Below are positions 1-64,000 of a DNA stretch of 64,000 bases, piece by piece (the first letter of the stretch is position 1; each line of letters begins with the position of its first letter). The position numbers were made by a program, and so were the translations under genes. The stretch is from Macromonas bipunctata (lineage in GTDB: Bacteria > Pseudomonadota > Gammaproteobacteria > Burkholderiales > Burkholderiaceae_C): positions 1 through 64,000 of the forward strand of contig NZ_NWBQ01000023.1 in NCBI RefSeq assembly GCF_002837135.1, given 5' to 3'. The notes below the pieces were generated by a model, which was not told the DNA's origin, searched no databases, and saw nothing but the letters and a program-made list of their open reading frames with translations.

Positions 1-1
1 C

Positions 2-1906
2 CTGGCCGCCCGCGCCCTGCCCGCAGCGGACGACGCCCGGCGCACGCCGTTGCGCATCCTGCGCCAGTACGTGCAGCTGGCGCAGGGCCGCAGCAGCGGG
101 CTGGCGGCGCTGACGCACGAGCTGCTGTTCTGGGCCGCGCAGGCCTTTGCCGGGCAGGACGAGGTGGCCAGCGCCCCGTGCTGGAGCGCGCTGCGCCGCG
201 CCTGGGGCAACGCCTTGCTCCCGGTGTGGGACTACCACGCCACCGTGCCCGACCCGAACACCAGCCCTGCCGATCTGGCTGTTGTGCCCCAGGCCGAGCC
301 ACAGTTGTACGGTGCTGCGATTGCCAGGACGCCATCCCCAGGTGTCGTCGATCCAGTCCCCGGCGGTGGTGACGGTGCTGGTACCGTGGTGGATGCGCTG
401 GACGTGCCACTGCCCGCAGCGCCCGGTGTGGCACCGCCCCTCGATTCGCCTGCCACCTGCGCTCCGGCAACCGCAATTGCAACGCCCGCCGGGGCGCCGG
501 GCCTGGCCGATGCCGTGGCGCCGATCCCGGTGCCGGTTGCGTCGGACTGGCTGCAGCGCCTCACGGCACACACTGGCGACGTGGACCACAGCCGCGCTCA
601 GCTCGAAGCGCAGTGGCACACCCTGCAGCACGCCTGCCACGACATGGCCTGTGAGTTGGAACGCTGGCGCGCGCAACTGCGCGACCTGGCGCCGGACGCC
701 CCCGCCGCGCCTGAGCTGGCCCGCTGGCTGGCCGCGTCGGTGCAAGACCTGGCCGCTGTGCAGCGCCGCTGGCAGCATGCCCTGACGCACACGGGCACCA
801 CGCTGGCTGCGCAGGCCCGCCACAGCCGCGCCCTGCAACAGGACGTGCTGCGCGCGCGCCTGTTGCCCGCCGACAGCATCACCGAACGCCTGCAGCGCGC
901 GCTGCGCGATGCCGCGCAAGCGCAGGGCACGCCGCCGATGCTGCTGGAGATCCAGGGCGGGGCGCTGATGCTGGACTGCGGCCTGCTGGAGCACCTGCTG
1001 CCAGTGCTGGAGCGCCTGCTGCGCCACGTGGTGGTACACGGCATGTCCATCCAGTCGCCCGATCCTGCGGCAGCCCTCCGTCCAGGCGATGCAGCGCACA
1101 ACGCCGACGCCAACGTTCCCTGCCGGGTGCCCGCTGCCCTCACGCTCGCGTGGCAGCAGCGGGGTCATGACATCAGCGTAGCACTTGCCGATGGTCACGG
1201 CGGTCGCGCCGGTGATGCCTGTGATACCGGTGGCGTGGGTGCAGTCTGGGCCGCCACCAGCGTGATGCCCACCACTGACGCCCCAGAGCCGCCTGCCTGC
1301 GCGCCGCCGCCATCACCCGCAGAAGCGCCAGGCCTGGACGCGCTGGCCCAGTGGGTGCGCCAGCTGGGTGGGCGCCTGCAAGGATCTTCCAGCCCCGGCG
1401 CGGGCACTTGCGTGGAGCTGGTGCTGCCGTGGTGCGCAGCCGTGACGCGCGTGGTGCTGCTGCGGGTGGCCGACGTGGTGCTGGCGGTGCCTGCGCCGTG
1501 GATCAGCGGCGTGCAGCGCGCCAGTGCCGCCGAGCTGGCGCTGGCCCGCGCCACGGGCCGCTGGGTGGCGCCTCATCCCGAGGGCAGCGTGCCGTTCGAG
1601 TCCGCGTGCGAGGTGCTGGGCTTGTTGCCCGCCGGCGAGTTGCCTGCGTCGGCCCATGAGCCGGTGCTGGTGTTCCACGGCGGGGGGCAGCACGTGGCCT
1701 GGCAGGTGGACGAGGTGCTGGGACACCAGGAGGTGTGGGTGCAACCCGCCGGGCCGCAACTGGCGCAGCTGCCCGGGGTGGTGGGGGCTGCGGTGCTGGC
1801 CTCTGGGCTGGTGGCGCTGCTGTACGACCCGGTGCGGGTCTCGGCCTGTTACCGCGTGTCCGACAGGAATCGAATAGCGATGCTAACCAATTGTTTTTCT
1901 AGGTGA
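2..1906 (+). CDS. chpA: ChpA/PilL-like chemotaxis kinase, 3' part, degenerate and truncated
   Basis: The frame is open from base 2, so the start lies outside the window. Around bases 880-1060 a segment (LLPADSITERLQRALRDAA ... LLRHVVVHG) matches the start of the ATPase region of ChpA-type kinases of the type IV pilus chemosensory system. A CheW-like domain follows at about 1440-1840 (VVLLRVADVVLAVPAPWISG). Two things are odd. The ATPase region lacks a clear N-box (LLRHVVVHG where families have LLRNAVxHG), and its G-boxes are replaced by low-complexity A/P/D/G sequence. The response-regulator domain that normally ends ChpA is absent. The last 15 or so codons, from base 1859, lie in the attachment core and island DNA, and the stop is inside the island. 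Probably a non-functional or altered kinase; the family call is fairly sure, the activity is not. Confidence 0.7.
   Translation: MAARALPAADDARRTPLRILRQYVQLAQGRSSGLAALTHELLFWAAQAFAGQDEVASAPCWSALRRAWGNALLPVWDYHATVPDPNTSPADLAVVPQAEPQLYGAAIARTPSPGVVDPVPGGGDGAGTVVDALDVPLPAAPGVAPPLDSPATCAPATAIATPAGAPGLADAVAPIPVPVASDWLQRLTAHTGDVDHSRAQLEAQWHTLQHACHDMACELERWRAQLRDLAPDAPAAPELARWLAASVQDLAAVQRRWQHALTHTGTTLAAQARHSRALQQDVLRARLLPADSITERLQRALRDAAQAQGTPPMLLEIQGGALMLDCGLLEHLLPVLERLLRHVVVHGMSIQSPDPAAALRPGDAAHNADANVPCRVPAALTLAWQQRGHDISVALADGHGGRAGDACDTGGVGAVWAATSVMPTTDAPEPPACAPPPSPAEAPGLDALAQWVRQLGGRLQGSSSPGAGTCVELVLPWCAAVTRVVLLRVADVVLAVPAPWISGVQRASAAELALARATGRWVAPHPEGSVPFESACEVLGLLPAGELPASAHEPVLVFHGGGQHVAWQVDEVLGHQEVWVQPAGPQLAQLPGVVGAAVLASGLVALLYDPVRVSACYRVSDRNRIAMLTNCFSR
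1859..1874. repeat. Attachment-site core, integrase-distal copy
   Basis: The 16 bases TCCGACAGGAATCGAA are identical to 12307-12322 inside tRNA-Arg (T-arm and 3' acceptor side). Identity stops exactly at both edges. The left flank is chpA coding sequence, not the rest of a tRNA acceptor stem. Confidence 0.85.
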
Positions 1907-1926
1907 AAAATTCACCATCACTTTGG

Positions 1927-1953
1927 AGATACCGTAAAAAGTACCGTGTTTTT
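1927..1953. repeat. Putative integrase arm-type site, left end
   Basis: A 27-bp sequence beginning AGATACCGTAAAAAGTACCG is identical to 12164-12190 beside the integrase gene. It lies about 55 bp inside the attachment core, whereas the right copy lies about 117 bp inside. Matching AT-rich repeats near both cores are what integrase arm-binding sites look like; the role is inferred. Confidence 0.65.
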
Positions 1954-2018
1954 TCAAAGTGTCCTTGAAATCCAGCACAAAACCGTGGTGCCGTATGGGG
2001 CAGGATGGCCGACTGTAT

Positions 2019-2293
2019 CGGCATGGTAGGTGGTGCCTGGCCACGCATACCACCCTATCGACAAACTCGACAAACTCGACAAACCGGGGTGGCTGGGGAG
2101 CCGCTGCACTACGCTGGCCTTTGGCATTTTCGTGACTGTCACGGTTTGGGGTGGCGCTGCACCATGCTGGCCAGTCCAAAAGGTTGACCTGTACCGGCAT
2201 GGCAGGTGGTGCCTGGCCACGCATACCACCCTATCGACAAACTCGACAAACTCGACAAACCGGGGTGGCTGGGGAGCCGCTGCACTGCGCTGG
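2019..2293. repeat. Two 99-bp direct repeats (P4 crr-like region)
   Basis: Copies at 2019-2117 and 2195-2293 differ at only two positions and are separated by 77 bp. Each contains a short tandem (ACAAACTCG twice, then ACAAACCGG) and a GGTGGT...ACCACC dyad. The whole stretch 1907-2428 has no credible gene; reading frames through it are just the repeat. In phage P4 the cis-acting replication region crr consists of two long direct repeats separated by a short spacer, far from ori, and the layout here is similar. It could instead be a packaging site, given its place beside the capsid gene. Confidence 0.6.
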
Positions 2294-2428
2294 TAAGGCC
2301 AAACGGTTGACTGCACCTGCCATCGTTACGCAGTAACGCGGATCCATCGGAACATCAATACGTCCGGTTTCGCTGCACCACATCACAACCCGGCACGGGG
2401 CCGGGTGTGGTGTTGGGATGGTGGTGAA

Positions 2429-3448
2429 TCAGCGAACGGTCACGCACATGGAAGCGTTTACGCGGTAGGGCACGATCAGCGGTGCCGACTGCAACATCAT
2501 GTAGCGCACCGCCGGGTCTTCATCGTCCCAGGACTTGGCGAAGTAGGGCACCGCCTGAAAACCGGCCTCAGCGTCTTTGATGGCGCCATAGCAACGCGTG
2601 CCTTCCAAATCGGGGCCAGTCAAGATCACGGTGTAAGGTGGCAGGTAGGGCACCTGGGCGTCGGTGTCGGGGTCGTTGAACCAAGACTGGTACACCCAAA
2701 TTTCCAAGTCGCCGATGGTGGCCATGTGGCGGCCACCTTCACCGGCCACGGCGGGGTTGGCGGTGGCGGTGCCGCGCTGGCGATCCAACAGGTCTTGCAC
2801 GCTGGGGGCGGCGCTGAAAAGCTGCCACGCCTTCAAGTCCATCACCACGATGTTGGCCAGGGCGCCGGATTTTTGCGTCACCAGCTTCGACCATTGGGCC
2901 AAGTCTTCCAGCGGGTCAACGGCGGCGCCCTCACCCCAGCGGGCGTCGTCCACCAGGCGAAGGGTCAAGTCGGGGTCACGGCCAAAATCGACCTCAACGC
3001 GCGGGTACATGGCCCCCTCAACGATGGTCTTGCCAGTGCGCAGCACTTCAGCGGCCATCAATTCTTGGCGGCGTGTGAGCATGGTGATTTGGTCGTTCAG
3101 CTCGCTTGCAACAGCGTGTTGCAGCCGTTGCGCGGGGGACGCCTCACCGCCAATGCGCTCGCCCATTGCGCGGATGAAGGGGCGGTTCGGGTTGAAGATT
3201 CGTTTGTCTTTGATGTACGCGGGCTTGAAGCTCTTGGTGGTGTAGCCCTGTGACTGCACCACTTGACCGGCCACCATAGGCGAAACAAACGGGGCCAAGC
3301 GGCGGCGGCGGTGTTCCACGTCGAACCGGATTTCCTCGGTGGCCTCAAGCTGCACATTCGGGAAAAACGAATTCAGCAGGAACGGCTTTTGCATCGGCTC
3401 CAGTGCAGCAACCACGCGTGCCAGGATGGGAGTAGCGAACATGTCCAT
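2429..3448 (-). CDS. Major capsid protein, phage lambda gpE family
   Basis: The 339-residue length and sequence match the Phage_cap_E family (lambda gpE, HK97 fold). The start MDMFATPILARVVAALEPMQ, the motif around EEIRFDVEHRRRRLAPFVSP and the C-terminal VRYMMLQSAPLIVPYRVNA region are typical. It would form the shell of the icosahedral head. The start codon overlaps the stop of the protease gene by one base, so the two are translationally coupled. No decoration-protein or head-tail genes follow; the element ends about 550 bp further on. Confidence 0.9.
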   Translation of the reverse strand: MDMFATPILARVVAALEPMQKPFLLNSFFPNVQLEATEEIRFDVEHRRRRLAPFVSPMVAGQVVQSQGYTTKSFKPAYIKDKRIFNPNRPFIRAMGERIGGEASPAQRLQHAVASELNDQITMLTRRQELMAAEVLRTGKTIVEGAMYPRVEVDFGRDPDLTLRLVDDARWGEGAAVDPLEDLAQWSKLVTQKSGALANIVVMDLKAWQLFSAAPSVQDLLDRQRGTATANPAVAGEGGRHMATIGDLEIWVYQSWFNDPDTDAQVPYLPPYTVILTGPDLEGTRCYGAIKDAEAGFQAVPYFAKSWDDEDPAVRYMMLQSAPLIVPYRVNASMCVTVR

Positions 3449-4587
3449 TACGCCACCTCGCCCAAAATGATGCGGCGGTAGTCGGCAACCATGCGGTCGG
3501 CCAAGTCTTCAGCGGTGGTAGCGGCTGGCACCGGCGCGGCTTTGGTGGGGGTGGCAAAACCGGCACTTTGCAGCACTTGCATGGCCAGGGCTTCGGCTTG
3601 CGCTTCTTGGCTGGTGGCGGCGCTGGCGCAGTGGACGGTTTGGTGGGTGGCGTGGCTCATCATGCGGTTCACTTTCGGGGTTACGGCGGTTGCCTGGTGG
3701 GTTGCGGGGAGGAAAACTTTCGGGGCGTTGCGGCGGCTGGCCAGCTCCGCTATCACGGCGTCGGTGGTGCCCACGCAGTTGGCCAGGCCAGAGGCTTGCG
3801 CAGCGTGGCCACGGAACAGGCGCGCTTGCGTGTTGCGCACCGCGTCAAAGCTCAGGCCACGGTATGCGGCCACGGCTTGCACAAACTCGGTGTAGAGGCC
3901 ATCAATCTCGGCTTGCCAGTCGGCACGCACCGACGCGGGCAGAGGCTCGTACGGGTTGCCGTCGATCTTGTGCGCACCGGCAAAGATGTGTGTCACCTTC
4001 AGGCCATCTTGTGCCAGGGCGGCGCTCGTATCGACGTGGCGCGTCACGACGCCGATGGAACCGGCGTAGCCCGTGGGCGTTACCACGACTTCATCGGCGG
4101 CGCTGGCGAGAAGGTACGCTGCGCTGGCGGCCATGCCGTCGGCAATGGCTAGCATGGGTTTGCGGCCACGCAATGCGGCCACGCGTTCGGCACACTCAAA
4201 AGCGCCTTGCACTTCACCGCCGGGGCTATCCAGGCACAACAGCACGGCGTGGGCGCCGGGGTCTTGCATGGCGTGTTCCAGGCGCGCAACGATGGCGTCA
4301 TAGCCCAAAAACCCGGTGCAGTCGGCATTGATGCGGGTGCGGTGTGCCAGGGCGCCAAAGATGTTGATCACGGCCACACCATCATGGACGGCGTAGGGTT
4401 CGCCAGCTTGCGCGGTGGGGCGGGTACTGAATGCTTCGGGCGCAGCGTGGGCGTTGCTGGCCACCGGCTGGCCTAGCAGGCGCTGCCCGACGGCGGCGAT
4501 CATGGCGTCCAACTTTTGCGGGTGAATCAGCAGCGGTGTGTTGAAGATGCGCGCGGCCAGGTGGGGGTAAATGGCTGGCACGGTCAA
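3448..4587 (-). CDS. S49-family phage prohead protease (lambda gpC-like)
   Basis: 379 residues. The N-terminus (HLAARIFNTPLLIHPQKLDA) is characteristic of phage head proteases of the SppA/SohB type. The core has the CLDSPGGEV and ADGMAASAAYLLAS motifs, the second carrying the catalytic serine, and TPTGYAGSIGV after it. In lambda, gpC processes the head and its C-terminal part is also made separately as the scaffold Nu3. Here residues from about 309 (MMSHATHQ) to the end are low in order and could be a scaffold segment, but no strong ribosome site supports an internal start. The start is TTG, overlapping the upstream stop (TTGA), with AAGGA close in front. Coupled to the capsid gene. Confidence 0.85.
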   Translation of the reverse strand: MTVPAIYPHLAARIFNTPLLIHPQKLDAMIAAVGQRLLGQPVASNAHAAPEAFSTRPTAQAGEPYAVHDGVAVINIFGALAHRTRINADCTGFLGYDAIVARLEHAMQDPGAHAVLLCLDSPGGEVQGAFECAERVAALRGRKPMLAIADGMAASAAYLLASAADEVVVTPTGYAGSIGVVTRHVDTSAALAQDGLKVTHIFAGAHKIDGNPYEPLPASVRADWQAEIDGLYTEFVQAVAAYRGLSFDAVRNTQARLFRGHAAQASGLANCVGTTDAVIAELASRRNAPKVFLPATHQATAVTPKVNRMMSHATHQTVHCASAATSQEAQAEALAMQVLQSAGFATPTKAAPVPAATTAEDLADRMVADYRRIILGEVA

Positions 4588-5255
4588 TCCTTGAATTTGA
4601 AAAACGAATCCGACACCAATGGCGAAACCGTGGCGTTAATCAATTGCCCGAATTCCTCCTTAATCTCCAAACGGTGGCGGTGCAATTCGCGCAATTCATT
4701 GGCGAATTCATCGGCCTCGGCTTTCAATTGGTCAACGCCGGGGCCAAGTACGGGCAGGTCTTCTACCACTTTGCGGGCAAATGATTCAATCTGGGCATCG
4801 GTCAAAGCCAGCGCGGCCAATTCCAGCACGGTCAAATTGTGCGACAGGATGTTAAGCGGTCGCGGCTCGCTGGTGGTTTCCTGAATTTCGCCCTTGGCAT
4901 TGATGGCGCCAAACTTGGCCAGGGGGCGGTGGTTGCTCAGGTGGGCGGCCTGGGCGGCGCGCTGTGCCAGCTTGCGGCGCGGCTCGTCTAAGGCGCGCTG
5001 GATATCGGCCACGATCAGCGCGGCGGCGTCGTTTTGGTTGACCTGACGGGCCACCACGGCCAGACGGTCGGTCTTGTCGCGGATAGCAGCGTCCACGGTG
5101 TCCAGGCCACGGCGGGCCTCTAAGCGCAGGTCGTCCAGGCGGTTGGTGATTTCGTCGCGCAAGCTGGTTGCGGTGGGTACGCCCTGTTGCGCTGGCATGT
5201 TGCTCAGGATGGCTTGCGGTGTGGTGGGCGTGATGGCGGTAAAGGTTTGCTGCAT
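4584..5255 (-). CDS. Unknown 223-aa satellite protein upstream of protease
   Basis: Charged, largely helical protein with a probable coiled coil in its middle and C-terminal parts (LRLEARRGLDTVDAAIRDK; ADEFANELRELHRHRLEIKE). The frame is open to 5315, but the ATG at 5255 is preferred because the longer version would overlap the upstream gene by 47 bp. Its stop overlaps the protease TTG start. Position directly before protease and capsid suggests a head-assembly role such as scaffold or size determinant (compare Sid of P4), but I recognise no family. Confidence 0.65.
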   Translation of the reverse strand: MQQTFTAITPTTPQAILSNMPAQQGVPTATSLRDEITNRLDDLRLEARRGLDTVDAAIRDKTDRLAVVARQVNQNDAAALIVADIQRALDEPRRKLAQRAAQAAHLSNHRPLAKFGAINAKGEIQETTSEPRPLNILSHNLTVLELAALALTDAQIESFARKVVEDLPVLGPGVDQLKAEADEFANELRELHRHRLEIKEEFGQLINATVSPLVSDSFFKFKD

Positions 5256-5268
5256 GGGTGTGGGGCGG

Positions 5269-5517
5269 TCAGTGGGCCTTGAGGAACGGGTGGTGGGCAG
5301 GGAAAACGGTCTCACGGATTAGGCCGGTCAACTGCACCAACCCGGTGGGGCTGGTCAATGCCGACAACAGCCATTCCACTTGATTGGAATTCAGGGTAGC
5401 GATCAATTCGCGTTCACCTGTAAACATTCCAATGGTGGCACCTTCCAAATTGGAGCGTACAGTCAAACCGGCGGGTATGGCCGAATGGGTTTGATGGTGT
5501 TGCATTGCATGATTCAT
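5269..5517 (-). CDS. Small hypothetical protein (82 aa), first of capsid-side operon
   Basis: 82 residues with no recognised domain. The stop is 13 bp before the ATG of the 223-aa gene, so they probably share a transcript. Two ATG codons occur at residues 1 and 5. Upstream (5518-5580) is AT-rich with GTAAAAT as a possible -10 element, but no clear -35. It does not resemble lambda gpW or a portal fragment. Confidence 0.5.
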   Translation of the reverse strand: MNHAMQHHQTHSAIPAGLTVRSNLEGATIGMFTGERELIATLNSNQVEWLLSALTSPTGLVQLTGLIRETVFPAHHPFLKAH

Positions 5518-5793
5518 GGATTTATTTTACCAGAATTAGGGGGTTGATAGGTATTGGTTATGTGATCTGGGTGAAATTTTTACCCTTGCTGAATTGGGCT
5601 TAATGGTTGTCGTTGCAGGTTGGTGGGTGAAATGGATCCAATGGCCAGGATTGAAATATCACCCCCCTGTAATTGGCCGGAAACTAGCGCGCGCGCGCCG
5701 GTCAATTCACCCTCGTAATTCAAGCTACCGGAGTACCTTTTGCAATAGGTCGGGGCTATGGAATGGGCGGTGGTGGTGGTGGCTGGGTGTCGT

Positions 5794-6000
5794 CCGTGGA
5801 ACCGTGAAATTTCTGGATATGGCCCGGTAGGTACGCTACAAAACCTACGAAACCTACCTTCGGACTCGTTTTCAGACTTCATCGGTACAGCATCCGTGGG
5901 GCTGTGAAATTTCTGGATATGGCCCGGTAGGTACGCTACAAAACCTACGAAACCCTGTTTTTCACTCCTTATCAGGGGTTTTGTAGGTTTCGTAGCGTAG
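5794..6000. repeat. Iteron and inverted-repeat cluster, putative replication origin
   Basis: A 61-bp unit occurs at 5794-5854 and again exactly 100 bp later at 5894-5954 with few differences. Each ends in tandem 9-mers of the form SCTACRAAA (GCTACAAAA, CCTACGAAA). At 5977-6000 the same 9-mers recur on the other strand, giving an imperfect inverted repeat of about 24 bp with the second unit. The cluster abuts the end of the replication genes, as P4-type origins often do. The hairpin could also act as an attenuator between replication and capsid genes. The wider gap 5518-6014 holds no gene. Confidence 0.6.
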
Positions 6001-6014
6001 GGGGTGCCGCGTTT

Positions 6015-7664
6015 TTAAGTTTTTTTCCCCTCCTTCATCACCAGCGGATGAACGATGTAGCGGTCACTGGGTCGCCCACCTTTGGCACTGACCTGTGCGG
6101 TCTCACGGGCCAGCCACCCGTAATCCGCCAGCAAGTCAGCGGCCTTGCGCACCGCGTCGGGTGTCACCAATCCGGCCCAATGCTTGACCGCCACCTGACG
6201 GGGTGTAAACGCATCACCCAGATGGCCCGCTTTGATCTTGGCCAGCAAGATGGTTGCCCCCGATGTTTCTGGCATCACGGCGGCGCTGTAAATCCGCTCG
6301 GCATGGCTTCGCAGGTATTTGCCCCATGCCAAGGCGCGCAACAGCTCGGCCTCGTGGATCAGGTTGCCTGACTCAGGCGTATCCACCAGGGCGAATATCA
6401 GCGCCAAGGCCGGTATCAGCTTGCGGTACTTGGCAAGGTGCGATACCAGTGCCGGATGGATTTCGTCGCCACGGATTTCGTTTTCAAATGCCGTTACCCA
6501 TTGCACGTAGATGGCTTGTGCACCGGGTGAAAAACGCCACTCTTGCGGCTCGTTGTCGCTGGTGGGTTGCAGTGTATTGAGCCGCTCGAAAACCTCCCAT
6601 GCGGCCTGTTTGGCGGGCGTGTCGGGCCATTGGTCAACGTACTCGAATTCGCGGGTAACGTCGGGCCAAACCGCAAGCCCAAACCGTTGCAGCAGTCCAT
6701 CATCACCGCCCCCGCCTGATACCGCATCGCGGATGTAGCTTTGGAGTTTGCCGGGTTGCATGCCACCCAACATGGCCAAGCACACCCGTGGAATGCGTTG
6801 TGTGCCCCTGCCGATGCGGTCAAAGGTGTAGCCCTGATTGCCGTCGTAGGCTTGCAGGTAAAAGGCACGGCTACCCTCTTGGCCTTGCTTGTCCAAACTG
6901 CACAACAGTCCGTGTAATTCGTCACGGTACGCCAGTAAGCCCCACGGGTTGTTCATCAACACTTCACCCAACTTTTCCACTGTGGCATCGTTGACGATGT
7001 AGCGGCGCTCTATGGGCCGGGGTGCCGTTTGCGTTGCACGCAGCAACTCACGGGCGGCGGTGGGGTCTTTGGCGGCCAGCTTCTTGGCTTCTTTTTCCCG
7101 TGATTCGCTGGCCAGTGCCTCCACGCGGTTATCCAAGTCCCACTCCTCCATCGCTGCCTTATGGAATTGCAGTTCATCGGCCTCCATGCGGTGCAACGGC
7201 TTGATGGCTTCACCCATTGCGGGCGACTTCATTACGCTGGGCCTACCAACGATCAGTCCCCACAGATTTGGCACCACGGCCCAATCGTCGCGCGCTTTTG
7301 GCTTAACCACAGCGCGGGCACCTACGAGGCTAGACAGTGCTGCCACAGCGCCCACAGCGGTGAAGTCGGGCGGGCATTGCATCCGGTGGGCAATGTCGGC
7401 CACCCAGGCGCGCAAGGCTTCGGGCAACAGTTCAACATCAAAGGGCATTACAGGTGGCAAGGCATCGGGCAGGGGTACCGGCTCGGGCCAGTCTTCAGCC
7501 GGGGCCGTATCAGCGTCGGGCATGGCGTTGCTGCCACTCAGCGCGGCGTTGATGGACTCCACCACAGCGGCGGGGCCGTGGGCGTTTTCCAGATCGTTGA
7601 AGTCGCTGCCGTCCAACCGGTCGTTGGCGGTGGTCAAGTCGGGAAAAATTTCACTGCGGGCCAT
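6015..7664 (-). CDS. DUF3987 (YfjI-like) replication protein
   Basis: 549 residues from the ATG at 7664, which has an AGGAGG site at good spacing; an open frame upstream to 7853 is ignored. The DUF3987 family (about 450 residues) is found in phages and mobile elements beside primases and is thought to supply a helicase-like P-loop ATPase role. Visible family blocks are VAALSSLVGARAVVKPK, LWGLIVGRPSVMKSPA (P-loop position), GLLAYRDELHGLL and RVCLAMLGGMQPGKL. The C-terminal 80 residues look like a winged helix. The start overlaps the primase stop by 14 bp, so the two are coupled. Confidence 0.85.
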   Translation of the reverse strand: MARSEIFPDLTTANDRLDGSDFNDLENAHGPAAVVESINAALSGSNAMPDADTAPAEDWPEPVPLPDALPPVMPFDVELLPEALRAWVADIAHRMQCPPDFTAVGAVAALSSLVGARAVVKPKARDDWAVVPNLWGLIVGRPSVMKSPAMGEAIKPLHRMEADELQFHKAAMEEWDLDNRVEALASESREKEAKKLAAKDPTAARELLRATQTAPRPIERRYIVNDATVEKLGEVLMNNPWGLLAYRDELHGLLCSLDKQGQEGSRAFYLQAYDGNQGYTFDRIGRGTQRIPRVCLAMLGGMQPGKLQSYIRDAVSGGGGDDGLLQRFGLAVWPDVTREFEYVDQWPDTPAKQAAWEVFERLNTLQPTSDNEPQEWRFSPGAQAIYVQWVTAFENEIRGDEIHPALVSHLAKYRKLIPALALIFALVDTPESGNLIHEAELLRALAWGKYLRSHAERIYSAAVMPETSGATILLAKIKAGHLGDAFTPRQVAVKHWAGLVTPDAVRKAADLLADYGWLARETAQVSAKGGRPSDRYIVHPLVMKEGKKT

Positions 7665-8505
7665 GTGCGGCCTCCTGTTGTTGTTTGGCGGTTTTGACGG
7701 ATGGGGGTACCGCCACGGCGGCACCAATGGCGCGGGCGGTTGCGTGGGCGGCATTGAGGCCAGCTGCATCACGGTCGGCGCACACCACCATGCGTACGTC
7801 GGGGAATTTGGCGCGCAAGGCCAGTCCAACGGGTAGCAGGTTGTTCGCTGCAAGACACACGGCCACGGCGTAACCGGTGGTCACGGCCAAACTGGCACCA
7901 GTGGCGAAGCCTTCGCACAGCAGCAGCGCGTTCTTATCGGCCACTTGCCCGATGGCGTGGTAACAGCCTTTGATGCGGCCATCTTTCAAAAACCGTTTGC
8001 GTTCATCGGGCTTGATGAATTGCAAGGTGTGCAGCGTTCCCGCGGTATCGCGGGCGGGCACCAGCAACGTATCGCCCAATTGGCGCAAGCCGTAGGGCGG
8101 AACGAAGCCCTTGACCGCCAGATAAGGGTGCCTGGTATCCACTTGGGTGGCGCGGCCCCAGAGTCGTTCCGCTTTGGCGCGGGCTTCGGCCTGTACGCGG
8201 GCTTCTTCGGCATCGCATGCAGCTTTGGCGGCGGCCATGCGGCGCTTCAGTTCGGTTTGTTCGGCCACGGTCAACCGGTTGTTGCCACCGTCGCGCCAGT
8301 GGTGTTGTTCCCCGGTTTTCCACGATCCAAAGTTGGCAAAGGCCGGGCGCTCATCGTCGTGCAGCGATACCCAACCGTTCAAGCTGCCGGGTTTGTCGCC
8401 CTCCACTCGATAGCGGTGCAGCACGCCACCACCGACGGCGGGCAGGTCTTTGGCCGGGGCAAGGCCAGCAGCACGCATGGCATCCAACAGGGTGGCGCGA
8501 ATCAC
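7651..8505 (-). CDS. TOPRIM primase (P4 alpha-type primase domain)
   Basis: 284 residues. The TOPRIM core is clear: ALLLCEGFATGASLAV holds the catalytic glutamate and DVRMVVCADRDAAG the DxD. Upstream is the RNAP-like part (HPYLAVKGFVPPYGLRQ). No cysteine zinc finger is seen at the N-terminus. The GTG at 8505 is chosen because it makes a 4-bp GTGA overlap with the previous stop and has GAGG in front; a longer frame to 8532 exists. In P4 the primase, helicase and origin-binding functions are one protein; here primase and the ATPase partner are separate. Confidence 0.88.
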   Translation of the reverse strand: MIRATLLDAMRAAGLAPAKDLPAVGGGVLHRYRVEGDKPGSLNGWVSLHDDERPAFANFGSWKTGEQHHWRDGGNNRLTVAEQTELKRRMAAAKAACDAEEARVQAEARAKAERLWGRATQVDTRHPYLAVKGFVPPYGLRQLGDTLLVPARDTAGTLHTLQFIKPDERKRFLKDGRIKGCYHAIGQVADKNALLLCEGFATGASLAVTTGYAVAVCLAANNLLPVGLALRAKFPDVRMVVCADRDAAGLNAAHATARAIGAAVAVPPSVKTAKQQQEAAHGPQ

Positions 8506-8816
8506 TCTTGCACCTCGCTCAAATCGCAGCACAGCGCGGCCATTTCATCCGCCACGCGGTCCAGCACGGTGGTGGCGATTTGGTCGTCCAACGCGGGGCC
8601 GCTGGCCAGGTTGTGCAGGTGTTGCGCGTTGGGGTGTTGTTGCAGGGCGTGGGTCAAGTCGCGTAAGGTGCGGTCAGCGTTGATGGCAAAGGCGCACAGC
8701 TTCACCAGCTCTTGCAGGTGCGCAAGGCGGTTTTGCGTGGTCTTGAGCGTGCGGGCGGTGTCAGCGGGCAATGCAGCAGCTTGAACCGGGGCTGTACCGG
8801 CTTGTTTTTTGGTCAT
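8502..8816 (-). CDS. Hypothetical 104-aa satellite protein
   Basis: ATG start, no recognised domain, mostly helical (TLKTTQNRLAHLQELVKLCA). The stop overlaps the primase start by 4 bp and the gene follows the 78-aa gene by 14 bp, so it is inside the replication operon. Similar-sized unknowns sit before primase genes in many satellites. Confidence 0.6.
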   Translation of the reverse strand: MTKKQAGTAPVQAAALPADTARTLKTTQNRLAHLQELVKLCAFAINADRTLRDLTHALQQHPNAQHLHNLASGPALDDQIATTVLDRVADEMAALCCDLSEVQE

Positions 8817-8830
8817 GGCGGTGGTGCCTG

Positions 8831-9067
8831 TTAGGCGGGGGTTTTGTGGTTGCGGGTGGCGGCTTCGGTGGCGGTGCAGGCGCGTTTGACGGCGGTTGCG
8901 CTGCGCATGGTGGGGCCAGTGACGGCGTGCAGGTCGGCCACCGTCAATGCACGGTGTTGGGCCTGTGCCAGCACGGCCAGCGCCTTGTGCATTTGCACGC
9001 TGGCTTGCTGCAACAGGGCCAGCGCCTCAGCGGGCAAGGGCATGGCTTTGTGGATGGTGCCGTTCAC
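8831..9067 (-). CDS. Hypothetical 78-aa satellite protein
   Basis: Start GTG at 9067 overlaps the upstream stop (GTGA). The helical N-terminal half (LALLQQASVQMHKALAVLAQ) and basic C-terminus suggest a small nucleic-acid or protein-binding factor, but no family is recognised. Confidence 0.55.
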   Translation of the reverse strand: MNGTIHKAMPLPAEALALLQQASVQMHKALAVLAQAQHRALTVADLHAVTGPTMRSATAVKRACTATEAATRNHKTPA

Positions 9068-9303
9068 TGCAACACCTCCACGCCCACGTATTGCACAGCG
9101 GCCATTGCGGCCAGCGTCAGTTTTTGGGCGCGTGCCATGTCGGGGCTGGCCTTCTTCAGCTCGTACATGACGCGCTGGAGGGCGTTCTCGATATTGGCAA
9201 TGGCGATCAGATCGCGGTTGAAGTCGCCAGTGTGGGCGGGGAAGGTTTGCCCGTGGTGGGCGGTTTGCGCGCTGGTGCGCACGGATGCGGCTTGCATCAT
9301 CAT
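9064..9303 (-). CDS. Hypothetical 79-aa satellite protein
   Basis: The ATG at 9303 has GGAG about 8 bp upstream and is followed by a helical, alanine-rich protein. The same frame stays open upstream to 9828. A longer form beginning near 9613 (MMAVKFCRHNSRK) is possible and would sit where P4 carries its ash/eta-type regulators, but its composition looks non-coding and I prefer the short form. Confidence 0.5.
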   Translation of the reverse strand: MMMQAASVRTSAQTAHHGQTFPAHTGDFNRDLIAIANIENALQRVMYELKKASPDMARAQKLTLAAMAAVQYVGVEVLQ

Positions 9304-9673
9304 GGTTTTGGCTCCGTTATGAGACTCAGGAACCACTCGCTGCACCTTCACATACAACGGGTGGGCAAGATGTTGAAGACACGGATAACGCCATGCGGCC
9401 AGCCTCACGGAATGGCCCATCTTGCCCAAAACCACGCCACCACCGGTATTCCGGTAGCGGTCAACCGCCTGAAACCTCAGACGATCATGAAATTTGGACA
9501 CAACAAAACCCACTGTTTCGTCGTGGGTTGCAAACGCGTTATCGAAGGTGTCTTCACACACCGGGCCGTTAGGCTTGCGGCTATTGTGGCGGCAAAACTT
9601 CACCGCCATCATTGAAAATGTCTTAAAATCCTTCCTTGTCGATAGCGGTTTTTGCTTTGGCGGTAAAACCACA

Positions 9674-9710
9674 ATGGCCCTCGGTGTAGCTCCACTGGGG
9701 GCCATTTTTT
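9674..9710 (+). terminator. Plus-strand hairpin with U-tract in alpA-distal leader
   Basis: AATGGCCC ... GGGCCATT hairpin (9674-9706) with an 18-nt loop, followed by a run of T on the plus strand. No plus-strand gene precedes it. The gap 9304-9809 otherwise holds no gene I trust. A short antisense transcript ending here, opposite the leader of the replication operon, is one explanation; P4 immunity uses a small RNA from the equivalent place. Confidence 0.5.
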
Positions 9711-9809
9711 TGGCCAAACGGTCGGGGCACCGCTTGCGGTCGCGGGCGCGGCGGCGCTCGTCACGCCGGGGTGGTTTGTTGCGGGTGTGGATCACGGTGG
9801 CCACTCCCG

Positions 9810-10049
9810 TTAAGCCGTGGCGGCGCATTGGTTGATCCAGGCGCGCACGTCACCGACCCTCCACGCAGTAACACGCGGCGACAACTTCAGCGGCTTCGGG
9901 AAGCTGCCTTCTCGCACCTTGCGCCACAAAGTTGAGGAACTGAAAGGCAGGGGCGCGGCCACGTGGCGGTTCTGCACCAAACGGGCTTCGCGGATCAGCG
10001 CACTGTCCGGCAGGGCGTCGAACGGGCGGCGGATGGGGCGTACTTGCAT
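9810..10049 (-). CDS. AlpA-family transcriptional activator/excisionase
   Basis: 79 residues from the ATG at 10049 with AAGGA in front. LIREARLVQNR ... FSSSTLWRKVREGSFPKPLK ... VTAWRVGDVRAWI is the AlpA signature (MerR-like winged helix). In satellites and prophages AlpA proteins activate integrase/excision or the replication operon. Upstream (10050-10156) is AT-rich with a run of nine G and probably carries its promoter. One of the most reliable markers that the element belongs to the P4/PICI group. Confidence 0.88.
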   Translation of the reverse strand: MQVRPIRRPFDALPDSALIREARLVQNRHVAAPLPFSSSTLWRKVREGSFPKPLKLSPRVTAWRVGDVRAWINQCAATA

Positions 10050-10156
10050 GATGATTCCTTGAATACCGCTGCAACGTGGCGGCATGGGTTGGCATCATCA
10101 TGAAAAGCAAACTGCAAAAAAAGGGTAGATATTGGGGGGGGGTGATGTTTCGGCAA

Positions 10157-10762
10157 CTATTTTTCAGTTGAAAGTTGTCGCAACGGTTCAAGGCCACGCC
10201 ACACAGCGGCTTTGATGGTCGTTACCAATCTTGCGTTAATTTCAAGCTGTTCCCGACGGCGGCGGCGCAGTTCGTTGCGCGGATCAGCGGTAAGCCCTAT
10301 TTCTTTGGCCATGAGATCCAACAGATTCACCATGCGGGATGTCTCGCTTGTGGAAAACTTGACACCGTAGTGCAGCAGCAAGGGCACCACACAGTCCACA
10401 AATTCGTCTAAGCCGGGTGTCACACGTTTGCCGACTGTGCTGGTATGGCCAGCCTTGTCCATAAGCTTTTTCACGTCACGGCGCTGGAGTTCGTGCTCTT
10501 TTCTGTTGCCAAAGTTGCCCATACGGACGGCTACGTGCAAGATTTCAGCCGCTTCGGGGTTCTTCAGCTTTTTGGCAATCTCTGCCATCAGCAAGGGTGA
10601 AAAACGCGGTACACCCAACGGATCGGCAATGCGCTCGTGGAATTGTTCGGCAATTTGCTGCCGATAGAACGCCACCATTTCGTGAGACTCTGGTTTGAAG
10701 GTGGGGCACGCCTTGAGTAGTTGGCACAGCACACCAGCGGGCGCGGCCTTGTCGGTTGCCAT
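10157..10762 (-). CDS. Hypothetical 201-aa satellite protein
   Basis: ATG at 10762 with AAGGA spaced 6 bp (an open frame to 10813 is ignored). Basic, helical protein with no recognised domain; the C-terminus is rich in arginine (ELRRRRREQLEINARL). It lies between integrase and alpA, where satellites often keep a repressor or anti-phage gene, but nothing in the sequence identifies it as either. Confidence 0.6.
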   Translation of the reverse strand: MATDKAAPAGVLCQLLKACPTFKPESHEMVAFYRQQIAEQFHERIADPLGVPRFSPLLMAEIAKKLKNPEAAEILHVAVRMGNFGNRKEHELQRRDVKKLMDKAGHTSTVGKRVTPGLDEFVDCVVPLLLHYGVKFSTSETSRMVNLLDLMAKEIGLTADPRNELRRRRREQLEINARLVTTIKAAVWRGLEPLRQLSTEK

Positions 10763-10899
10763 TCGCGTTCCTTGTATCGCCCCTTGAAATGAAAAAACGC
10801 GCCAGCCGGTCAAGGTGTCCGGTGTTTCGCCAGTGGGGATCAGTCACGGGCTAGGCGCGTTGTGGTGGTCATTGTGGCACGTCTTGGGCCGGTGTGCGG

Positions 10900-12120
10900 T
10901 TACGCGGCCCGGTGCAGTGGCACCACGTCGGCACCTTTGGCCAATTGGTCAAGGTAGTCGGCCCAACGCTGCATCATGGCTTTGCGCGCGGGCAGGTGGG
11001 CGGTGCGGTTGTAGGCGCGTCCGTTGGCATCTTTGACGCTGTGCGCAAGCTGGTGTTCGATCAAATCCACACGTTCGCCCAGCACCTCGTCCATGATGGT
11101 GCGTGCGGTGGCCCTGAAACCGTGGGCGGTGTGTACGTCACCGCTGTAACCCATGCCACGCAGTGCAGCGTTCACGGTGTTTTCACTCATAGGTCGTGCG
11201 CTGGTGCGCAGGCTGGGGAAGATGTATTTGCCGTGGCCGGTAATGGCGTGCAGCTCGCGCAAGATGGCCAGGGCTTGCGTGGCCAGTGGCACCACGTGGT
11301 CGTTGCGCATCTTCATCTTGGCACCGGGTATGCGCCACTCTGCGGCTTCAAAATCCACGTCGGCCCATTCCCCGGTGCGCAGTTCGCCGGGGCGCAAAAA
11401 CACCAGTGGCGACAGTTTCAGCGCGGCCATGCAGTACGGGTGCCCGCTGTACGCGGCAATGGCGCGCAACAGTGCGGCCAGCTCCGCCGGGTCGGTAATG
11501 GCGGCGTGGTGTTTGGTTTCGGTTTTTTTGTACGCATCGTGCAGGCCCGCTGTTACATCGCGTTCGGCACTGCCTTCGGCCACGGCGTAGCGAAACACTT
11601 GCCCGCAAATCTGGCCTATGCGTTTGGCGCTTTCGCCCACGCCACGGGCCTCCATCTTGCGCACCACGGCCAGCACGTCGGGCGCGGTAATGCTGGTGAT
11701 GGCCATGCGGCCAATCTGGGGGTACACGTCTTTGCGTAGCCAAGTGGCCACTTTGTTGCGGGTGGCTTGCCCACGGTCGGATGCTGTGGCCTCTAGCCAG
11801 CGGTCGGCCACCACTTGAAAGGTGTTGGCAGCGGCGGCGGTGGCCTCCAGCTTCGCTTTGCGTTTGGCTTCGCCGGGGTCTGTGCCTTTGGCCAGCAGGG
11901 CTTTGGCGGCTTCTCTGGCACGGCGGGCATCGGCCAGCGTTACCGCCGGGTACACGCCGATGGCCAGCGTCTTGCGCTTGCCCAGCACGGTGTAGTCCAT
12001 GCGCCAATATTTGCCAGCCGGTTTAACCAGCAGGTACAGGCCACCGCCATCGGCGTATTTGTCGCCAGCGGGTTTGCCGGTGGGCTTGCTTTGCTTGATG
12101 AAGGTGTTGGTCAGTGCCAT
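10900..12120 (-). CDS. int: Tyrosine-type integrase, arm-binding DUF4102 (P4) class
   Basis: 406 residues. The N-terminal DUF4102 arm-binding domain reads KYADGGGLYLLVKPAGKYW and KRKTLAIGVYPAVTLADAR. A SAM-like core-binding domain is in the middle. The catalytic domain has the full set: Arg in FLRPGELRTGEW, His/Arg in TAHGFRATART, His in EHQLAHSV and the nucleophile Tyr in AYNRTAHLPARK. Length is normal and no defect is seen, so the enzyme should be active. It lies 180 bp from tRNA-Arg and is transcribed away from it, as usual for tRNA-targeting integrases. Confidence 0.95.
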   Translation of the reverse strand: MALTNTFIKQSKPTGKPAGDKYADGGGLYLLVKPAGKYWRMDYTVLGKRKTLAIGVYPAVTLADARRAREAAKALLAKGTDPGEAKRKAKLEATAAAANTFQVVADRWLEATASDRGQATRNKVATWLRKDVYPQIGRMAITSITAPDVLAVVRKMEARGVGESAKRIGQICGQVFRYAVAEGSAERDVTAGLHDAYKKTETKHHAAITDPAELAALLRAIAAYSGHPYCMAALKLSPLVFLRPGELRTGEWADVDFEAAEWRIPGAKMKMRNDHVVPLATQALAILRELHAITGHGKYIFPSLRTSARPMSENTVNAALRGMGYSGDVHTAHGFRATARTIMDEVLGERVDLIEHQLAHSVKDANGRAYNRTAHLPARKAMMQRWADYLDQLAKGADVVPLHRAA

Positions 12121-12133
12121 GCCTGTGTGCCCA

Positions 12134-12190
12134 TTTACGGTATCTGGTTTTGTGCGGTACTTCAGATACCGTAAAAAGTACCGTGTTTTT
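12134..12190. promoter_or_regulatory. Integrase upstream region with inverted repeat and arm-type site
   Basis: A perfect 13-bp inverted repeat, TTTACGGTATCTG at 12134-12146 and its complement at 12163-12175, flanks 16 bp. The right arm continues into the 27-bp repeat (12164-12190) shared with 1927-1953. It lies directly upstream of the int ATG, so integrase binding here could control both recombination and its own expression. Function inferred from position and symmetry. Confidence 0.65.
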
Positions 12191-12232
12191 GGTGGGTTGT
12201 CGTGCTATCCATTGGCATGAAATGACACAACA

Positions 12233-12267
12233 AAAAACCCGCTGCCCTAGGAGGATAGCGGGTTTTT
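12233..12267. terminator. Bidirectional terminator between integrase and tRNA-Arg
   Basis: Perfect 11-bp stem AAAAACCCGCT / AGCGGGTTTTT with a 13-nt loop; U-tracts result on either strand. On the minus strand it lies 33 bp after the tRNA 3' end and would end tRNA transcription before int. It is inside the element, so the element supplies the tRNA terminator. Confidence 0.85.
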
Positions 12268-12299
12268 GGGGTGATATGACACTTGATGAAATAACTTGG

Positions 12300-12374
12300 T
12301 GGTCTCTCCGACAGGAATCGAACCTGTATTTGCCGCTTAGGAGGCGGCCGTTCTATCCATTGAACTACGGAGAG
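12300..12374 (-). tRNA. tRNA-Arg (anticodon CCT)
   Basis: Folds as a full cloverleaf: acceptor CTCTCCG / CGGAGAG, anticodon stem GCCGC / GCGGC with loop CTCCTAA (anticodon CCT), T-arm CAGG TTCGATT CCTG, discriminator A and encoded CCA at 12300-12302. It reads AGG codons. Its 3' half is the integration target of the satellite, and its first 10 bases overlap the end of tamB. Confidence 0.95.
12307..12322. repeat. Attachment-site core within tRNA-Arg
   Basis: Right copy of the 16-bp repeat (other copy 1859-1874), lying in the T-arm and 3' acceptor side of tRNA-Arg(CCT). The tRNA is intact, which means the 3' end of the tRNA is supplied by the element. Confidence 0.85.
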
Positions 12375-15300
12375 GCACTGGCTGTACCGGATTGTAGCGG
12401 CGCGTTATTGCGGCGCACGCGGGGGGGGATTTCGCGCCCATCGTATTTGTGGGTGTAGATCAGGTCGATGGCGTTGTCGTCGCCGGCCTGGGCGCGCAGC
12501 GTCAGGTATTGCGAGATGTCGTACAGCACCGACACGGTGCCCATGGCGCCCACCACGCTGCGCGAGTAGCTCAGGTACAGGTCGTTGGACAGGCGCTTGC
12601 CCAGCGTGATGGCCGCGGCGCTGGCGGTGCTGCCGTCGGCGTTGATCTGTTCGCCCTGGAACGAGATTTCATCGAGCCCGACGCGGCTGCCCAGGCCGCT
12701 GGCGCCTTCGGGCGTCTGGCCGCTGAGCAGGGCCAGCGCGGCTTGTTGCAGCACGGCGCTTTCGGCCCCGGCGCCGGTGGCGGGCCGGCCAAGCACCAGC
12801 CAGGCAAGCTTTTCGCTGTCGGGCAGGTCGGGTTCGGCGTACAGGCGCACGCGCGGCGCCTGTGCGGTGCCGGTGATTTCCACCCCCACCACCTGCGAGG
12901 GGTGGGGCCGCACGGCCAGGATGTTGAGACCGGGGTTGTCGTAGGGCCCGCCGAACTGGATGCGGCCGTTGTCGATGCTCAGCGTCTGGCCGTAGGCGCG
13001 GTAGCTGCCGCGCACGGTGCGCACCAGGCCGGTCAGTTCGGGCACGCTCTGGCCGGGCTCGGCGCTGAACTGCAGGCGGCCCGTCAAGTGGGTCTGGATG
13101 CCTTTGCCGCGCAACTCGAAGTTGTCCCCCAGCACTAGGGTGACCTTGAGCCGGGTCTGGATGGGGCTGTTGCCGCCGCTGGCCTGTGGGCGCGCCCAGC
13201 CGCGCACCACCACGTCGTCGCCCAGGGTGGGGGTGCTGGCGTCGGGCAGCAGGAACAGGGCCTGGTCGGTGCTGAGGTTGCCGCTCAGGTCCAGCAGGGT
13301 GTCGCGCAGCTGCAGCTTGACATCGCCCGACAGCGTCAGGCGCCGGTCGGCACGGGCCAGCAGGCGCAGCTTCTGGGCCTGCAGTTGCAGGTCGATGCGC
13401 GGCAGGTGGGGGGTAGCGCTTGCTGGCGGGCTGCCGGTGGTGGCGGCTGTAGCAGTTGCCGGGGTTGCCGTGAGGTGGGGAGCGGCGGGCACCGTTTGCA
13501 TGGCCGTTTCGGTGCTGGCGCTGCTGGGCAGCGTGTTGGCCGTGTTGCCGACGGCGGGTGTTGCGTTGGCCGGGGTTGCAGCACTGCTGACGGAGGCCGT
13601 GCTGGTGGACGTCGGTGGGCTCCAGTCGATGGCGCCGCTGCCCAGCAGCAGGCCGCCGGCTTCGCCGCCGGCTTCGCCGCCCGCGCCGCGCAGGCGCAGG
13701 CTGTCGATGCTGAGGCGTTCGCCGTGCAGGCTGGCGCGCAGCTGGCCGCCGCTGAATTCCAGCCCGTCGAGCAGGGAGCGCAGGGCCACGTCGTTGGCTT
13801 CGATCTGGCCTTGCCATTGCGGGCGGCTGCGCGATCCGCTGAGTTGGGCGTTGGCCTGCAGGCTGCCCTGCATGCGCCAGCCCGGTGGCGTGAAGCGCGA
13901 CCACAGCCCCAGCTGGGGCAGGCTGGCCTGCACCTCGCCTTGCAGCGGCGCTTGTTCGGGCCAGGCCCAGCCGGGCTGGCTGGCCGATGGTGCGCTCAGG
14001 GTGCTGCCCACGCGCACCTGCACCTGGCCCGCGTTCTGGCTCAGCCAGCGCAGTTGCGCCTGCAGCTGGGTGTGTTGCAGCTCCAGCCGCAGCAGGGCTT
14101 CGCTCAGGCCGGCGCGCAGTTGCTGGCGGCGTTGGCCGTCGCCGCTGGTCAGGGTCAGGTCGCCGCTGCGGCGTTGCAGTTGCAGCTCGGCCTGGGCCGT
14201 GACGGGGTTCTTGGCGCCTGGGGCGCTGGCCTGGGTGGGCAGGCGCAGGTTCCAGTGGCCATCAAACAGCAGCTCGCCGCTGAGGCCCGCCTGCGTCAGC
14301 GGCCCCTGTGGCGCGCGCGGGTTGCTGAGCTGGGCGTTGAGCCAGCTCAGGGCCAGGTGCTGGATGCGGCCTTGCGAGGTGAGCACGCCGTCGCGCCAGC
14401 GGGTGGTGTCCCAGGCCAGGGTCAGCGGTTCGCGCGCCATGGCGGGCACGGTGGCGCCGGGGCGGGCGCTGGGCTGGAGTTGCAGCTGGCCGGGGGGCAC
14501 GGTCAGGCCGTCGGTGGGGTGCCATTGCAGGCTGGCGCTCTGGCTGCGCGCTTGCCAGCGCAGGGGTTGCTGGTCGTGGCGGGCGTTGAGTTCGAGTTGT
14601 TGCAGCTGGGCTTGCAGGGCGGTGCCCTGGCCGCCGGGGCGCAGCTGGCCGCTGGCCTGCAGTTGCAGGTCGGCCTGCCAGGGCGTGGCCTGCAGTGCGC
14701 CGTGGTGTTGCAGGTTGAACTGTTGCCGCTGCCCGTGCAGGGTGGTGCGCCAGTCGCGCAGTTGCAGCGGGGCGGTGGCGTCGGGCAGGCGGATTTGCAG
14801 CTGGGGCAGGTGCAGGGCGATTTGCCAGTCGGGGGGCTGGGCTGGTGTGGCGGCGCCTGGGGCTGTGCTGCGCTGCTGTGCGCCCAGCCAGGGCAGGGGC
14901 AGGGTGTCGCGCCACTGGGCTTGCAGCTCGGCCTGGCCTTGCAGCTGGGCTTGTTGCAGCGTGGCGGGTATTTTCTGGCCCAGTGCCAGTTGTGGCAGCA
15001 GGCGGTCGAGCTGGGTCAGGGTGGCCAGGCCCCAGCGGTGCAGCGCGGCGGCGTCGTCCACCTGCACGCGGGCGGTGTTGGTGCTGCCGGTGGCGGCGTT
15101 GAGCCGGCCTTCGAACGTGGCGCTGCTGCCCGGCGCGCGCAGGGTGACGTTGCCCGCAAAGTCGGCGGGCTGGGGGTGGAGGGTGCCGCGCGCCTGGGCC
15201 TGGATGTCCCACAGCTGGGCCTGGGCCTGTTGCAGGGTGAGCAGGCCGTTGTGCCAGTGCCCGCTGGCCTGCAGTTGCGGCGTGGGCAGCAGGGGGCCGC

Positions 15301-16936
15301 TGCGTGCGGCGCTGCCGCTGGCGGGGCGCAGGTTGAGGCTGAAGCGGGTGCTGTGGGCTGGGGCGGTGTTGGGCGGGCGGGATGGGGTGGCGGTGTCACC
15401 GGTGCGGGCGTCGGCGTCGAGGTGCAGCGCCTGCACGGCGAGGGTGCTCAACAGCGCCTGGGGCTGGAGGTTGCGCACCTGGAGCTGGCCGCTCCATTGG
15501 CGCAGGCGTTGCAGCCAGCCGGGCGTGCTGGTGTTGCTGGCGCTGGTGGCATCGGCTGGGCTGGCGGTGCTGCCGGTGGCGGTGGCTGCAGTGGCGGACA
15601 GTTCGGCCTGGCCTTGGGCTTGCAGGGTGCCGCCCGCCAGATCGGCGTCGAGCGTGTGCAGGCGCCAGGTGCTGCCGCTGAGTTCCACGTCGGCGCGCAG
15701 GCGTTGCAGCGGCAGGGCTTGCTTGTCCCACGGGCCGGGGCGCTGGTTGTGCAGTTCGCCACGCAGGCGCCATTGGGTTGAGGGCGCGTTGGCGTGCTGG
15801 GGTGCTGACACTGGTGGCTGGGCGGATGTTGCGCTGTGGGCGGGTGGTGTGGGCGCTTCCACTTGCCACTGCCCGTGCAGGCGGGTGCGGGGCGCCTGGG
15901 GCCAGAAGCTGGCCAGGTCGATGTCTTGCAGTTGCAGCGCGCCGCTGTACAGCGGCAGCGGCTGCCACGGCAGCAGTTGCGCTTGCAGCGTCAGTTCGGG
16001 GCGCAAGCGCTCGCGCGCGCTGCCGGGGCTGGAGGATGCCGGCTGCACCGAGGCACGCAGCGGCCAGGGCAGGTCGCGCTCGCCCAGCGCGCCGCTGAGC
16101 TGGAGCTGCGCCTGCAGCGTCAGCGCCTGATCCCCGCCCGGCACTTGCGTTTGCACCTGGCCGTGCAGGGTGGCGTGCAGCCGCATGGGGGCCTGGGTCT
16201 CCACGTGGGCCTGCAGGCGGTACTGGCCCTGCGCCCAGTGCAGGGTGGGGATGTCCAGGCTGTGGCGTGGGGCGTCGGTTGCATCACCGCTGCTGGGCTG
16301 GCCGGGGGGGTGGGGCTGCTTGCTGGCTGGGCCGTAGCGGTAGTGGGCGCGCAGCGGGCCCAGGGTGATGTCGGTGTCGCCCTGCACGTGGATCTGCTCC
16401 ACCTGCAGCGGCACGCTGATGTGGCGCAGCCACGGCACGCTCACGCTGGCCGGGGGCTGGCGTGGTTCGGGGTTGGGCGGGCTCTGGTCGTGGAGGCGCA
16501 GGCGTTGCAGTTGCAGCTGCTCCAGTTGCAGGCGCCGCTCCAGCAGCAGCTCGCGCCAGAGGGCCTCGGGCCAGCGCCATTGCAGCTGCTGCAGCTCCAC
16601 GTCCAGCCCCTGGTGTTGCCAGCGCAGGTGTTCGATGCGCCCGCTGCCGCGCACGCTGCCTTGCGCGCCCGCCACCTGCAGCGGCGAGGTGCCGCTGGCC
16701 GGGTCGCGCAACAGATTGCTGGCCCACTGCAGCGCCTGCGGCAAGGACTGGGGCTGGCCGCTCCACCACCACAGCCCCACCAGCGTGGCCAGCAGCAGGG
16801 CCACGCTGGCGCCAGCGGTCCACAGCAGCAGCTCCACCAGCCAGCTGGCGGGCAGTTGCAGCCGCCACCACGCGGCGTGGCGAGGGGCGGCGGTGGCGGG
16901 CGCAGGAAGGGGGTGCTGGTCGTCGGGGTGGGACAT
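12365..16936 (-). CDS. tamB: Translocation and assembly module protein TamB
   Basis: About 1523 residues from the ATG at 16936. One N-terminal membrane segment (LVELLLWTAGASVALLLATLVGLWW) anchors it in the inner membrane. A very long repetitive beta-rich, glutamine/leucine-rich periplasmic region follows, and the C-terminal DUF490 domain has RGWARPQASGGN, LRGKGIQTHLTGRL, VRGSYRAYGQTLSIDNGRI and LTLRAQAGDDNAIDLIYTHKYD. TamB works with TamA in moving proteins and lipids to the outer membrane. Low-complexity linkers (rich in T, S, A, P) interrupt it. The stop lies inside the tRNA-Arg gene. It is the last gene of argH-tamA-tamB. Confidence 0.93.
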   Translation of the reverse strand: MSHPDDQHPLPAPATAAPRHAAWWRLQLPASWLVELLLWTAGASVALLLATLVGLWWWSGQPQSLPQALQWASNLLRDPASGTSPLQVAGAQGSVRGSGRIEHLRWQHQGLDVELQQLQWRWPEALWRELLLERRLQLEQLQLQRLRLHDQSPPNPEPRQPPASVSVPWLRHISVPLQVEQIHVQGDTDITLGPLRAHYRYGPASKQPHPPGQPSSGDATDAPRHSLDIPTLHWAQGQYRLQAHVETQAPMRLHATLHGQVQTQVPGGDQALTLQAQLQLSGALGERDLPWPLRASVQPASSSPGSARERLRPELTLQAQLLPWQPLPLYSGALQLQDIDLASFWPQAPRTRLHGQWQVEAPTPPAHSATSAQPPVSAPQHANAPSTQWRLRGELHNQRPGPWDKQALPLQRLRADVELSGSTWRLHTLDADLAGGTLQAQGQAELSATAATATGSTASPADATSASNTSTPGWLQRLRQWSGQLQVRNLQPQALLSTLAVQALHLDADARTGDTATPSRPPNTAPAHSTRFSLNLRPASGSAARSGPLLPTPQLQASGHWHNGLLTLQQAQAQLWDIQAQARGTLHPQPADFAGNVTLRAPGSSATFEGRLNAATGSTNTARVQVDDAAALHRWGLATLTQLDRLLPQLALGQKIPATLQQAQLQGQAELQAQWRDTLPLPWLGAQQRSTAPGAATPAQPPDWQIALHLPQLQIRLPDATAPLQLRDWRTTLHGQRQQFNLQHHGALQATPWQADLQLQASGQLRPGGQGTALQAQLQQLELNARHDQQPLRWQARSQSASLQWHPTDGLTVPPGQLQLQPSARPGATVPAMAREPLTLAWDTTRWRDGVLTSQGRIQHLALSWLNAQLSNPRAPQGPLTQAGLSGELLFDGHWNLRLPTQASAPGAKNPVTAQAELQLQRRSGDLTLTSGDGQRRQQLRAGLSEALLRLELQHTQLQAQLRWLSQNAGQVQVRVGSTLSAPSASQPGWAWPEQAPLQGEVQASLPQLGLWSRFTPPGWRMQGSLQANAQLSGSRSRPQWQGQIEANDVALRSLLDGLEFSGGQLRASLHGERLSIDSLRLRGAGGEAGGEAGGLLLGSGAIDWSPPTSTSTASVSSAATPANATPAVGNTANTLPSSASTETAMQTVPAAPHLTATPATATAATTGSPPASATPHLPRIDLQLQAQKLRLLARADRRLTLSGDVKLQLRDTLLDLSGNLSTDQALFLLPDASTPTLGDDVVVRGWARPQASGGNSPIQTRLKVTLVLGDNFELRGKGIQTHLTGRLQFSAEPGQSVPELTGLVRTVRGSYRAYGQTLSIDNGRIQFGGPYDNPGLNILAVRPHPSQVVGVEITGTAQAPRVRLYAEPDLPDSEKLAWLVLGRPATGAGAESAVLQQAALALLSGQTPEGASGLGSRVGLDEISFQGEQINADGSTASAAAITLGKRLSNDLYLSYSRSVVGAMGTVSVLYDISQYLTLRAQAGDDNAIDLIYTHKYDGREIPPRVRRNNAPLQSGTASASP

Positions 16937-16961
16937 GGGCAAGCAACAGTCGGTCGTGGCG

Positions 16962-19013
16962 TCAGAACGCGAAGCCCACGCTCATGTGCAGGCGGTATTC
17001 GCGCGTGGCCAGCCCGTAGGCCAGATCGGCCTGCAGCGGCCCGACCGGGCTCTGGTAGCGTACGCCCGTGCCCACGCCGGTGTGGCGCTCGAAGTCGTTG
17101 ACGCGGTTGGCCACGGCGCCGCTGTCCACAAACAGCACCGCCTCCCACGGGCTGCGCTGGCCGTTGCGCCACAGCGGGCGTTGCCATTCCACGCTGACCA
17201 CGCCCAGCAGGTAGCCCGGATCCACGCCCAGGCCGCTGCTGCGCGGCACGCCTATGCTGCGCTGGGTGTAGCCACGCACGCTCTGGTCGCCCCCGGCCAG
17301 GAAGCGCTGCGTGCTGGGCACGGGCGCGCTGCCCTCGCGCCAGATGGCACCGCCTTCGAGCCGCAGCGCCAGCCGGCTGGGGCGGCTCGACGCCTGCGCC
17401 AGCGGCCAGTAGCCCTGCCAGCGCACCTTGCCGCGCAGATAGGGTTTTTGCACCTGCGCCAGCGTCAGGCCCACGCCCACCTCGGCGGCCAGGCCGTGGC
17501 CCTGGGTCGGGAAGGTCAGGTCGTTGAAGCGGCGCTGCGTCCAAGCGTAGTTGGCGCTGATGGCCACGTCGGCCTCGGGCTGCTGTGCCAGCGCCGGGTC
17601 GGTGGTGCGGGCGCGGTCGAGTTGCAGGAACAGGCTCTGGTCAAGCCAGGTGCTGTCCATGGCCTGGCCCGCGCGGATTTGCTGGCTGTGGGTGACGAGG
17701 CCGCCGGTGTCGGTGCGCTGCTGCAGCTGGGCGCCGGTGATCCAGCGCCGCCCGCGTTCGTTGACGGGCGAGGTCAGCTCGCTGCCCAGGGTGCTGGTGT
17801 CGCGCTCCAGTTGCAGCTTGGACACCGCGCGCCAGCCCAGCCCGGCGATCTGGTGGTGGGTGTGCTCCAGGCTCAGGCGCGCGCCGTTGTCGGTGCTGGC
17901 GCCTATGCCGGCCACCACTTTTTGCAGCCGCGCCTCGCGCACCCGCGCCCGCACCACGGCGTGCTCGGGGTCGCTGTCGGGGTCGAGCTGCACAAAGGCG
18001 GACTCGAAGTAGCCGCTGGCGCTCAGGCGTTGTTGCGCGGCTTGCAGCAGGGCCTCGTCGTAGGGCACGCCGGGGCGCACGCCGCCCAGGCGCACCAGGC
18101 GGCGCACCATGTCGGGGTCGTAGCGGCGGTGCCCGCGCACGTCGATCTCGTCGCCAAAGCGGTGGTGCGGGCCGGAGTCGATGGCCACTTCCAGCCGCGC
18201 GCTGTGGGTGGCGGGGTCGATGTCGGCCAGGCTGTGCGCCAGTTGCGCCTTGGGGTAGCGTTGCGCGCTGAAGCGGCGCAGCGCCTGGCCCTTGGCGCCG
18301 TCCCAGCCCGCTTGCGTGAACGTGCGGCCCCGGGGCAGGGCCCAGTCGGCGGTCAGGGCCTGGCGCTGTGGCGCGGCCTCGGGGCGGATCAGCGCGTCGC
18401 CGTAGAGCTGCAAGTCCACCGCCGTCACCCGCGTCAGCGGGCCGGGCTGCACGGTGATCCGCACCGTGGGGGGCTGCTGTGGGGATGTGGCGTCGCCGCT
18501 GGTGGGGGCGGGGGCGTTTGTGTTTTCGTCCAGCTCCAGCTGGATGACGGGTGCAAAGTGGCCCTGCGTGCCCAGCAGCTGGCGGATGTTGTCGGGCGCG
18601 GTGGCCAGCAGCTGCTCGAGCTCGCCGCGCGTCAGGTCGGGCAGCTCCTGGAAGCGGCGCAGCTCCAGGTGCTGGCGCAGGAAGGCGTCCAGCGGCGCCG
18701 GGGCGCTGATGTGCAGCAGGAACGGCGGCCCGCCGCTGCCCATGCTGCTGTCCGTGTCGGCCAGCGGGGTGCTGTGGTCGTCGCCGATGGCGGGGTTGGC
18801 GGGTACTGCCAAAGCAGCCGCATCGTCGCTGGGGCTGGCCACAGGTAAGGGCGCCGGTGCAGTGGCCGGTGCCGCTTCGGTTGCTGTGGCTGCGTTGGTC
18901 GTGCCCAAGGCGTCAGCGCCCCACGCGGCGGGCCAGCCGGTGGCGCACAGCAGCACCAGCGCAACGGCGGCCCGCTGGGGGCCACCCATCGGCAACGGCC
19001 CGCGCTTGGCCAT
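16962..19013 (-). CDS. tamA: Outer-membrane assembly protein TamA (BamA/Omp85 family)
   Basis: 683 residues. The signal peptide RAAVALVLLCATGWPAAWGADA is followed by a proline/alanine-rich linker, POTRA domains (GDEIDVRGHRRYDPDMVRRLV and neighbours) and a 16-strand Omp85 barrel. The barrel carries the family motif GGDQSVRGYTQRSIG and ends in phenylalanine (VGFAF), the usual C-terminal outer-membrane signal. Partner of TamB, whose gene follows 25 bp later. Starts 4 bp after the argH stop, so co-transcription with argH is likely. Confidence 0.93.
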   Translation of the reverse strand: MAKRGPLPMGGPQRAAVALVLLCATGWPAAWGADALGTTNAATATEAAPATAPAPLPVASPSDDAAALAVPANPAIGDDHSTPLADTDSSMGSGGPPFLLHISAPAPLDAFLRQHLELRRFQELPDLTRGELEQLLATAPDNIRQLLGTQGHFAPVIQLELDENTNAPAPTSGDATSPQQPPTVRITVQPGPLTRVTAVDLQLYGDALIRPEAAPQRQALTADWALPRGRTFTQAGWDGAKGQALRRFSAQRYPKAQLAHSLADIDPATHSARLEVAIDSGPHHRFGDEIDVRGHRRYDPDMVRRLVRLGGVRPGVPYDEALLQAAQQRLSASGYFESAFVQLDPDSDPEHAVVRARVREARLQKVVAGIGASTDNGARLSLEHTHHQIAGLGWRAVSKLQLERDTSTLGSELTSPVNERGRRWITGAQLQQRTDTGGLVTHSQQIRAGQAMDSTWLDQSLFLQLDRARTTDPALAQQPEADVAISANYAWTQRRFNDLTFPTQGHGLAAEVGVGLTLAQVQKPYLRGKVRWQGYWPLAQASSRPSRLALRLEGGAIWREGSAPVPSTQRFLAGGDQSVRGYTQRSIGVPRSSGLGVDPGYLLGVVSVEWQRPLWRNGQRSPWEAVLFVDSGAVANRVNDFERHTGVGTGVRYQSPVGPLQADLAYGLATREYRLHMSVGFAF

Positions 19014-19017
19014 TGCG

Positions 19018-20469
19018 TCAGTTCAGGCGTGCGCGGTGGCGCTCGATCTGGGCGCGCACCTGCGCCGGGGCGGTGCCGCCCAGCGTGTTGCGGGCGTTCA
19101 AGCTGCCGCGCAGGCTCAGGCAGTCGTACACATCCTGCTCGATGGAAGCGTGGAAACCTTGCAGCACTTCCAGCGGTAGTTCCGACAGATCCACCAGGTG
19201 CGCTTGTGCGCTTTTGACGGCGTGGGCCACGGTCTCGTGCGCGTCGCGGAAGGGCACGCCCTTTTTCACCAAGTAGTCGGCCAAGTCGGTGGCGGTGGCG
19301 TAGCCCTTCTTGGCCGCGTCTTCCATCGCTTGGGGGTTGACGCTCAGGCCGCCTTCTTTTTGGCCGGTGGCGGGGTTGAGCTGGCCGCCAATCATTTCGG
19401 CAAAGATGCGCAGCGTGTCCTTGAGCGTGTCCACGGTGTCGAACAGCGGCTCTTTGTCTTCCTGGTTGTCTTTGTTGTAGGCCAGCGGCTGGCCTTTCAT
19501 CAGCGTGATGAGGCCCATCAAGTGGCCCACCACACGGCCCGTTTTGCCGCGCGCCAGTTCGGGCACGTCGGGGTTTTTCTTCTGCGGCATGATGGAGCTG
19601 CCGGTGGTGAAGCGGTCGGCAATGCGGATGAAGCCAAAGTTCTGGCTCATCCACACAATCAATTCTTCGCTCAGGCGGCTGATGTGGACCATGCACAGGC
19701 TGGCGGCGGCGGTAAATTCAATGGCAAAGTCGCGGTCGCTCACCGCGTCCAGGCTGTTCTGGCACAGCTGCGCTTCGCCGTTGTCATCGACCATGCCCAG
19801 CGTGCGCGCCACACGGGCGCGGTCCAGCGGGTAGGTGGTGCCCGCCAGCGCGGCGCTGCCCAGTGGCAGGCGGTTGGTGCGGCGGCGCACGTCGGCCATG
19901 CGTTCGGCGTCGCGGGCAAACATTTCCACATAGGCCAGCAGGTGGTGGCCAAAGCTCACGGGTTGCGCCACTTGCAGGTGGGTAAAGCCGGGCAGAATCA
20001 CATCCACGTTGGCGGCGGCAATGTCCACCAGCGCCTGTTGCAGCTCGGTCAGCAAGCCGCCGATGGTGTCGATCTCGCCACGCAGCCACAGGCGTACGTC
20101 GGTGGCCACCTGGTCGTTGCGGCTGCGGCCCGTGTGCAGGCGTTTGCCCGCATCGCCCACCAGCTGGGTCAGGCGCGCCTCGATGTTGAGGTGTACGTCT
20201 TCCAGATCCAGTTTCCAGTCGAAGGCACCGGATTCGATCTCTTGCGTGATCTGCGCCATGCCGCGCTGGATGGCGGCCAAATCGTCGGTGCTGATGATGC
20301 CTTGCGCGGCCAGCATGTCGGCGTGGGCCAGACTGCCCGCAATGTCGGCTTGCCACAGGCGTTTGTCAAAAAACACGCTGGCGGTGTAGCGTTTGACCAA
20401 CTCGCTCATGGGCTCCGAAAAAAGCGCGGACCAGGCCTGGGATTTGGTGTCGAGTTGGTTTTGGGACAT
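19018..20469 (-). CDS. argH: Argininosuccinate lyase
   Basis: 483 residues from the ATG at 20469. The fumarase-superfamily signature [12 protein letters not shown] is intact, and [14 protein letters not shown] and [13 protein letters not shown] carry further active-site residues. It cleaves argininosuccinate to arginine and fumarate, the last step of arginine synthesis. In Pseudomonas argH stands next to algZ-algR-hemC; here the space to algR is filled by mscS, an SH3 gene and ectCBA. A hairpin terminator separates it from mscS upstream. Confidence 0.97.
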
Positions 20470-20518
20470 GGCGTGTGAAAGGCTGGGGCGCTGCGCCCCG
20501 CCGAAGATGAACAACAGA

Positions 20519-20543
20519 AGACCGGATTTTAGCCATCCGGTCT
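20519..20543 (-). terminator. Terminator after mscS
   Basis: Perfect 9-bp stem AGACCGGAT / ATCCGGTCT with a 7-nt loop, 13 bp after the mscS stop and before argH. The following minus-strand sequence (TCTGTTGTT) is only moderately U-rich. Confidence 0.7.
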
Positions 20544-20555
20544 GCCGTGCGCGTG

Positions 20556-21701
20556 TCAGCGCCGTGCCGCCGTGGGCGCCAGCGGGTCGGGCAGCTCCTG
20601 CGGCCAGCCCTCGGCGGGGGGCGCCGTGCTGGCAATGTGCAGCGTCTGGGTCGGTAAGGCGAACTCGGCACCGTGCGCCTGCACGATCTGCATGATGCGC
20701 AGCAGCACGTCTTCCTTGACGGCGTGGTACTTGACCCACTCGGTGGTCCTGGTGAAGCAGTACACCATGAACTCCAGGTGCGAGGCGCCGTAGGCGTTGA
20801 AGTGCACGATCTGCGTCTGCGTCGCGTCCAGCTCCGGGTGCTCGCGCAGCATCTGGCGCACCGCGTTGCAGATGCTGGCCATGTGCTGGCCGTCCTCATA
20901 GCGTATGCCCAGGTTCTCCGAGATGCGCCGGTGCGTCATGCGCGAGGGGTTTTCCACCACGATGCTGGCAAACATGGAGTTGGGAATGTAGAGCGGACGC
21001 TTGTCGAAGGTGCGCAGCCGCGTCAGGCGCCAGCCGATGTCCTCCACCGTACCCTCGATGTTGCGGTCGGGCGAGCGCACCCAGTCGCCCACCGAGAACG
21101 GCTTGTCCAGGTAGATCATCAGCCCGCCAAAGAAGTTGGACAGCAAGTCCTTGGACGCAAAGCCGATGGCCACGCCGCCGATGCCGCCAAAGGCCAGCAC
21201 GCCCGAGATCGAGTAGCCCAGCGTCTGCAGCGCCACCAACGTGGCCGTGATGACCACCGACAGCCGCAGCAGCTTGGCCACGGCGCGCGCGGTGGTCTCG
21301 TCCATCGACTTGCCGGTGCAGCTGCGGCTGCACAGGTTGTGCTCGATGTGGGTGATGAAGCGCGTCAGGAACAGCGTGCCCACCACAATGAAGGCAATGC
21401 GCCGCACCTGGGGCATGTAGGCAAATATGGCGCTGGGCTCGATGGCCTCCAGGATCTCGGCCGCCACCGACAGCCCGATGACCCACATCAGCAGCCGCAC
21501 GGGCAGCACCGCCGCCGATAGCAGCGCGTCGTCCCAGAGCGAGTTGGTGCCTTGCACCGCGCGCTCGGCCACGCGCACCAGCCGCATCAGGACGAAGTTG
21601 CAGCCCACCGTGGCCACCACCACCATGAACAGCTGCACCAGCCAGATGCGCGGGTCGGGCGAGATCTGGAAGTAGGTGTGCCAGATGTCGGACAGGTTCA
21701 T
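20556..21701 (-). CDS. MscS-family mechanosensitive channel
   Basis: 381 residues. Several N-terminal membrane segments ([36 protein letters not shown]) precede the pore-lining helix and MscS signature [20 protein letters not shown], then the beta domain VGDWVRSP ... [17 protein letters not shown]. It would open on hypo-osmotic shock and release solutes. It begins 2 bp after the SH3-domain gene, at the end of a transcript that begins with ectABC, so release channel and ectoine synthesis are probably co-expressed. Whether it is MscS itself or an MscM-like paralogue cannot be told. Confidence 0.9.
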
Positions 21702-21703
21702 GC

Positions 21704-22207
21704 TTACCACCCCCACAGCAGGGGGCGCGATACCCAGCCCCGCAAGCCGTTTTCTTTTTCCACGCGCACCCACGACGGCTGACGCGCCAGCGTGCGCAGC
21801 ACCTCGCCATACTGGGCCTGGCCCAGCACGCGGTGCTGCAGGCCCGGGCCGCTGCGCACGTTGGCCACGCCGGACTTGACGATGTGGTGCGGTGCGCGGC
21901 TGTTCGTCAGCGAACGGGCCACCCAGCCGGTGTCGTTCTCGAAGTCGCGCACCTGCAGCCACTGGCCCTTGCGCCCGACCACCTGGAGCGGAAAGCCCTG
22001 GCCCAGCTGCCACAGCGTGGCGTGTTGCGTGCCCGGCCCGGCCCGCATGTTGAGCACCTTGTGGCGCACGCTGACCATGTCGGACGCCTGCGCGCCCGTT
22101 GGCCAGGCCGCCACGGTCATGGCCAGGCCTGCGCACAGCGCGCTGCCCAGCGCAAAGCGGCGGGGCGCCTGATGCCCCCTGTGCCGGTTCAATCTGCCTT
22201 GTAGCAA
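21704..22207 (-). CDS. Secreted bacterial SH3-domain protein
   Basis: 167 residues from a TTG at 22207, chosen because AAGGAG lies 6 bp upstream; a longer TTG start at 22237 lacks such a site. A signal peptide (FALGSALCAGLAMTVAAWPTGAQA) is followed by two SH3b repeats: VLNMRAGPGTQHATLWQLGQ and VANVRSGPGLQHRVLGQAQY. Such proteins bind cell-wall components in the periplasm. It is 62 bp after ectC and directly coupled to mscS, suggesting a link to envelope integrity under osmotic change; this is inference. Confidence 0.82.
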   Translation of the reverse strand: MLQGRLNRHRGHQAPRRFALGSALCAGLAMTVAAWPTGAQASDMVSVRHKVLNMRAGPGTQHATLWQLGQGFPLQVVGRKGQWLQVRDFENDTGWVARSLTNSRAPHHIVKSGVANVRSGPGLQHRVLGQAQYGEVLRTLARQPSWVRVEKENGLRGWVSRPLLWGW

Positions 22208-22269
22208 TCGGGACTCCTTGATGGGTTCGTACCGCAAGCGGGTGTCAGACGTCGATTGTGCCTGTCGCG

Positions 22270-22659
22270 TCAGTCGGCCAGCGCGTAGGCACCACTGGCG
22301 TCGTGTACCTCGCGGCCGGTCAGCGGCGGGTTGAACACGCAGACCATGCGCATGTGGGTGCCCTGGTTGGCGCGCAGGATGTGGCGGTCGTGCTGGTTGA
22401 GGCAGTACAGCGTGCCAGGGCGGATGGGGTGGGTCACGCCCGTGGCCAGGTCCACGATCTCGCCTGCGCCCTCAATGCAGTACACGGTCTCGAAGTGGTT
22501 TTTGTACTCGAACTCGTGTTCGGTGCCGGGCTTGATGAGGGTGTCGTTGACGGAGTAGCCCACGCCCGCGTCCTGGTAGATGAGGCGACGGCTGTTCCAG
22601 CCTGCGGTGTCCACGTCGGCGGCGGTGCCAATGACGTCGTCCAGGTGTTTCACGATCAT
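22270..22659 (-). CDS. ectC: L-ectoine synthase
   Basis: 129 residues, the family length. Cupin protein that closes N-gamma-acetyl-diaminobutyrate to ectoine. Family motifs are MIVKHLDDVIGT, TLIKPGTEHEFEYKNHFE, VYCIEGAGEIVDLATG and LNQHDRHILRA. The ATG at 22659 has AGGAT about 8 bp ahead. It follows ectB by 85 bp containing a heptanucleotide tandem repeat. Confidence 0.96.
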   Translation of the reverse strand: MIVKHLDDVIGTAADVDTAGWNSRRLIYQDAGVGYSVNDTLIKPGTEHEFEYKNHFETVYCIEGAGEIVDLATGVTHPIRPGTLYCLNQHDRHILRANQGTHMRMVCVFNPPLTGREVHDASGAYALAD

Positions 22660-22680
22660 GTCGGGGATCCTTTCTGTCTG

Positions 22681-22713
22681 TGTGTTGTGTGTTGTGTGTT
22701 GTGTGTTGTGTGT
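22681..22713. repeat. Heptanucleotide tandem repeat between ectB and ectC
   Basis: Four perfect copies of TGTGTTG (22681-22708) plus a partial fifth, 22 bp upstream of the ectC start and outside both genes. Slippage would change the ectB-ectC spacing. Confidence 0.9.
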
Positions 22714-22744
22714 GGTGCCGTGGTCTGTTCTGGCGGGCAGGGCG

Positions 22745-24040
22745 TCAGGCCGCCTTGGCCAGTTCGGCGCAGGCCTGGGGCTGGGCATCGGCCTGGCCGA
22801 GCACGGCCTGGAGGCTGGTCTCGATCACGTCCAGCCCGTGCTGGAGTTCCTCGTCGCTGATGGTCAGGCTGGGCAGCAGCTTGAGCACCTGGTCATCGAT
22901 GCCGGCGGTCTCGATGATCAGGCCGCGCTCGAAGCAGGCTTGCGAGATGCGCCCGGCCAGCGTGGCGTCGCTGAACTCCACGCCCCAGATCAGGCCACGG
23001 CCGCGCACCTGGGCGCCCGGCGTGAGGCGTTGCACCATGCGCTGGAGCTGGCGCTCGACCAGGGCGCCCTTGCGCGCTACGTCGCGCGCCAGGGTGTCGC
23101 TTTCCCAGTGGGCCAGCGCGGCGGTGGCGGTCACGAAGGCCGGGTTGTGGCCCCGGAAGGTGCCGTTGTGCTCGCCCGGCGCCCACTGGTCGAACTCGGG
23201 CTTCATCAGCACCAGCGCCAGCGGCAGGCCGTAGCCCGAGAGCGACTTGGACAGCGTGACGATGTCGGGCACGATGCCCGCCTCCTCAAAGCTGAAGAAG
23301 CCGCCGGTGCGCCCGCAGCCGACCTGGATGTCGTCGGCAATCAGCAGGATGCCGTGCTCGGCGGTGATGCGGCGCAGGCGCTGCAGCCACTCCACGCTGG
23401 CCACGTTGACGCCACCTTCGGCCTGCACGGTTTCCAGGATCACGGCAGCGGGCTTGTCCATGCCACTGCCACCGTCCTTGAGCAGGGCCTCGAAGTAGTC
23501 CAGCGTGTCGGTGTCGGCACCCAGGTAGCCGTCGAACGGCACCGAGGCGCTGTGGCCCAGCGGCACGCCCGCGCCGGCGCGCTTGAAGCCGTTGCCGGTC
23601 ACGGCCAGCGCGCCCAGCGTCATGCCGTGGAAGGCGTTGGTGAAGCCCACCACCTGCTCGCGCCCGGTGACCTTGCGCGCCAGCTTGAGCGCGGCTTCCA
23701 CCGCGTTGGTGCCGGTGGGGCCGGGGAACTGGAATTTGTAGTGCAGGCCGCGCGGCTGCAGGATCACCTCGTTGAAGCGCTCAATGAAGCGCTGCTTGGC
23801 CTCGGTGTACATGTCCAGCGAGTGGGTGATGCCGTCGCGCATCAGGTAGGCCAGCAAGGCCTGCTTGATCTTGTCGGGGTTGTGGCCGTAGTTGAGCACG
23901 CCAGCGCCGCAGAAGAAGTCCAGGTAGCGCTGGCCGCTGGTGTCGGTCATCCACGCGCCCTTGGCGCTGCTGAAGACGGTGGGAAAGCTGCGGCAGTAGC
24001 CACGTACCTCGGATTCGTATTGTTCAAATGTATTTGTCAT
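22745..24040 (-). CDS. ectB: Diaminobutyrate-2-oxoglutarate aminotransferase
   Basis: 431 residues from the ATG at 24040 (AGGA about 10 bp upstream). Class III PLP aminotransferase making L-2,4-diaminobutyrate from aspartate semialdehyde, the first step to ectoine. The N-terminus MTNTFEQYESEVRGYCRSFP is typical of EctB, DIQVGCGRTGGFFSFE holds the PLP-binding aspartate, and TLSKSLSGYGLPLA the Schiff-base lysine. Second gene of the ectABC operon. Confidence 0.97.
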   Translation of the reverse strand: MTNTFEQYESEVRGYCRSFPTVFSSAKGAWMTDTSGQRYLDFFCGAGVLNYGHNPDKIKQALLAYLMRDGITHSLDMYTEAKQRFIERFNEVILQPRGLHYKFQFPGPTGTNAVEAALKLARKVTGREQVVGFTNAFHGMTLGALAVTGNGFKRAGAGVPLGHSASVPFDGYLGADTDTLDYFEALLKDGGSGMDKPAAVILETVQAEGGVNVASVEWLQRLRRITAEHGILLIADDIQVGCGRTGGFFSFEEAGIVPDIVTLSKSLSGYGLPLALVLMKPEFDQWAPGEHNGTFRGHNPAFVTATAALAHWESDTLARDVARKGALVERQLQRMVQRLTPGAQVRGRGLIWGVEFSDATLAGRISQACFERGLIIETAGIDDQVLKLLPSLTISDEELQHGLDVIETSLQAVLGQADAQPQACAELAKAA

Positions 24041-24082
24041 GGGGGTTGTTCCTGGTGGTTGTGGTGGAAAGGGGAGGGGCAT

Positions 24083-24592
24083 CTACGCCAGCGGGCCGAT
24101 GCGGTACAGCGGCTCGGCGGCATGCCCGGAGGGGAACAGTTCGGCGCCAAAGTGCGGGCTGACGTGGCAGGCTGTGCCAAGCCCGTGTGCCAGGCGGCGA
24201 AACAGCGCCTGCGAGGCGGCGTTGTCGTCGGCCACCGTGGCGGTGATCCAGCGGCAACCCGCGTTGGCGGGCAGTGCGCGCCAGTGTTGCAGCAGCTGCA
24301 GGCCCAGCCCCTGGCCCTGGTGGCTGGGGCGCACGCCCACTTGCCATACAAAGGCTGTGCCGGGTTCGCGCGGCGGGTGGTAGCCCACCACGGCGCCCAC
24401 CAGCTGCCCGTCCTGCTCGGCCACCAGGCAGGTGTCGGCAAAGTCGGTGGCAAACAGCACGTAGCAATAGGCCGAATTCGCCTCCAGCGTTCCCGTGGCC
24501 TGCACCAGCTGCCACAGCGCCGTGCCGTCGCCGGGGCGCGGGGTGCGCAACTGCAAGGTCTGGGGGCTGGGTGCGGTGTGGTGATGGGGCAT
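24083..24592 (-). CDS. ectA: L-2,4-diaminobutyrate N-acetyltransferase
   Basis: 169 residues, GNAT fold. RTPRPGDGTALWQLVQATG, LEANSAYCYVLFATDFADTC and VRPSHQGQGLGLQLLQHW (acetyl-CoA loop) are EctA features. It acetylates diaminobutyrate, the second step of ectoine synthesis. First gene of the operon, 42 bp before ectB. No ectD or aspartokinase gene is attached, so ectoine rather than hydroxyectoine is the expected product from this locus. Confidence 0.96.
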   Translation of the reverse strand: MPHHHTAPSPQTLQLRTPRPGDGTALWQLVQATGTLEANSAYCYVLFATDFADTCLVAEQDGQLVGAVVGYHPPREPGTAFVWQVGVRPSHQGQGLGLQLLQHWRALPANAGCRWITATVADDNAASQALFRRLAHGLGTACHVSPHFGAELFPSGHAAEPLYRIGPLA

Positions 24593-24613
24593 GCGGTGCG
24601 GTTTGGTGAAAGT

Positions 24614-24663
24614 ATTTGTACAAATTCTTTTTTTAGCCTACACCAGCTGGCCCGATCGTGCAA
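24614..24663 (-). promoter_or_regulatory. ectA promoter with perfect operator-like palindrome
   Basis: On the minus strand TTGCAC (24658-24663) and TAGGCT (24635-24640) are separated by 17 bp, a good sigma70 arrangement. Ten bases after the -10 is the perfect 12-bp palindrome ATTTGTACAAAT (24614-24625), covering the likely start of transcription, where a repressor would block. The rest of 24641-24820 holds no gene. Confidence 0.6.
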
Positions 24664-24820
24664 GTTGCCACGCTGCAAGTACCGCTGGCCTGTGTGGTCT
24701 ACTGTGGTTAAACTGTTGTCAAGTGGCCAGGAAATGCCGTTTTCTGCAGCGATAGGCCACGCAACAACCCGAAAACGCCAGGCCGTTGGCCGTGGCTCAA
24801 CTTGCAAAAAAGGCGCACGC

Positions 24821-25300
24821 ATGGTGTTGAATGTCTGGGCGGTGGATGACGTGGGCAACGCGCTGGAGGCCGCCTGGCTGCCGGGGGGCACGCCTTGGCC
24901 CGGTGGCGGCGGTGCCAGCCCGGCGGGTGGCGCTGCGCTGGGGCGGGCCGGGGCCGACTGCCTGCCCATCCACCACCGCCGCCGCCTGGAATGCGTGCCC
25001 GTGGCCGATGTGGTGTACCTCAAGGCCGAGCTCAAGTACGTGACCGTGCGCACCGCGCAGCGCACCTACCTGTACGACGGCAGCCTGTGCGAGCTGGAGC
25101 GGCGCCACCCCGAGCTGTGGCTGCGCATCCACCGCAACGCGCTGGTGGCGCGCCGCTGTCTGCAAGCCCTGCAGCGTTGCCCGGCGGATGAGGGTGTGGG
25201 CGGGGGCTGGTGCGTGCAGCTGCAGGGCGTGCCCGAAAGGTTGCCGGTGTCGCGCCGTCTGCTGGCCACGGTGCGGGCGGCGTGGGCCGACCGGGCCTGA
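24821..25300 (+). CDS. AlgR-like LytTR DNA-binding protein lacking its receiver domain
   Basis: 159 residues. Residues about 50-155 are a full LytTR domain of AlgR type: HHRRRLECVPVADVVYLKAE, LKYVTVRTAQRTYL, LWLRIHRNALVARRC, RLPVSRRLLATVRAAW. The N-terminal receiver of AlgR (about 120 residues with the phospho-aspartate) is reduced to a fragment, VLNVWAVDD, and a glycine/proline-rich stretch. The next gene is hemC, as for algR in Pseudomonas, but the partner kinase gene algZ/fimS is missing. The protein may bind DNA without phosphorylation control or be inactive. Confidence 0.8.
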   Translation: MVLNVWAVDDVGNALEAAWLPGGTPWPGGGGASPAGGAALGRAGADCLPIHHRRRLECVPVADVVYLKAELKYVTVRTAQRTYLYDGSLCELERRHPELWLRIHRNALVARRCLQALQRCPADEGVGGGWCVQLQGVPERLPVSRRLLATVRAAWADRA

Positions 25301-25393
25301 CGTCTGCGCGTGCTAGCATCCTTGCTTGGCTGGCCGTGGTCGGGGCGTTGCTTCCCGCTGGCCTTTGGTGTTGTTTTGCAGGGCTGTTGTGCT

Positions 25394-26641
25394 GTGTCCG
25401 ATTCCGTATCCTCCCCCCATTTGACCCAGATTGAGCGGCAAGCCTCGGGGTTCAGCCCGAGGTCTGAGCGAACAGGCCGGGACGGCCTGCTTGGTGGTAA
25501 ACTGCCTTCTGTTGCGACAACAGTTCCAAATTCTTCTTTTGCCATTAGGCAGTTGGAACCGAGCACAGAAATTTCCGGTAATTCGCCGTCCCGCATGGGA
25601 GTCCGAGAGGTAGGCGCTTTGCTGAATGAGTCGGCGCAAGCCGATGCGGTCGGGCATGGCCGTCCTGTAGAGGGAATCCCTGCCATTAATGGCGGGGAGG
25701 ATGTCAAGATTGCCACCCGCGAGAGCCGCCTGGCGCTGTGGCAGGCTGAACATGTGCAGGCCCTCCTGGCGCAGCGCGGCGCGCGCGTCGAGCTGCTGGG
25801 CATGACCACGCAGGGCGACCAGATCCTGGACCGCGCCCTGAGCAAGGTCGGCGGCAAGGGCCTGTTCGTCAAGGAGCTGGAGCTGGCGCTGGAGCAAGGC
25901 CGCGCCGACCTGGCCGTGCATTCGCTCAAGGACGTGCCCATGGAGCTGCCCGACGGCTTTGCGCTGGTCTGCGTGCTGGAGCGCGAGGACCCGCACGACG
26001 CCTGGGTCTCGCCGCACTGCGCCGGGCTGGCCGATCTGCCGCCCCAGGCGGTGGTGGGCACCTCCAGCCTGCGCCGCGTGGTGCTGCTGCGCGCCGCCTT
26101 GCAGGCCTTGGGCCGCGACGATGTGCGCATCGAGCCGCTGCGCGGCAACCTCGACACCCGCTTGCGCAAGCTCGACGAAGGCCAGTACCACGCCATTGTG
26201 CTGGCGGCGGCGGGCCTCAAGCGCCTGGGGCTGGCGCAGCGCATCCGCCACGTGTTCTCGCCCGACGAGATGCTGCCCGCCGCCGGGCAGGGTGCGCTGG
26301 GCATTGAAATCCGCCAGCAGCGCCGCGACGTGCAAGACCTGCTGGCCCCGCTGGCGCACATGCCCACCTGGCTGGCGGTGGCGGCGGAGCGCACCGTCTC
26401 GCGCAGCATGGGCGGCAGCTGTTCCATGCCGCTGGCCGCGTTTGCCACCTGGGCCGGCGACGGCGCGCAACTGCAACTGCGCGCCGCCTGGGGCGATGTG
26501 GACGGCCAGCTGCCGCTGGTGCAGGTGAGCGTGACCGGCCCCGTGGCCTCCCTGGCCGAGGCCGAGGCGCTGGGCCAGCGCGCCGCTGCGCTGCTGTGCG
26601 CACAGGGTGCCCAGCCCGCAACGCCAGCCCCGTTGGCATGA
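25394..26641 (+). CDS. hemC: Porphobilinogen deaminase with 94-residue in-frame insertion
   Basis: Builds hydroxymethylbilane from four porphobilinogens in heme synthesis. The catalytic domains are intact: [35 protein letters not shown] (catalytic aspartate), [13 protein letters not shown], and [12 protein letters not shown] (cysteine that holds the dipyrromethane cofactor). The likely start is GTG at 25394 ([11 protein letters not shown]); bases 25426-25707 then insert 94 codons, after which IATRES resumes. Removing them gives 321 residues, the family length, with LT joined directly to IATRES as in relatives. An ATG at 25595 lies inside the insert and is an alternative start. hemD overlaps by 4 bp. 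Confidence 0.85.
25426..25707 (+). mobile_element. Small non-autonomous IS200/IS605-like element (PATE-type) in hemC
   Basis: 282 bp lying between TTGAC (25421-25425) and GATTGCC. Its removal restores a standard hemC frame. Near the left end is the hairpin CCTCGGGGTTCAGCCCGAGG; near the right end is the 9-bp stem CCCTGCCAT / ATGGCGGGG (25678-25697), followed by GAGGATGTCAA. Subterminal hairpins, insertion 3' of TTGAC, no convincing target duplication, and a right end of the GGGGAGGATGTCAA type are what I recall for tnpB elements of the IS200/IS605 superfamily. No transposase or intact tnpB is present. Family assignment is from memory. Confidence 0.65.
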
Positions 26642-27477
26642 CACCAGCCGTGCCCAGGCCGCGCATCATCGTCACGCGTCCGGCGCACGAGGCCGCGCAG
26701 TGGCTGGCTTGGCTGCACGCCGCCGGCTGGCCCGCGCAGGCGTGGCCGCTGATCGACATCGGCCCAGCGCCCGATGAGGCCGCGCTGGCGCAACGCCGCG
26801 CCGAGCTGTGCCAAGGTGGGTACGACGCCGCCATGTTCGTCAGCCCGCAGGCGGTGCGCGGTTTTTTTGGGGATGACAGCGCCACTGGGTGTGCCTGGCC
26901 CGCTGACGTGCGCGCCTGGGCGCCGGGGCCGGGCACGGCGCGTGCGCTGCAGGCCGCCGGCGTGCCGCTGCAAGCCATCGACGCGCCCGCGCCCGACGCG
27001 CCGCAATTCGATTCCGAAGCTCTGTGGACGCAGGTGGCATTCCAGGTGCGACCCGGCCACCGCCTGCTGCTGGTGCGCGGCTTGTCGCAGACCGCAGCCG
27101 ATGCACCGCCCACCCCGGCCACCGCTGGCCAGCAAGGCCATGGCCGCGACTGGCTGGCGCAACGCTGTCAGGCGCAGGGCGGCGCGGTGGTGTATGGTGT
27201 GGCCTACCAGCGCCGCGCCCCGGTGTGGGACGCAGCCCGCTGCGCCCAGGCCCTGCAGGCGCTGCAAGACGGCAGCGTGTGGCTGCTGAGCAGCTCCGAG
27301 GCCTTGGCGCACCTGGCCGCGCTGCTGCCCGCCAGCGCCCCGTGGGCCCGGATGCGCGCCTTGGCCACCCACCCCCGCATTGCCCAGGCCGCGCAGGCGT
27401 TGGGCGTGGGTGCGGTCCACACCAGCCGCCCGGCGTGGCCCGACGTGCGGCGCAGCCTTGAAGAATTGTTGTCCTGA
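26638..27477 (+). CDS. hemD: Uroporphyrinogen-III synthase
   Basis: 279 residues; the ATG at 26638 overlaps the hemC stop (ATGA). HemD proteins are poorly conserved, but [23 protein letters not shown] at the start, [16 protein letters not shown], and the C-terminal [18 protein letters not shown] fit the family. It closes hydroxymethylbilane to uroporphyrinogen III. Position after hemC and before hemX supports the call. Confidence 0.92.
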
Positions 27478-27483
27478 TCGCTT

Positions 27484-28674
27484 ATGGCTTCCTCTGCTAC
27501 TGACCCCTCTGCCGTGCTGCCCCCGGTGGCACCCGCTTCGCCGACGCCGCCACCTACCCCCGCCGCGCCGGTGGCTGCCCCCGTGGCACCGCCCGCGCGC
27601 AACACCGGCGCGGTGGTGGTGGCGTGGCTGGCGTTGGGTGCTGCCGCTGGCGCGCTGGCCGTGAGCGTGAGCCTGTGGAGCAAGCTCGACCAGGCCCAGC
27701 AGGAGCTGGCGCGGCGCAGCACCGACACCCTGGCCCAGGCCAGCGCGGCGCGCTCGGTGGCGGCGCAGTCCCAGGCCCTGACGCAAGACCTGCAGGCCCG
27801 CCTGGGCGTGGCCGAGGTCAAGATCTCCGAAGTCACGCTGCAGCGCAGCCAACTGGAGGAGCTGATGCAAAGCCTGTCGCGTTCGCGCGACGACAGCCTG
27901 CTGCAAGACCTTGAATCCACGCTGCAACTGGCGCAGCAGCAAAGCCAGCTCACTGGCAGCGCGCAGCCGCTGATCTCGGCGCTGCAGGCCGCCGACCAGC
28001 GCATTGCGCGCAGCGTGCAGCCGCGCCTCAACCCGGTGCAAAAGGCCATCGTGCGCGACATCGAGCGCCTGCAGACCGCCGCGCTGATGGATCTGCCCGT
28101 GCTGGCCGAGCGCATCGACGCGCTGGTGCGCCAGATTGACGAGCTGCCGCTGGTCAACGGCTTGGCCGCGCCGGCGGTGGCGCCCGTGCCCGCTCCGGCT
28201 GCGTCCGCCAGCGGCACCAAGTCGGCCTCGGTGTACGCGTCGGGCACCTCGGGCACCGACGCCGCCTCCGTGCTGTCGCAGTGGTGGGTGCAGTACAGCC
28301 AGGTGGCGCTGGCCTGGGTGCAGCCGTGGCTGGACGCGGTGCAGCAGCGCACCGGCCAGCTGGTGCGCGTCAGCCGCCTGGACCACCCCGAGGCCGCACT
28401 GCTGGCGCCCGAGCAGGGCTTCTTCCTGCGCGAGAACCTCAAGCTCAAGCTGCTCAACACCCGCTTGGCGCTGCTGTCGCGCCAGACCGAGACCGTGCGC
28501 ACCGACCTGCAGGCCACCGACGCGCTGCTGCAACGCTACTTCGACCCCCAGGCCAAGGCCACCGTGCAGGCGCGGGCCGCGCTGGCGCGCCTGCAGCAAG
28601 ACCTCAAGCAGACCGCCCAGCCCCGGCCCGACGAGACCCTGGGCGCCCTGGCCGCCGTGATCGCCAGCCACTAA
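27484..28674 (+). CDS. hemX: HemX family inner-membrane protein
   Basis: 396 residues. An N-terminal proline/alanine-rich segment precedes one membrane helix (AVVVAWLALGAAAGALAVSVSLW, residues about 42-64), then a long periplasmic coiled coil (LDQAQQELARRSTDTL onward). The family is often labelled uroporphyrinogen-III C-methyltransferase, but it lacks the SAM-binding methyltransferase domain. Its role in heme synthesis is unclear; it is named by position and the HemX family pattern. Confidence 0.9.
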   Translation: MASSATDPSAVLPPVAPASPTPPPTPAAPVAAPVAPPARNTGAVVVAWLALGAAAGALAVSVSLWSKLDQAQQELARRSTDTLAQASAARSVAAQSQALTQDLQARLGVAEVKISEVTLQRSQLEELMQSLSRSRDDSLLQDLESTLQLAQQQSQLTGSAQPLISALQAADQRIARSVQPRLNPVQKAIVRDIERLQTAALMDLPVLAERIDALVRQIDELPLVNGLAAPAVAPVPAPAASASGTKSASVYASGTSGTDAASVLSQWWVQYSQVALAWVQPWLDAVQQRTGQLVRVSRLDHPEAALLAPEQGFFLRENLKLKLLNTRLALLSRQTETVRTDLQATDALLQRYFDPQAKATVQARAALARLQQDLKQTAQPRPDETLGALAAVIASH

Positions 28675-28693
28675 CGCCCAGGAGCAGCACAAC

Positions 28694-29977
28694 ATGAAAG
28701 GCATTTTTGGCTGGCTGGCGCTGGCGGCGGTGGCGGTGGCGCTGGCCCTGCTGATGGGGCAGAACCACGCCAGCGTGACCCTGTTCTGGTCGCCGCACCG
28801 CATCGACGTCTCGTTCAACCTGGCCCTGTTTGGCCTGCTGCTGCTGTTCGGGCTGTTCTACGCCGCCTTGCGCGCGGGCGCCTTGCTGCGTCAGCTGCCC
28901 GAGCGGGCGCGGCGCTGGCGCGGCCTGCAGCGCGAACGTGCGGCCATGGGCGCGGTGTTCGATGCGCTGGCGCTGCACATGGCGGGCCGCTTCAAGCGCG
29001 CCAACACCGCCGCCCAGCACGCCATCGGGCAACTGCACGCCATGCAGGCCCAGCCCGCCTTTGTGCAGCGCGAACAGGCGCTGGTGCTGGCGCAGTGGCT
29101 GGCCGCCGAAAGCGCGCACAGTCTGGGCGATGCCGCCCAGCGCGACCAGTGGCTGCACGACATCGGTCAGCACCTGGGCCCCACGCCCGAAGAACCCATG
29201 TGGGAGGCCGTGCAGCTGCGCGCCGTGCGCTGGGCGCTGGACGACCGCGACGCCCAAGCCGCCCAAGACCGGCTGGCGGCGCTCACGCCCGGCGCGGCGC
29301 GGCGCATCCTGAGCGTGCGCCTCAAGCTGCAACTGGCGCGCCTGCAGCACGACGCCGCCACCGCCATCGACGCCGCCCGTGCGCTGGCCAAGCACCACGC
29401 CAGCCCGCCCGACGACAGCGCTGGCACCGCCCTGCACGACGTGATGCTCGAAGCCGTGCAACACCCGCATCAACCGGCCCAGGTGCTGCAACTGTGGGCC
29501 GACCTGCCCACGCCCGAGCGCCACCGCCCCGACTGGGCGCTGGCCGTGGCCGACCGCTGGCGCCAACTGCGCGAGCAAGACCCCGCCCACGAACCCAGCG
29601 TGCAGGAATGGCGCCTGCACCAAGACCTGCTGCAAACCCTGTGGCGCGACTACGCCGACCTTAACGCCAGCGCCCAGCAGCGCCTGGTGGCGCACCTGCA
29701 AGCCGCGTGGCCGCAACTCGACGAGAACTGGCTGGGCCAGATCGACGCCCTGCAGCGCGAGCACCCCGGCAACCCCGGCCTGCACTACCTAGCGGGCCTG
29801 CTGTGCCGCCAGCGTCAGCAACCCGACGCCGCCAGCCAGCACCTGAGCCAGGCCGGCGCCGCCCTGATTGACGCCACCCTGCGCCGCCGCGCCTGGCGCG
29901 CCGTGGCCGAACTGGCGCACGAGCGCGGCGACACCGCCGCCGCCCTGGCCGCCTGGCAGCAGGCTGCCCAGGACTGA
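28694..29977 (+). CDS. hemY: HemY-family membrane TPR protein
   Basis: 427 residues. Two N-terminal membrane segments (GWLALAAVAVALALLMGQN and LALFGLLLLFGLFYAALRAG) define the HemY_N domain; the rest is TPR-like helical repeats ending ALAAWQQAAQD. The protein stands at the end of hemCDXY as in other proteobacteria and is thought to assist heme synthesis at the membrane. It is not protoporphyrinogen oxidase despite the shared symbol. GGAG lies shortly upstream of the ATG. Confidence 0.9.
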   Translation: MKGIFGWLALAAVAVALALLMGQNHASVTLFWSPHRIDVSFNLALFGLLLLFGLFYAALRAGALLRQLPERARRWRGLQRERAAMGAVFDALALHMAGRFKRANTAAQHAIGQLHAMQAQPAFVQREQALVLAQWLAAESAHSLGDAAQRDQWLHDIGQHLGPTPEEPMWEAVQLRAVRWALDDRDAQAAQDRLAALTPGAARRILSVRLKLQLARLQHDAATAIDAARALAKHHASPPDDSAGTALHDVMLEAVQHPHQPAQVLQLWADLPTPERHRPDWALAVADRWRQLREQDPAHEPSVQEWRLHQDLLQTLWRDYADLNASAQQRLVAHLQAAWPQLDENWLGQIDALQREHPGNPGLHYLAGLLCRQRQQPDAASQHLSQAGAALIDATLRRRAWRAVAELAHERGDTAAALAAWQQAAQD

Positions 29978-30033
29978 CGCCGCCACCACCATCCGCTGCG
30001 GCCCCACTGCATGGGCGCGGTATGCTTGCGCCC

Positions 30034-30765
30034 ATGCAACTGCAAGACATTCTCTACTCCCAAGGTTTTGGCACCCGCCGCGTCTGCTGCGGGCTGGTGC
30101 AGCAAGGCCTGGTCACCGTGGGCACGCCCCCTGTGCCGTGTACCGACCCCACCGAAGACTTCGACCCCCAAGGCCTGGCCTACACCGTGCAGGGCCAGCC
30201 GTGGCAGTACCAGGAGCACGCCTACCTGATGCTGCACAAGCCCACCGGGCACGAGTGCTCGCAAAAACCCAGCGCGTGGCCCAGCATCTACACCCTGCTG
30301 CCTGCGCCGCTGCGCGCGCGCCCTTCCGGCGCCGCCTGCGGGGTGCAAGCCGTGGGACGGCTGGACCAGGACACCACCGGCCTGCTGCTGCTGTCCGACG
30401 ACGGCAAGTTCATCCACCGCCTGTCCTCGCCCAAGCACCACGTGCCCAAGGTGTACCTGGCCACCTGCAAGCACCCCATCACCCCGGCGATGGTGGACAA
30501 GCTGCTGGCCGGCGTGGTGCTGGACGACGACCCCAAGCCCGTCCAGGCCGCCGCCTGCCGCGCGCTGGACGAGCACACGCTGGAACTCACGCTGACCGAA
30601 GGCAAATACCACCAAGTCAAGCGCATGGTGGCGGCGGTGAGCAACCGCGTCGAGGCCCTGCACCGCAGCCGCATAGGCCGCATCGACCTGCCCGCCGACC
30701 TGCCTCCGGGCGGCTGGCGCTGGCTCACGCCCGACGAAGTGGCGGGCCTGGTCGCACGCCAATAA
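30034..30765 (+). CDS. rsuA: 16S rRNA pseudouridine(516) synthase-like, RsuA family
   Basis: 243 residues from the ATG at 30034 (another ATG at 30022). An N-terminal S4 domain (MQLQDILYSQGFGTRRVCCG) is followed by the pseudouridine synthase domain with catalytic aspartate in VGRLDQDTTGLLLLSDDG and the end motif TEGKYHQVKRMVAAVSNRVEALHRSRIG. This is the RsuA/RluB/RluE/RluF group; length and S4 layout favour RsuA, but RluE/F-like specificity cannot be excluded. Confidence 0.88.
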   Translation: MQLQDILYSQGFGTRRVCCGLVQQGLVTVGTPPVPCTDPTEDFDPQGLAYTVQGQPWQYQEHAYLMLHKPTGHECSQKPSAWPSIYTLLPAPLRARPSGAACGVQAVGRLDQDTTGLLLLSDDGKFIHRLSSPKHHVPKVYLATCKHPITPAMVDKLLAGVVLDDDPKPVQAAACRALDEHTLELTLTEGKYHQVKRMVAAVSNRVEALHRSRIGRIDLPADLPPGGWRWLTPDEVAGLVARQ

Positions 30766-30835
30766 CACGCCACAACGCCCGCCCGCCACCCACCTTGCCC
30801 AGCGCCCACCCGGCGCGCCGTTGTATGCTTGCCGC

Positions 30836-31798
30836 ATGCGTTTACTGATCGACTCCTTCTGGCGCGCCGCCGCCTATTGCCTGCACCCGCGCGTGGTGCT
30901 GTTGTCGGTGCTGCCGGTGCTGCTGATGGCGGGCACCGCGCTGGGCCTGGCCTACCTGTACTGGGACACCGCCGTGGACACCGTGCGGCTGTGGCTGGAG
31001 GGCTGGTCGCTGGTGCAGTCGCTGCTGCTGTGGCTCGAATCGGTGGGGGCGGGGCAGTTGCGCAGCGTGTTTGCGCCGCTGCTGGTGCTGGTGCTCGTCA
31101 CGCCAGTGCTGGTGGTGCTGGCGCTGCTGGTGGTGGGCTTGTTCATGACGCCGGCCATGGTCTCGCTGGTCGCGCAGCGCCGCTTTGGGCACCTGCAGCG
31201 CCAGGGCCAGGCCGGGTTCTGGGGCAGTGTGGCGTGGTCGCTGGGCTCCACCGTGCTGGCGCTGCTGATGCTGGCCGCCTCCATGCCGCTGTGGCTGCTG
31301 CCGCCGCTGGTGCTGCTGTTTCCGCCGCTCATCTGGGGCTGGCTCACCTACCGCGTGTTTGCGTTTGATGCGCTGGCCGACCACGCCACCACCGCCGAGC
31401 GCAACGCCCTGCTGGCCCAGCACCGCCTGACGCTGCTGGTGATGGGCGTGGCGTGCGGCTTTCTGGGCGCGGCCCCCAGCGTGCTGTGGGCCTCGGGCGC
31501 GTTCTTTGTGGCGCTGGCGCCGCTGCTGGTACCTGCGGCGGTGTGGGTCTATGCGCTGGTGTTTGCGTTCTCGTCGCTGTGGTTTGCGCACTTTTTGCTG
31601 GCCGCGCTGGACGAACACCGCCGCCGCTTGGCCCCGCCCACCCCGGTGCCCGACGCCGCCGCACAGGCGGTGCAGGACGCCCCCGCCGCCGACCTCTTTC
31701 CCGCTGCCGCCACCGGTACAGCCGGCGTAGGCACCGTGGCCGCCACTGGCCCGGCGGTGCCCGATGTCATCGACGTCACGCCCCGCGCCCTGCACTGA
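30836..31798 (+). CDS. EI24/CysZ-like integral membrane protein
   Basis: 320 residues. At least four hydrophobic segments (VVLLSVLPVLLMAGTALGLA, LLVLVLVTPVLVVLALLVVG, STVLALLMLAASMPLWLLPP, LVMGVACGFLGAAPSVLW) and the central FMTPAMVSLVAQRRFG pattern match the EI24 domain. CysZ of this family imports sulfate, but many members are of unknown function. The start is the second ATG. The cytoplasmic tail is a low-complexity P/A/T sequence. Confidence 0.8.
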   Translation: MRLLIDSFWRAAAYCLHPRVVLLSVLPVLLMAGTALGLAYLYWDTAVDTVRLWLEGWSLVQSLLLWLESVGAGQLRSVFAPLLVLVLVTPVLVVLALLVVGLFMTPAMVSLVAQRRFGHLQRQGQAGFWGSVAWSLGSTVLALLMLAASMPLWLLPPLVLLFPPLIWGWLTYRVFAFDALADHATTAERNALLAQHRLTLLVMGVACGFLGAAPSVLWASGAFFVALAPLLVPAAVWVYALVFAFSSLWFAHFLLAALDEHRRRLAPPTPVPDAAAQAVQDAPAADLFPAAATGTAGVGTVAATGPAVPDVIDVTPRALH

Positions 31799-31864
31799 AC
31801 GGCGCACCGTATTGCACCGCGTATCGCACCAAAATCACCACTTTTCAACCAAGAGCCTGTCACC

Positions 31865-32716
31865 ATGAGCCTGTCTGCTTCCCCTGCGGCCACCAGCCCG
31901 ACCCCGGCGTTTGGCCTCATCATCGTGGGCGATGAAATCCTGTCGGGCAAGCGCACCGACAAACACCTGCCCAAAGTCATCGAACTGCTGGCCGCGCGGG
32001 GCCTGAGCCTGTCGTGGATGAAGCTGGTGGGCGACGACCGCCCGCGCATCACCGCCGCGCTGCGCGAAGCGTTTGCCAGCGGCGACGTGGTGTTCTCGTG
32101 CGGCGGCATTGGTGCCACGCCCGACGACCACACCCGCCAGTGCGCCGCCGCCGCGCTGGGCGTGGAGCTGGCGCTGCACCCGCGGGCCCGCGATCTCATC
32201 ATCGAGCGCATGCAGGACATTGCGCGCGAGCAGGGCCAGCCGTTCGAGCCCGGGCGCGACGACAACGTGCACCGCCTCAACATGGGTGTGTTCCCGGCCG
32301 GGGCCAGCATCATCCCCAACCCGTACAACAAGATTCCGGGCTTTACCTGCGCCGGGGCGGGCGGGGGGGCGGTGCATTTCGTGCCGGGCTTTCCGGTGAT
32401 GGCGTGGCCGATGATCGAGTGGGTGCTCGACACCCAGTACGTGCCGCACCTGCGCACCGTGCAGCGCCAGGAGCGTTCGGTGATCGTGATGGGTGCGATG
32501 GAAGCCAGCCTCACGCCGCTGATGGAGCAGCTCGAAGCCCAGCACCCCGGCATCAAGGTCTTTAGCCTGCCCAGCGTGGACCACCCGCAGTACGGGCGCC
32601 ACATCGAGCTGGGCCTCAAGGGCGAGGTGGCGGCGGTGCAGGCCGCCTGGCCCGCCCTGCTGCAAGGCCTGCACGCGCACAACGCCCGCCTTGGCCCCGA
32701 AATGGTGCGATCATGA
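31865..32716 (+). CDS. CinA N-terminal (MoaB/MogA-like) domain protein
   Basis: 283 residues. GLIIVGDEILSGKRTDKHLP, VVFSCGGIGATPDDHTRQCA and VHFVPGFPVMAWPMIEW are the molybdopterin-binding-like fold of the CinA N-terminal domain, otherwise called competence/damage-inducible protein A. The C-terminal amidase domain of full CinA is absent, which is common in betaproteobacteria. Its end lies in the region with the glnA enhancer, 218 bp before glnA. Confidence 0.88.
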   Translation: MSLSASPAATSPTPAFGLIIVGDEILSGKRTDKHLPKVIELLAARGLSLSWMKLVGDDRPRITAALREAFASGDVVFSCGGIGATPDDHTRQCAAAALGVELALHPRARDLIIERMQDIAREQGQPFEPGRDDNVHRLNMGVFPAGASIIPNPYNKIPGFTCAGAGGGAVHFVPGFPVMAWPMIEWVLDTQYVPHLRTVQRQERSVIVMGAMEASLTPLMEQLEAQHPGIKVFSLPSVDHPQYGRHIELGLKGEVAAVQAAWPALLQGLHAHNARLGPEMVRS

Positions 32717-32735
32717 TGGCACCAAAACCATGCGC

Positions 32736-32754
32736 ATGCACTACAAAAGTGCAT
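32736..32754. promoter_or_regulatory. NtrC enhancer site upstream of glnA
   Basis: ATGCACTACAAAAGTGCAT is a perfect 7-bp dyad with a 5-bp centre, matching the NtrC consensus (TGCAC-N7-GTGCA). It is centred about 150 bp before the predicted sigma54 start. A weaker half-matching site (GCACCAAAACCATGCGC) lies just before it at 32719-32735. ntrB and ntrC are encoded downstream. Confidence 0.75.
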
Positions 32755-32871
32755 TCGTGCGGCGTGGCATTTCTGCCCCTGCGCCCCCGTGGCCGCCACG
32801 GGTGGCACGTGCAACAATAGAGGCTGTTTTTTCCCGTCGCTGCCCGCGCGCGGTGGCCCGGCCAGACAACC

Positions 32872-32888
32872 TGGCACGGTTGCTGCTT
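32872..32888 (+). promoter_or_regulatory. sigma54-type promoter of glnA
   Basis: TGGCACGGTTGCTGCTT has GG (32873-32874) and GC (32885-32886) at the -24/-12 spacing; the -12 block reads CTGC rather than TTGC. It predicts a start about 37 bp before the glnA ATG. No equally good sigma70 promoter was evident in 32717-32934. Confidence 0.65.
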
Positions 32889-32934
32889 ACAGGTAACGCA
32901 ATTCCTTACCCCGTTCCAGTCCAGGAGAATTCTG

Positions 32935-34350
32935 ATGGCCAAGACCGTTGCAGACGTGATGCAAATGGTGAAGGACAACGACGTCAAGTTCGTTGACTTC
33001 CGCTTTACCGACACCCGTGGCAAACAGCACCACACCACGGTGCCGGTGTCCCACTTTGACGAAGACAAGTTCCAGTCGGGCCACGCCTTTGACGGTTCGT
33101 CCATCGCGGGCTGGAAGGGCATTGAAGCGTCGGACATGCAGCTGATTCCCGACCCCAACAGCGCCAACATCGATCCGTTCTTTGAAGAGCCGACCCTGAT
33201 CCTGACCTGCGACGTGATCGAGCCCAGCGACGGCAAGGCCTACGAGCGCGACCCGCGCTCCATCGCCAAGCGCGCCGAGTCCTACCTCAAGGCCTCTGGC
33301 CTGGGCGACACCGCCTTCTTCGGCCCCGAACCTGAATTCTTCATCTTTGACGGCGTGCGCTGGAGCACCGAACCCGGCCACACCTTCTACAAGATCGACG
33401 AGTACGAAGCGCCGTGGAACACCGGCGCCGAGATCGACGGCGGCAACAAGGGCCACCGTCCGACCGTCAAGGGTGGCTACTTCCCGGTGCCGCCGGTGGA
33501 CAGCACGCAAGACATGCGCGCTGAAATGTCGCTGCTGCTCGAATCGCTGGGCATTCCGGTCGAAGTGTTCCACCACGAAGTGGCGGGCGCCGGCCAGAAC
33601 GAGATCGGCACCCGCTTCTCCACCCTGGTGGAACGCGCCGACTGGACCATGCTGCAAAAGTACGTGATCCACAACGTGGCCCACCGCTATGGCAAGACCG
33701 CCACTTTCATGCCCAAGCCTTACGCTGGCGACAACGGCAGCGGTATGCACGTCCACCAATCGGTGTGGAAAGACGGCAAGAACCTGTTTGCCGGTGACGG
33801 CTACGCTGGCCTGAGCGACTTTGCGCTGTACTACATCGGCGGCATCATCAAGCACGCCCGTGCCCTCAACGCCATCACCAACCCCGGTACCAACAGCTAC
33901 CGCCGTCTGGTGCCGCACTTCGAGGCCCCGGTCAAGCTGGCCTACTCGGCCAAGAACCGCTCCGCTTCCATCCGCATCCCGTACGTGGCCAACCCCAAGG
34001 GCCGCCGCGTCGAGGCGCGCTTCCCCGATCCGCTGATGAACCCGTACCTGGGTTTTGCCGCGCTGCTGATGGCCGGTCTGGACGGCGTGGAAAACAAGAT
34101 CCACCCGGGCGAAGCCGCCACCAAGGACTTGTACCACCTGCCGCCGGAAGAGGACAAGCTGGTGCCGACCGTGTGCTCCAGCCTGGACCAGGCGCTGGAA
34201 GCCTTGGACAAGGACCGCGCCTTCCTGACCAAGGGTGGTGTGTTCACCGACTCCATGCTCGACGCCTACATCGAGCTCAAGATGGGCGAAGTGACCCGCG
34301 GCCGCATCGAAGTGGCGCCGGTCGAGTACGACATGTACTACAGCCTGTGA
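32935..34350 (+). CDS. glnA: Glutamine synthetase, type I
   Basis: 471 residues, full length. [14 protein letters not shown] and [17 protein letters not shown] at the start, the metal-binding [28 protein letters not shown], and [18 protein letters not shown] are all intact. The adenylylation tyrosine is in [11 protein letters not shown] near residue 400. It makes glutamine from glutamate and ammonia. AGGAG stands 8 bp ahead of the ATG. Upstream sigma54 and NtrC sites and downstream ntrBC indicate nitrogen control; a strong terminator follows directly. Confidence 0.98.
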
Positions 34351-34378
34351 TCTGACGTCACGCTGTAAGTGCAAGGGA

Positions 34379-34407
34379 AAAAAGGGACGGGCAACCGTCC
34401 CTTTTTT
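34379..34407 (+). terminator. Terminator after glnA
   Basis: AAAGGGACGG / CCGTCCCTTT stem with a GCAA tetraloop, followed by TTTT; 28 bp after the glnA stop. It separates glnA from the next genes, so ntrBC probably have their own promoter or rely on readthrough. Confidence 0.92.
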
Positions 34408-34501
34408 GTGTCCGCCGCATCCAGGCGCGGATGCTGCACAATTGCCGCTGAAACGTGTACCGTGGTGGCTGGCGTGCAGCCGGGGCAGGGAGGAGCAGCA
34501 G

Positions 34502-35074
34502 ATGTGGTCAATCGGGTGGAAACAGGTGGAGCGGGCGTGCCGCGTGGCGCCGGGAGTGCTGGCGTTGCTGCTGGTGCTGGGCGTGGCGTTGCCGCTGCAG
34601 GCGCAGCAGAAAATCTACCGCTGTGGCAACGAATACACCAACCAGCCCGGCAACGCCCAGGCGCGCAACTGCCGCCTGGTGGAGGGTGCCAACCTGACCG
34701 TGGTGGAAGGTCTGCGGCCACAACAGCCCGCCGCTGTTGCAGCGGCCCCGGCCAGTGTCGGCCCCAGTGCCGCGCCGCGCGCTGCCGCCCCGGTGGTCGG
34801 TGCGCGTACCGAGGCCGAACAAGTCTCCGGCACCGAGCAGCGCGCGCGCGACAACGACGCCCGCATGATCCTGACCGCCGAACTGCGCAAGGCCGAAGCC
34901 CGCTGGCAGGAAGCCCGCGCCGCCTACAACAACGGCCAGCTCGACAAGCAGGGCGACGAATTCCGCAACCACCAGCGTTACCTGGACCGCGTGGAAAACC
35001 TGCGCACCCAGGTGCTGCGCGCCGAGGCCGATGTGGCCGGCATCAAGCGCGAACTGGCCCGCCTGGCCCCCTGA
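34502..35074 (+). CDS. Small secreted protein, DUF4124-like
   Basis: 190 residues with GGAGG ahead of the ATG. Signal peptide VLALLLVLGVALPLQAQQ, then KIYRCGNEYTNQPGNAQARNC, which resembles the N-terminal DUF4124 motif (IYRCxGxYTN...), an alanine/proline linker, and a C-terminal coiled coil. Periplasmic location is expected. Function unknown; it lies between glnA and ntrB in this window. Confidence 0.75.
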   Translation: MWSIGWKQVERACRVAPGVLALLLVLGVALPLQAQQKIYRCGNEYTNQPGNAQARNCRLVEGANLTVVEGLRPQQPAAVAAAPASVGPSAAPRAAAPVVGARTEAEQVSGTEQRARDNDARMILTAELRKAEARWQEARAAYNNGQLDKQGDEFRNHQRYLDRVENLRTQVLRAEADVAGIKRELARLAP

Positions 35075-35094
35075 CGTACATCGCCTGCCCCACC

Positions 35095-36204
35095 ATGCCC
35101 CTGTCCGCTGCCCACCCCCCGTCCGACACCGCCGCCACACCGCAGACCCAGCCCCAACGCTGGCAGGCCTTCGACTGGCTGGCCACGCTGGTGGCGGTGC
35201 TGGACCGCCAAGGCTGCGTGCGCTTCGTCAACACCGCGCTGGAGGACGCACTGGCCATCTCGCGCCGCACCCTGGCCGGGGTGCCGCTGGCCGACTGGCT
35301 GGCCGACGCTGTGCCGTTGCAGCAGGCCCTGCACCACGCCAGCGCGCAGGGCGACACCAGCGTCATCCGCTACGACACCCAGCTGCTGCGCCCGCAGCAC
35401 GACCCGCTGCCGGTGCACGTGGTGGTGGCACCCACCGACAGCGCCGACGCCGTGGTGCTGGAGCTGGTGCCACTGGAGCAGCACGCGCGGCTGGAGCGCG
35501 AGGAGCGCCTGATCGACCAGGCGCAGGCCAACAAGGAGCTGATCCGCAACCTGGCGCATGAGATCAAGAACCCGCTGGGCGGCCTGCGCGGCGCGGCACA
35601 GCTGCTGCAAATGGAGCTGGAATCGCCCGAACTGATCGAGTACACCCAGGTCATCATCCACGAGGCCGACCGCCTGCAGACCCTGGTGGACCGCCTGCTG
35701 GCGCCGCACCGGCGCACGCGTGTGGTGGGCGATGTCAACATCCACGAAGTGTGCGAGCGCGTGCGTGCGCTCATCCTGGCCGAATTTCCGCGCGGGCTGG
35801 CGGTGGTGCGCGACTACGACACCTCGCTGCCCGAGTTCCGGGGCGACCGCGAGCAGCTTATCCAGGCGGTGCTCAACATCGCGCACAACGCCGCGCATGC
35901 GCTGCAGGATCGCATGGCGCAGGGCGATGCGCAGATCACTTTGCGCACCCGCGTGGCGCGCCAGGTCACGTTTGGCAAGCAGCGTTACCGGTTGGCACTG
36001 GAATTGCATGTGATCGACAACGGGCCCGGCGTGCCCGACGAGATCAAGGACCGCATCTTCTACCCGCTGGTGTCGGGCAAGGACGGCGGCTCGGGCCTGG
36101 GCCTGACGCTGGCCCAGACCTTCGTGCAGCAGCACCAGGGCCTGATCGAGTGCGACAGCGTGCCGGGCCACACCGACTTCAAGTTGCTCATACCCCTGCC
36201 TTGA
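35095..36204 (+). CDS. glnL: Nitrogen regulation sensor kinase NtrB
   Basis: 369 residues. A PAS domain occupies about residues 25-125 (FDWLATLVAVLDRQGCVRFVNTA), then the H-box NLAHEIKNPLGGLRGAAQLLQ, N-box VLNIAHNAAHALQD, and G-boxes DNGPGVPDEI and GGSGLGLTLAQ. No membrane segment, as expected for a soluble NtrB. It phosphorylates or dephosphorylates NtrC according to PII state. ntrC follows 60 bp later. Confidence 0.95.
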   Translation: MPLSAAHPPSDTAATPQTQPQRWQAFDWLATLVAVLDRQGCVRFVNTALEDALAISRRTLAGVPLADWLADAVPLQQALHHASAQGDTSVIRYDTQLLRPQHDPLPVHVVVAPTDSADAVVLELVPLEQHARLEREERLIDQAQANKELIRNLAHEIKNPLGGLRGAAQLLQMELESPELIEYTQVIIHEADRLQTLVDRLLAPHRRTRVVGDVNIHEVCERVRALILAEFPRGLAVVRDYDTSLPEFRGDREQLIQAVLNIAHNAAHALQDRMAQGDAQITLRTRVARQVTFGKQRYRLALELHVIDNGPGVPDEIKDRIFYPLVSGKDGGSGLGLTLAQTFVQQHQGLIECDSVPGHTDFKLLIPLP

Positions 36205-36264
36205 AGCCTGGCGGCCACCACGTCCACCGCAGGGGCACAGACCATACAGAGGAGACGCGCGCGC

Positions 36265-37782
<1,518 letters not shown>

Positions 37783-37797
37783 TGGTTGGGCCTTGGG

Positions 37798-38592
<795 letters not shown>

Positions 38593-38675
38593 GGAAGGTG
38601 GCGGTGTGGAAAAGGGTTGGGGTATGGGAGTGTGCGATCATAGAATTTATCGCACGTACATTCACCACCATCCCA

Positions 38676-38717
38676 ATGGCACCCACGGTTTTCAGAGAAG
38701 GCCCGTTCCGGTTTCTG
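38676..38717 (+). pseudogene. Remnant of a DUF4160 gene (first 14 codons)
   Basis: MAPTVFREGPFRFL is the conserved beginning of DUF4160 proteins (about 80 residues), which commonly precede DUF2442 genes. After these 14 codons the sequence passes in the same frame into the ribosome site of the DUF2442 gene, as if an internal deletion removed the rest. Assignment rests on recall of the DUF4160 N-terminus. Confidence 0.6.
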
Positions 38718-38732
38718 TGCAGGAGATCACAG

Positions 38733-38984
38733 ATGCCTGGAACCGCCATTTCGGAACCTGAAGTCACGCAAGTATCCCGTCACGGCCTTTGGTTGCTGTG
38801 GGACGATGAGGAGCTGTTCCTGCCATTCACGCAATTCCCCTGGTTTCGCCATGCCACGATAGACCAGATCACCACGATGGAGGCGCTGTCGCCGACGCAC
38901 CTCTACTGGCCCGAGCTGGACGTGGATTTGTCGCGGGACTCCATCCGCAACCCAGCGGCGTACCCCTTGGTCTGCAAGGTTTGA
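38733..38984 (+). CDS. DUF2442-domain protein
   Basis: 83 residues from the ATG at 38733 with AGGAG spaced 8 bp. VTQVSRHGLWLLWDDEELFLPFTQFPWFRHATIDQI ... LYWPELDVDLSRDSI is the full DUF2442 fold. These proteins pair with DUF4160 in toxin-antitoxin-like loci of unproven activity. It can be translated alone or as a fusion with the 19 preceding codons. Confidence 0.8.
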   Translation: MPGTAISEPEVTQVSRHGLWLLWDDEELFLPFTQFPWFRHATIDQITTMEALSPTHLYWPELDVDLSRDSIRNPAAYPLVCKV

Positions 38985-38991
38985 AACAGCC

Positions 38992-39225
38992 ATGCCTATG
39001 GAAAAGACCGCCCCTCGCTGGAGCGACGAAAGTCGCACGTTGGGCAGTGGCAATGTGTTTGTAGATCTGGGTTTTGATCCCGCTGAAGCTGAGGTGATGA
39101 AGCTGCGCGCCGAGGTGATGATTCGCATGCGGCAACACTTGCAGGCGCAAAGCTGGACACAGGCCCAGTCCGCGCGTCGTCTGGGCATTACAGCTCATAG
39201 TGCCGTGCGTGCGGCGGGTAGGTAA
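38992..39225 (+). pseudogene. Truncated XRE/HTH_37 antitoxin-like gene
   Basis: LGSGNVFVDLGFDPAEAEVMKLRAEVMI and QSWTQAQSARRLGITA match the N-terminal two thirds of XRE-type antitoxins that accompany RelE-like toxins. The family continues with the recognition helix and about 40 more residues, but here the frame degenerates to HSAVRAAGR and stops. Probably broken by a frameshift or deletion near 39190. No intact partner toxin is adjacent. The gap 39226-39359 holds no gene. Confidence 0.7.
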
Positions 39226-39359
39226 TTGTCTGCAAGCGCCGTTTGCACTAAAATTTGCCTGCACCTGATGGATGGGCGCGAAAGTAGCTGGGGCTGGCCT
39301 TATAGCTACCTGAAAGTTGACCAACGCGACCAGTTAGCGTTGGAGCTTGATCCCCACCA

Positions 39360-39878
39360 TCAGGTTTTTTCATGGGTGAGCAATTCCCCCAGGCGCAAGG
39401 CGTTCATGCCTTTTCGGTCGCGCTGCATCATGTTCCAGAACACGCTTCCGTCTTCTAGGATCTTCACCATCACCAGCAAATCGTACTTGGATCCTGTGAA
39501 CAGCTTGATGTAGCGGTTCCTGTACGAGCCGTCATCGTAGGCAACACGCCAAACCTCTGTTGGACGTTGGAGCGCCGGAAGTACAAACTGGGCGAAACGT
39601 TCGCGCTGATCGGAACGCTTTTCAACCACATGCAGCAAGCTGGCATCCTTGATGGAGACCATTTCAATGGGGGTTTGCACATTGATTTGGCTGCCCGCCT
39701 GAACGCCCAACGCCTCCCTGACCACCGATATGGCCTCATCCACCGATGGTGCCCCCGCCAGTATGGGCGGGGCTGTTTCCAGTGTTGAATGGTCGAAAGT
39801 GCGCAGGTCAGGGTAGCCAAGGGTTTTCCATGTGGTTTGGTCTGCAACCGCCTGTGCAATGTTCTTGGGGGTAGGCAT
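39360..39878 (-). CDS. Free-standing PBECR2-type nuclease (barnase/EndoU/RelE-like fold)
   Basis: 172 residues. The C-terminal half, TEVWRVAYDDGSYRNRYIKLF ... VMVKILEDGSVFWNMMQ ... GMNALRLGELL, follows the PBECR2 pattern of phage-linked RNase-like toxins, usually found as a tail on Mu-F-type head proteins. The N-terminal half (PTPKNIAQAVADQTTWKTL) is unrecognised. It lies 31 bp after the restriction-modification gene on the same strand, so it is probably co-transcribed. Toxin activity and any cognate immunity protein are unknown. Confidence 0.65.
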   Translation of the reverse strand: MPTPKNIAQAVADQTTWKTLGYPDLRTFDHSTLETAPPILAGAPSVDEAISVVREALGVQAGSQINVQTPIEMVSIKDASLLHVVEKRSDQRERFAQFVLPALQRPTEVWRVAYDDGSYRNRYIKLFTGSKYDLLVMVKILEDGSVFWNMMQRDRKGMNALRLGELLTHEKT

Positions 39879-39909
39879 TGCGCGATTATCCGGCTTGGGT
39901 TTTTATGGT

Positions 39910-42900
39910 TCAGCGCCCACCCACCTGCACCCACACGCCGGGGCGGGGGGCGTGGATGCGGCCCAGGGCTTCGAGGGTGTTGAGCAGGGCGGGCAGGCGT
40001 TCGCGCCAGCGGCCCCGGCCTGTGAAGTGGGCGGCGATGTCGGCCAAGGTGAGGGCGGTGTCGGCTTGTGCCAGCACGTGCGCCACGGCCTTGATTTGTT
40101 CGGCCAAGGTGCCGGGCCAGGGTTGAGTGACGATGGCGGTGCTGGTTGCGCTGGATTTTCTGCCTTTGGCGCTTGCGCCTTTGCCTGTGGCGCTGGCTTT
40201 GCCCGCTGCGCCGCGTCGGCTTGTCTTGCTGTTGGTAGTGCCGGTATGGGTGCCGGTGTCGTCGTCCGGTGCGGGCAGGGCGATGCTGGTTTGCTGGCCG
40301 GGTTGGGGCGCTTGCTGGAAGGCGGGGCGCAGCCAGCGCACGGTGCCTTGGGCTTCTTCGGTGGCGCGGCGGGCGTTGAGTTCGACCAGCCGTTGCAGCA
40401 GGGCGGCCACGGCGTGGGTGTGGGCGGCGCTGCCGGGGGCGCTGGCCAGGGCGGGGGTGAGGTCGGCCCAACCGTAGGCTTGCAGCACGGCAGCGTCCAG
40501 TTCTTGGTGCAGGCTGAGCAGCACGCCCACCAGCCCTTGTTGGTGCAGGGTTTTTTCTTTGGGCGTGAGGGCGCGGCCTGCGCGCAGGGCTTCGAGCACG
40601 TTGTACAGGCCGGTGAGGGTGACGCTGGCGTGTGCGGCTTGCTGGCGCTTGCGGTGCGTGTCGATGTGCTCGGCGAGTTGGGCGATGCGTTGGGCGAGTT
40701 CGGGGGTGAGGCCGGTGTCGTCGCTGGGGAAGGGGAAGGTCTCGAAGCAGCGGGATTTGTTGTAACGAACGTTGCCAACGTACATTCCAATGGAGCCGCC
40801 ATTTGCCCAAGCCCATTGGGCATGGATTTCGCTGGACAAGACACCCAAGGAACATCCATCGTTCAATGCCACGGCAATCACCATGTTGTCGGGCAGGATG
40901 TCGGCATCGACGAACTGGAACACGCGGTGTTTGGCGGTTTCGACGGTGGCGATGTAGCGGGGCAGGCCGTGGAGTTGCTTGCGCATTTCCTGCCGTGGTT
41001 TGCCGTGCAGCCACCACAGCTTGGCGTAACCGGCCCCGTCCTTGCTGCTGGCTTTGGCATCACGCTCGGGCTTGACCCGTTCCAGTAGCCATTGGTACAC
41101 GCCGGGGTGCTGGGCGCGCAGTTCGTCGGCGCTCAGGCCAAAAGCGTCGATGACGCGCACGCCGCGTGGCCGGTCGGTCAGGTCGCGGCCATTGCGGTAG
41201 TCGCGGATGATGCGGGCGCGGGCTTGGGCGGAGGTTTCGGCGGGGGTGGCGGCCAGCAGGGTGTCGGCTTCTGCCGGGGTGACGATGAAGCCTGCGCCAT
41301 GCAGTTTGACACCGGGCGAGGAGATGCCCGTCATGGCTTGCAGCGTGCGTGCCGCTGCCACGTTGGCCCCCACGCTCAGGTCGGCGTGGATGTGTCCGGT
41401 GTGTTCGTGCAGGGTCACGGCCACTTCGCCGTCGTCGCCGGGGGTTTCTGCCGCCACATGGCACAAGCGGCCTTCGGTGGGGCCGGGTTGCAGCACGGTC
41501 ATGGCAATGCGCACGGCGGCCCCGTTGGCGCTGTCCACCCACGGGTGGTCGGCAATGGCAAAGGTCAGGGCGGTGTGCTGGTCCAGCGCGGCTTGTACCA
41601 CGCGGCGGTTGAAGGTTTGGCGCAGGCTGTTGGTGGTGATGAGTCCCATGCGCTGCACTTGGCCACGTGCTACCAGTTCGGCGGCCTTGGCCCACCAGAA
41701 CATCACAAAGTCGGCGCTGTCGGGCACGTGCGGCCACGCTTGGCGCAGGGCTTGCACGTAGCCATCGCCCAAAGCGGCGCGCATGGTGGACGCGCCAATG
41801 AACGGCGGGTTGCCGACGATGAAGTCGGCTGGCGGCCAGTCGGCGGGGCGGGCGTGTTGGTAGTGCCATACGGGCACGCGGGCGGTGTCGTCGGGCACGG
41901 GTTCGCCCGTGGCGGGGTGTTTTTTGGTGGTGATGCCGTCCCAGCGTGTGATGGGATCGCCGTTGGCATCCAGCGCCGGGGTGCGTTCGCTCCAGTGCAG
42001 CACCGCGTCGCGGCATTCGATGTTGCCGTAGTCGTGAACCACCGGTTCGGCCACGCCTTGGCGGCCAAAGGTGCGCACCTGCCATTGCAGGTAGCCTATC
42101 CACAGCACGAGTTCGGCCAGTGCGGCGGCGCGGGGATTGAGTTCGATGCCGCGCAGTTGTTGCAGGGTCACGGTCTGCTGCTCCATGTCCAGGGCGTCTT
42201 GCCACTTGCCCAACGCGCGCAACTGGTTGAGCACTTCGCCTTCCAGGCGCTTGAGGTGTTCCAGCGTGACGTACAAGAAGTTGGCGCTGCCGCAGGCGGG
42301 GTCGAGCACGCGCTGGGTACACAGGTGGTGGTGGAAGCGGCGCACTTCGTTGCGGGCGGCCTCCCACTTGGCGCGGACTTGGGCCTGGTGGCGGTCGAGT
42401 GCCGCAAAATCTTCTTTGCTGGCCACGGGTGGCGGGTTGGCCTCCAGCTCTGTGGCTTCCTGTGCCAGCAGCAGGGCGGCGGCCTGGGCGTTGGCCCATT
42501 CGGCGCGCAGGGGTTCCATCACCGTGGGCATGATCAGGCGCTCCACGTAAGCGCGGGGCGTGTAGTGCGCGCCCAGGGCGTGGCGTTCGGTGGTGCTCAG
42601 GGCGCGCTCCAGCAGGGTGCCGAAGATGGCGGGCTCGACCTCGCGCCAGTTGGTCTGGGCGGCGGCCAGCAGCAGGTCGATTTGCGCCGGGGTCAGTGGC
42701 AGGCTGTAACCCGGTGCGTCGGCCCCTTTGAACAGTTTGCCGTTGAACTTGACCACTTTTTGCGCCAGCGCGCCGCAAAAACCGCCGGTGTCCATGTCGG
42801 CCCACAGCAGGTGCAGCATCTGTTGCAGGGTGTCGGGCTGGTCGCGGTGGCGTTGCAGCAGGCCCAGAAAGGCGCCAGGCGGCAGCAGTTCCACGTCTTC

Positions 42901-43590
42901 GGCAAACATGCTGAACAGGCAGCGGCTGAGGTAGGCGGCCACCTGGGCGGGCGCGTGGCCGTCCTGCTCCAGCGCTTTGGCCAGCTGCGCCAGTTGCCCC
43001 GACACGGTGCGCGTGACTTGCGCCCGGATGCGGGCGGGGTCGAGTTGGTCGGGCGCTGTCCAGACCAGGCGCAGTTGTGCGCGCACCTGCGGCAAGGCCA
43101 GGTCGGCCAGCGCGATGCGGTGGTGCGCCGGGTCGGGGAAGGGGGTGTAGGTGCCACCGCTGCGGCTGAATTCGGCGTACACCTCGATCACGGTGCCCAC
43201 ATCGACCACCAGCACAAAGGGCGGGCGGCCTTCGGTGGCGGGCAGGGCGCGGGCGTAGTTCTCGGCCTGGGTGCGGGCGCGCAGCAGGCCGTCGTCAAAG
43301 CGCCTGGACTGGGTGCCGGCCTTGAGCTTCTTGGCCTCCAGCACAAAATGGCCGCGCCGGTAGCAGTCGATGCGCCCCGCGCTGCTGGAGCCGTCACCGT
43401 GCGCAAAGGTGATGGGGCGCTCGAACATGTAGTCCTGCGCGGCGGTGGGGTGCGGCTTGGGCACGTCCAGCAGCTCGCACAGGTCGATGATGAAGCTCTG
43501 TGCCGTGGCCAGTTCACTGGCCGCCACACCCTGCCAGCGGGCAATGAAGGCATCTGCGTGGGTGTCCCTGGTGTTTTTGTCGTTTTGCAT
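39910..43590 (-). CDS. Type IIL/IIG-like restriction-modification enzyme (MmeI-like)
   Basis: 1226 residues from the ATG at 43590. An N-terminal PD-(D/E)XK nuclease (GRIDCYRRGHFVLEAKKLKAG) is followed by a helical connector, an adenine methyltransferase with motif I VLDPACGSANFLYVTLEHL and motif IV VGNPPFIGAST, and a C-terminal recognition region (RCFETFPFPSDDTGL). A basic linker and a winged-helix-like tail (LAEQIKAVAHVLAQADTALTLADIAAHF) end it. One chain would cut and methylate the same site. It is complete with no frameshift. Related methylase-nucleases occur in DISARM and BREX loci, but no such partner genes are here. Confidence 0.88.
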   Translation of the reverse strand: MQNDKNTRDTHADAFIARWQGVAASELATAQSFIIDLCELLDVPKPHPTAAQDYMFERPITFAHGDGSSSAGRIDCYRRGHFVLEAKKLKAGTQSRRFDDGLLRARTQAENYARALPATEGRPPFVLVVDVGTVIEVYAEFSRSGGTYTPFPDPAHHRIALADLALPQVRAQLRLVWTAPDQLDPARIRAQVTRTVSGQLAQLAKALEQDGHAPAQVAAYLSRCLFSMFAEDVELLPPGAFLGLLQRHRDQPDTLQQMLHLLWADMDTGGFCGALAQKVVKFNGKLFKGADAPGYSLPLTPAQIDLLLAAAQTNWREVEPAIFGTLLERALSTTERHALGAHYTPRAYVERLIMPTVMEPLRAEWANAQAAALLLAQEATELEANPPPVASKEDFAALDRHQAQVRAKWEAARNEVRRFHHHLCTQRVLDPACGSANFLYVTLEHLKRLEGEVLNQLRALGKWQDALDMEQQTVTLQQLRGIELNPRAAALAELVLWIGYLQWQVRTFGRQGVAEPVVHDYGNIECRDAVLHWSERTPALDANGDPITRWDGITTKKHPATGEPVPDDTARVPVWHYQHARPADWPPADFIVGNPPFIGASTMRAALGDGYVQALRQAWPHVPDSADFVMFWWAKAAELVARGQVQRMGLITTNSLRQTFNRRVVQAALDQHTALTFAIADHPWVDSANGAAVRIAMTVLQPGPTEGRLCHVAAETPGDDGEVAVTLHEHTGHIHADLSVGANVAAARTLQAMTGISSPGVKLHGAGFIVTPAEADTLLAATPAETSAQARARIIRDYRNGRDLTDRPRGVRVIDAFGLSADELRAQHPGVYQWLLERVKPERDAKASSKDGAGYAKLWWLHGKPRQEMRKQLHGLPRYIATVETAKHRVFQFVDADILPDNMVIAVALNDGCSLGVLSSEIHAQWAWANGGSIGMYVGNVRYNKSRCFETFPFPSDDTGLTPELAQRIAQLAEHIDTHRKRQQAAHASVTLTGLYNVLEALRAGRALTPKEKTLHQQGLVGVLLSLHQELDAAVLQAYGWADLTPALASAPGSAAHTHAVAALLQRLVELNARRATEEAQGTVRWLRPAFQQAPQPGQQTSIALPAPDDDTGTHTGTTNSKTSRRGAAGKASATGKGASAKGRKSSATSTAIVTQPWPGTLAEQIKAVAHVLAQADTALTLADIAAHFTGRGRWRERLPALLNTLEALGRIHAPRPGVWVQVGGR

Positions 43591-43625
43591 GGGGGGATGG
43601 TAAAGCAAGCGGTCCGGTGTAACGA

Positions 43626-43654
43626 TTGACGTAATACGCAAGGCGTAATACAGT
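43626..43654 (+). promoter_or_regulatory. higBA promoter with repeated operator; near-leaderless start
   Basis: TTGACG (43626-43631), 17-bp spacer, TACAGT (43649-43654). GTAATAC occurs at 43631-43637 and 43645-43651, overlapping the promoter, as expected for HigA autorepression. The higB ATG at 43662 falls at the predicted transcript start, so the toxin message would have almost no leader. Confidence 0.55.
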
Positions 43655-43661
43655 CGGTTCC

Positions 43662-43940
43662 ATGATTCAGTCGTTCCGATGCCCCCACACGCAGGCCCTG
43701 TTTGAAGGTGGGCAGCCGCGCCGCTGGCGTGCCATACAGACAGTGGCCGAACGCAAACTGACGCAACTGGATGCAGCGCAGACGCTGGAATTTTTGCGTG
43801 CCCCGCCCGGCAACCGGCTGGAGGCCCTGCGGGGCGACCGTGCGGGCCAGTACAGTATCCGCATCAACGACCAGTGGCGGGTGTGTTTTACGTGGACAGA
43901 CAACGGCCCGGCTGACGTTGAAATTGTCGATTACCACTAA
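43662..43940 (+). CDS. higB: HigB-type (GraT-like) RelE-family toxin
   Basis: 92 residues. MIQSFRCPHTQALFEGG, RRWRAIQTVAERKLTQLDAA, RLEALRGDRAGQYSIRINDQ and RVCFTWTDNGPADVEIVDYH are the standard HigB sequence, a ribosome-dependent mRNA endonuclease. The toxin gene comes first, as usual for hig, and the antitoxin follows after 11 bp. Intact. Confidence 0.95.
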   Translation: MIQSFRCPHTQALFEGGQPRRWRAIQTVAERKLTQLDAAQTLEFLRAPPGNRLEALRGDRAGQYSIRINDQWRVCFTWTDNGPADVEIVDYH

Positions 43941-43951
43941 AAGGAGTGAAC

Positions 43952-44266
43952 ATGAGCCGTCCTGTGAATGGTATGCGTGCCGTACACCCTGGCGAGGTGT
44001 TGCGCGAGGATTTTCTGGTGCCGCTGGGCTTGAGTGTGAACGCGCTGGCGCTGGCGCTGGGTGTGCCCGCCACGCGCATCCATGAAATCGTGAAGGAGCG
44101 CCGCTCCATCACCGCCGATACCGCCCAGCGCTTGGCCCAGTATTTTGGCGGCGATGCTGCGTCGTGGCTGATGATGCAGGCGGATTACGACCTCAAAACA
44201 TTGCCCAACCGAACCGAGATTGCCCAGCGAGTACACCGCTGCCATCTGGTGACGCTGGCCGCCTGA
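43952..44266 (+). CDS. higA: HigA-type antitoxin
   Basis: 104 residues from the ATG at 43952 with AAGGAG spaced well. VHPGEVLREDFLVPLGLSVNALALALGV, RIHEIVKERRSITADTAQRLAQYF and ASWLMMQADYDLKT are the HigA/VapI helix-turn-helix pattern. Neutralises HigB and represses the operon. Confidence 0.95.
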   Translation: MSRPVNGMRAVHPGEVLREDFLVPLGLSVNALALALGVPATRIHEIVKERRSITADTAQRLAQYFGGDAASWLMMQADYDLKTLPNRTEIAQRVHRCHLVTLAA

Positions 44267-44381
44267 AGAAAAATTCGCCGATACGGCAGCCTGCCGTGAC
44301 CTTCCGCCGCGCGGATGATGAGTCCTAGCCGGGGTGGCTCCCCGGTGGCGAGTGGGACAAACTGAACGAAGGAGTGTGAAC

Positions 44382-44834
44382 ATGCGCCAAAAAATGCCCC
44401 GAATCACTTGTGTCAAGGCGCTGGACGGTATGCGTTTGGCGGTCGGTTTTGAAGACGGCTGGAGCGCAGAAGTGGATCTGGCTGGGTTTGTGGCCGATTT
44501 CAAGAGCCTGCATCCGTTACGCGACCCTCAGCTGTTTGCCTGTGTGACGGTGGAGGAGTGGGGCAGCGGCGTGACGTGGGACGATGAAGGCCCGCTCTCC
44601 ATTGCCGCCACCACGGTGTACCGGCTGGCCTCGGAGCAAGCGGGCGACACGGCGCGCAGCTTTGATGCGTGGATGATGCAGCACGGTTTTTCGGCCAGCA
44701 AGGCCGCCGACGTGCTGGGCATGAGTCGGCGCAACATCATCAACTACCGCACCGCCACCCGTCCCATTCCGAAGGTGGTGCGACTGGCATGCAAAGCCGT
44801 TGATCTGGTGGGCGACGACGGGCTGGGCCGGTAG
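44382..44834 (+). CDS. DUF2442 plus helix-turn-helix fusion protein
   Basis: 150 residues, ATG at 44382 with GAAGGAG ahead. The N-terminal half (PRITCVKALDGMRLAVGFED, DLAGFVADFKSLHPLRDPQ) is DUF2442; the C-terminal half (FDAWMMQHGFSASKAADVLGMSRRNIINYRTA) is an XRE-like helix-turn-helix. Such proteins look like autoregulating antitoxin-type factors. It follows higBA on the same strand but has its own ribosome site 115 bp later. Function unproven. Confidence 0.8.
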   Translation: MRQKMPRITCVKALDGMRLAVGFEDGWSAEVDLAGFVADFKSLHPLRDPQLFACVTVEEWGSGVTWDDEGPLSIAATTVYRLASEQAGDTARSFDAWMMQHGFSASKAADVLGMSRRNIINYRTATRPIPKVVRLACKAVDLVGDDGLGR

Positions 44835-44836
44835 GT

Positions 44837-45346
44837 TCAGCCTCTTTCGTAGGTCACGAACGCAAACGCCAGCCCGCTGGCGCTGGTGTGGGCTTCGTGG
44901 GCGGTGGCGTGCCACTCTGGCCCCAATGGGGGGGCGTAAGCGTCGCCTTCAAAGTTTTGGGCAATTTCCGTGACCAGCACGCGCTGGGCCAGCGGCAGGG
45001 CTTGGGCGTAGACTTGCGCGCCGCCCATCACCCACACCTCGGCGGGGGGTTGGGGCAGGGCGGCGCAGTGGGCCAGCGCAGCGTCCAGACTGTGCAGCGG
45101 CAGCGCGCCCTGCGCTTCCAATTGGGCGGCGGTGGCACCGTTGCGCGTGAGCACGATGTTGAGCCTGCCCGGCAGCGGGCGGAATTTGGCGGGGAGCGAA
45201 TCCCACGTTTTGCGCCCCATGACGACGGGGCAGCCCAGTGTGTGTTGTTTGAAGTGGGCCAGATCCTCGGGCAGGTGCCAAGGCATGGTGTTGTCGCGGC
45301 CAATCACGCCATTGGCGGCGCGGGCGTAAATCAGGTTGAGTCGCAT
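44837..45346 (-). CDS. folA: Dihydrofolate reductase
   Basis: 169 residues. LNLIYARAANGVIGRDNTMPWHLPEDLAHF, VVMGRKTWDSLP, and VWVMGGAQVYAQALPLAQRV are the DHFR active-site and NADPH-binding motifs, including the catalytic acidic residue in LPEDLAHF. Reduces dihydrofolate for thymidylate and one-carbon metabolism. It starts 12 bp after the helicase gene stop, so it is probably transcribed from the helicase promoter, an unusual arrangement for a housekeeping gene. Confidence 0.97.
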   Translation of the reverse strand: MRLNLIYARAANGVIGRDNTMPWHLPEDLAHFKQHTLGCPVVMGRKTWDSLPAKFRPLPGRLNIVLTRNGATAAQLEAQGALPLHSLDAALAHCAALPQPPAEVWVMGGAQVYAQALPLAQRVLVTEIAQNFEGDAYAPPLGPEWHATAHEAHTSASGLAFAFVTYERG

Positions 45347-45358
45347 GGTGTGTCGGGT

Positions 45359-48316
45359 TCAGGCGTTGGCCCAGGTGTGCAGTCGGGGCATGGCCACCGG
45401 TGGCAACTTGGCTTGCTCCAGGTAATGGTTGATCTGGGCCACTTTGTGCTGGATTTGTTGTGTGTGCCGGCCCGGGGGGAGCCATGCTGTGTGATCCTCT
45501 GGCCCGAGGTCGGGCAGGAATTCGGTCAGCCAACGCAGGTTGAGCGCCTCGAACAGCGGTACCCAGGTGTCCTCGCCCTTGATTTTGCGCCGTACCGACA
45601 GCGCCGGGTTGAACTGGTACTGGCCGTGCCCCACGCGCCAGAACAGTTTGCGGTTGTAGGCGTAGTCGCGGTTAAGCTCGTTGCGCGACAGCACGTTGTT
45701 GAGGTGGGGACGTTTGCGGCGCTCGGTGCGCAGCACGCTGGTGGGCAGGTGTTGCCAGGCTTGCAGCAGCGTGTCGGTGTTGAAGGCTCCAGCCGGTTTG
45801 TAGGCGTAGTTGATGGCCGTGTGGGTGATGTCGCGGAACCCGGCCCACAGCGTTTGCAGCAAAAAGTATTCGGTCAAGTGGCGGTCGATGCGCACCAGGC
45901 GTTCGCCGGTGTTGATGTCGAGAAATGCCGGGGCCAGCAGTTCGTACAGTGCGGGCAGGGTCTGGGTGGCAAATTCGGTATCGGTAAAGGCTTCGCGCAG
46001 CGCCCAGTGCAGGGCGTTGCAGCCGAAGTGGTCGGTGGCTTCTCGGTCGGCACCGCGTTCAACCAAGGCCTGCACCAAGGGCACGTTGCCTGAGGCGGCA
46101 GCGGCCATCAGCGGTGTCAGGTTCATGGGTAGGCGGTGTTCCAGCCCAAACTGTTCGCACTGGCGCAAGATGTCTTTGGTGTGGCGGCTGGCGTAGGTGG
46201 TGTAGCTTTTGCGCCGCAGGGTTTTGAGGCCAGCGGGTTCGGGCTTGTCGTACGCACGGTGCTGCAACAGGCTCTCGTACAAGCCTAGGCCGGGCTGGAA
46301 TTTGGCCACGCTGTGCAGGCAGCTGCTGAGTGTGGGCAGCTGGTGGCAGGCGGCAATTTCCAGCAGTTGCTGCTTGTGCTTGTTGCCGGGCACCTGGTCG
46401 ATGAAGACCTTGCGCATCAGCTCCTCGGTGTGGGCCTGGTCGAACACCGGCCACGGCGGCGTGGCCTGCTTGAGGATGTCCTTGCGGATGGCATCGGCCT
46501 GTTCCTGCTTGCCTTGCAGTTCGAGCTTGCGCGCCTCTTTTTGCCAGTCCTCCAGCGAGGACTGCTGCACCTTGAGGCTGACCTGGCCGCTGTCGCGCAC
46601 CTCCAGCAGGTCGAACAGCGGGTGGCGCAGGTCGGACTCGATCAGGTACAGGTTGCGCACCGCGCGCGTGAGCGCCACGTACAGCGCGTTGACGAAGAAC
46701 TTGTACACCTCCAGCGACTTGTCCTGCTTGTCCCTGGCGCGGCGGTATTCCAGCGTGTCGACTTGCAGGTCGGCGGCGGACACGCCGTCCACGATGTCGG
46801 CAAACTCGGCGCGGTGGTCGGACACAAAGCGGTACAGCACGATGTTGTCGTACTCCAGCCCCTTGGCCTCGTGGATGGAGAACAGCAGCGGCGTGCTGAA
46901 GTGCTGGCGCGCGGCGGCCTTGTCCTCGTCGCGCATCACCAGCACGGCAAACTGGGTGGATTGGCGGATTTGCTGGTTGAGCGCCTTTTTGTCGGCGTCC
47001 TTGTCGGCCAGCAGCTGCACCGCGCCGGGCTCGCCGCCCACGGCCTGCACCAGGTAGTTGCTCTCGCGGTCGATGGAGCCAAAGCGGCGCTGCTTGATCT
47101 TGAGCAGCTGGTTGGCCACGCGCGTGGCCTCGTGCCCGTTGCGGAAGTTGGCTGCCAGCACGCGCAGTTGCTGGCGTTCGGCCAGCGTGGCGTCCTGCCA
47201 GAACAGGCTCTTGACCTGTGCCCACGAGAAAAAGTTGGGGTGGACGATCTGGTTGGAATCGCCGCACAGCAGAAAGTGGCCAGGTTTTTTGAGCGTCTTG
47301 AGCACCAGTGCCAGTTGCACCGGTGTGAGGTCTTGCACCTCGTCCACCACTACAAAGTCGTAACGCGGCTGGGCGCGCGCTAGCCAGTCCTGCGCCACCA
47401 GGTTCAAGTCAAACAGCTGGGATTCGGCCAGCCAGGCGCGGTATTTCTCGAACAGGTCGTAGAGCGCGTCGCGCCGCTCGGGCGCAAAGATGGACTGGCG
47501 CACGCCCAGCGCGCGGTAGGCCTCGCGCGACAGGATGCCTTGCGCCGATGCGGCCAGCACGCCCCGGATTTCCTCGAACGCCTGGTGCGCTTCGATGTCC
47601 TTGAACGCTTGGCGGATGCGCGTGAACCAGCCCACAAAGTCGCGCCACAGCGCCTCGCGCCCCGGCGGCACGTGGATGGTTTCGATGAACTCGCGGTACG
47701 ACAGAAACACCGCCTCCTGCCCAGTGTGCTCAAAGCCGTTGGCGTAGTACAAATCGCGCGCGCTTTGGGCCAAAAACGCCGAGTGCGTCACGTACAGCAC
47801 CTCGCCTTCGGCGTGCTTGAGTTTTTCCAGCGTGAGGGCGGTCTTGCCGCTGCCCGCGCTGCCCACCACCACCAGCGGGGCGGGTTCGCGGTAGATGGCT
47901 TCCTGCACGTCGTCGAACGAGATCGGCTTGTCCAGCAGGTGGACGGCGGCGTGTTCGGGGTGCAGGTAGCGCAGGGGCGGGGCCTGCTGCGCGTCGGTTT
48001 CGGCCTCGGCCCAGTCGATGTCGGGGATCTTGGCCTCGTCGATGGTGGCGCCGCGCAGAAAGCGCGACTTGTCGTAGTCGTGGTTGAGGATGACTTCAAG
48101 CATCAGCGCGCAGACTTCGCCCTGGTAGGGCACCAGCGTGAACAGCAGGCGGTTGCTGTCGTCCAGGCGCGCGCGGTAGAAGCGGCCCTGGCCCGCCTGG
48201 CCCAGCTTCTTGACCTGGGCAGCCCGGAAGTCGCGCGCGGCAATGGCCTGCGCCACCTTGCGGTAGCTCTTGGCAACTTTGTGGGTGTCGAGGCCGGTGT
48301 ATTCCAGTATGCGCAT
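45359..48316 (-). CDS. RelE-like/UvrD-type helicase/ankyrin fusion protein
   Basis: 985 residues from the ATG at 48316. Residues 1-95 ([40 protein letters not shown]) look like a RelE/ParE-type fold. Then comes an SF1A UvrD/Rep helicase: Walker [18 protein letters not shown], Walker [43 protein letters not shown] and [14 protein letters not shown]. After about residue 700 an ankyrin-like segment follows ([38 protein letters not shown]) and then an unknown C-terminal region. It may be a defence or RNA/DNA-surveillance protein. Divergent from alaS, 122 bp apart; upstream of folA. Confidence 0.8.
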
Positions 48317-48438
48317 GGTGTGGGGGCAAAGAGGGGAAGCGTGCAAGCTGCAAGAATACCAGCCAGACCGCCCGCGTAAAATTCTGCCACCGGCACCGAC
48401 CGACCCCATTCCTGTCTTCATATACAAGCGCAACCGAC

Positions 48439-51075
48439 ATGACCCAGCTTTCCAGCACCCCCGTGGCCTCCGTGGCCGAGATCCGCAAGACCTTTCTGGA
48501 CTTTTTTGCCAGCAAGGGCCACACCGTGGTGGCATCGAGCCCGCTGGTGCCGGGCAACGACCCGACGCTGATGTTCACCAACTCGGGCATGGTGCAGTTC
48601 AAGGACGTGTTCCTGGGCAGCGACAAGCGCTCTTATGTGCGCGCCGCGTCGGTGCAGGCCTGCCTGCGGGCCGGTGGCAAGCACAACGACCTGGAGAACG
48701 TGGGCTATACCGCGCGCCACCACACCTTCTTTGAAATGTTGGGCAACTGGAGCTTTGGCGACTACTTCAAACGCGAAAGCCTGAAGTGGGCGTGGGAGCT
48801 GTTGACCGATGTGTACAAACTGCCCGCCGAGCGCCTGTTGGCCACGGTGTACGAAGAAGACGACGAAGCCTACGACATCTGGACGAAAGAGATCGGTCTG
48901 CCGCCCGAGCGCGTGATCCGCATTGGCGACAACAAGGGCGGACGCTACAAGTCGGACAACTTCTGGATGATGGCCGACACCGGCCCGTGCGGCCCGTGTT
49001 CCGAGATCTTCTACGACCACGGCGAGCACATCCCGGGTGGCCCCCCAGGCAGCCCCGAGGAGGACGGCGACCGCTTCATCGAAATCTGGAACAACGTGTT
49101 CATGCAGTTCGAGATGCACGAAGACGGCTCCCTCACGCCGTTGCCCGCGCCGTGCGTGGACACGGGCATGGGGCTGGAACGTCTGGCGGCCATTTTGCAG
49201 CACGTCCACAGCAACTACGAGATCGACCTGTTCGACGCACTGATCAAGGCCGCTGCGCGCGAGACCGGCTGTGCCGACCTGCACAACCCCAGCCTGCGCG
49301 TGATTGCCGACCACCTGCGCGCCACCGCCTTCCTGGTGAGCGACGGCGTGATGCCCAGCAACGAGGGCCGGGGCTACGTGCAGCGCCGCATTGTGCGCCG
49401 CGCCATCCGCCACGGCTACAAGCTGGGCCGCAAGGCACCGTTCTTCCACAAGCTGGTGCCCGACCTGGTGGCATTGATGGGCGAGGCTTACCCCAGCCTG
49501 GCCAACCAGGCGCAGCGCATCACCGACGTGCTCAAGGCTGAAGAAGAACGCTTCTACGAGACGCTGGCCCATGGCATGGACATTCTGGACACCGTCCTGA
49601 GCGTCGAGCGCGTGCTGCCGGGCGACGTGGCCTTCAAGCTGCACGACACCTACGGCTTCCCGCTGGACTTGACCAACGACGTGTGCCGCGAGCGCGGCGT
49701 GGCGGTGGATGCCGACGGCTTCAACGCCGCCATGGAGCGCCAGAAGGCCCAAGCCCGCGCCGCAGGCAAGTTCAAGATGGACAAGGCGCTGGAGTACCAC
49801 GGTGCTGGCAACGCCTTTGTGGGCTACGAGCAGCTGGAAGCGCCGCAAGCCAAGGTGTTGGCCATCTACGTGGACGGCGTGTCGGTGGCCGAACTCAAGT
49901 CGTGCCAGCACGGCGTGGTGGTGCTCGACACCACCCCGTTTTACGCCGAAAGCGGCGGCCAGGTGGGCGACCAGGGCTTTATTACCAGCGGTTCGGCGCG
50001 CTTTGCGGTGGCCGACACGCTCAAGATCAAGGCCGACGTGTTTGGCCACCACGGCGCGCTGGAAACCGGCACGCTGGCCGTGGGCGACCACGTGCTGGCC
50101 CAAGTGGACACCGAGTTGCGCCTGGCCACCGTGCGCAACCACAGCGCCACCCACCTGATGCACAAAGCTTTGCGCGAAGTGTTGGGCGCACACGTGCAGC
50201 AAAAAGGCTCGTTGGTGACGGCGGAGCGCACGCGCTTTGACTTTGCGCACAACGCCCCGGTCACGGACGCACAGATCCGCGAGATCGAGGCGATCGTGAA
50301 CGCCGAGATCCTGGCCAACGCCGCCACCGAGGCGCGCGTGATGGACATCGAAAGCGCGCAGCAGACCGGCGCCATGATGCTGTTTGGCGAGAAGTACGGC
50401 GAGACCGTGCGCGTGCTCGACATCGGCTCCAGCCGCGAGCTGTGCGGTGGCACCCACGTGCAGCGCACGGGCGACATCGGCCTGTTCAAGGTGGTGGCCG
50501 AAAGCGGTGTGGCCGCTGGCGTGCGCCGCATCGAGGCCGTGACCGGCGCCAACGCGCTGGCCTACCTGCAGTCGCTGGAACACACGGTGGCCGAGGCCGC
50601 TGCCGCGTTCAAGGCGCCGGTGGCCGAACTGACGCACCGCATCGCGCAGTCGCAGGACCAGATCAAGGCGCTCGAGAAAGAGATCGCCGCGCTCAAGGGC
50701 AAGCTCGCTTCGGCCCAAGGCGATGAGCTGCTGGGCCAGGCGGTGGACGTCAAGGGCCTGAAGGTGCTGGCCGCCGTGCTGCAAGGTGCCGATGCCAAGA
50801 CCCTGCGCGACACGATGGACAAGCTCAAGGACAAGCTCAAGACCGCAGCCATCGTGCTGGCCGCCGTCGATGGCAGCAAGGTGCAACTGGCCGCTGGCGT
50901 GACCGCCGACAGCGTGGGCAAGGTCAAGGCCGGCGAGCTGGTCAACTTTGTGGCCCAGCAAGTGGGCGGCAAGGGCGGTGGCAAGCCCGACATGGCCATG
51001 GCCGGCGGCACCGACGCCAGCCAGCTGCCCGCCGCGCTGGCCAGCGTGCCGGGCTGGGTTGGCGCCAAGTTGTAA
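48439..51075 (+). CDS. alaS: Alanyl-tRNA synthetase
   Basis: 878 residues. [38 protein letters not shown], the class II catalytic core, the editing domain with zinc ligands in [15 protein letters not shown] and [15 protein letters not shown], and the C-Ala tail ending [19 protein letters not shown] are all present. Charges tRNA-Ala and edits Ser/Gly mischarging. Complete. Confidence 0.98.
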
Positions 51076-51111
51076 TCCCTCCACCGAGCGAACGCGAGCA
51101 CTGGGCACACC

Positions 51112-53280
<2,169 letters not shown>

Positions 53281-53303
53281 GGCGCTGGCCTGCACCCCAG
53301 GCT

Positions 53304-54998
53304 TCAGCCCAGGCAGACCTGGTTGCGGCCCTTGGCCTTGGCCTGGTACATGGCGTCGTCGGCGCGCTTGAGCACGGCATCGACGCTGTGGTCGGTGGGG
53401 CTGAACAGCGTCAGGCCCAGGCTGGCCGAGCAGTGGTGCTGCACGGTGTGGGTGCCGTCGTTGTCACCGTCGGTGGGCAGGGGCAGCACGTAAGGCTGGG
53501 CCAGCACCTGGCGCACCTTGTTGGCCACGTGCAGCGCGGCACGCTGGGCGGCCCTGGGGTGCAGGCCCAGGTCCAGCAGCACCACCACGAACTCGTCGCC
53601 GCCCTGGCGGGCCACGGTGTCCTGGGCGCGCAGGCTGTGCTTCATGCGCCGCGCCGCTTCCTGCAGCAGCAGGTCGCCGGCGGCGTGGCCGTGGGTGTCG
53701 TTGAGGGGCTTGAAGTTGTCCAGGTCCAGGAAGATGACCGCGCCGTACTGGTGCGTGCGCATGCCGCGCACCAGCGCCTGCGACAGGCGCTCGTGCAGCA
53801 GGCTGCGGTTGGGCAGCTGGGTCAGGGTGTCGTAGAAGGCCAGGTGCTGGATCTGCGCCTCGTAGCGTTTGCGCTCGGTCAGGTCGCGCAGGCTGGCCAG
53901 CAGCAGCGCCTCGCCGTCGAGCCGCACGGTGTTGAGCGTGACTTCGGCCGGGAAGAGCTGGCCGTTGTCCAGGCGCTGGTGGACCCACTCGAAGCGGTGG
54001 CGGCCCAGGCGCCAGGCGGTGGCGATGTGCTCGTGGGCCAGCGTGGCCGAGAGGTTGCCGCATGGCTGGCGCTGCGGCGAGAGGTCGCCGGGCTGGTGGC
54101 GGCAGAACGCGGCCTTGTCGGTTGCGCCAAACAGCTGCAGCGTCATGTTGTTGCAGTCGATGAAGCGTTGCTCCTGCAGCACCAGCACGGCCTCGCTGGT
54201 GGCCTCGAACAGGGTGCGGAAACGCAGCTCTGAGCGTTGCAGCGCGGCCTGGGCTTGCATGAGTTCGGTCACGTCGGACGAGAACCCGATCAGGCAGCGC
54301 CCCAGCGGCGGGCGCTCCAGCGCCAGCTTGATCGACCAGAAGTGGTGCTTGACGCCGTGGCGGTCGTGCACCAGCTCGTGCCCGGCCTGGCGCTGGCCGC
54401 TGGCAAACACGCGGTCGTCCAGCGCCCGGAACTGCGCGGCGGTCTCGGGCGGCAGCAGCTCCTGGTCGGTGTGGCCGATGATGTCGGCCACGTCGCGCCC
54501 GTAGAGCTGGGCCACCTTGCCGTTGACGTAGAGGTAGGCGCGGTCGGGCCCCTTCATGTAGATGTGGGCCTCGACGTTGTCGAGCACGGTGTCGAGCAGT
54601 TCGCGGTGCGCGCGCAGTTCGCTCTCGGCCTGTTCCTGCGCGGTGATGTCGTTGGAGATGCCGCACAGGCCCACCACCTGGCCCTGTTCGTCGCGCAGCG
54701 CCACCTTGACGCTGAGGAAGCTGTGCGTCTGGCCGCTGCTGCTCAGGGTGCGGGTCTCGCGCACGGTCAGTGGCTCGCCGCTGGTCATGACCTGCTGGTC
54801 GTTGGCGCGCACCTGGGCGTGGTGAGCCGGGGCCAGGAAGGCGCTGTCGTCGCGCCCGAGGATGTGCTCCGGCGCCGTGTTGAACAGCTGCCCCACCTGC
54901 TGGTTGGCGTAGGTGTAGCGGCCCTGGCGGTCCTTGGTGTAGATGCAGGCCTGCACGTTGTCCAGCACGGCGCGCAGTTGGAGCAGTTCGTTGTTCAC
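53304..54998 (-). CDS. PAS-domain diguanylate cyclase (GGDEF)
   Basis: 564 residues from a GTG at 54998 with AGG ahead; a TTG at 55016 is possible. Three PAS domains (VLDNVQACIYTKDRQGRYTY, VLDNVEAHIYMKGPDRAYLY, LFEATSEAVLVLQEQRFIDC) precede the GGDEF domain (LAFYDTLTQLPNRSLLHERL, FLDLDNFKPLNDTHGHAAGD, VARQGGDEFVVVLLDLG). The active-site GGDEF is intact and an RxxD product-inhibition site (RAQD) lies five residues before it. No membrane segment and no EAL domain. Makes cyclic di-GMP in the cytoplasm. Confidence 0.92.
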   Translation of the reverse strand: MNNELLQLRAVLDNVQACIYTKDRQGRYTYANQQVGQLFNTAPEHILGRDDSAFLAPAHHAQVRANDQQVMTSGEPLTVRETRTLSSSGQTHSFLSVKVALRDEQGQVVGLCGISNDITAQEQAESELRAHRELLDTVLDNVEAHIYMKGPDRAYLYVNGKVAQLYGRDVADIIGHTDQELLPPETAAQFRALDDRVFASGQRQAGHELVHDRHGVKHHFWSIKLALERPPLGRCLIGFSSDVTELMQAQAALQRSELRFRTLFEATSEAVLVLQEQRFIDCNNMTLQLFGATDKAAFCRHQPGDLSPQRQPCGNLSATLAHEHIATAWRLGRHRFEWVHQRLDNGQLFPAEVTLNTVRLDGEALLLASLRDLTERKRYEAQIQHLAFYDTLTQLPNRSLLHERLSQALVRGMRTHQYGAVIFLDLDNFKPLNDTHGHAAGDLLLQEAARRMKHSLRAQDTVARQGGDEFVVVLLDLGLHPRAAQRAALHVANKVRQVLAQPYVLPLPTDGDNDGTHTVQHHCSASLGLTLFSPTDHSVDAVLKRADDAMYQAKAKGRNQVCLG

Positions 54999-55066
54999 GT
55001 TGAACCTGTCGGGCAAAAAAGGAGAAACGCTATCTTACGTGGTTGCGGGGGCCCTGGCTGCAAAAG

Positions 55067-55089
55067 TTATCCACAGATTCTGTGTGTAA
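55067..55089. promoter_or_regulatory. Inverted pair of DnaA-box-like 9-mers
   Basis: TTATCCACA at 55067-55075 is a perfect DnaA box; the complement of 55081-55089 reads TTACACACA, a near match, with 5 bp between. They lie 69 bp upstream of the GGDEF gene in a 293-bp gap (54999-55290) that holds no gene. CCACTAGCG also occurs twice in the gap (55137 and 55168 regions). Confidence 0.35.
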
Positions 55090-55290
55090 CTTTGATGACG
55101 TGCCCCGCCGTGGTGCATGGGTGGGCCTGGGGCGGGCCACTAGCGCTGGGGTGGTGCAAGGGCGCCGCCCACTAGCGGTAGTTGCCACCACGGGGTGCGC
55201 CACCGGGCCAGGCAGCGGTGCCAACCAAGGGGAAACCCTGATATGCACAGGGTGCCTAAAAAACAGGCAATCTGTGGCTGGGGGTGGTTG

Positions 55291-56238
55291 TCAGGTGGCG
55301 GCGGGCCAGTCCAGTTGTTGCTGGCTGACAAAGTGGCGTTCCTGCCCGGTCACGGGGTCGGTGAAGCGCACCGCGCGCGCCAGCAGGCGCAGCGGTTCGG
55401 CAAAGTCTTCCAGCTCGCCGGGGGCGCGCCGCACGGTGGGGTAAAACTGGTCGCCCAGCAGCGGCAGGCCCAGGCCGTGCATGTGTACGCGCAGTTGGTG
55501 GCGCTTGCCGGTCACGGGTTCGAGCTGGTAGCGCGCCCAGCCGCCGCGCTGTTCCAGCAGGTGGATGTGGGTTTCGCTGTTGTGGGGCAGGTTCTCGTGC
55601 GGCAGGGCTTCGCGCATCTTGTAGAAAGCGTCTTCTTGCTCCAGGATGTGGCTGCGCCGTGTGTGAGGCCAAGTCAGGTGGGGCGCGGCGGGGGCGATGG
55701 CTTCGTAGGTCTTGCCGATGCGCCGTTCGCGAAACAGGCGTTGGTAGGCATCGCGGTCTTGCGGGCGCAGGCTGAACAGCACCAGCCCAGCGGTTTCGCG
55801 GTCGATGCGGTGCAGGGGGCTCAGGTCGGGCAGGTTGAGCCGTTGCTTGAGCCGCACCAGCAGGCTTTGGCGCACGTAGCGCCCGCCCGGCGTGACGGGC
55901 AGGAAGTGCGGCTTGTCCGCCACCAGCAGGTGCTCGTCCTGGAACAGCACGGTTTCGCGGAACGGGATCTCTGGTTCGTGCGGCAGTTGCCGCCAGTAGT
56001 AGGCGCGCAGGCCGTTGCGCCACGGGGTGTCGGGGGGCAACGGCTGGTTGGCATCGTCCACCACTTCGCCGCTGGCCATGCGCTGGGCCCAGTCGTCCCG
56101 GCCCACGGCGGGCATGCGCTCGGCCAAATAGTCGAGCAGCAGCCGCCACGGCGGCTGGCGCATGTGGGGCAGCGCCACGCAGCTGGGCGAGACCCCTTCG
56201 CGCATCGGGATGGCGGGGTTCTTGGGCACGTGGGCCAT
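55291..56238 (-). CDS. RluA-family RNA pseudouridine synthase
   Basis: 315 residues from the ATG at 56238. SPLHRIDRETAGLVLFSLR holds the catalytic aspartate; LVADKPHFLPVTPGGRYVRQS and RYQLEPVTGKRHQLRVHMHGLG are RluA-family blocks. There is no clear S4 domain; the N-terminal region PPWRLLLDYLAERMPAVGRDDWAQ replaces it. Target site unknown; RluA/TruC-type substrates are possible. It follows trmB by 34 bp. Confidence 0.88.
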   Translation of the reverse strand: MAHVPKNPAIPMREGVSPSCVALPHMRQPPWRLLLDYLAERMPAVGRDDWAQRMASGEVVDDANQPLPPDTPWRNGLRAYYWRQLPHEPEIPFRETVLFQDEHLLVADKPHFLPVTPGGRYVRQSLLVRLKQRLNLPDLSPLHRIDRETAGLVLFSLRPQDRDAYQRLFRERRIGKTYEAIAPAAPHLTWPHTRRSHILEQEDAFYKMREALPHENLPHNSETHIHLLEQRGGWARYQLEPVTGKRHQLRVHMHGLGLPLLGDQFYPTVRRAPGELEDFAEPLRLLARAVRFTDPVTGQERHFVSQQQLDWPAAT

Positions 56239-56272
56239 AAGCGGGGTGGCGTGGCGGGGTTGAACGGCGGGT

Positions 56273-57025
56273 TTAGATGCGGCGGAACACCACGTCCCAG
56301 ACCCCGTGGCCCAAGCGCAGGCCACGGTTCTCGAACTTGGTCAGGGGGCGGTACTCGGGTTTGGGCGCGTAGCCACCCAGGCCCGCGTCGGTGGCGGTGT
56401 TGGCCAGGTCGGGGTTGGCGCTCAGCACTTCCAACATCTGTTCGGCGTAGGGTTGCCAGTCGGTGGCGCAGTGCAGGTAGCCGCCGGGCTGGAGTCGGCT
56501 GACCAGCTTGGCCACGAAGGGGGTCTGGATCAGACGGCGTTTGTTGTGCTTCTTCTTGTGCCACGGGTCGGGGAAGAAGATGTGGATGCCTGCCAGCGGT
56601 TGCCCTGGCAGCATGTGTTCCAGCACCTCCACCGCGTCGTGTTGCAGGATGCGGATGTTGTGGAGGTCTTGCTCGCCAATGCGCTTGAGCAGCGCGCCCA
56701 CGCCGGGTTCGTGGACTTCGCAGCAGAGAAAGTTGTCGTCCGGGCGCACGCGCGCAATGTGGGCGGTGGCTTCGCCCATGCCAAAGCCGATTTCAAGGAT
56801 CAGTGGCGCGCTGCGGCCAAAGGCGCTGGTAGCGTCCAGCGGCTGGCCGGTGTAGGGCAGCAAGAAGCGCGGGCCCAGTTCTTCAAAGGCCTTGGCCTGC
56901 CCGGTGGTGGTGCGGCCTGCGCGTTTGACGTAGCTCTTGATGGTCTTGGGGTGGGCCACGCCAGCGGGGGCGGTACCGGGGGCGGTGGGGTCAGCGGACG
57001 GGGTATCGGGGTGTTCTGTCGTCAT
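56273..57025 (-). CDS. trmB: tRNA (guanine-N7-)-methyltransferase
   Basis: 250 residues. [17 protein letters not shown] is the SAM motif; [34 protein letters not shown] and [16 protein letters not shown] are TrmB blocks; the C-terminus [18 protein letters not shown] is typical. It methylates G46 of tRNAs. The first 30 or so residues are a proline/alanine/threonine-rich extension before [10 protein letters not shown]. Confidence 0.96.
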
Positions 57026-57036
57026 GTGTGGGTCCA

Positions 57037-57972
57037 TCAGCGTGTGTGCGTGGCCCGGCATTGTAGAGAGCCCGCCCAAGCGGGTACCCAGTGGGCCAGC
57101 GCCTGTGCCACCGTGGTGGCTGTCGAATTCACCGGCAGGCCCAGCACGGCAGCGGCGGTGTTCAGGGCAGCCAGAGCTTGGGCTGGGGTGTCCAGCACCA
57201 GAGCTGGTGCTCCGTGCTGCTTGGAGAGTTTTTCGCCATCTGGGCCCCTTACCAAGGGTGTGTGCAAGTATTGTGGGTGTGGCAGCCCCAGCGCGGCTTG
57301 CAGCAGGCGCTGGCGGGCGGTGTTGTCGGTCAGGTCTTCGCCGCGCACTATATGGGTGATGCCTTGGGCTGCGTCGTCCACCACCACCGCCAATTGGTAC
57401 GCCCACAGGCCGTCGGCGCGGCGCAGCACAAAGTCGCCCACGTCGGTGGCCACGTCCTGTTGTTGCGGCCCCAAGCGGCGGTCGGTCCAATGTTGTACGG
57501 CAGGCCAATGTAAGCGGCGGGTGCATGCCTCCACGTGCAAGCGCCAAGCGCGGGCGGGCTGGCCGTGCAGGCCGCCGTGTTCGGGGCGGCAGGTGCCGGG
57601 GTACACCCACTCGTGGTGCCGCTGGTGTGCTTGGCCACGTGCGGCCTGGGCGGTGGCAATGGCTTTGCGGGTGCAGGCGCAGGGATAAGCCAGCCCGTGG
57701 GCTTGCAACTGTTCCAGCGCCGTCTGGTAGGCCGCACCGCGTTGCGATTGCCACAGCACCGGCCCATCGCTGACAAGGCCACAGGCGGCGAGCTGGCGCA
57801 GGATTGCGGTATCGGCACCGGGCTGGCAGCGCGGGCCGTCCACGTCCTCGATGCGCACCAGCCAGCGCCCGTGGTGGGCACGGGCATCCAACCAACTGGC
57901 CAGTGCCGCCACCAGCGAGCCCGCGTGCAGCGGCCCGGTGGGCGAGGGCGCAAAGCGCCCGATGTAACTCAC
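57037..57972 (-). CDS. gluQ: Glutamyl-Q tRNA(Asp) synthetase
   Basis: 311 residues from GTG at 57972, which overlaps the preceding stop (GTGA). It resembles the catalytic half of Glu[26 protein letters not shown] (HIGH-type motif), [10 protein letters not shown] and the zinc-binding cysteine region, and [13 protein letters not shown] (KMSKS-type). There is no anticodon-binding domain, as expected. It adds glutamate to queuosine in tRNA-Asp. Confidence 0.95.
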
Positions 57973-59066
57973 GCCAACTTCAGGCCCAGTTCCAGGCCCG
58001 ACACGAAAGCGTCTTCCACCCGGTGCCCCAGGCACCAGTCGCCGCACAGGCCCAGACCCAGGCTGGCATCCCACAGGTAGGGCTGGCCCAGTGGCTGTTG
58101 GGTTTGCGCGTACAGCCAACGGTGCGCGGCGCTGAAGCTGGGTTGCGCGTGGATGCCGCTGACCTCGGCAAAGGCCTTGAGCAGCTTGGCGGTGACGCGC
58201 TCGGCACTGTCGTTGACGTGTTCCGCCGTCCACGCCGGGTTGGCCTGGATCGTCCAGCGCTCAATGCTGCCCCGGCCCGGCTTGCTGGCTTCGCGCACCA
58301 TCCAGCTGATGCGGTGGTGGGTGCTGCGCGCGGCGTTCCACTGCGGGCCAATGTGTGGCAGGTTGGGTTGCATGGCTTGCGGGTAGGCCACCATCAGCGT
58401 CCAGCACGGGGCCACTGTGACCGGGGCCAGTGCTTGTTGCAGCGCGGGGGCCAGTTCGGACGCTTGCAACAGCGCCAGTGCCTGCGGATGCGGCGCGGCC
58501 AGCACCACTTGGTTAAAGCCGCCATAGACGTGCTGCGTGTTTTCGGGGCCGGTGGTGCGCAGCTGCCACTGTTCGGGGTGCAGCGCGTCGCGCTCGATGC
58601 GTTCGACCTTGGTCTGGCGCTGGACTTGCACCTGGTGGGCGTTGGCGGCCAGTTGCTCGCCCCACTGGCGGGTCAGGCTGTTCATGCCGGGGGCGGGTAC
58701 CCAGTGCGGCTCCAGTGGCGGCGGGTTGGTGGCCACGGCCTGGCCGGTTTCGTCCAGCACACGCACGGTGGTCACGCTCCACGGGCGCACCAGATCGGGC
58801 GTGGCTTGCAGCGCGGTGGCAAAGCGGGGGTCGCGCACGGTGAAGTACTGCGCGCCGTGGTCGAAGGTGCCAAATTCGGTGGACTTGGTGGACATGCGCC
58901 CGCCGTAGCCCCGGCTTTTTTCCAGCAACGTGACGCGGTGGCCCGCTTGCACCAGTGCGCGGGCGCAGCTCAGGCCCGCCATGCCAGCGCCCACGATGGC
59001 GATGTGGCGCGGCGTGCCCGCACGGGCAGGCGACAGGCTGGGGGTGGTGGAAGTGGAATGTGGCAT
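57969..59066 (-). CDS. NAD(P)/FAD-dependent amine-oxidase-like oxidoreductase
   Basis: 365 residues from the ATG at 59066 (AGGAG ahead). [21 protein letters not shown] is the Rossmann FAD motif, [16 protein letters not shown] the second, and [24 protein letters not shown] the C-terminal flavin motif. This is the renalase-like group common in proteobacteria; the substrate is not known. Coupled to gluQ by a 4-bp overlap. Confidence 0.88.
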
Positions 59067-59234
59067 GGTTGAGGCTCCTGATGCCACCACTGTAACAGCC
59101 ACCGTGGTGCAACAAGCGGCGGTGTAGAGGCCGATTCATCAGCAAAGCCCATAGGGTGTGCCGTATGGCAATCCGAGGCACAATGTTGGCGGTTGGGCGC
59201 CCGCCGGGCGCCGTGTTTTTTCAGGAGCAGATGT

Positions 59235-59792
59235 ATGGCAAAAGTGGTCGTGGTTTACCACTCGGGTTATGGTCACACCCAGCGCGTGGCGCAGCAAGTG
59301 GCCCACGGCGCCGACGCCGAGTTGCTGGCCATCGACGCCGACGGCAACCTGCCCGCCGACGGCTGGGATACGCTCAACGCGGCAGACGCCATCATCCTGG
59401 GCAGCCCGACCTACATGGGCGGCCCCAGCTGGCAGTTCAAAAAGTTTGCCGATGCATCGTCCAAAGCCTGGTACGCCCGTCAGTGGCAAGACAAGGTGTT
59501 TGGCGGCTTTACCTGCAGCGCCAGCCTCAACGGCGACAAGGGCGCGGCCATGATCCAGCTGCAGACGCTGGCCTCGCAGCATGGCGGCCTGTGGGTCAGT
59601 CTGGGCCTGCTGCCGTCCAACAGCACCACCGCCACCCGCAACGACGTGAACAACCTGGGCGGTTCGGTGGGCCTGCTGGTGCAGTGCGCTTCCAACGCGG
59701 GTGCTGATGAAATCCCAGCAGGCGATTTGGAAACCGCCCGCAGCTACGGTGCGCGCGTGGCCGCCGTGGCGGCCAGGTTGGCGGGTGCCTGA
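59235..59792 (+). CDS. WrbA-like flavodoxin family protein
   Basis: 185 residues, ATG at 59235 with AGGAG 8 bp ahead. VVVVYHSGYGHTQRVAQQVA is the FMN phosphate loop; IILGSPTYMGGPSWQFKKF and GGFTCSASLNGDKGAAMIQLQ follow the flavodoxin/WrbA pattern. It likely reduces quinones with NAD(P)H. Shorter than classical WrbA (about 198 residues), so named only as WrbA-like. Confidence 0.88.
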   Translation: MAKVVVVYHSGYGHTQRVAQQVAHGADAELLAIDADGNLPADGWDTLNAADAIILGSPTYMGGPSWQFKKFADASSKAWYARQWQDKVFGGFTCSASLNGDKGAAMIQLQTLASQHGGLWVSLGLLPSNSTTATRNDVNNLGGSVGLLVQCASNAGADEIPAGDLETARSYGARVAAVAARLAGA

Positions 59793-59894
59793 TGCCCGCT
59801 GAGCGCCGCTGAAGCGCACAGTCGGCAACACCCACGCCCTGCCGTGGCACCAGTTGGTGCTGCTGCAGGGCGTTGTGCTGGGTGGCGGTCGGCT

Positions 59895-61130
59895 TCAGGT
59901 GCCGTTGGCCAGCGCCACAAAGTCGCGCCGCTCCAGCAGCCACGACACCGCAAAGCCCGCCACCAGGCCCCAGAAAGCGGCCCCGATGTTGAACAGCCCC
60001 ATGTCGGTGACCGTGACCAGCAAGCTGACCAGTGCGCCCAGCGAGAACTTGCCGTTGAACGACCCCACAAACGCGCCTTGCAGCACGCGCAGCATGGCCA
60101 ACCCGCCCAGCGCCATGATGTAGGCCTTGGGCGCGGCCAGCATCAGGTCGGTAAAGGTGGGGGCCATCAGGCCAAACAGCACGCCAAAGGCGCCAAACGC
60201 GAGTGCGCCGGTGTAGTGCCGTTCGCGTTCGCCCGAGGAGGTGAGCAGTGCGTTGCTGGGGCCGGTCAGGCACGTGCTGACGGCACCGACCGCCGCACTC
60301 AGCGCCGCACCCACGCCACAGGCCACCGCAATGCTGTTGACGGGCGGCGCGTGCCCGGCGCCCTTGAGCACCACCACGCCCTGGCCGTTTTGCACCACCA
60401 GTACCGTGATGGCCAGCGGCAACACCAACTCCACCAGCGCACCCACCGACCACACCGGGGCTTGCACCAAGGGCTGTGCCCAGCTGAAGTGGCCCAGCGT
60501 GCTGGTGTCGATGCGGCCCAGCAGTGCAATGGCCAGCGCACCCACCAGCATGGCGCCCAGAATGGGCGGCATGCGCTTGCCCAGCGCAGGCGCCGCCGAC
60601 AGCAGCAGGAACACCACCACCATCGGTGCGGTGATCCACACATCGGCGTGCAGCGAGCGCACCAAGTCCAGCCCAAAGCGCAGGAATACGCCTGCTACCA
60701 TGCCCATCACGATCGGCATGGGCAACGACGACATCAACCGCTTCACCCAGCCGCTGAAACCCAGCAGCAAAATCAGCGCACTGGTGGCGTAGAAGGCTCC
60801 GATCACCTCGGCAAAACTCAGGTGTTCCAGCGCGGGGCCCACCAGCACCGTGCCTGGAATCGTCCAGGCAAAGCCCAGCGGCGTTTTGTAACGCCAGCTC
60901 ATGGCCATGGTGACCAGCCCGTTGATGAAGAACACGCCAAACACCCACGATGCCAGCTCCGCCGCCGACAGCCCGCCGCGCGTGCCCACCGACAAAATGA
61001 CCGCCAGCGGCCCGGTGGCTGAAAAGATGAACGCGATCAGCCCGTTGGCAAAGTAGCCCAGGCCAAAGTCGGACACGATCTGGCGCAGGCCGGGGCGGGT
61101 GTGGGTGGGGGGTTCGAGGTGGGCCAGCAT
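59895..61130 (-). CDS. benE: Benzoate/H+ symporter family transporter (BenE-like)
   Basis: 411 residues from the ATG at 61130. About 11-12 membrane segments; FGLGYFANGLIAFIFSATGPLAVIL, GTVLVGPALEHLSFAEVIGAFYA, MPIVMGMVAGVFLRFGLDLV and VACGVGAALSAAVGAVSTCLTGPSNALL are BenE blocks. The substrate in this organism is inferred; no benzoate catabolic gene is adjacent. Confidence 0.9.
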   Translation of the reverse strand: MLAHLEPPTHTRPGLRQIVSDFGLGYFANGLIAFIFSATGPLAVILSVGTRGGLSAAELASWVFGVFFINGLVTMAMSWRYKTPLGFAWTIPGTVLVGPALEHLSFAEVIGAFYATSALILLLGFSGWVKRLMSSLPMPIVMGMVAGVFLRFGLDLVRSLHADVWITAPMVVVFLLLSAAPALGKRMPPILGAMLVGALAIALLGRIDTSTLGHFSWAQPLVQAPVWSVGALVELVLPLAITVLVVQNGQGVVVLKGAGHAPPVNSIAVACGVGAALSAAVGAVSTCLTGPSNALLTSSGERERHYTGALAFGAFGVLFGLMAPTFTDLMLAAPKAYIMALGGLAMLRVLQGAFVGSFNGKFSLGALVSLLVTVTDMGLFNIGAAFWGLVAGFAVSWLLERRDFVALANGT

Positions 61131-61152
61131 GGGGCGGTTGTCTCCGTCAATG

Positions 61153-61170
61153 TTTGTAAGAATGTACAAA
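61153..61170. promoter_or_regulatory. Inverted repeat upstream of benE
   Basis: TTTGTA-N6-TACAAA dyad, 23 bp before the benE ATG, in the benE-dnaE divergent gap. The half-sites resemble the 12-bp palindrome at the ectA promoter but with different spacing. Likely a regulator-binding site; the regulator is unknown. Confidence 0.4.
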
Positions 61171-61247
61171 GGTTCGCATTGTGCCGGTTATTGACCGCCC
61201 CCGATGCACCATGCCGGTGCGCTGGCCAGTGGTGGCATGATGGCGGG

Positions 61248-64000
61248 ATGTTCGTACATCTTCGCTTGCATTCCGAGTTTTCCGTGGTCGATGGCACCAC
61301 ACGTCTGGACGAGGCGGTGGCCGCTGCCGCCGCCAGTGGCCAGCCCGCGCTGGCCGTGACCGACCTGAACAACCTGTTCGGCGCGGTCAAGTTCTACAAA
61401 ACCGCGCGTGGCGCTGGCGTGCAGCCCGTGCTGGGCGCCGAGGTGCTGCTGCAAGGGCTGGGGCCGGAGGCGGCCCCCGGTGCCTCGGTGCTGCACCAGA
61501 GCCTGCCGCGCTTGCTGCTGCTGGTGCAAAACCACCAAGGCTACCTCAACCTGTGCGAATTGCTGGCCCGGGGCTGGACGCGCAATGTGGTGCGCGACCA
61601 AGCCGCGTTGCGCTGGGAGTGGCTGCAAGAGCTGCACGAGGGGTTGATCGTGCTGTCGGGCGCGCACAGCGGGCCGGTGGGGCTGGCGCTGCTGGCCGGT
61701 GACGAGGCCAAGGCCGCCGACACCGCACTGCAACTGGCGCAGGCGTTTCCGCACCGTTTTTACCTGGAGCTGCAACGCGCAGGTCGCCCCGACGACGAGC
61801 GCCACGTGGTGGCGGCGGTGCAGTTGGCGGCGCGCCTGCAATTGCCGGTGGTGGCTACGCACCCGATCCAGTTTTTGGCTCCGGACGACTACGAGGCGCA
61901 TGAGGCCCGCGTTTGCATCGCCGAAGGCGAGATTCTGGGCAACCAGCGCCGCATTCGCAAGTTCACGCGCGACCAGTACTTCAAATCCAGCGCCGAGATG
62001 GCGGCCCTGTTTGCCGATATCCCTTCGGCACTGGCCAACACGGTGGAGATTGCGCGGCGTTGCCACCTCACGCTCACGCTGGGCAAGCCGCAATTGCCCA
62101 ACTTCCCGATTCCGCCTGTCAACGGCGTGGTGATGTCGGTGGAGGACTACTTCCGCCATGTCTCGCACGAAGGGCTCAACGCCCGCCTGTTGCACCTGTA
62201 CCCGCAAGAAGCCGAGCGCGAGCGCCAGCGCCCGCGCTACGTCGAGCGGCTGGAGTTCGAGCTGGGCACCATCCTCAAGATGGGTTTTCCGGGCTACTTC
62301 CTCATTGTGGGCGACTTCATCCAGTGGGCGAAGGAAAACGGCTGCCCCGTGGGGCCGGGCCGGGGTTCCGGTGCGGGGTCGCTGGTGGCGTATGCGCTGC
62401 TCATCACCGACCTCGATCCGCTGCAATACAACCTGCTGTTTGAGCGGTTCCTGAACCCCGAGCGGGTGTCGATGCCCGACTTCGACATCGACTTTTGCCA
62501 GACCAACCGCGACCGCGTGATCGACTACGTGAAGGACAAGTACGGCAAGGATGCGGTGAGCCAGATTGCCACCTTTGGCACCATGGCCGCGCGTGCCGCC
62601 ATCCGCGACGTGGGCCGCGTGTTGGACTTTCCGTACGGTTTTTGCGACGGCATCTCCAAGCTCATTCCCAACAAGCCGGGCATGAGCGTGACGCTGCAAT
62701 ACCCGCCCAACCCCAAAAAAGCGGGCGACAAGAACAACTACGCCATCGACATGGAGCCGGTGCTGGCCGAGCGCATCCGCAAGGAGGAAGATGTCAAGAC
62801 CCTGATTGAGCTGGCGCAAAAGCTCGAGGGCATGACCCGCAACATTGGCATGCACGCCGGGGGGGTGCTGATTGCGCCGGGGAAGCTGACCGATTTTTGC
62901 CCGCTGTACCAGCAGCCGGGCAGCACATCGGCGGTGAGCCAGTACGACAAGGACGACGTAGAAGCCATCGGCTTGGTCAAGTTCGACTTTTTGGGGCTGG
63001 CCACGCTGACGATTTTGGAGCTGGCCAAGGAATTCATCGTCCGCCGCCACCCCGAGCAGCAGGGCTTTGCGTTCGAGAACATCTCGCTCACCGACAAGGC
63101 CACCTACAAACTGTTCCAGGACGGCAAAACCGAATCGGTGTTCCAGTTTGAAAGCCGGGGCATGCAGGGCATGTTGCGCGATGCCAAACCCACCCGGCTG
63201 GAAGACTTGATTGCCCTCAACGCCCTGTACCGTCCGGGGCCCATGGACCTCATCCCCAGCTTTGTGGCGCGCAAGCACGGGCGCGAGGAAGTCATCTACC
63301 CGCACCCGCTGGTGGAGCCGGTGCTGGCCGAAACCTACGGCATCATGGTGTACCAGGAACAGGTGATGCAGACCGCGCAGGTGCTGGGCGGCTACAGCCT
63401 GGGCGGTGCCGACATGCTGCGCCGTGCCATGGGCAAGAAAAAGCCCGAGGAAATGGCCGAACACCGGGGCCTGTTCCGCCAGGGCGCCGCCGAGAAGGGC
63501 ATCAGCCAGGACAAGGCCGACGAGGTGTTCGACCTGATGGAGAAGTTTGCGGGCTATGGCTTCAACAAGTCGCACGCGGCCGCCTACTCGCTGCTGGCGT
63601 ACCACACGGCCTGGCTCAAGGTGCATTTCACGGCGGAGTTTTTCTGCGCCAACATGACCATTGAAATGGACGACACCGACAAGCTCAAGGTGTTGTTCGA
63701 GGATGCGCTCAAGTTTGGCCTGACGTTTGATCCGCCGGACGTGAACCGTGGCACCCACCGCTTCGAGCCGGTGTCGGACAAAGTGATCCGCTACGGGTTG
63801 GGGGCCGTCAAAGGCACCGGCCAGCAAGCCATCGAGGCCATTGTGGCGGCGCGCGAAGGGCGCGGCGTGGGGCCGCGTGGCGATGTGGTGGGGCCTTTTA
63901 CCAGCCTGTTTGATTTTTGTGCCCGTGTGGACCGCAGCCGCCTGAACAAGCGCACTGTCGAGGCGCTCATCAAGGCCGGGGCGTTTGACAGCCTGCACCT
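61248..64000 (+). CDS. dnaE: DNA polymerase III alpha subunit, 5' part
   Basis: The frame is open from the ATG at 61248 to the end of the window (917 codons of about 1,160). The PHP domain comes first (FVHLRLHSEFSVVDGTTRLD). The polymerase catalytic aspartates are in MPDFDIDFCQTNRDRVIDYV, with VGPGRGSGAGSLVAYALLIT, YRPGPMDLIPSFVARKHG and YGFNKSHAAAYSLLAYHTAW further on. Replicative polymerase of the DnaE1 type. The C-terminal OB-fold and tau-binding regions lie outside the window. Confidence 0.97.
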   Translation, partial: MFVHLRLHSEFSVVDGTTRLDEAVAAAAASGQPALAVTDLNNLFGAVKFYKTARGAGVQPVLGAEVLLQGLGPEAAPGASVLHQSLPRLLLLVQNHQGYLNLCELLARGWTRNVVRDQAALRWEWLQELHEGLIVLSGAHSGPVGLALLAGDEAKAADTALQLAQAFPHRFYLELQRAGRPDDERHVVAAVQLAARLQLPVVATHPIQFLAPDDYEAHEARVCIAEGEILGNQRRIRKFTRDQYFKSSAEMAALFADIPSALANTVEIARRCHLTLTLGKPQLPNFPIPPVNGVVMSVEDYFRHVSHEGLNARLLHLYPQEAERERQRPRYVERLEFELGTILKMGFPGYFLIVGDFIQWAKENGCPVGPGRGSGAGSLVAYALLITDLDPLQYNLLFERFLNPERVSMPDFDIDFCQTNRDRVIDYVKDKYGKDAVSQIATFGTMAARAAIRDVGRVLDFPYGFCDGISKLIPNKPGMSVTLQYPPNPKKAGDKNNYAIDMEPVLAERIRKEEDVKTLIELAQKLEGMTRNIGMHAGGVLIAPGKLTDFCPLYQQPGSTSAVSQYDKDDVEAIGLVKFDFLGLATLTILELAKEFIVRRHPEQQGFAFENISLTDKATYKLFQDGKTESVFQFESRGMQGMLRDAKPTRLEDLIALNALYRPGPMDLIPSFVARKHGREEVIYPHPLVEPVLAETYGIMVYQEQVMQTAQVLGGYSLGGADMLRRAMGKKKPEEMAEHRGLFRQGAAEKGISQDKADEVFDLMEKFAGYGFNKSHAAAYSLLAYHTAWLKVHFTAEFFCANMTIEMDDTDKLKVLFEDALKFGLTFDPPDVNRGTHRFEPVSDKVIRYGLGAVKGTGQQAIEAIVAAREGRGVGPRGDVVGPFTSLFDFCARVDRSRLNKRTVEALIKAGAFDSLH

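Follow-up and report, generated by a model that had tools for sequence, protein, structure and literature searches.

Whether a phage satellite can supply the proteins of its own shell and take portal, packaging motor and tail from another phage is the question raised by an element of 10,448 bp, core to core, in the window, i.e., the stretch of 64,000 nucleotides from Macromonas bipunctata (NZ_NWBQ01000023.1) analyzed here. The preliminary description had read it as a bounded element with integrase, AlpA, primase, DUF3987 protein, lambda-E-type capsid protein, S49 protease and two proteins without assignable function, and all of these components were found by means of the attachment cores and of scans of 10 proteins each against Pfam and PHROGs. 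The element, hereafter satellite A, is delimited by two identical 16-bp attachment cores (TCCGACAGGAATCGAA) at 1859–1874 and 12307–12322, of which the right copy lies inside tRNA-Arg(CCT) (12300–12374), and a 27-bp repeat just inside the left end (1927–1953) and the right end (12164–12190) may represent an integrase arm site. The genes flanking the element we take to be chp/CheA-like and TamB. All assigned genes are on the minus strand and include those for a tyrosine integrase of 406 aa (10900–12120; PF00589, PF13356, PF22022), an AlpA regulator/excision factor (9810–10085; PF05930, E 5.3e-10), a Toprim primase (7651–8532; PF13362, E 2.4e-08; phrog_2249, E 1.5e-53) and a DUF3987 replication protein (6015–7853; PF13148, E 4.6e-90). 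Additional parts, absent from the preliminary description, are an int-alpA RNA (10782–10861, minus strand; RF02996, 52.7 bits) and the ORFs u218 (10157–10813), u254 (9064–9828), u78 (8831–9067) and u104 (8502–8816); u254 has no Pfam match and is common to a second satellite elsewhere in the same genome, satellite B (48%), which also holds partial homologues of u78 and u104. P4-like satellites are marked by genes such as Sid and Psu, and no match to genes of this type was obtained in the Pfam and PHROG scans of satellite A. With its own integrase and specific attachment site, an AlpA-type regulator, a primase replication module and a length within the range of about 10–20 kb, satellite A fits better with Gram-negative phage-inducible chromosomal islands (PICIs) than with P4 and is best explained as a Gram-negative PICI carrying a shell module; a lone major capsid gene is a common, non-obligatory trait of these elements.

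The shell module is a tight cassette, u82-u223-S49-capE, likewise on the minus strand. It comprises genes for the small 82-aa protein u82 (5269–5517; homologues in satellite B, 70%, and in a third satellite, C, 26%), the satellite-specific helical 223-aa protein u223 (4584–5255, with an ORF that may begin at 5315; homologues in B, C and the fragment L107), an S49 head maturation protease of 379 aa whose C-terminal tail is short (3448–4587; PF01343, E 9.5e-34; phrog_53, head protease, E 7.2e-104) and the lambda-E-type major capsid protein CapE of 339 aa (2429–3448; PF03864, E 1.1e-67; phrog_29, major head protein, E 1.2e-86). Downstream of capE, repeats were spotted by eye in a noncoding stretch (1875–2428). 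NG86 dN/dS values between the cassettes of A and B were 0.21 for capE, 0.23 for S49, 0.30 for u223 and 0.26 for u82; judged from these ratios, all four genes look to be under purifying selection, which argues against chance or decay. Three satellite CapE proteins align end to end, N-terminus included, with 14 phage CapE proteins and show no shortening of the N-arm as in Ccm-type size switchers; identities between satellite and phage CapE are 57–79% over the aligned set, and CapE of C groups with the capsid protein of a Malikia prophage, A and B standing apart.

The protease differs more from its phage counterparts. The C-terminal tails of the S49 proteins of A and B measure 93 and 86 residues, as compared to 110–228 residues in 62 of 73 phage proteins, and the conserved scaffold-type block is gone from both; the remaining 11 phage proteins also have short tails (0–25 residues), being either cut or truly short. 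A weak hint from hhalign that the last helix of the scaffold is kept in the satellite protease (probability 1%) was rejected. Neither u223 nor u82 has a Pfam or PHROG match, and profile comparison revealed no relation of either to scaffold, portal, TerS, gpW, D or FI, which speaks against a portal or terminase hidden in these two proteins and gives no support to homology between u223 and phage scaffolds. Phage and plasmid records contained no match to u223, and two weak hits elsewhere, in G176 (E 5.5e-4, inside a 1083-aa frame) and in G226 (E 6.8e-4, with a stop), were set aside as likely chance similarities. Structure prediction for the two small proteins, as proposed in the preliminary description, yielded a model of u82 without a PDB match at E ≤ 0.001 and a model of u223 too poor to search (mean pLDDT 43). 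We consider u223 a candidate scaffold or size factor.

The absence of portal, terminase and tail genes stated in the preliminary description was borne out: none was detected in satellite A by Pfam, PHROG, profile comparison or tblastn, for which TerL, gpW, portal, D, FI and a portion of the tape measure protein of a related prophage served as queries, and TerS queries gave nothing significant. In satellites C and L246 a cos site lies at the position of the stretch without a convincing gene (5518–6014) of satellite A. In A and B, no cos site was found by motif, by comparison with phage loci or by blastn of the two noncoding stretches of A against phage records, nor was TerS found in either. A cos site and/or a TerS-like gene is present in C, L163, L171, L246, L247 and L248. 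Satellite C carries a 194-aa TerS and a cos-like 18-mer, which is followed in IMG/VR by TerS in 62 of the 73 stretches with room for it and by TerL in 52 of 55 (80 of 89 stretches examined), suggesting that it is a phage cos site. The draft host genome showed no lambda-type portal or TerL and thus no resident helper of that type.

The same plan was found in nine elements, some of them partial: A, B, C, L107, L163, L171, L246, L247 and L248. Portal and large terminase were found in none of them. The cassette of satellite B is 70–88% identical to that of A, and its integrase is different; satellite C from Malikia granosa is inserted with a 19-bp att at tRNA-Thr, contains an insertion that is presumably IS30 and lacks a protease gene; L107 is a 2.6-kb fragment. 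Both C and L107 keep u223, with no S49 found between u223 and capE. L163, L171, L246, L247 and L248 encode protease and capsid protein fused in one chain, so that the nine elements comprise three capsid families, namely lambda-E with S49, PF25209 capsid::protease and HK97 capsid::S78, and a protease beside the capsid is retained in members of each. The scaffold stretch is shortened in two of the three families. In four PF25209 satellites the fusion spacing is 196–203, as compared to 280 in seven near-identical phages by a loose motif count; two unclassified loci gave 237 and 242. Here it is the linker alone that is short, with the helical segment retained. We rejected the idea that shortening is general, as the fusion of the HK97-type satellite L171 (615 aa) is not shorter than that of phage L199 (622 aa). 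Twelve further fusion loci were too incomplete for classification, and the cos loci L238, L241, L242, L244 and L245 were examined in part. The 14-kb record MT836000 (52% capE) was discarded as a satellite: its S49 and capE are separated by a D-like gene, its later ORFs are large and it showed no satellite protein, so that it looks like a phage fragment. Of the two outcomes that the preliminary description had named as speaking against it, neither occurred: profile comparison revealed no portal or terminase among the small proteins, and the recurrence of the plan across nine elements and three capsid families does not fit a one-off deletion remnant.

Following this, we propose that a lambda-type phage, infecting or induced, would trigger AlpA and excision from tRNA-Arg, as in known PICIs, and that the satellite would be replicated by its primase and DUF3987 protein. 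The cassette would then supply the capsid protein, the maturation protease and u223, the latter standing in, as a substitute scaffold or size factor, for the scaffold block that the protease lacks. These proteins would form, or mix into, procapsids begun on the helper's portal, possibly of smaller size, and the helper's large terminase would load satellite DNA from a cos site, also in A and B, before addition of the helper's tail. This cycle as a whole, with satellite shell proteins and borrowed portal, motor and tail, we favor tentatively, at somewhat less than an even chance. It is favored by the PICI gene set and attachment sites, the recurrence of the plan, the apparent purifying selection, the protease kept beside the capsid, the short S49 tails of A and B and short PF25209 fusion spacing, the persistence of u223 in C and L107 and the cos-like 18-mer and TerS of C, by the full-length capE, whereas Ccm of SaPIbov5, lacking the long N-arm, shrinks helper heads and cannot form shells alone, and by the small heads associated with the Pasteurella PICI PmCI172, which has a capsid homologue, although that paper does not identify the gene responsible. 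It is weakened by the failure to find cos or TerS in A and B, by the lack of a protease gene in C and of a resident lambda-type helper in the draft host genome, by the short tails of some phage S49 proteins, the unshortened L171 and the helical segment kept with PF25209, and by the poor model of u223 and its lack of a phage-scaffold profile match.

The proposed shell role is further weakened by findings in EcCICFT073 of E. coli CFT073, the best-studied relative, where deletion of the capsid gene affected neither transfer nor interference and packaged DNA was of phage size throughout. It is possible, though rather doubtful, that satellite A, as a cos-type PICI, enters full-size helper heads in the form of concatemers of about four copies, with capE and its neighbors unneeded for transfer and kept as a spare copy, as a slight restraint on the helper or as captured cargo under other selection. 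Four copies amount to 4 x 10,448 = 41,792 bp (41.8 kb), which could fill a phage-sized head, and several IMG/VR phages with related capE measure 44–50 kb; PICMIs package concatemers as well, and PMC10111431 reports phage-length concatemers of ~45 kb and dispensable capsid genes for PICIs. However, the signs of purifying selection in each of the four cassette genes, the retention of the satellite-specific u223 and of a protease beside the capsid, and one plan with three capsid families argue against this reading. That the satellite CapE never forms a shell alone and instead co-assembles with helper CapE, making the helper's shell smaller, appears unlikely: in T=4 procapsids of SaPIbov5, Ccm fills the pentamers and helper protein the hexamers, satellite and phage CapE share the 57–79% identity given above, and C and L107, without a protease, would depend on the helper's, but A and B keep both a protease and a full-length capsid protein and the fusions of L163, L171 and L246–L248 hold the two in one chain. 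Finally, the similarity to the Malikia prophage (capE 63%, S49 59% identical) and the atypical left attachment junction might suggest that satellite A was left behind after deletions in a lambda-type prophage. This is highly improbable and largely refuted by recurrence: copies stand independently at tRNA-Arg, at tRNA-Thr and next to one more tRNA end, satellite A has both ends complete and carries the replication and regulation genes of a PICI, its ORFs are intact rather than decayed phage genes, and dN/dS values are 0.21–0.30.

If the proposed cycle with satellite-encoded shell proteins holds true, at least some seemingly idle PICI capsid genes would have a function, and how the shell of one genome fits the portal, motor and tail of another would become testable. 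With a protease that lacks the scaffold block next to a full-length capsid protein and a novel partner, the cassette offers a natural experiment in head-size control, and the 18-mer of satellite C provides a handle for finding such satellites and the phages sharing their packaging site.

Compared to known systems, satellite A is a modular variant of a known phage-satellite family, the PICIs, and not a new kind of element. The notion of a distinct satellite class holds only in part: the plan recurs in nine elements, but a lone capsid gene is already common in Gram-negative PICIs, being present in 21 of 29 reference elements according to PMC10111431. These elements, EcCICFT073, SaPIbov5 with Ccm and PmCI172, which by its published description shares a major capsid homologue with satellite A, also contradict the view that such a division of labor had not been described before. 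EcCICFT073 resembles satellite A in its integrase, AlpA, primase, PF03864 capsid and size of about 11 kb; portal, TerL, S49 or TerS were not detected in it, and it is cos-packaged by lambda-type helpers. However, its capsid protein is only 29% identical to CapE of A, and it has decoration protein D, SSB and a D5-type primase and lacks S49 and u223. SaPIbov5 shares with the A-type satellites an island-encoded capsid homologue and has a cos site, the rest coming from the helper, but its capsid is of the HK97 type without the long N-arm, no protease was identified in the island and its host is Gram-positive. The Comamonadaceae lambda-type prophages G458 and G651 (capE 63–64%, S49 59% identical to those of A) differ in having TerL, gpW, portal and D and a longer S49 with scaffold block. 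Like satellite A, capsid-forming PICIs (cf-PICIs) encode their own capsid and head protease; unlike A, as described in PMC10690885, they have genes for portal, connectors, TerS, TerL and HNH as well and require nothing but tails from elsewhere. Within the literature searched, the retained protease, scaffold shortening as seen in two of the three families, u223 as a partner protein and the use of unrelated capsids are apparently new. Taken all together, these features may, with considerable reserve, point to a modular PICI subclass, in which three unrelated capsid types would each have become a shell kit exclusive to satellites, with u223 in the lambda-E group, for procapsids on a borrowed portal and motor, halfway between capsid-redirecting satellites and cf-PICIs.

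The satellite in the window (A) is integrated over 10,448 bp, measured core to core, between identical 16-bp attachment cores at 1859-1874 and 12307-12322, the right copy lying within tRNA-Arg(CCT), with a 27-bp repeat just inside both ends. All assigned genes share one orientation and the order is integrase, int-alpA RNA (RF02996), u218, AlpA, u254, u78, u104 (u, uncharacterised protein, with its length in aa), Toprim primase, DUF3987, u82, u223, S49 protease and lambda-E-type capsid (capE); the 497-bp stretch between DUF3987 and u82 holds no convincing gene, and few-base overlaps are found at u223/S49 and S49/capE. The preliminary description of A as a satellite with its own capsid and protease was borne out: the element showed no gene for a portal, terminase, decoration protein, connector or tail, and in profile comparison u223 and u82, among which portal or terminase might have been sought, showed no resemblance to the phage head and packaging proteins tested. 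Nor is A a relic left by a one-off deletion, and its gene plan recurs in a second satellite of the same genome (B), in Malikia granosa (C) and, in all, in nine elements.

The left junction of A is atypical (window 1700-1880 and 12290-12380): instead of a displaced tRNA end, a presumably CheA/CheW-like gene borders the core with its 3' end. Deletion or secondary recombination at this junction is likely. The two flanks of A lie about 14.5 and 28 kb apart in two relatives having both on one contig, and tRNA-Arg with the core (exact or one mismatch) adjoins the right-flank gene in three relatives. By eye, a stretch of roughly 70 bp occurs in two near-identical copies at 2030-2290, between attL and capE.

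B, on contig 48 (L006), shares 80% (capE), 88% (S49), 75% (u223) and 70% (u82) identity with A, with dN/dS of 0.21, 0.23, 0.30 and 0.26, respectively, whereas its integrase is different and its replication genes are partly different; one end lies beside a displaced tRNA 3' end (by eye) and the other runs off the contig. C (L101, strain P1) measures 13,143 bp with its transposase gene counted in, is flanked by 19-bp repeats, one in tRNA-Thr, and resembles A in integrase (46%), primase (53%), u223 homologue (36%) and capE (63%); DUF3987 and u83 are also present, and no S49 was found in it. The transposase gene (L101 8603-9637), which we take by eye to be IS30-like, directly precedes the u83-u223-capE cassette. 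The same u223-capE junction without intervening S49 was found in L107, a 2.6-kb IMG/VR contig whose capE reads in two frames. Phage and plasmid records yielded nothing in scans for u223. Two order samples (300 and 399 genomes) gave the own genome plus one weak unconfirmed match each, the GTDB contigs one locus (Malikia), and IMG/VR L107 only, with one IMG/VR scan giving none; since the scans are based on few peptide patterns, distant relatives may be missed. The int-alpA RNA (window 10782-10861, L006 9387-9464, L101 812-890, contig L238 891-970) is absent at gathering score from two further satellites, L163 and L171, and may mark part of these satellites. In C, a Proteo-phage-1 RNA (RF03044; L101 12043-12117), scoring just above cut-off, lies between capE and the attachment site. 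A shared, uncharacterised protein family precedes the capsid cassette in B (L006 3339-3764), C (L101 8065-8613), L163 and a further satellite, L246 (blastp: C-B 3e-26, L163-L246 1e-16, C-L246 5e-6), A matching weakly (E 0.02-0.05).

Among the best 80 of 501 IMG/VR loci with related capE, 62 had at least 3 kb upstream, and these loci showed a portal (61/62), S49 (60/62) and D protein (55/62); u223, u82, AlpA and the A-type integrase occurred in none of these 80, and a primase-like match in one (L027). A capE relative was present in six of 399 family genomes, of which two harbour A/B and C and the remaining four have a portal at the locus, and in five of 369 other genomes of the class sample, each with S49 upstream. 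In phage S49, 110-228 residues of scaffold-type stretch follow the catalytic domain in 62 of 73 (0-25 in 11, cut or truly short), as compared to 93 and 86 in A and B, where a conserved block is missing; satellite capsids are of the same length as phage capsids. The capsid tree unites A and B in a single clade (100/100) but places C beside a Malikia prophage (100/99), and therefore does not show one origin of the satellite capsids.

A stretch lying just upstream of the terminase genes is common to C and lambda-type phages (74-83% identity, best E 6.7e-10). It contains the cos-like 18-mer GCGGGTAATTCGARCCGC, and the TerS gene that comes after it in C encodes 194 aa with 42-44% identity to the TerS of phages (E as low as 2e-34). 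This 18-mer occurs in 89 IMG/VR stretches, of which 80 were examined. Where the contig was long enough, TerS was present after the 18-mer in 62 of 73 and TerL in 52 of 55, the TerS queries being partly drawn from a few of those same contigs. C is thus equipped with a small terminase of its own and, in the 18-mer, a likely phage packaging start, and has no recognisable motor. The nearest capE to that of C lies in a prophage of a Comamonadaceae genome (G458) that itself lacks the 18-mer, so that C is a mosaic. No site of this type was found in A or B. L238 carries exact 18-mers at 9897 and 10301 (spacing 404 bp) next to an int-alpA RNA, AlpA and a large primase; a capsid gene was not seen there. 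Two cos sites are likewise present in EcCICFT073 (PMC6092414).

The plan extends to other capsid families. Two of 80 cos loci, L163 and L171, were satellites. Both combine integrase, AlpA and primase genes with cos, a TerS-like gene and a protease::capsid fusion, which is of PF25209 or, in L171, of PF05065 with S78 (HK97-type). L171 (1-9145), from a viral metagenome set, has a 69-bp terminal overlap giving a complete 9,076-bp circle, which may point to excision or to concatemers. A cos pattern search of 399 family genomes matched in 11, one being L246 (9,643 bp between 46-bp repeats at tRNA-Met), which has the same plan, a weakly recognised integrase and no TerS seen. Scans with the L246 and L171 fusions yielded 82 loci, with TerL or portal in 67, 12 too cut to classify and three satellites (L247, L248 and L171 again). 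The PF25209 fusions score highly against the NCBI 'prohead protease/major capsid protein fusion' model, though below its curated cut-off. Protease and capsid core are 196-203 residues apart in four satellites, as compared to 280 in seven phages nearly identical to each other; two loci that could not be classified have 237 and 242. The shortening is confined to the linker, with the helical segment retained. The L171 fusion (615 aa) is not shorter than that of phage L199 (622 aa). TerS-like proteins with the HTH part only, in L163 (82 aa, reverse complement 5992-6240) and L248 (98 aa, 8878-9174), are reminiscent of Rpp proteins, which mimic the TerS DNA-binding domain (PMC6739421). Neither portal nor TerL was seen in any of the nine elements, which span three capsid families; of these elements, L107 is a fragment, L163 is without ends and B is cut.

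A is a phage-inducible chromosomal island (PICI), and we tentatively propose, at somewhat below an even chance, that its cassette supplies capsid, protease and scaffold substitute and that a helper phage lends portal, motor and tail. The host draft genome shows no lambda-type portal or TerL, and thus the helper must come from outside. A pentamer plug like that of Ccm, the SaPIbov5 capsid homologue, is disfavoured against real shells because the protease is retained and the capsid full-length. Because it persists where S49 is gone, u223 is the foremost candidate for a role as scaffold or in size control. Four copies of A amount to 41.8 kb, which a phage-sized head would fit equally well. The nearest experimentally examined relative, EcCICFT073, speaks against need for the capsid gene; its transfer was unaffected by capsid gene deletion and packaged DNA was phage-sized (PMC6092414).

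The comparison with known systems draws on PMC6092414, PMC8569155, PMC10111431, PMC6739421, PMC10690885, PMC10803314 and PMC12409344. In the literature searched, most subscription papers and preprints lying outside, no description was found of these Burkholderiales elements, u223 or PICIs with protease::capsid fusions. The suggestion of an undescribed satellite class fails as stated. Of 29 reference Gram-negative PICIs, 21 carry a major capsid gene, which transfer does not require (PMC10111431), and EcCICFT073 has its own PF03864 capsid, 29% identical to that of A; satellites that encode a capsid but neither portal nor terminase are thus already known. The EcCICFT073 capsid/D stretch was found in 588 of 5426 E. 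coli genomes, with the same island plan in one examined besides CFT073. EcCICFT073 also carries a D protein. A is a modular new variant of Gram-negative PICIs, its shell kit being fuller than that of EcCICFT073 and smaller than that of capsid-forming PICIs.
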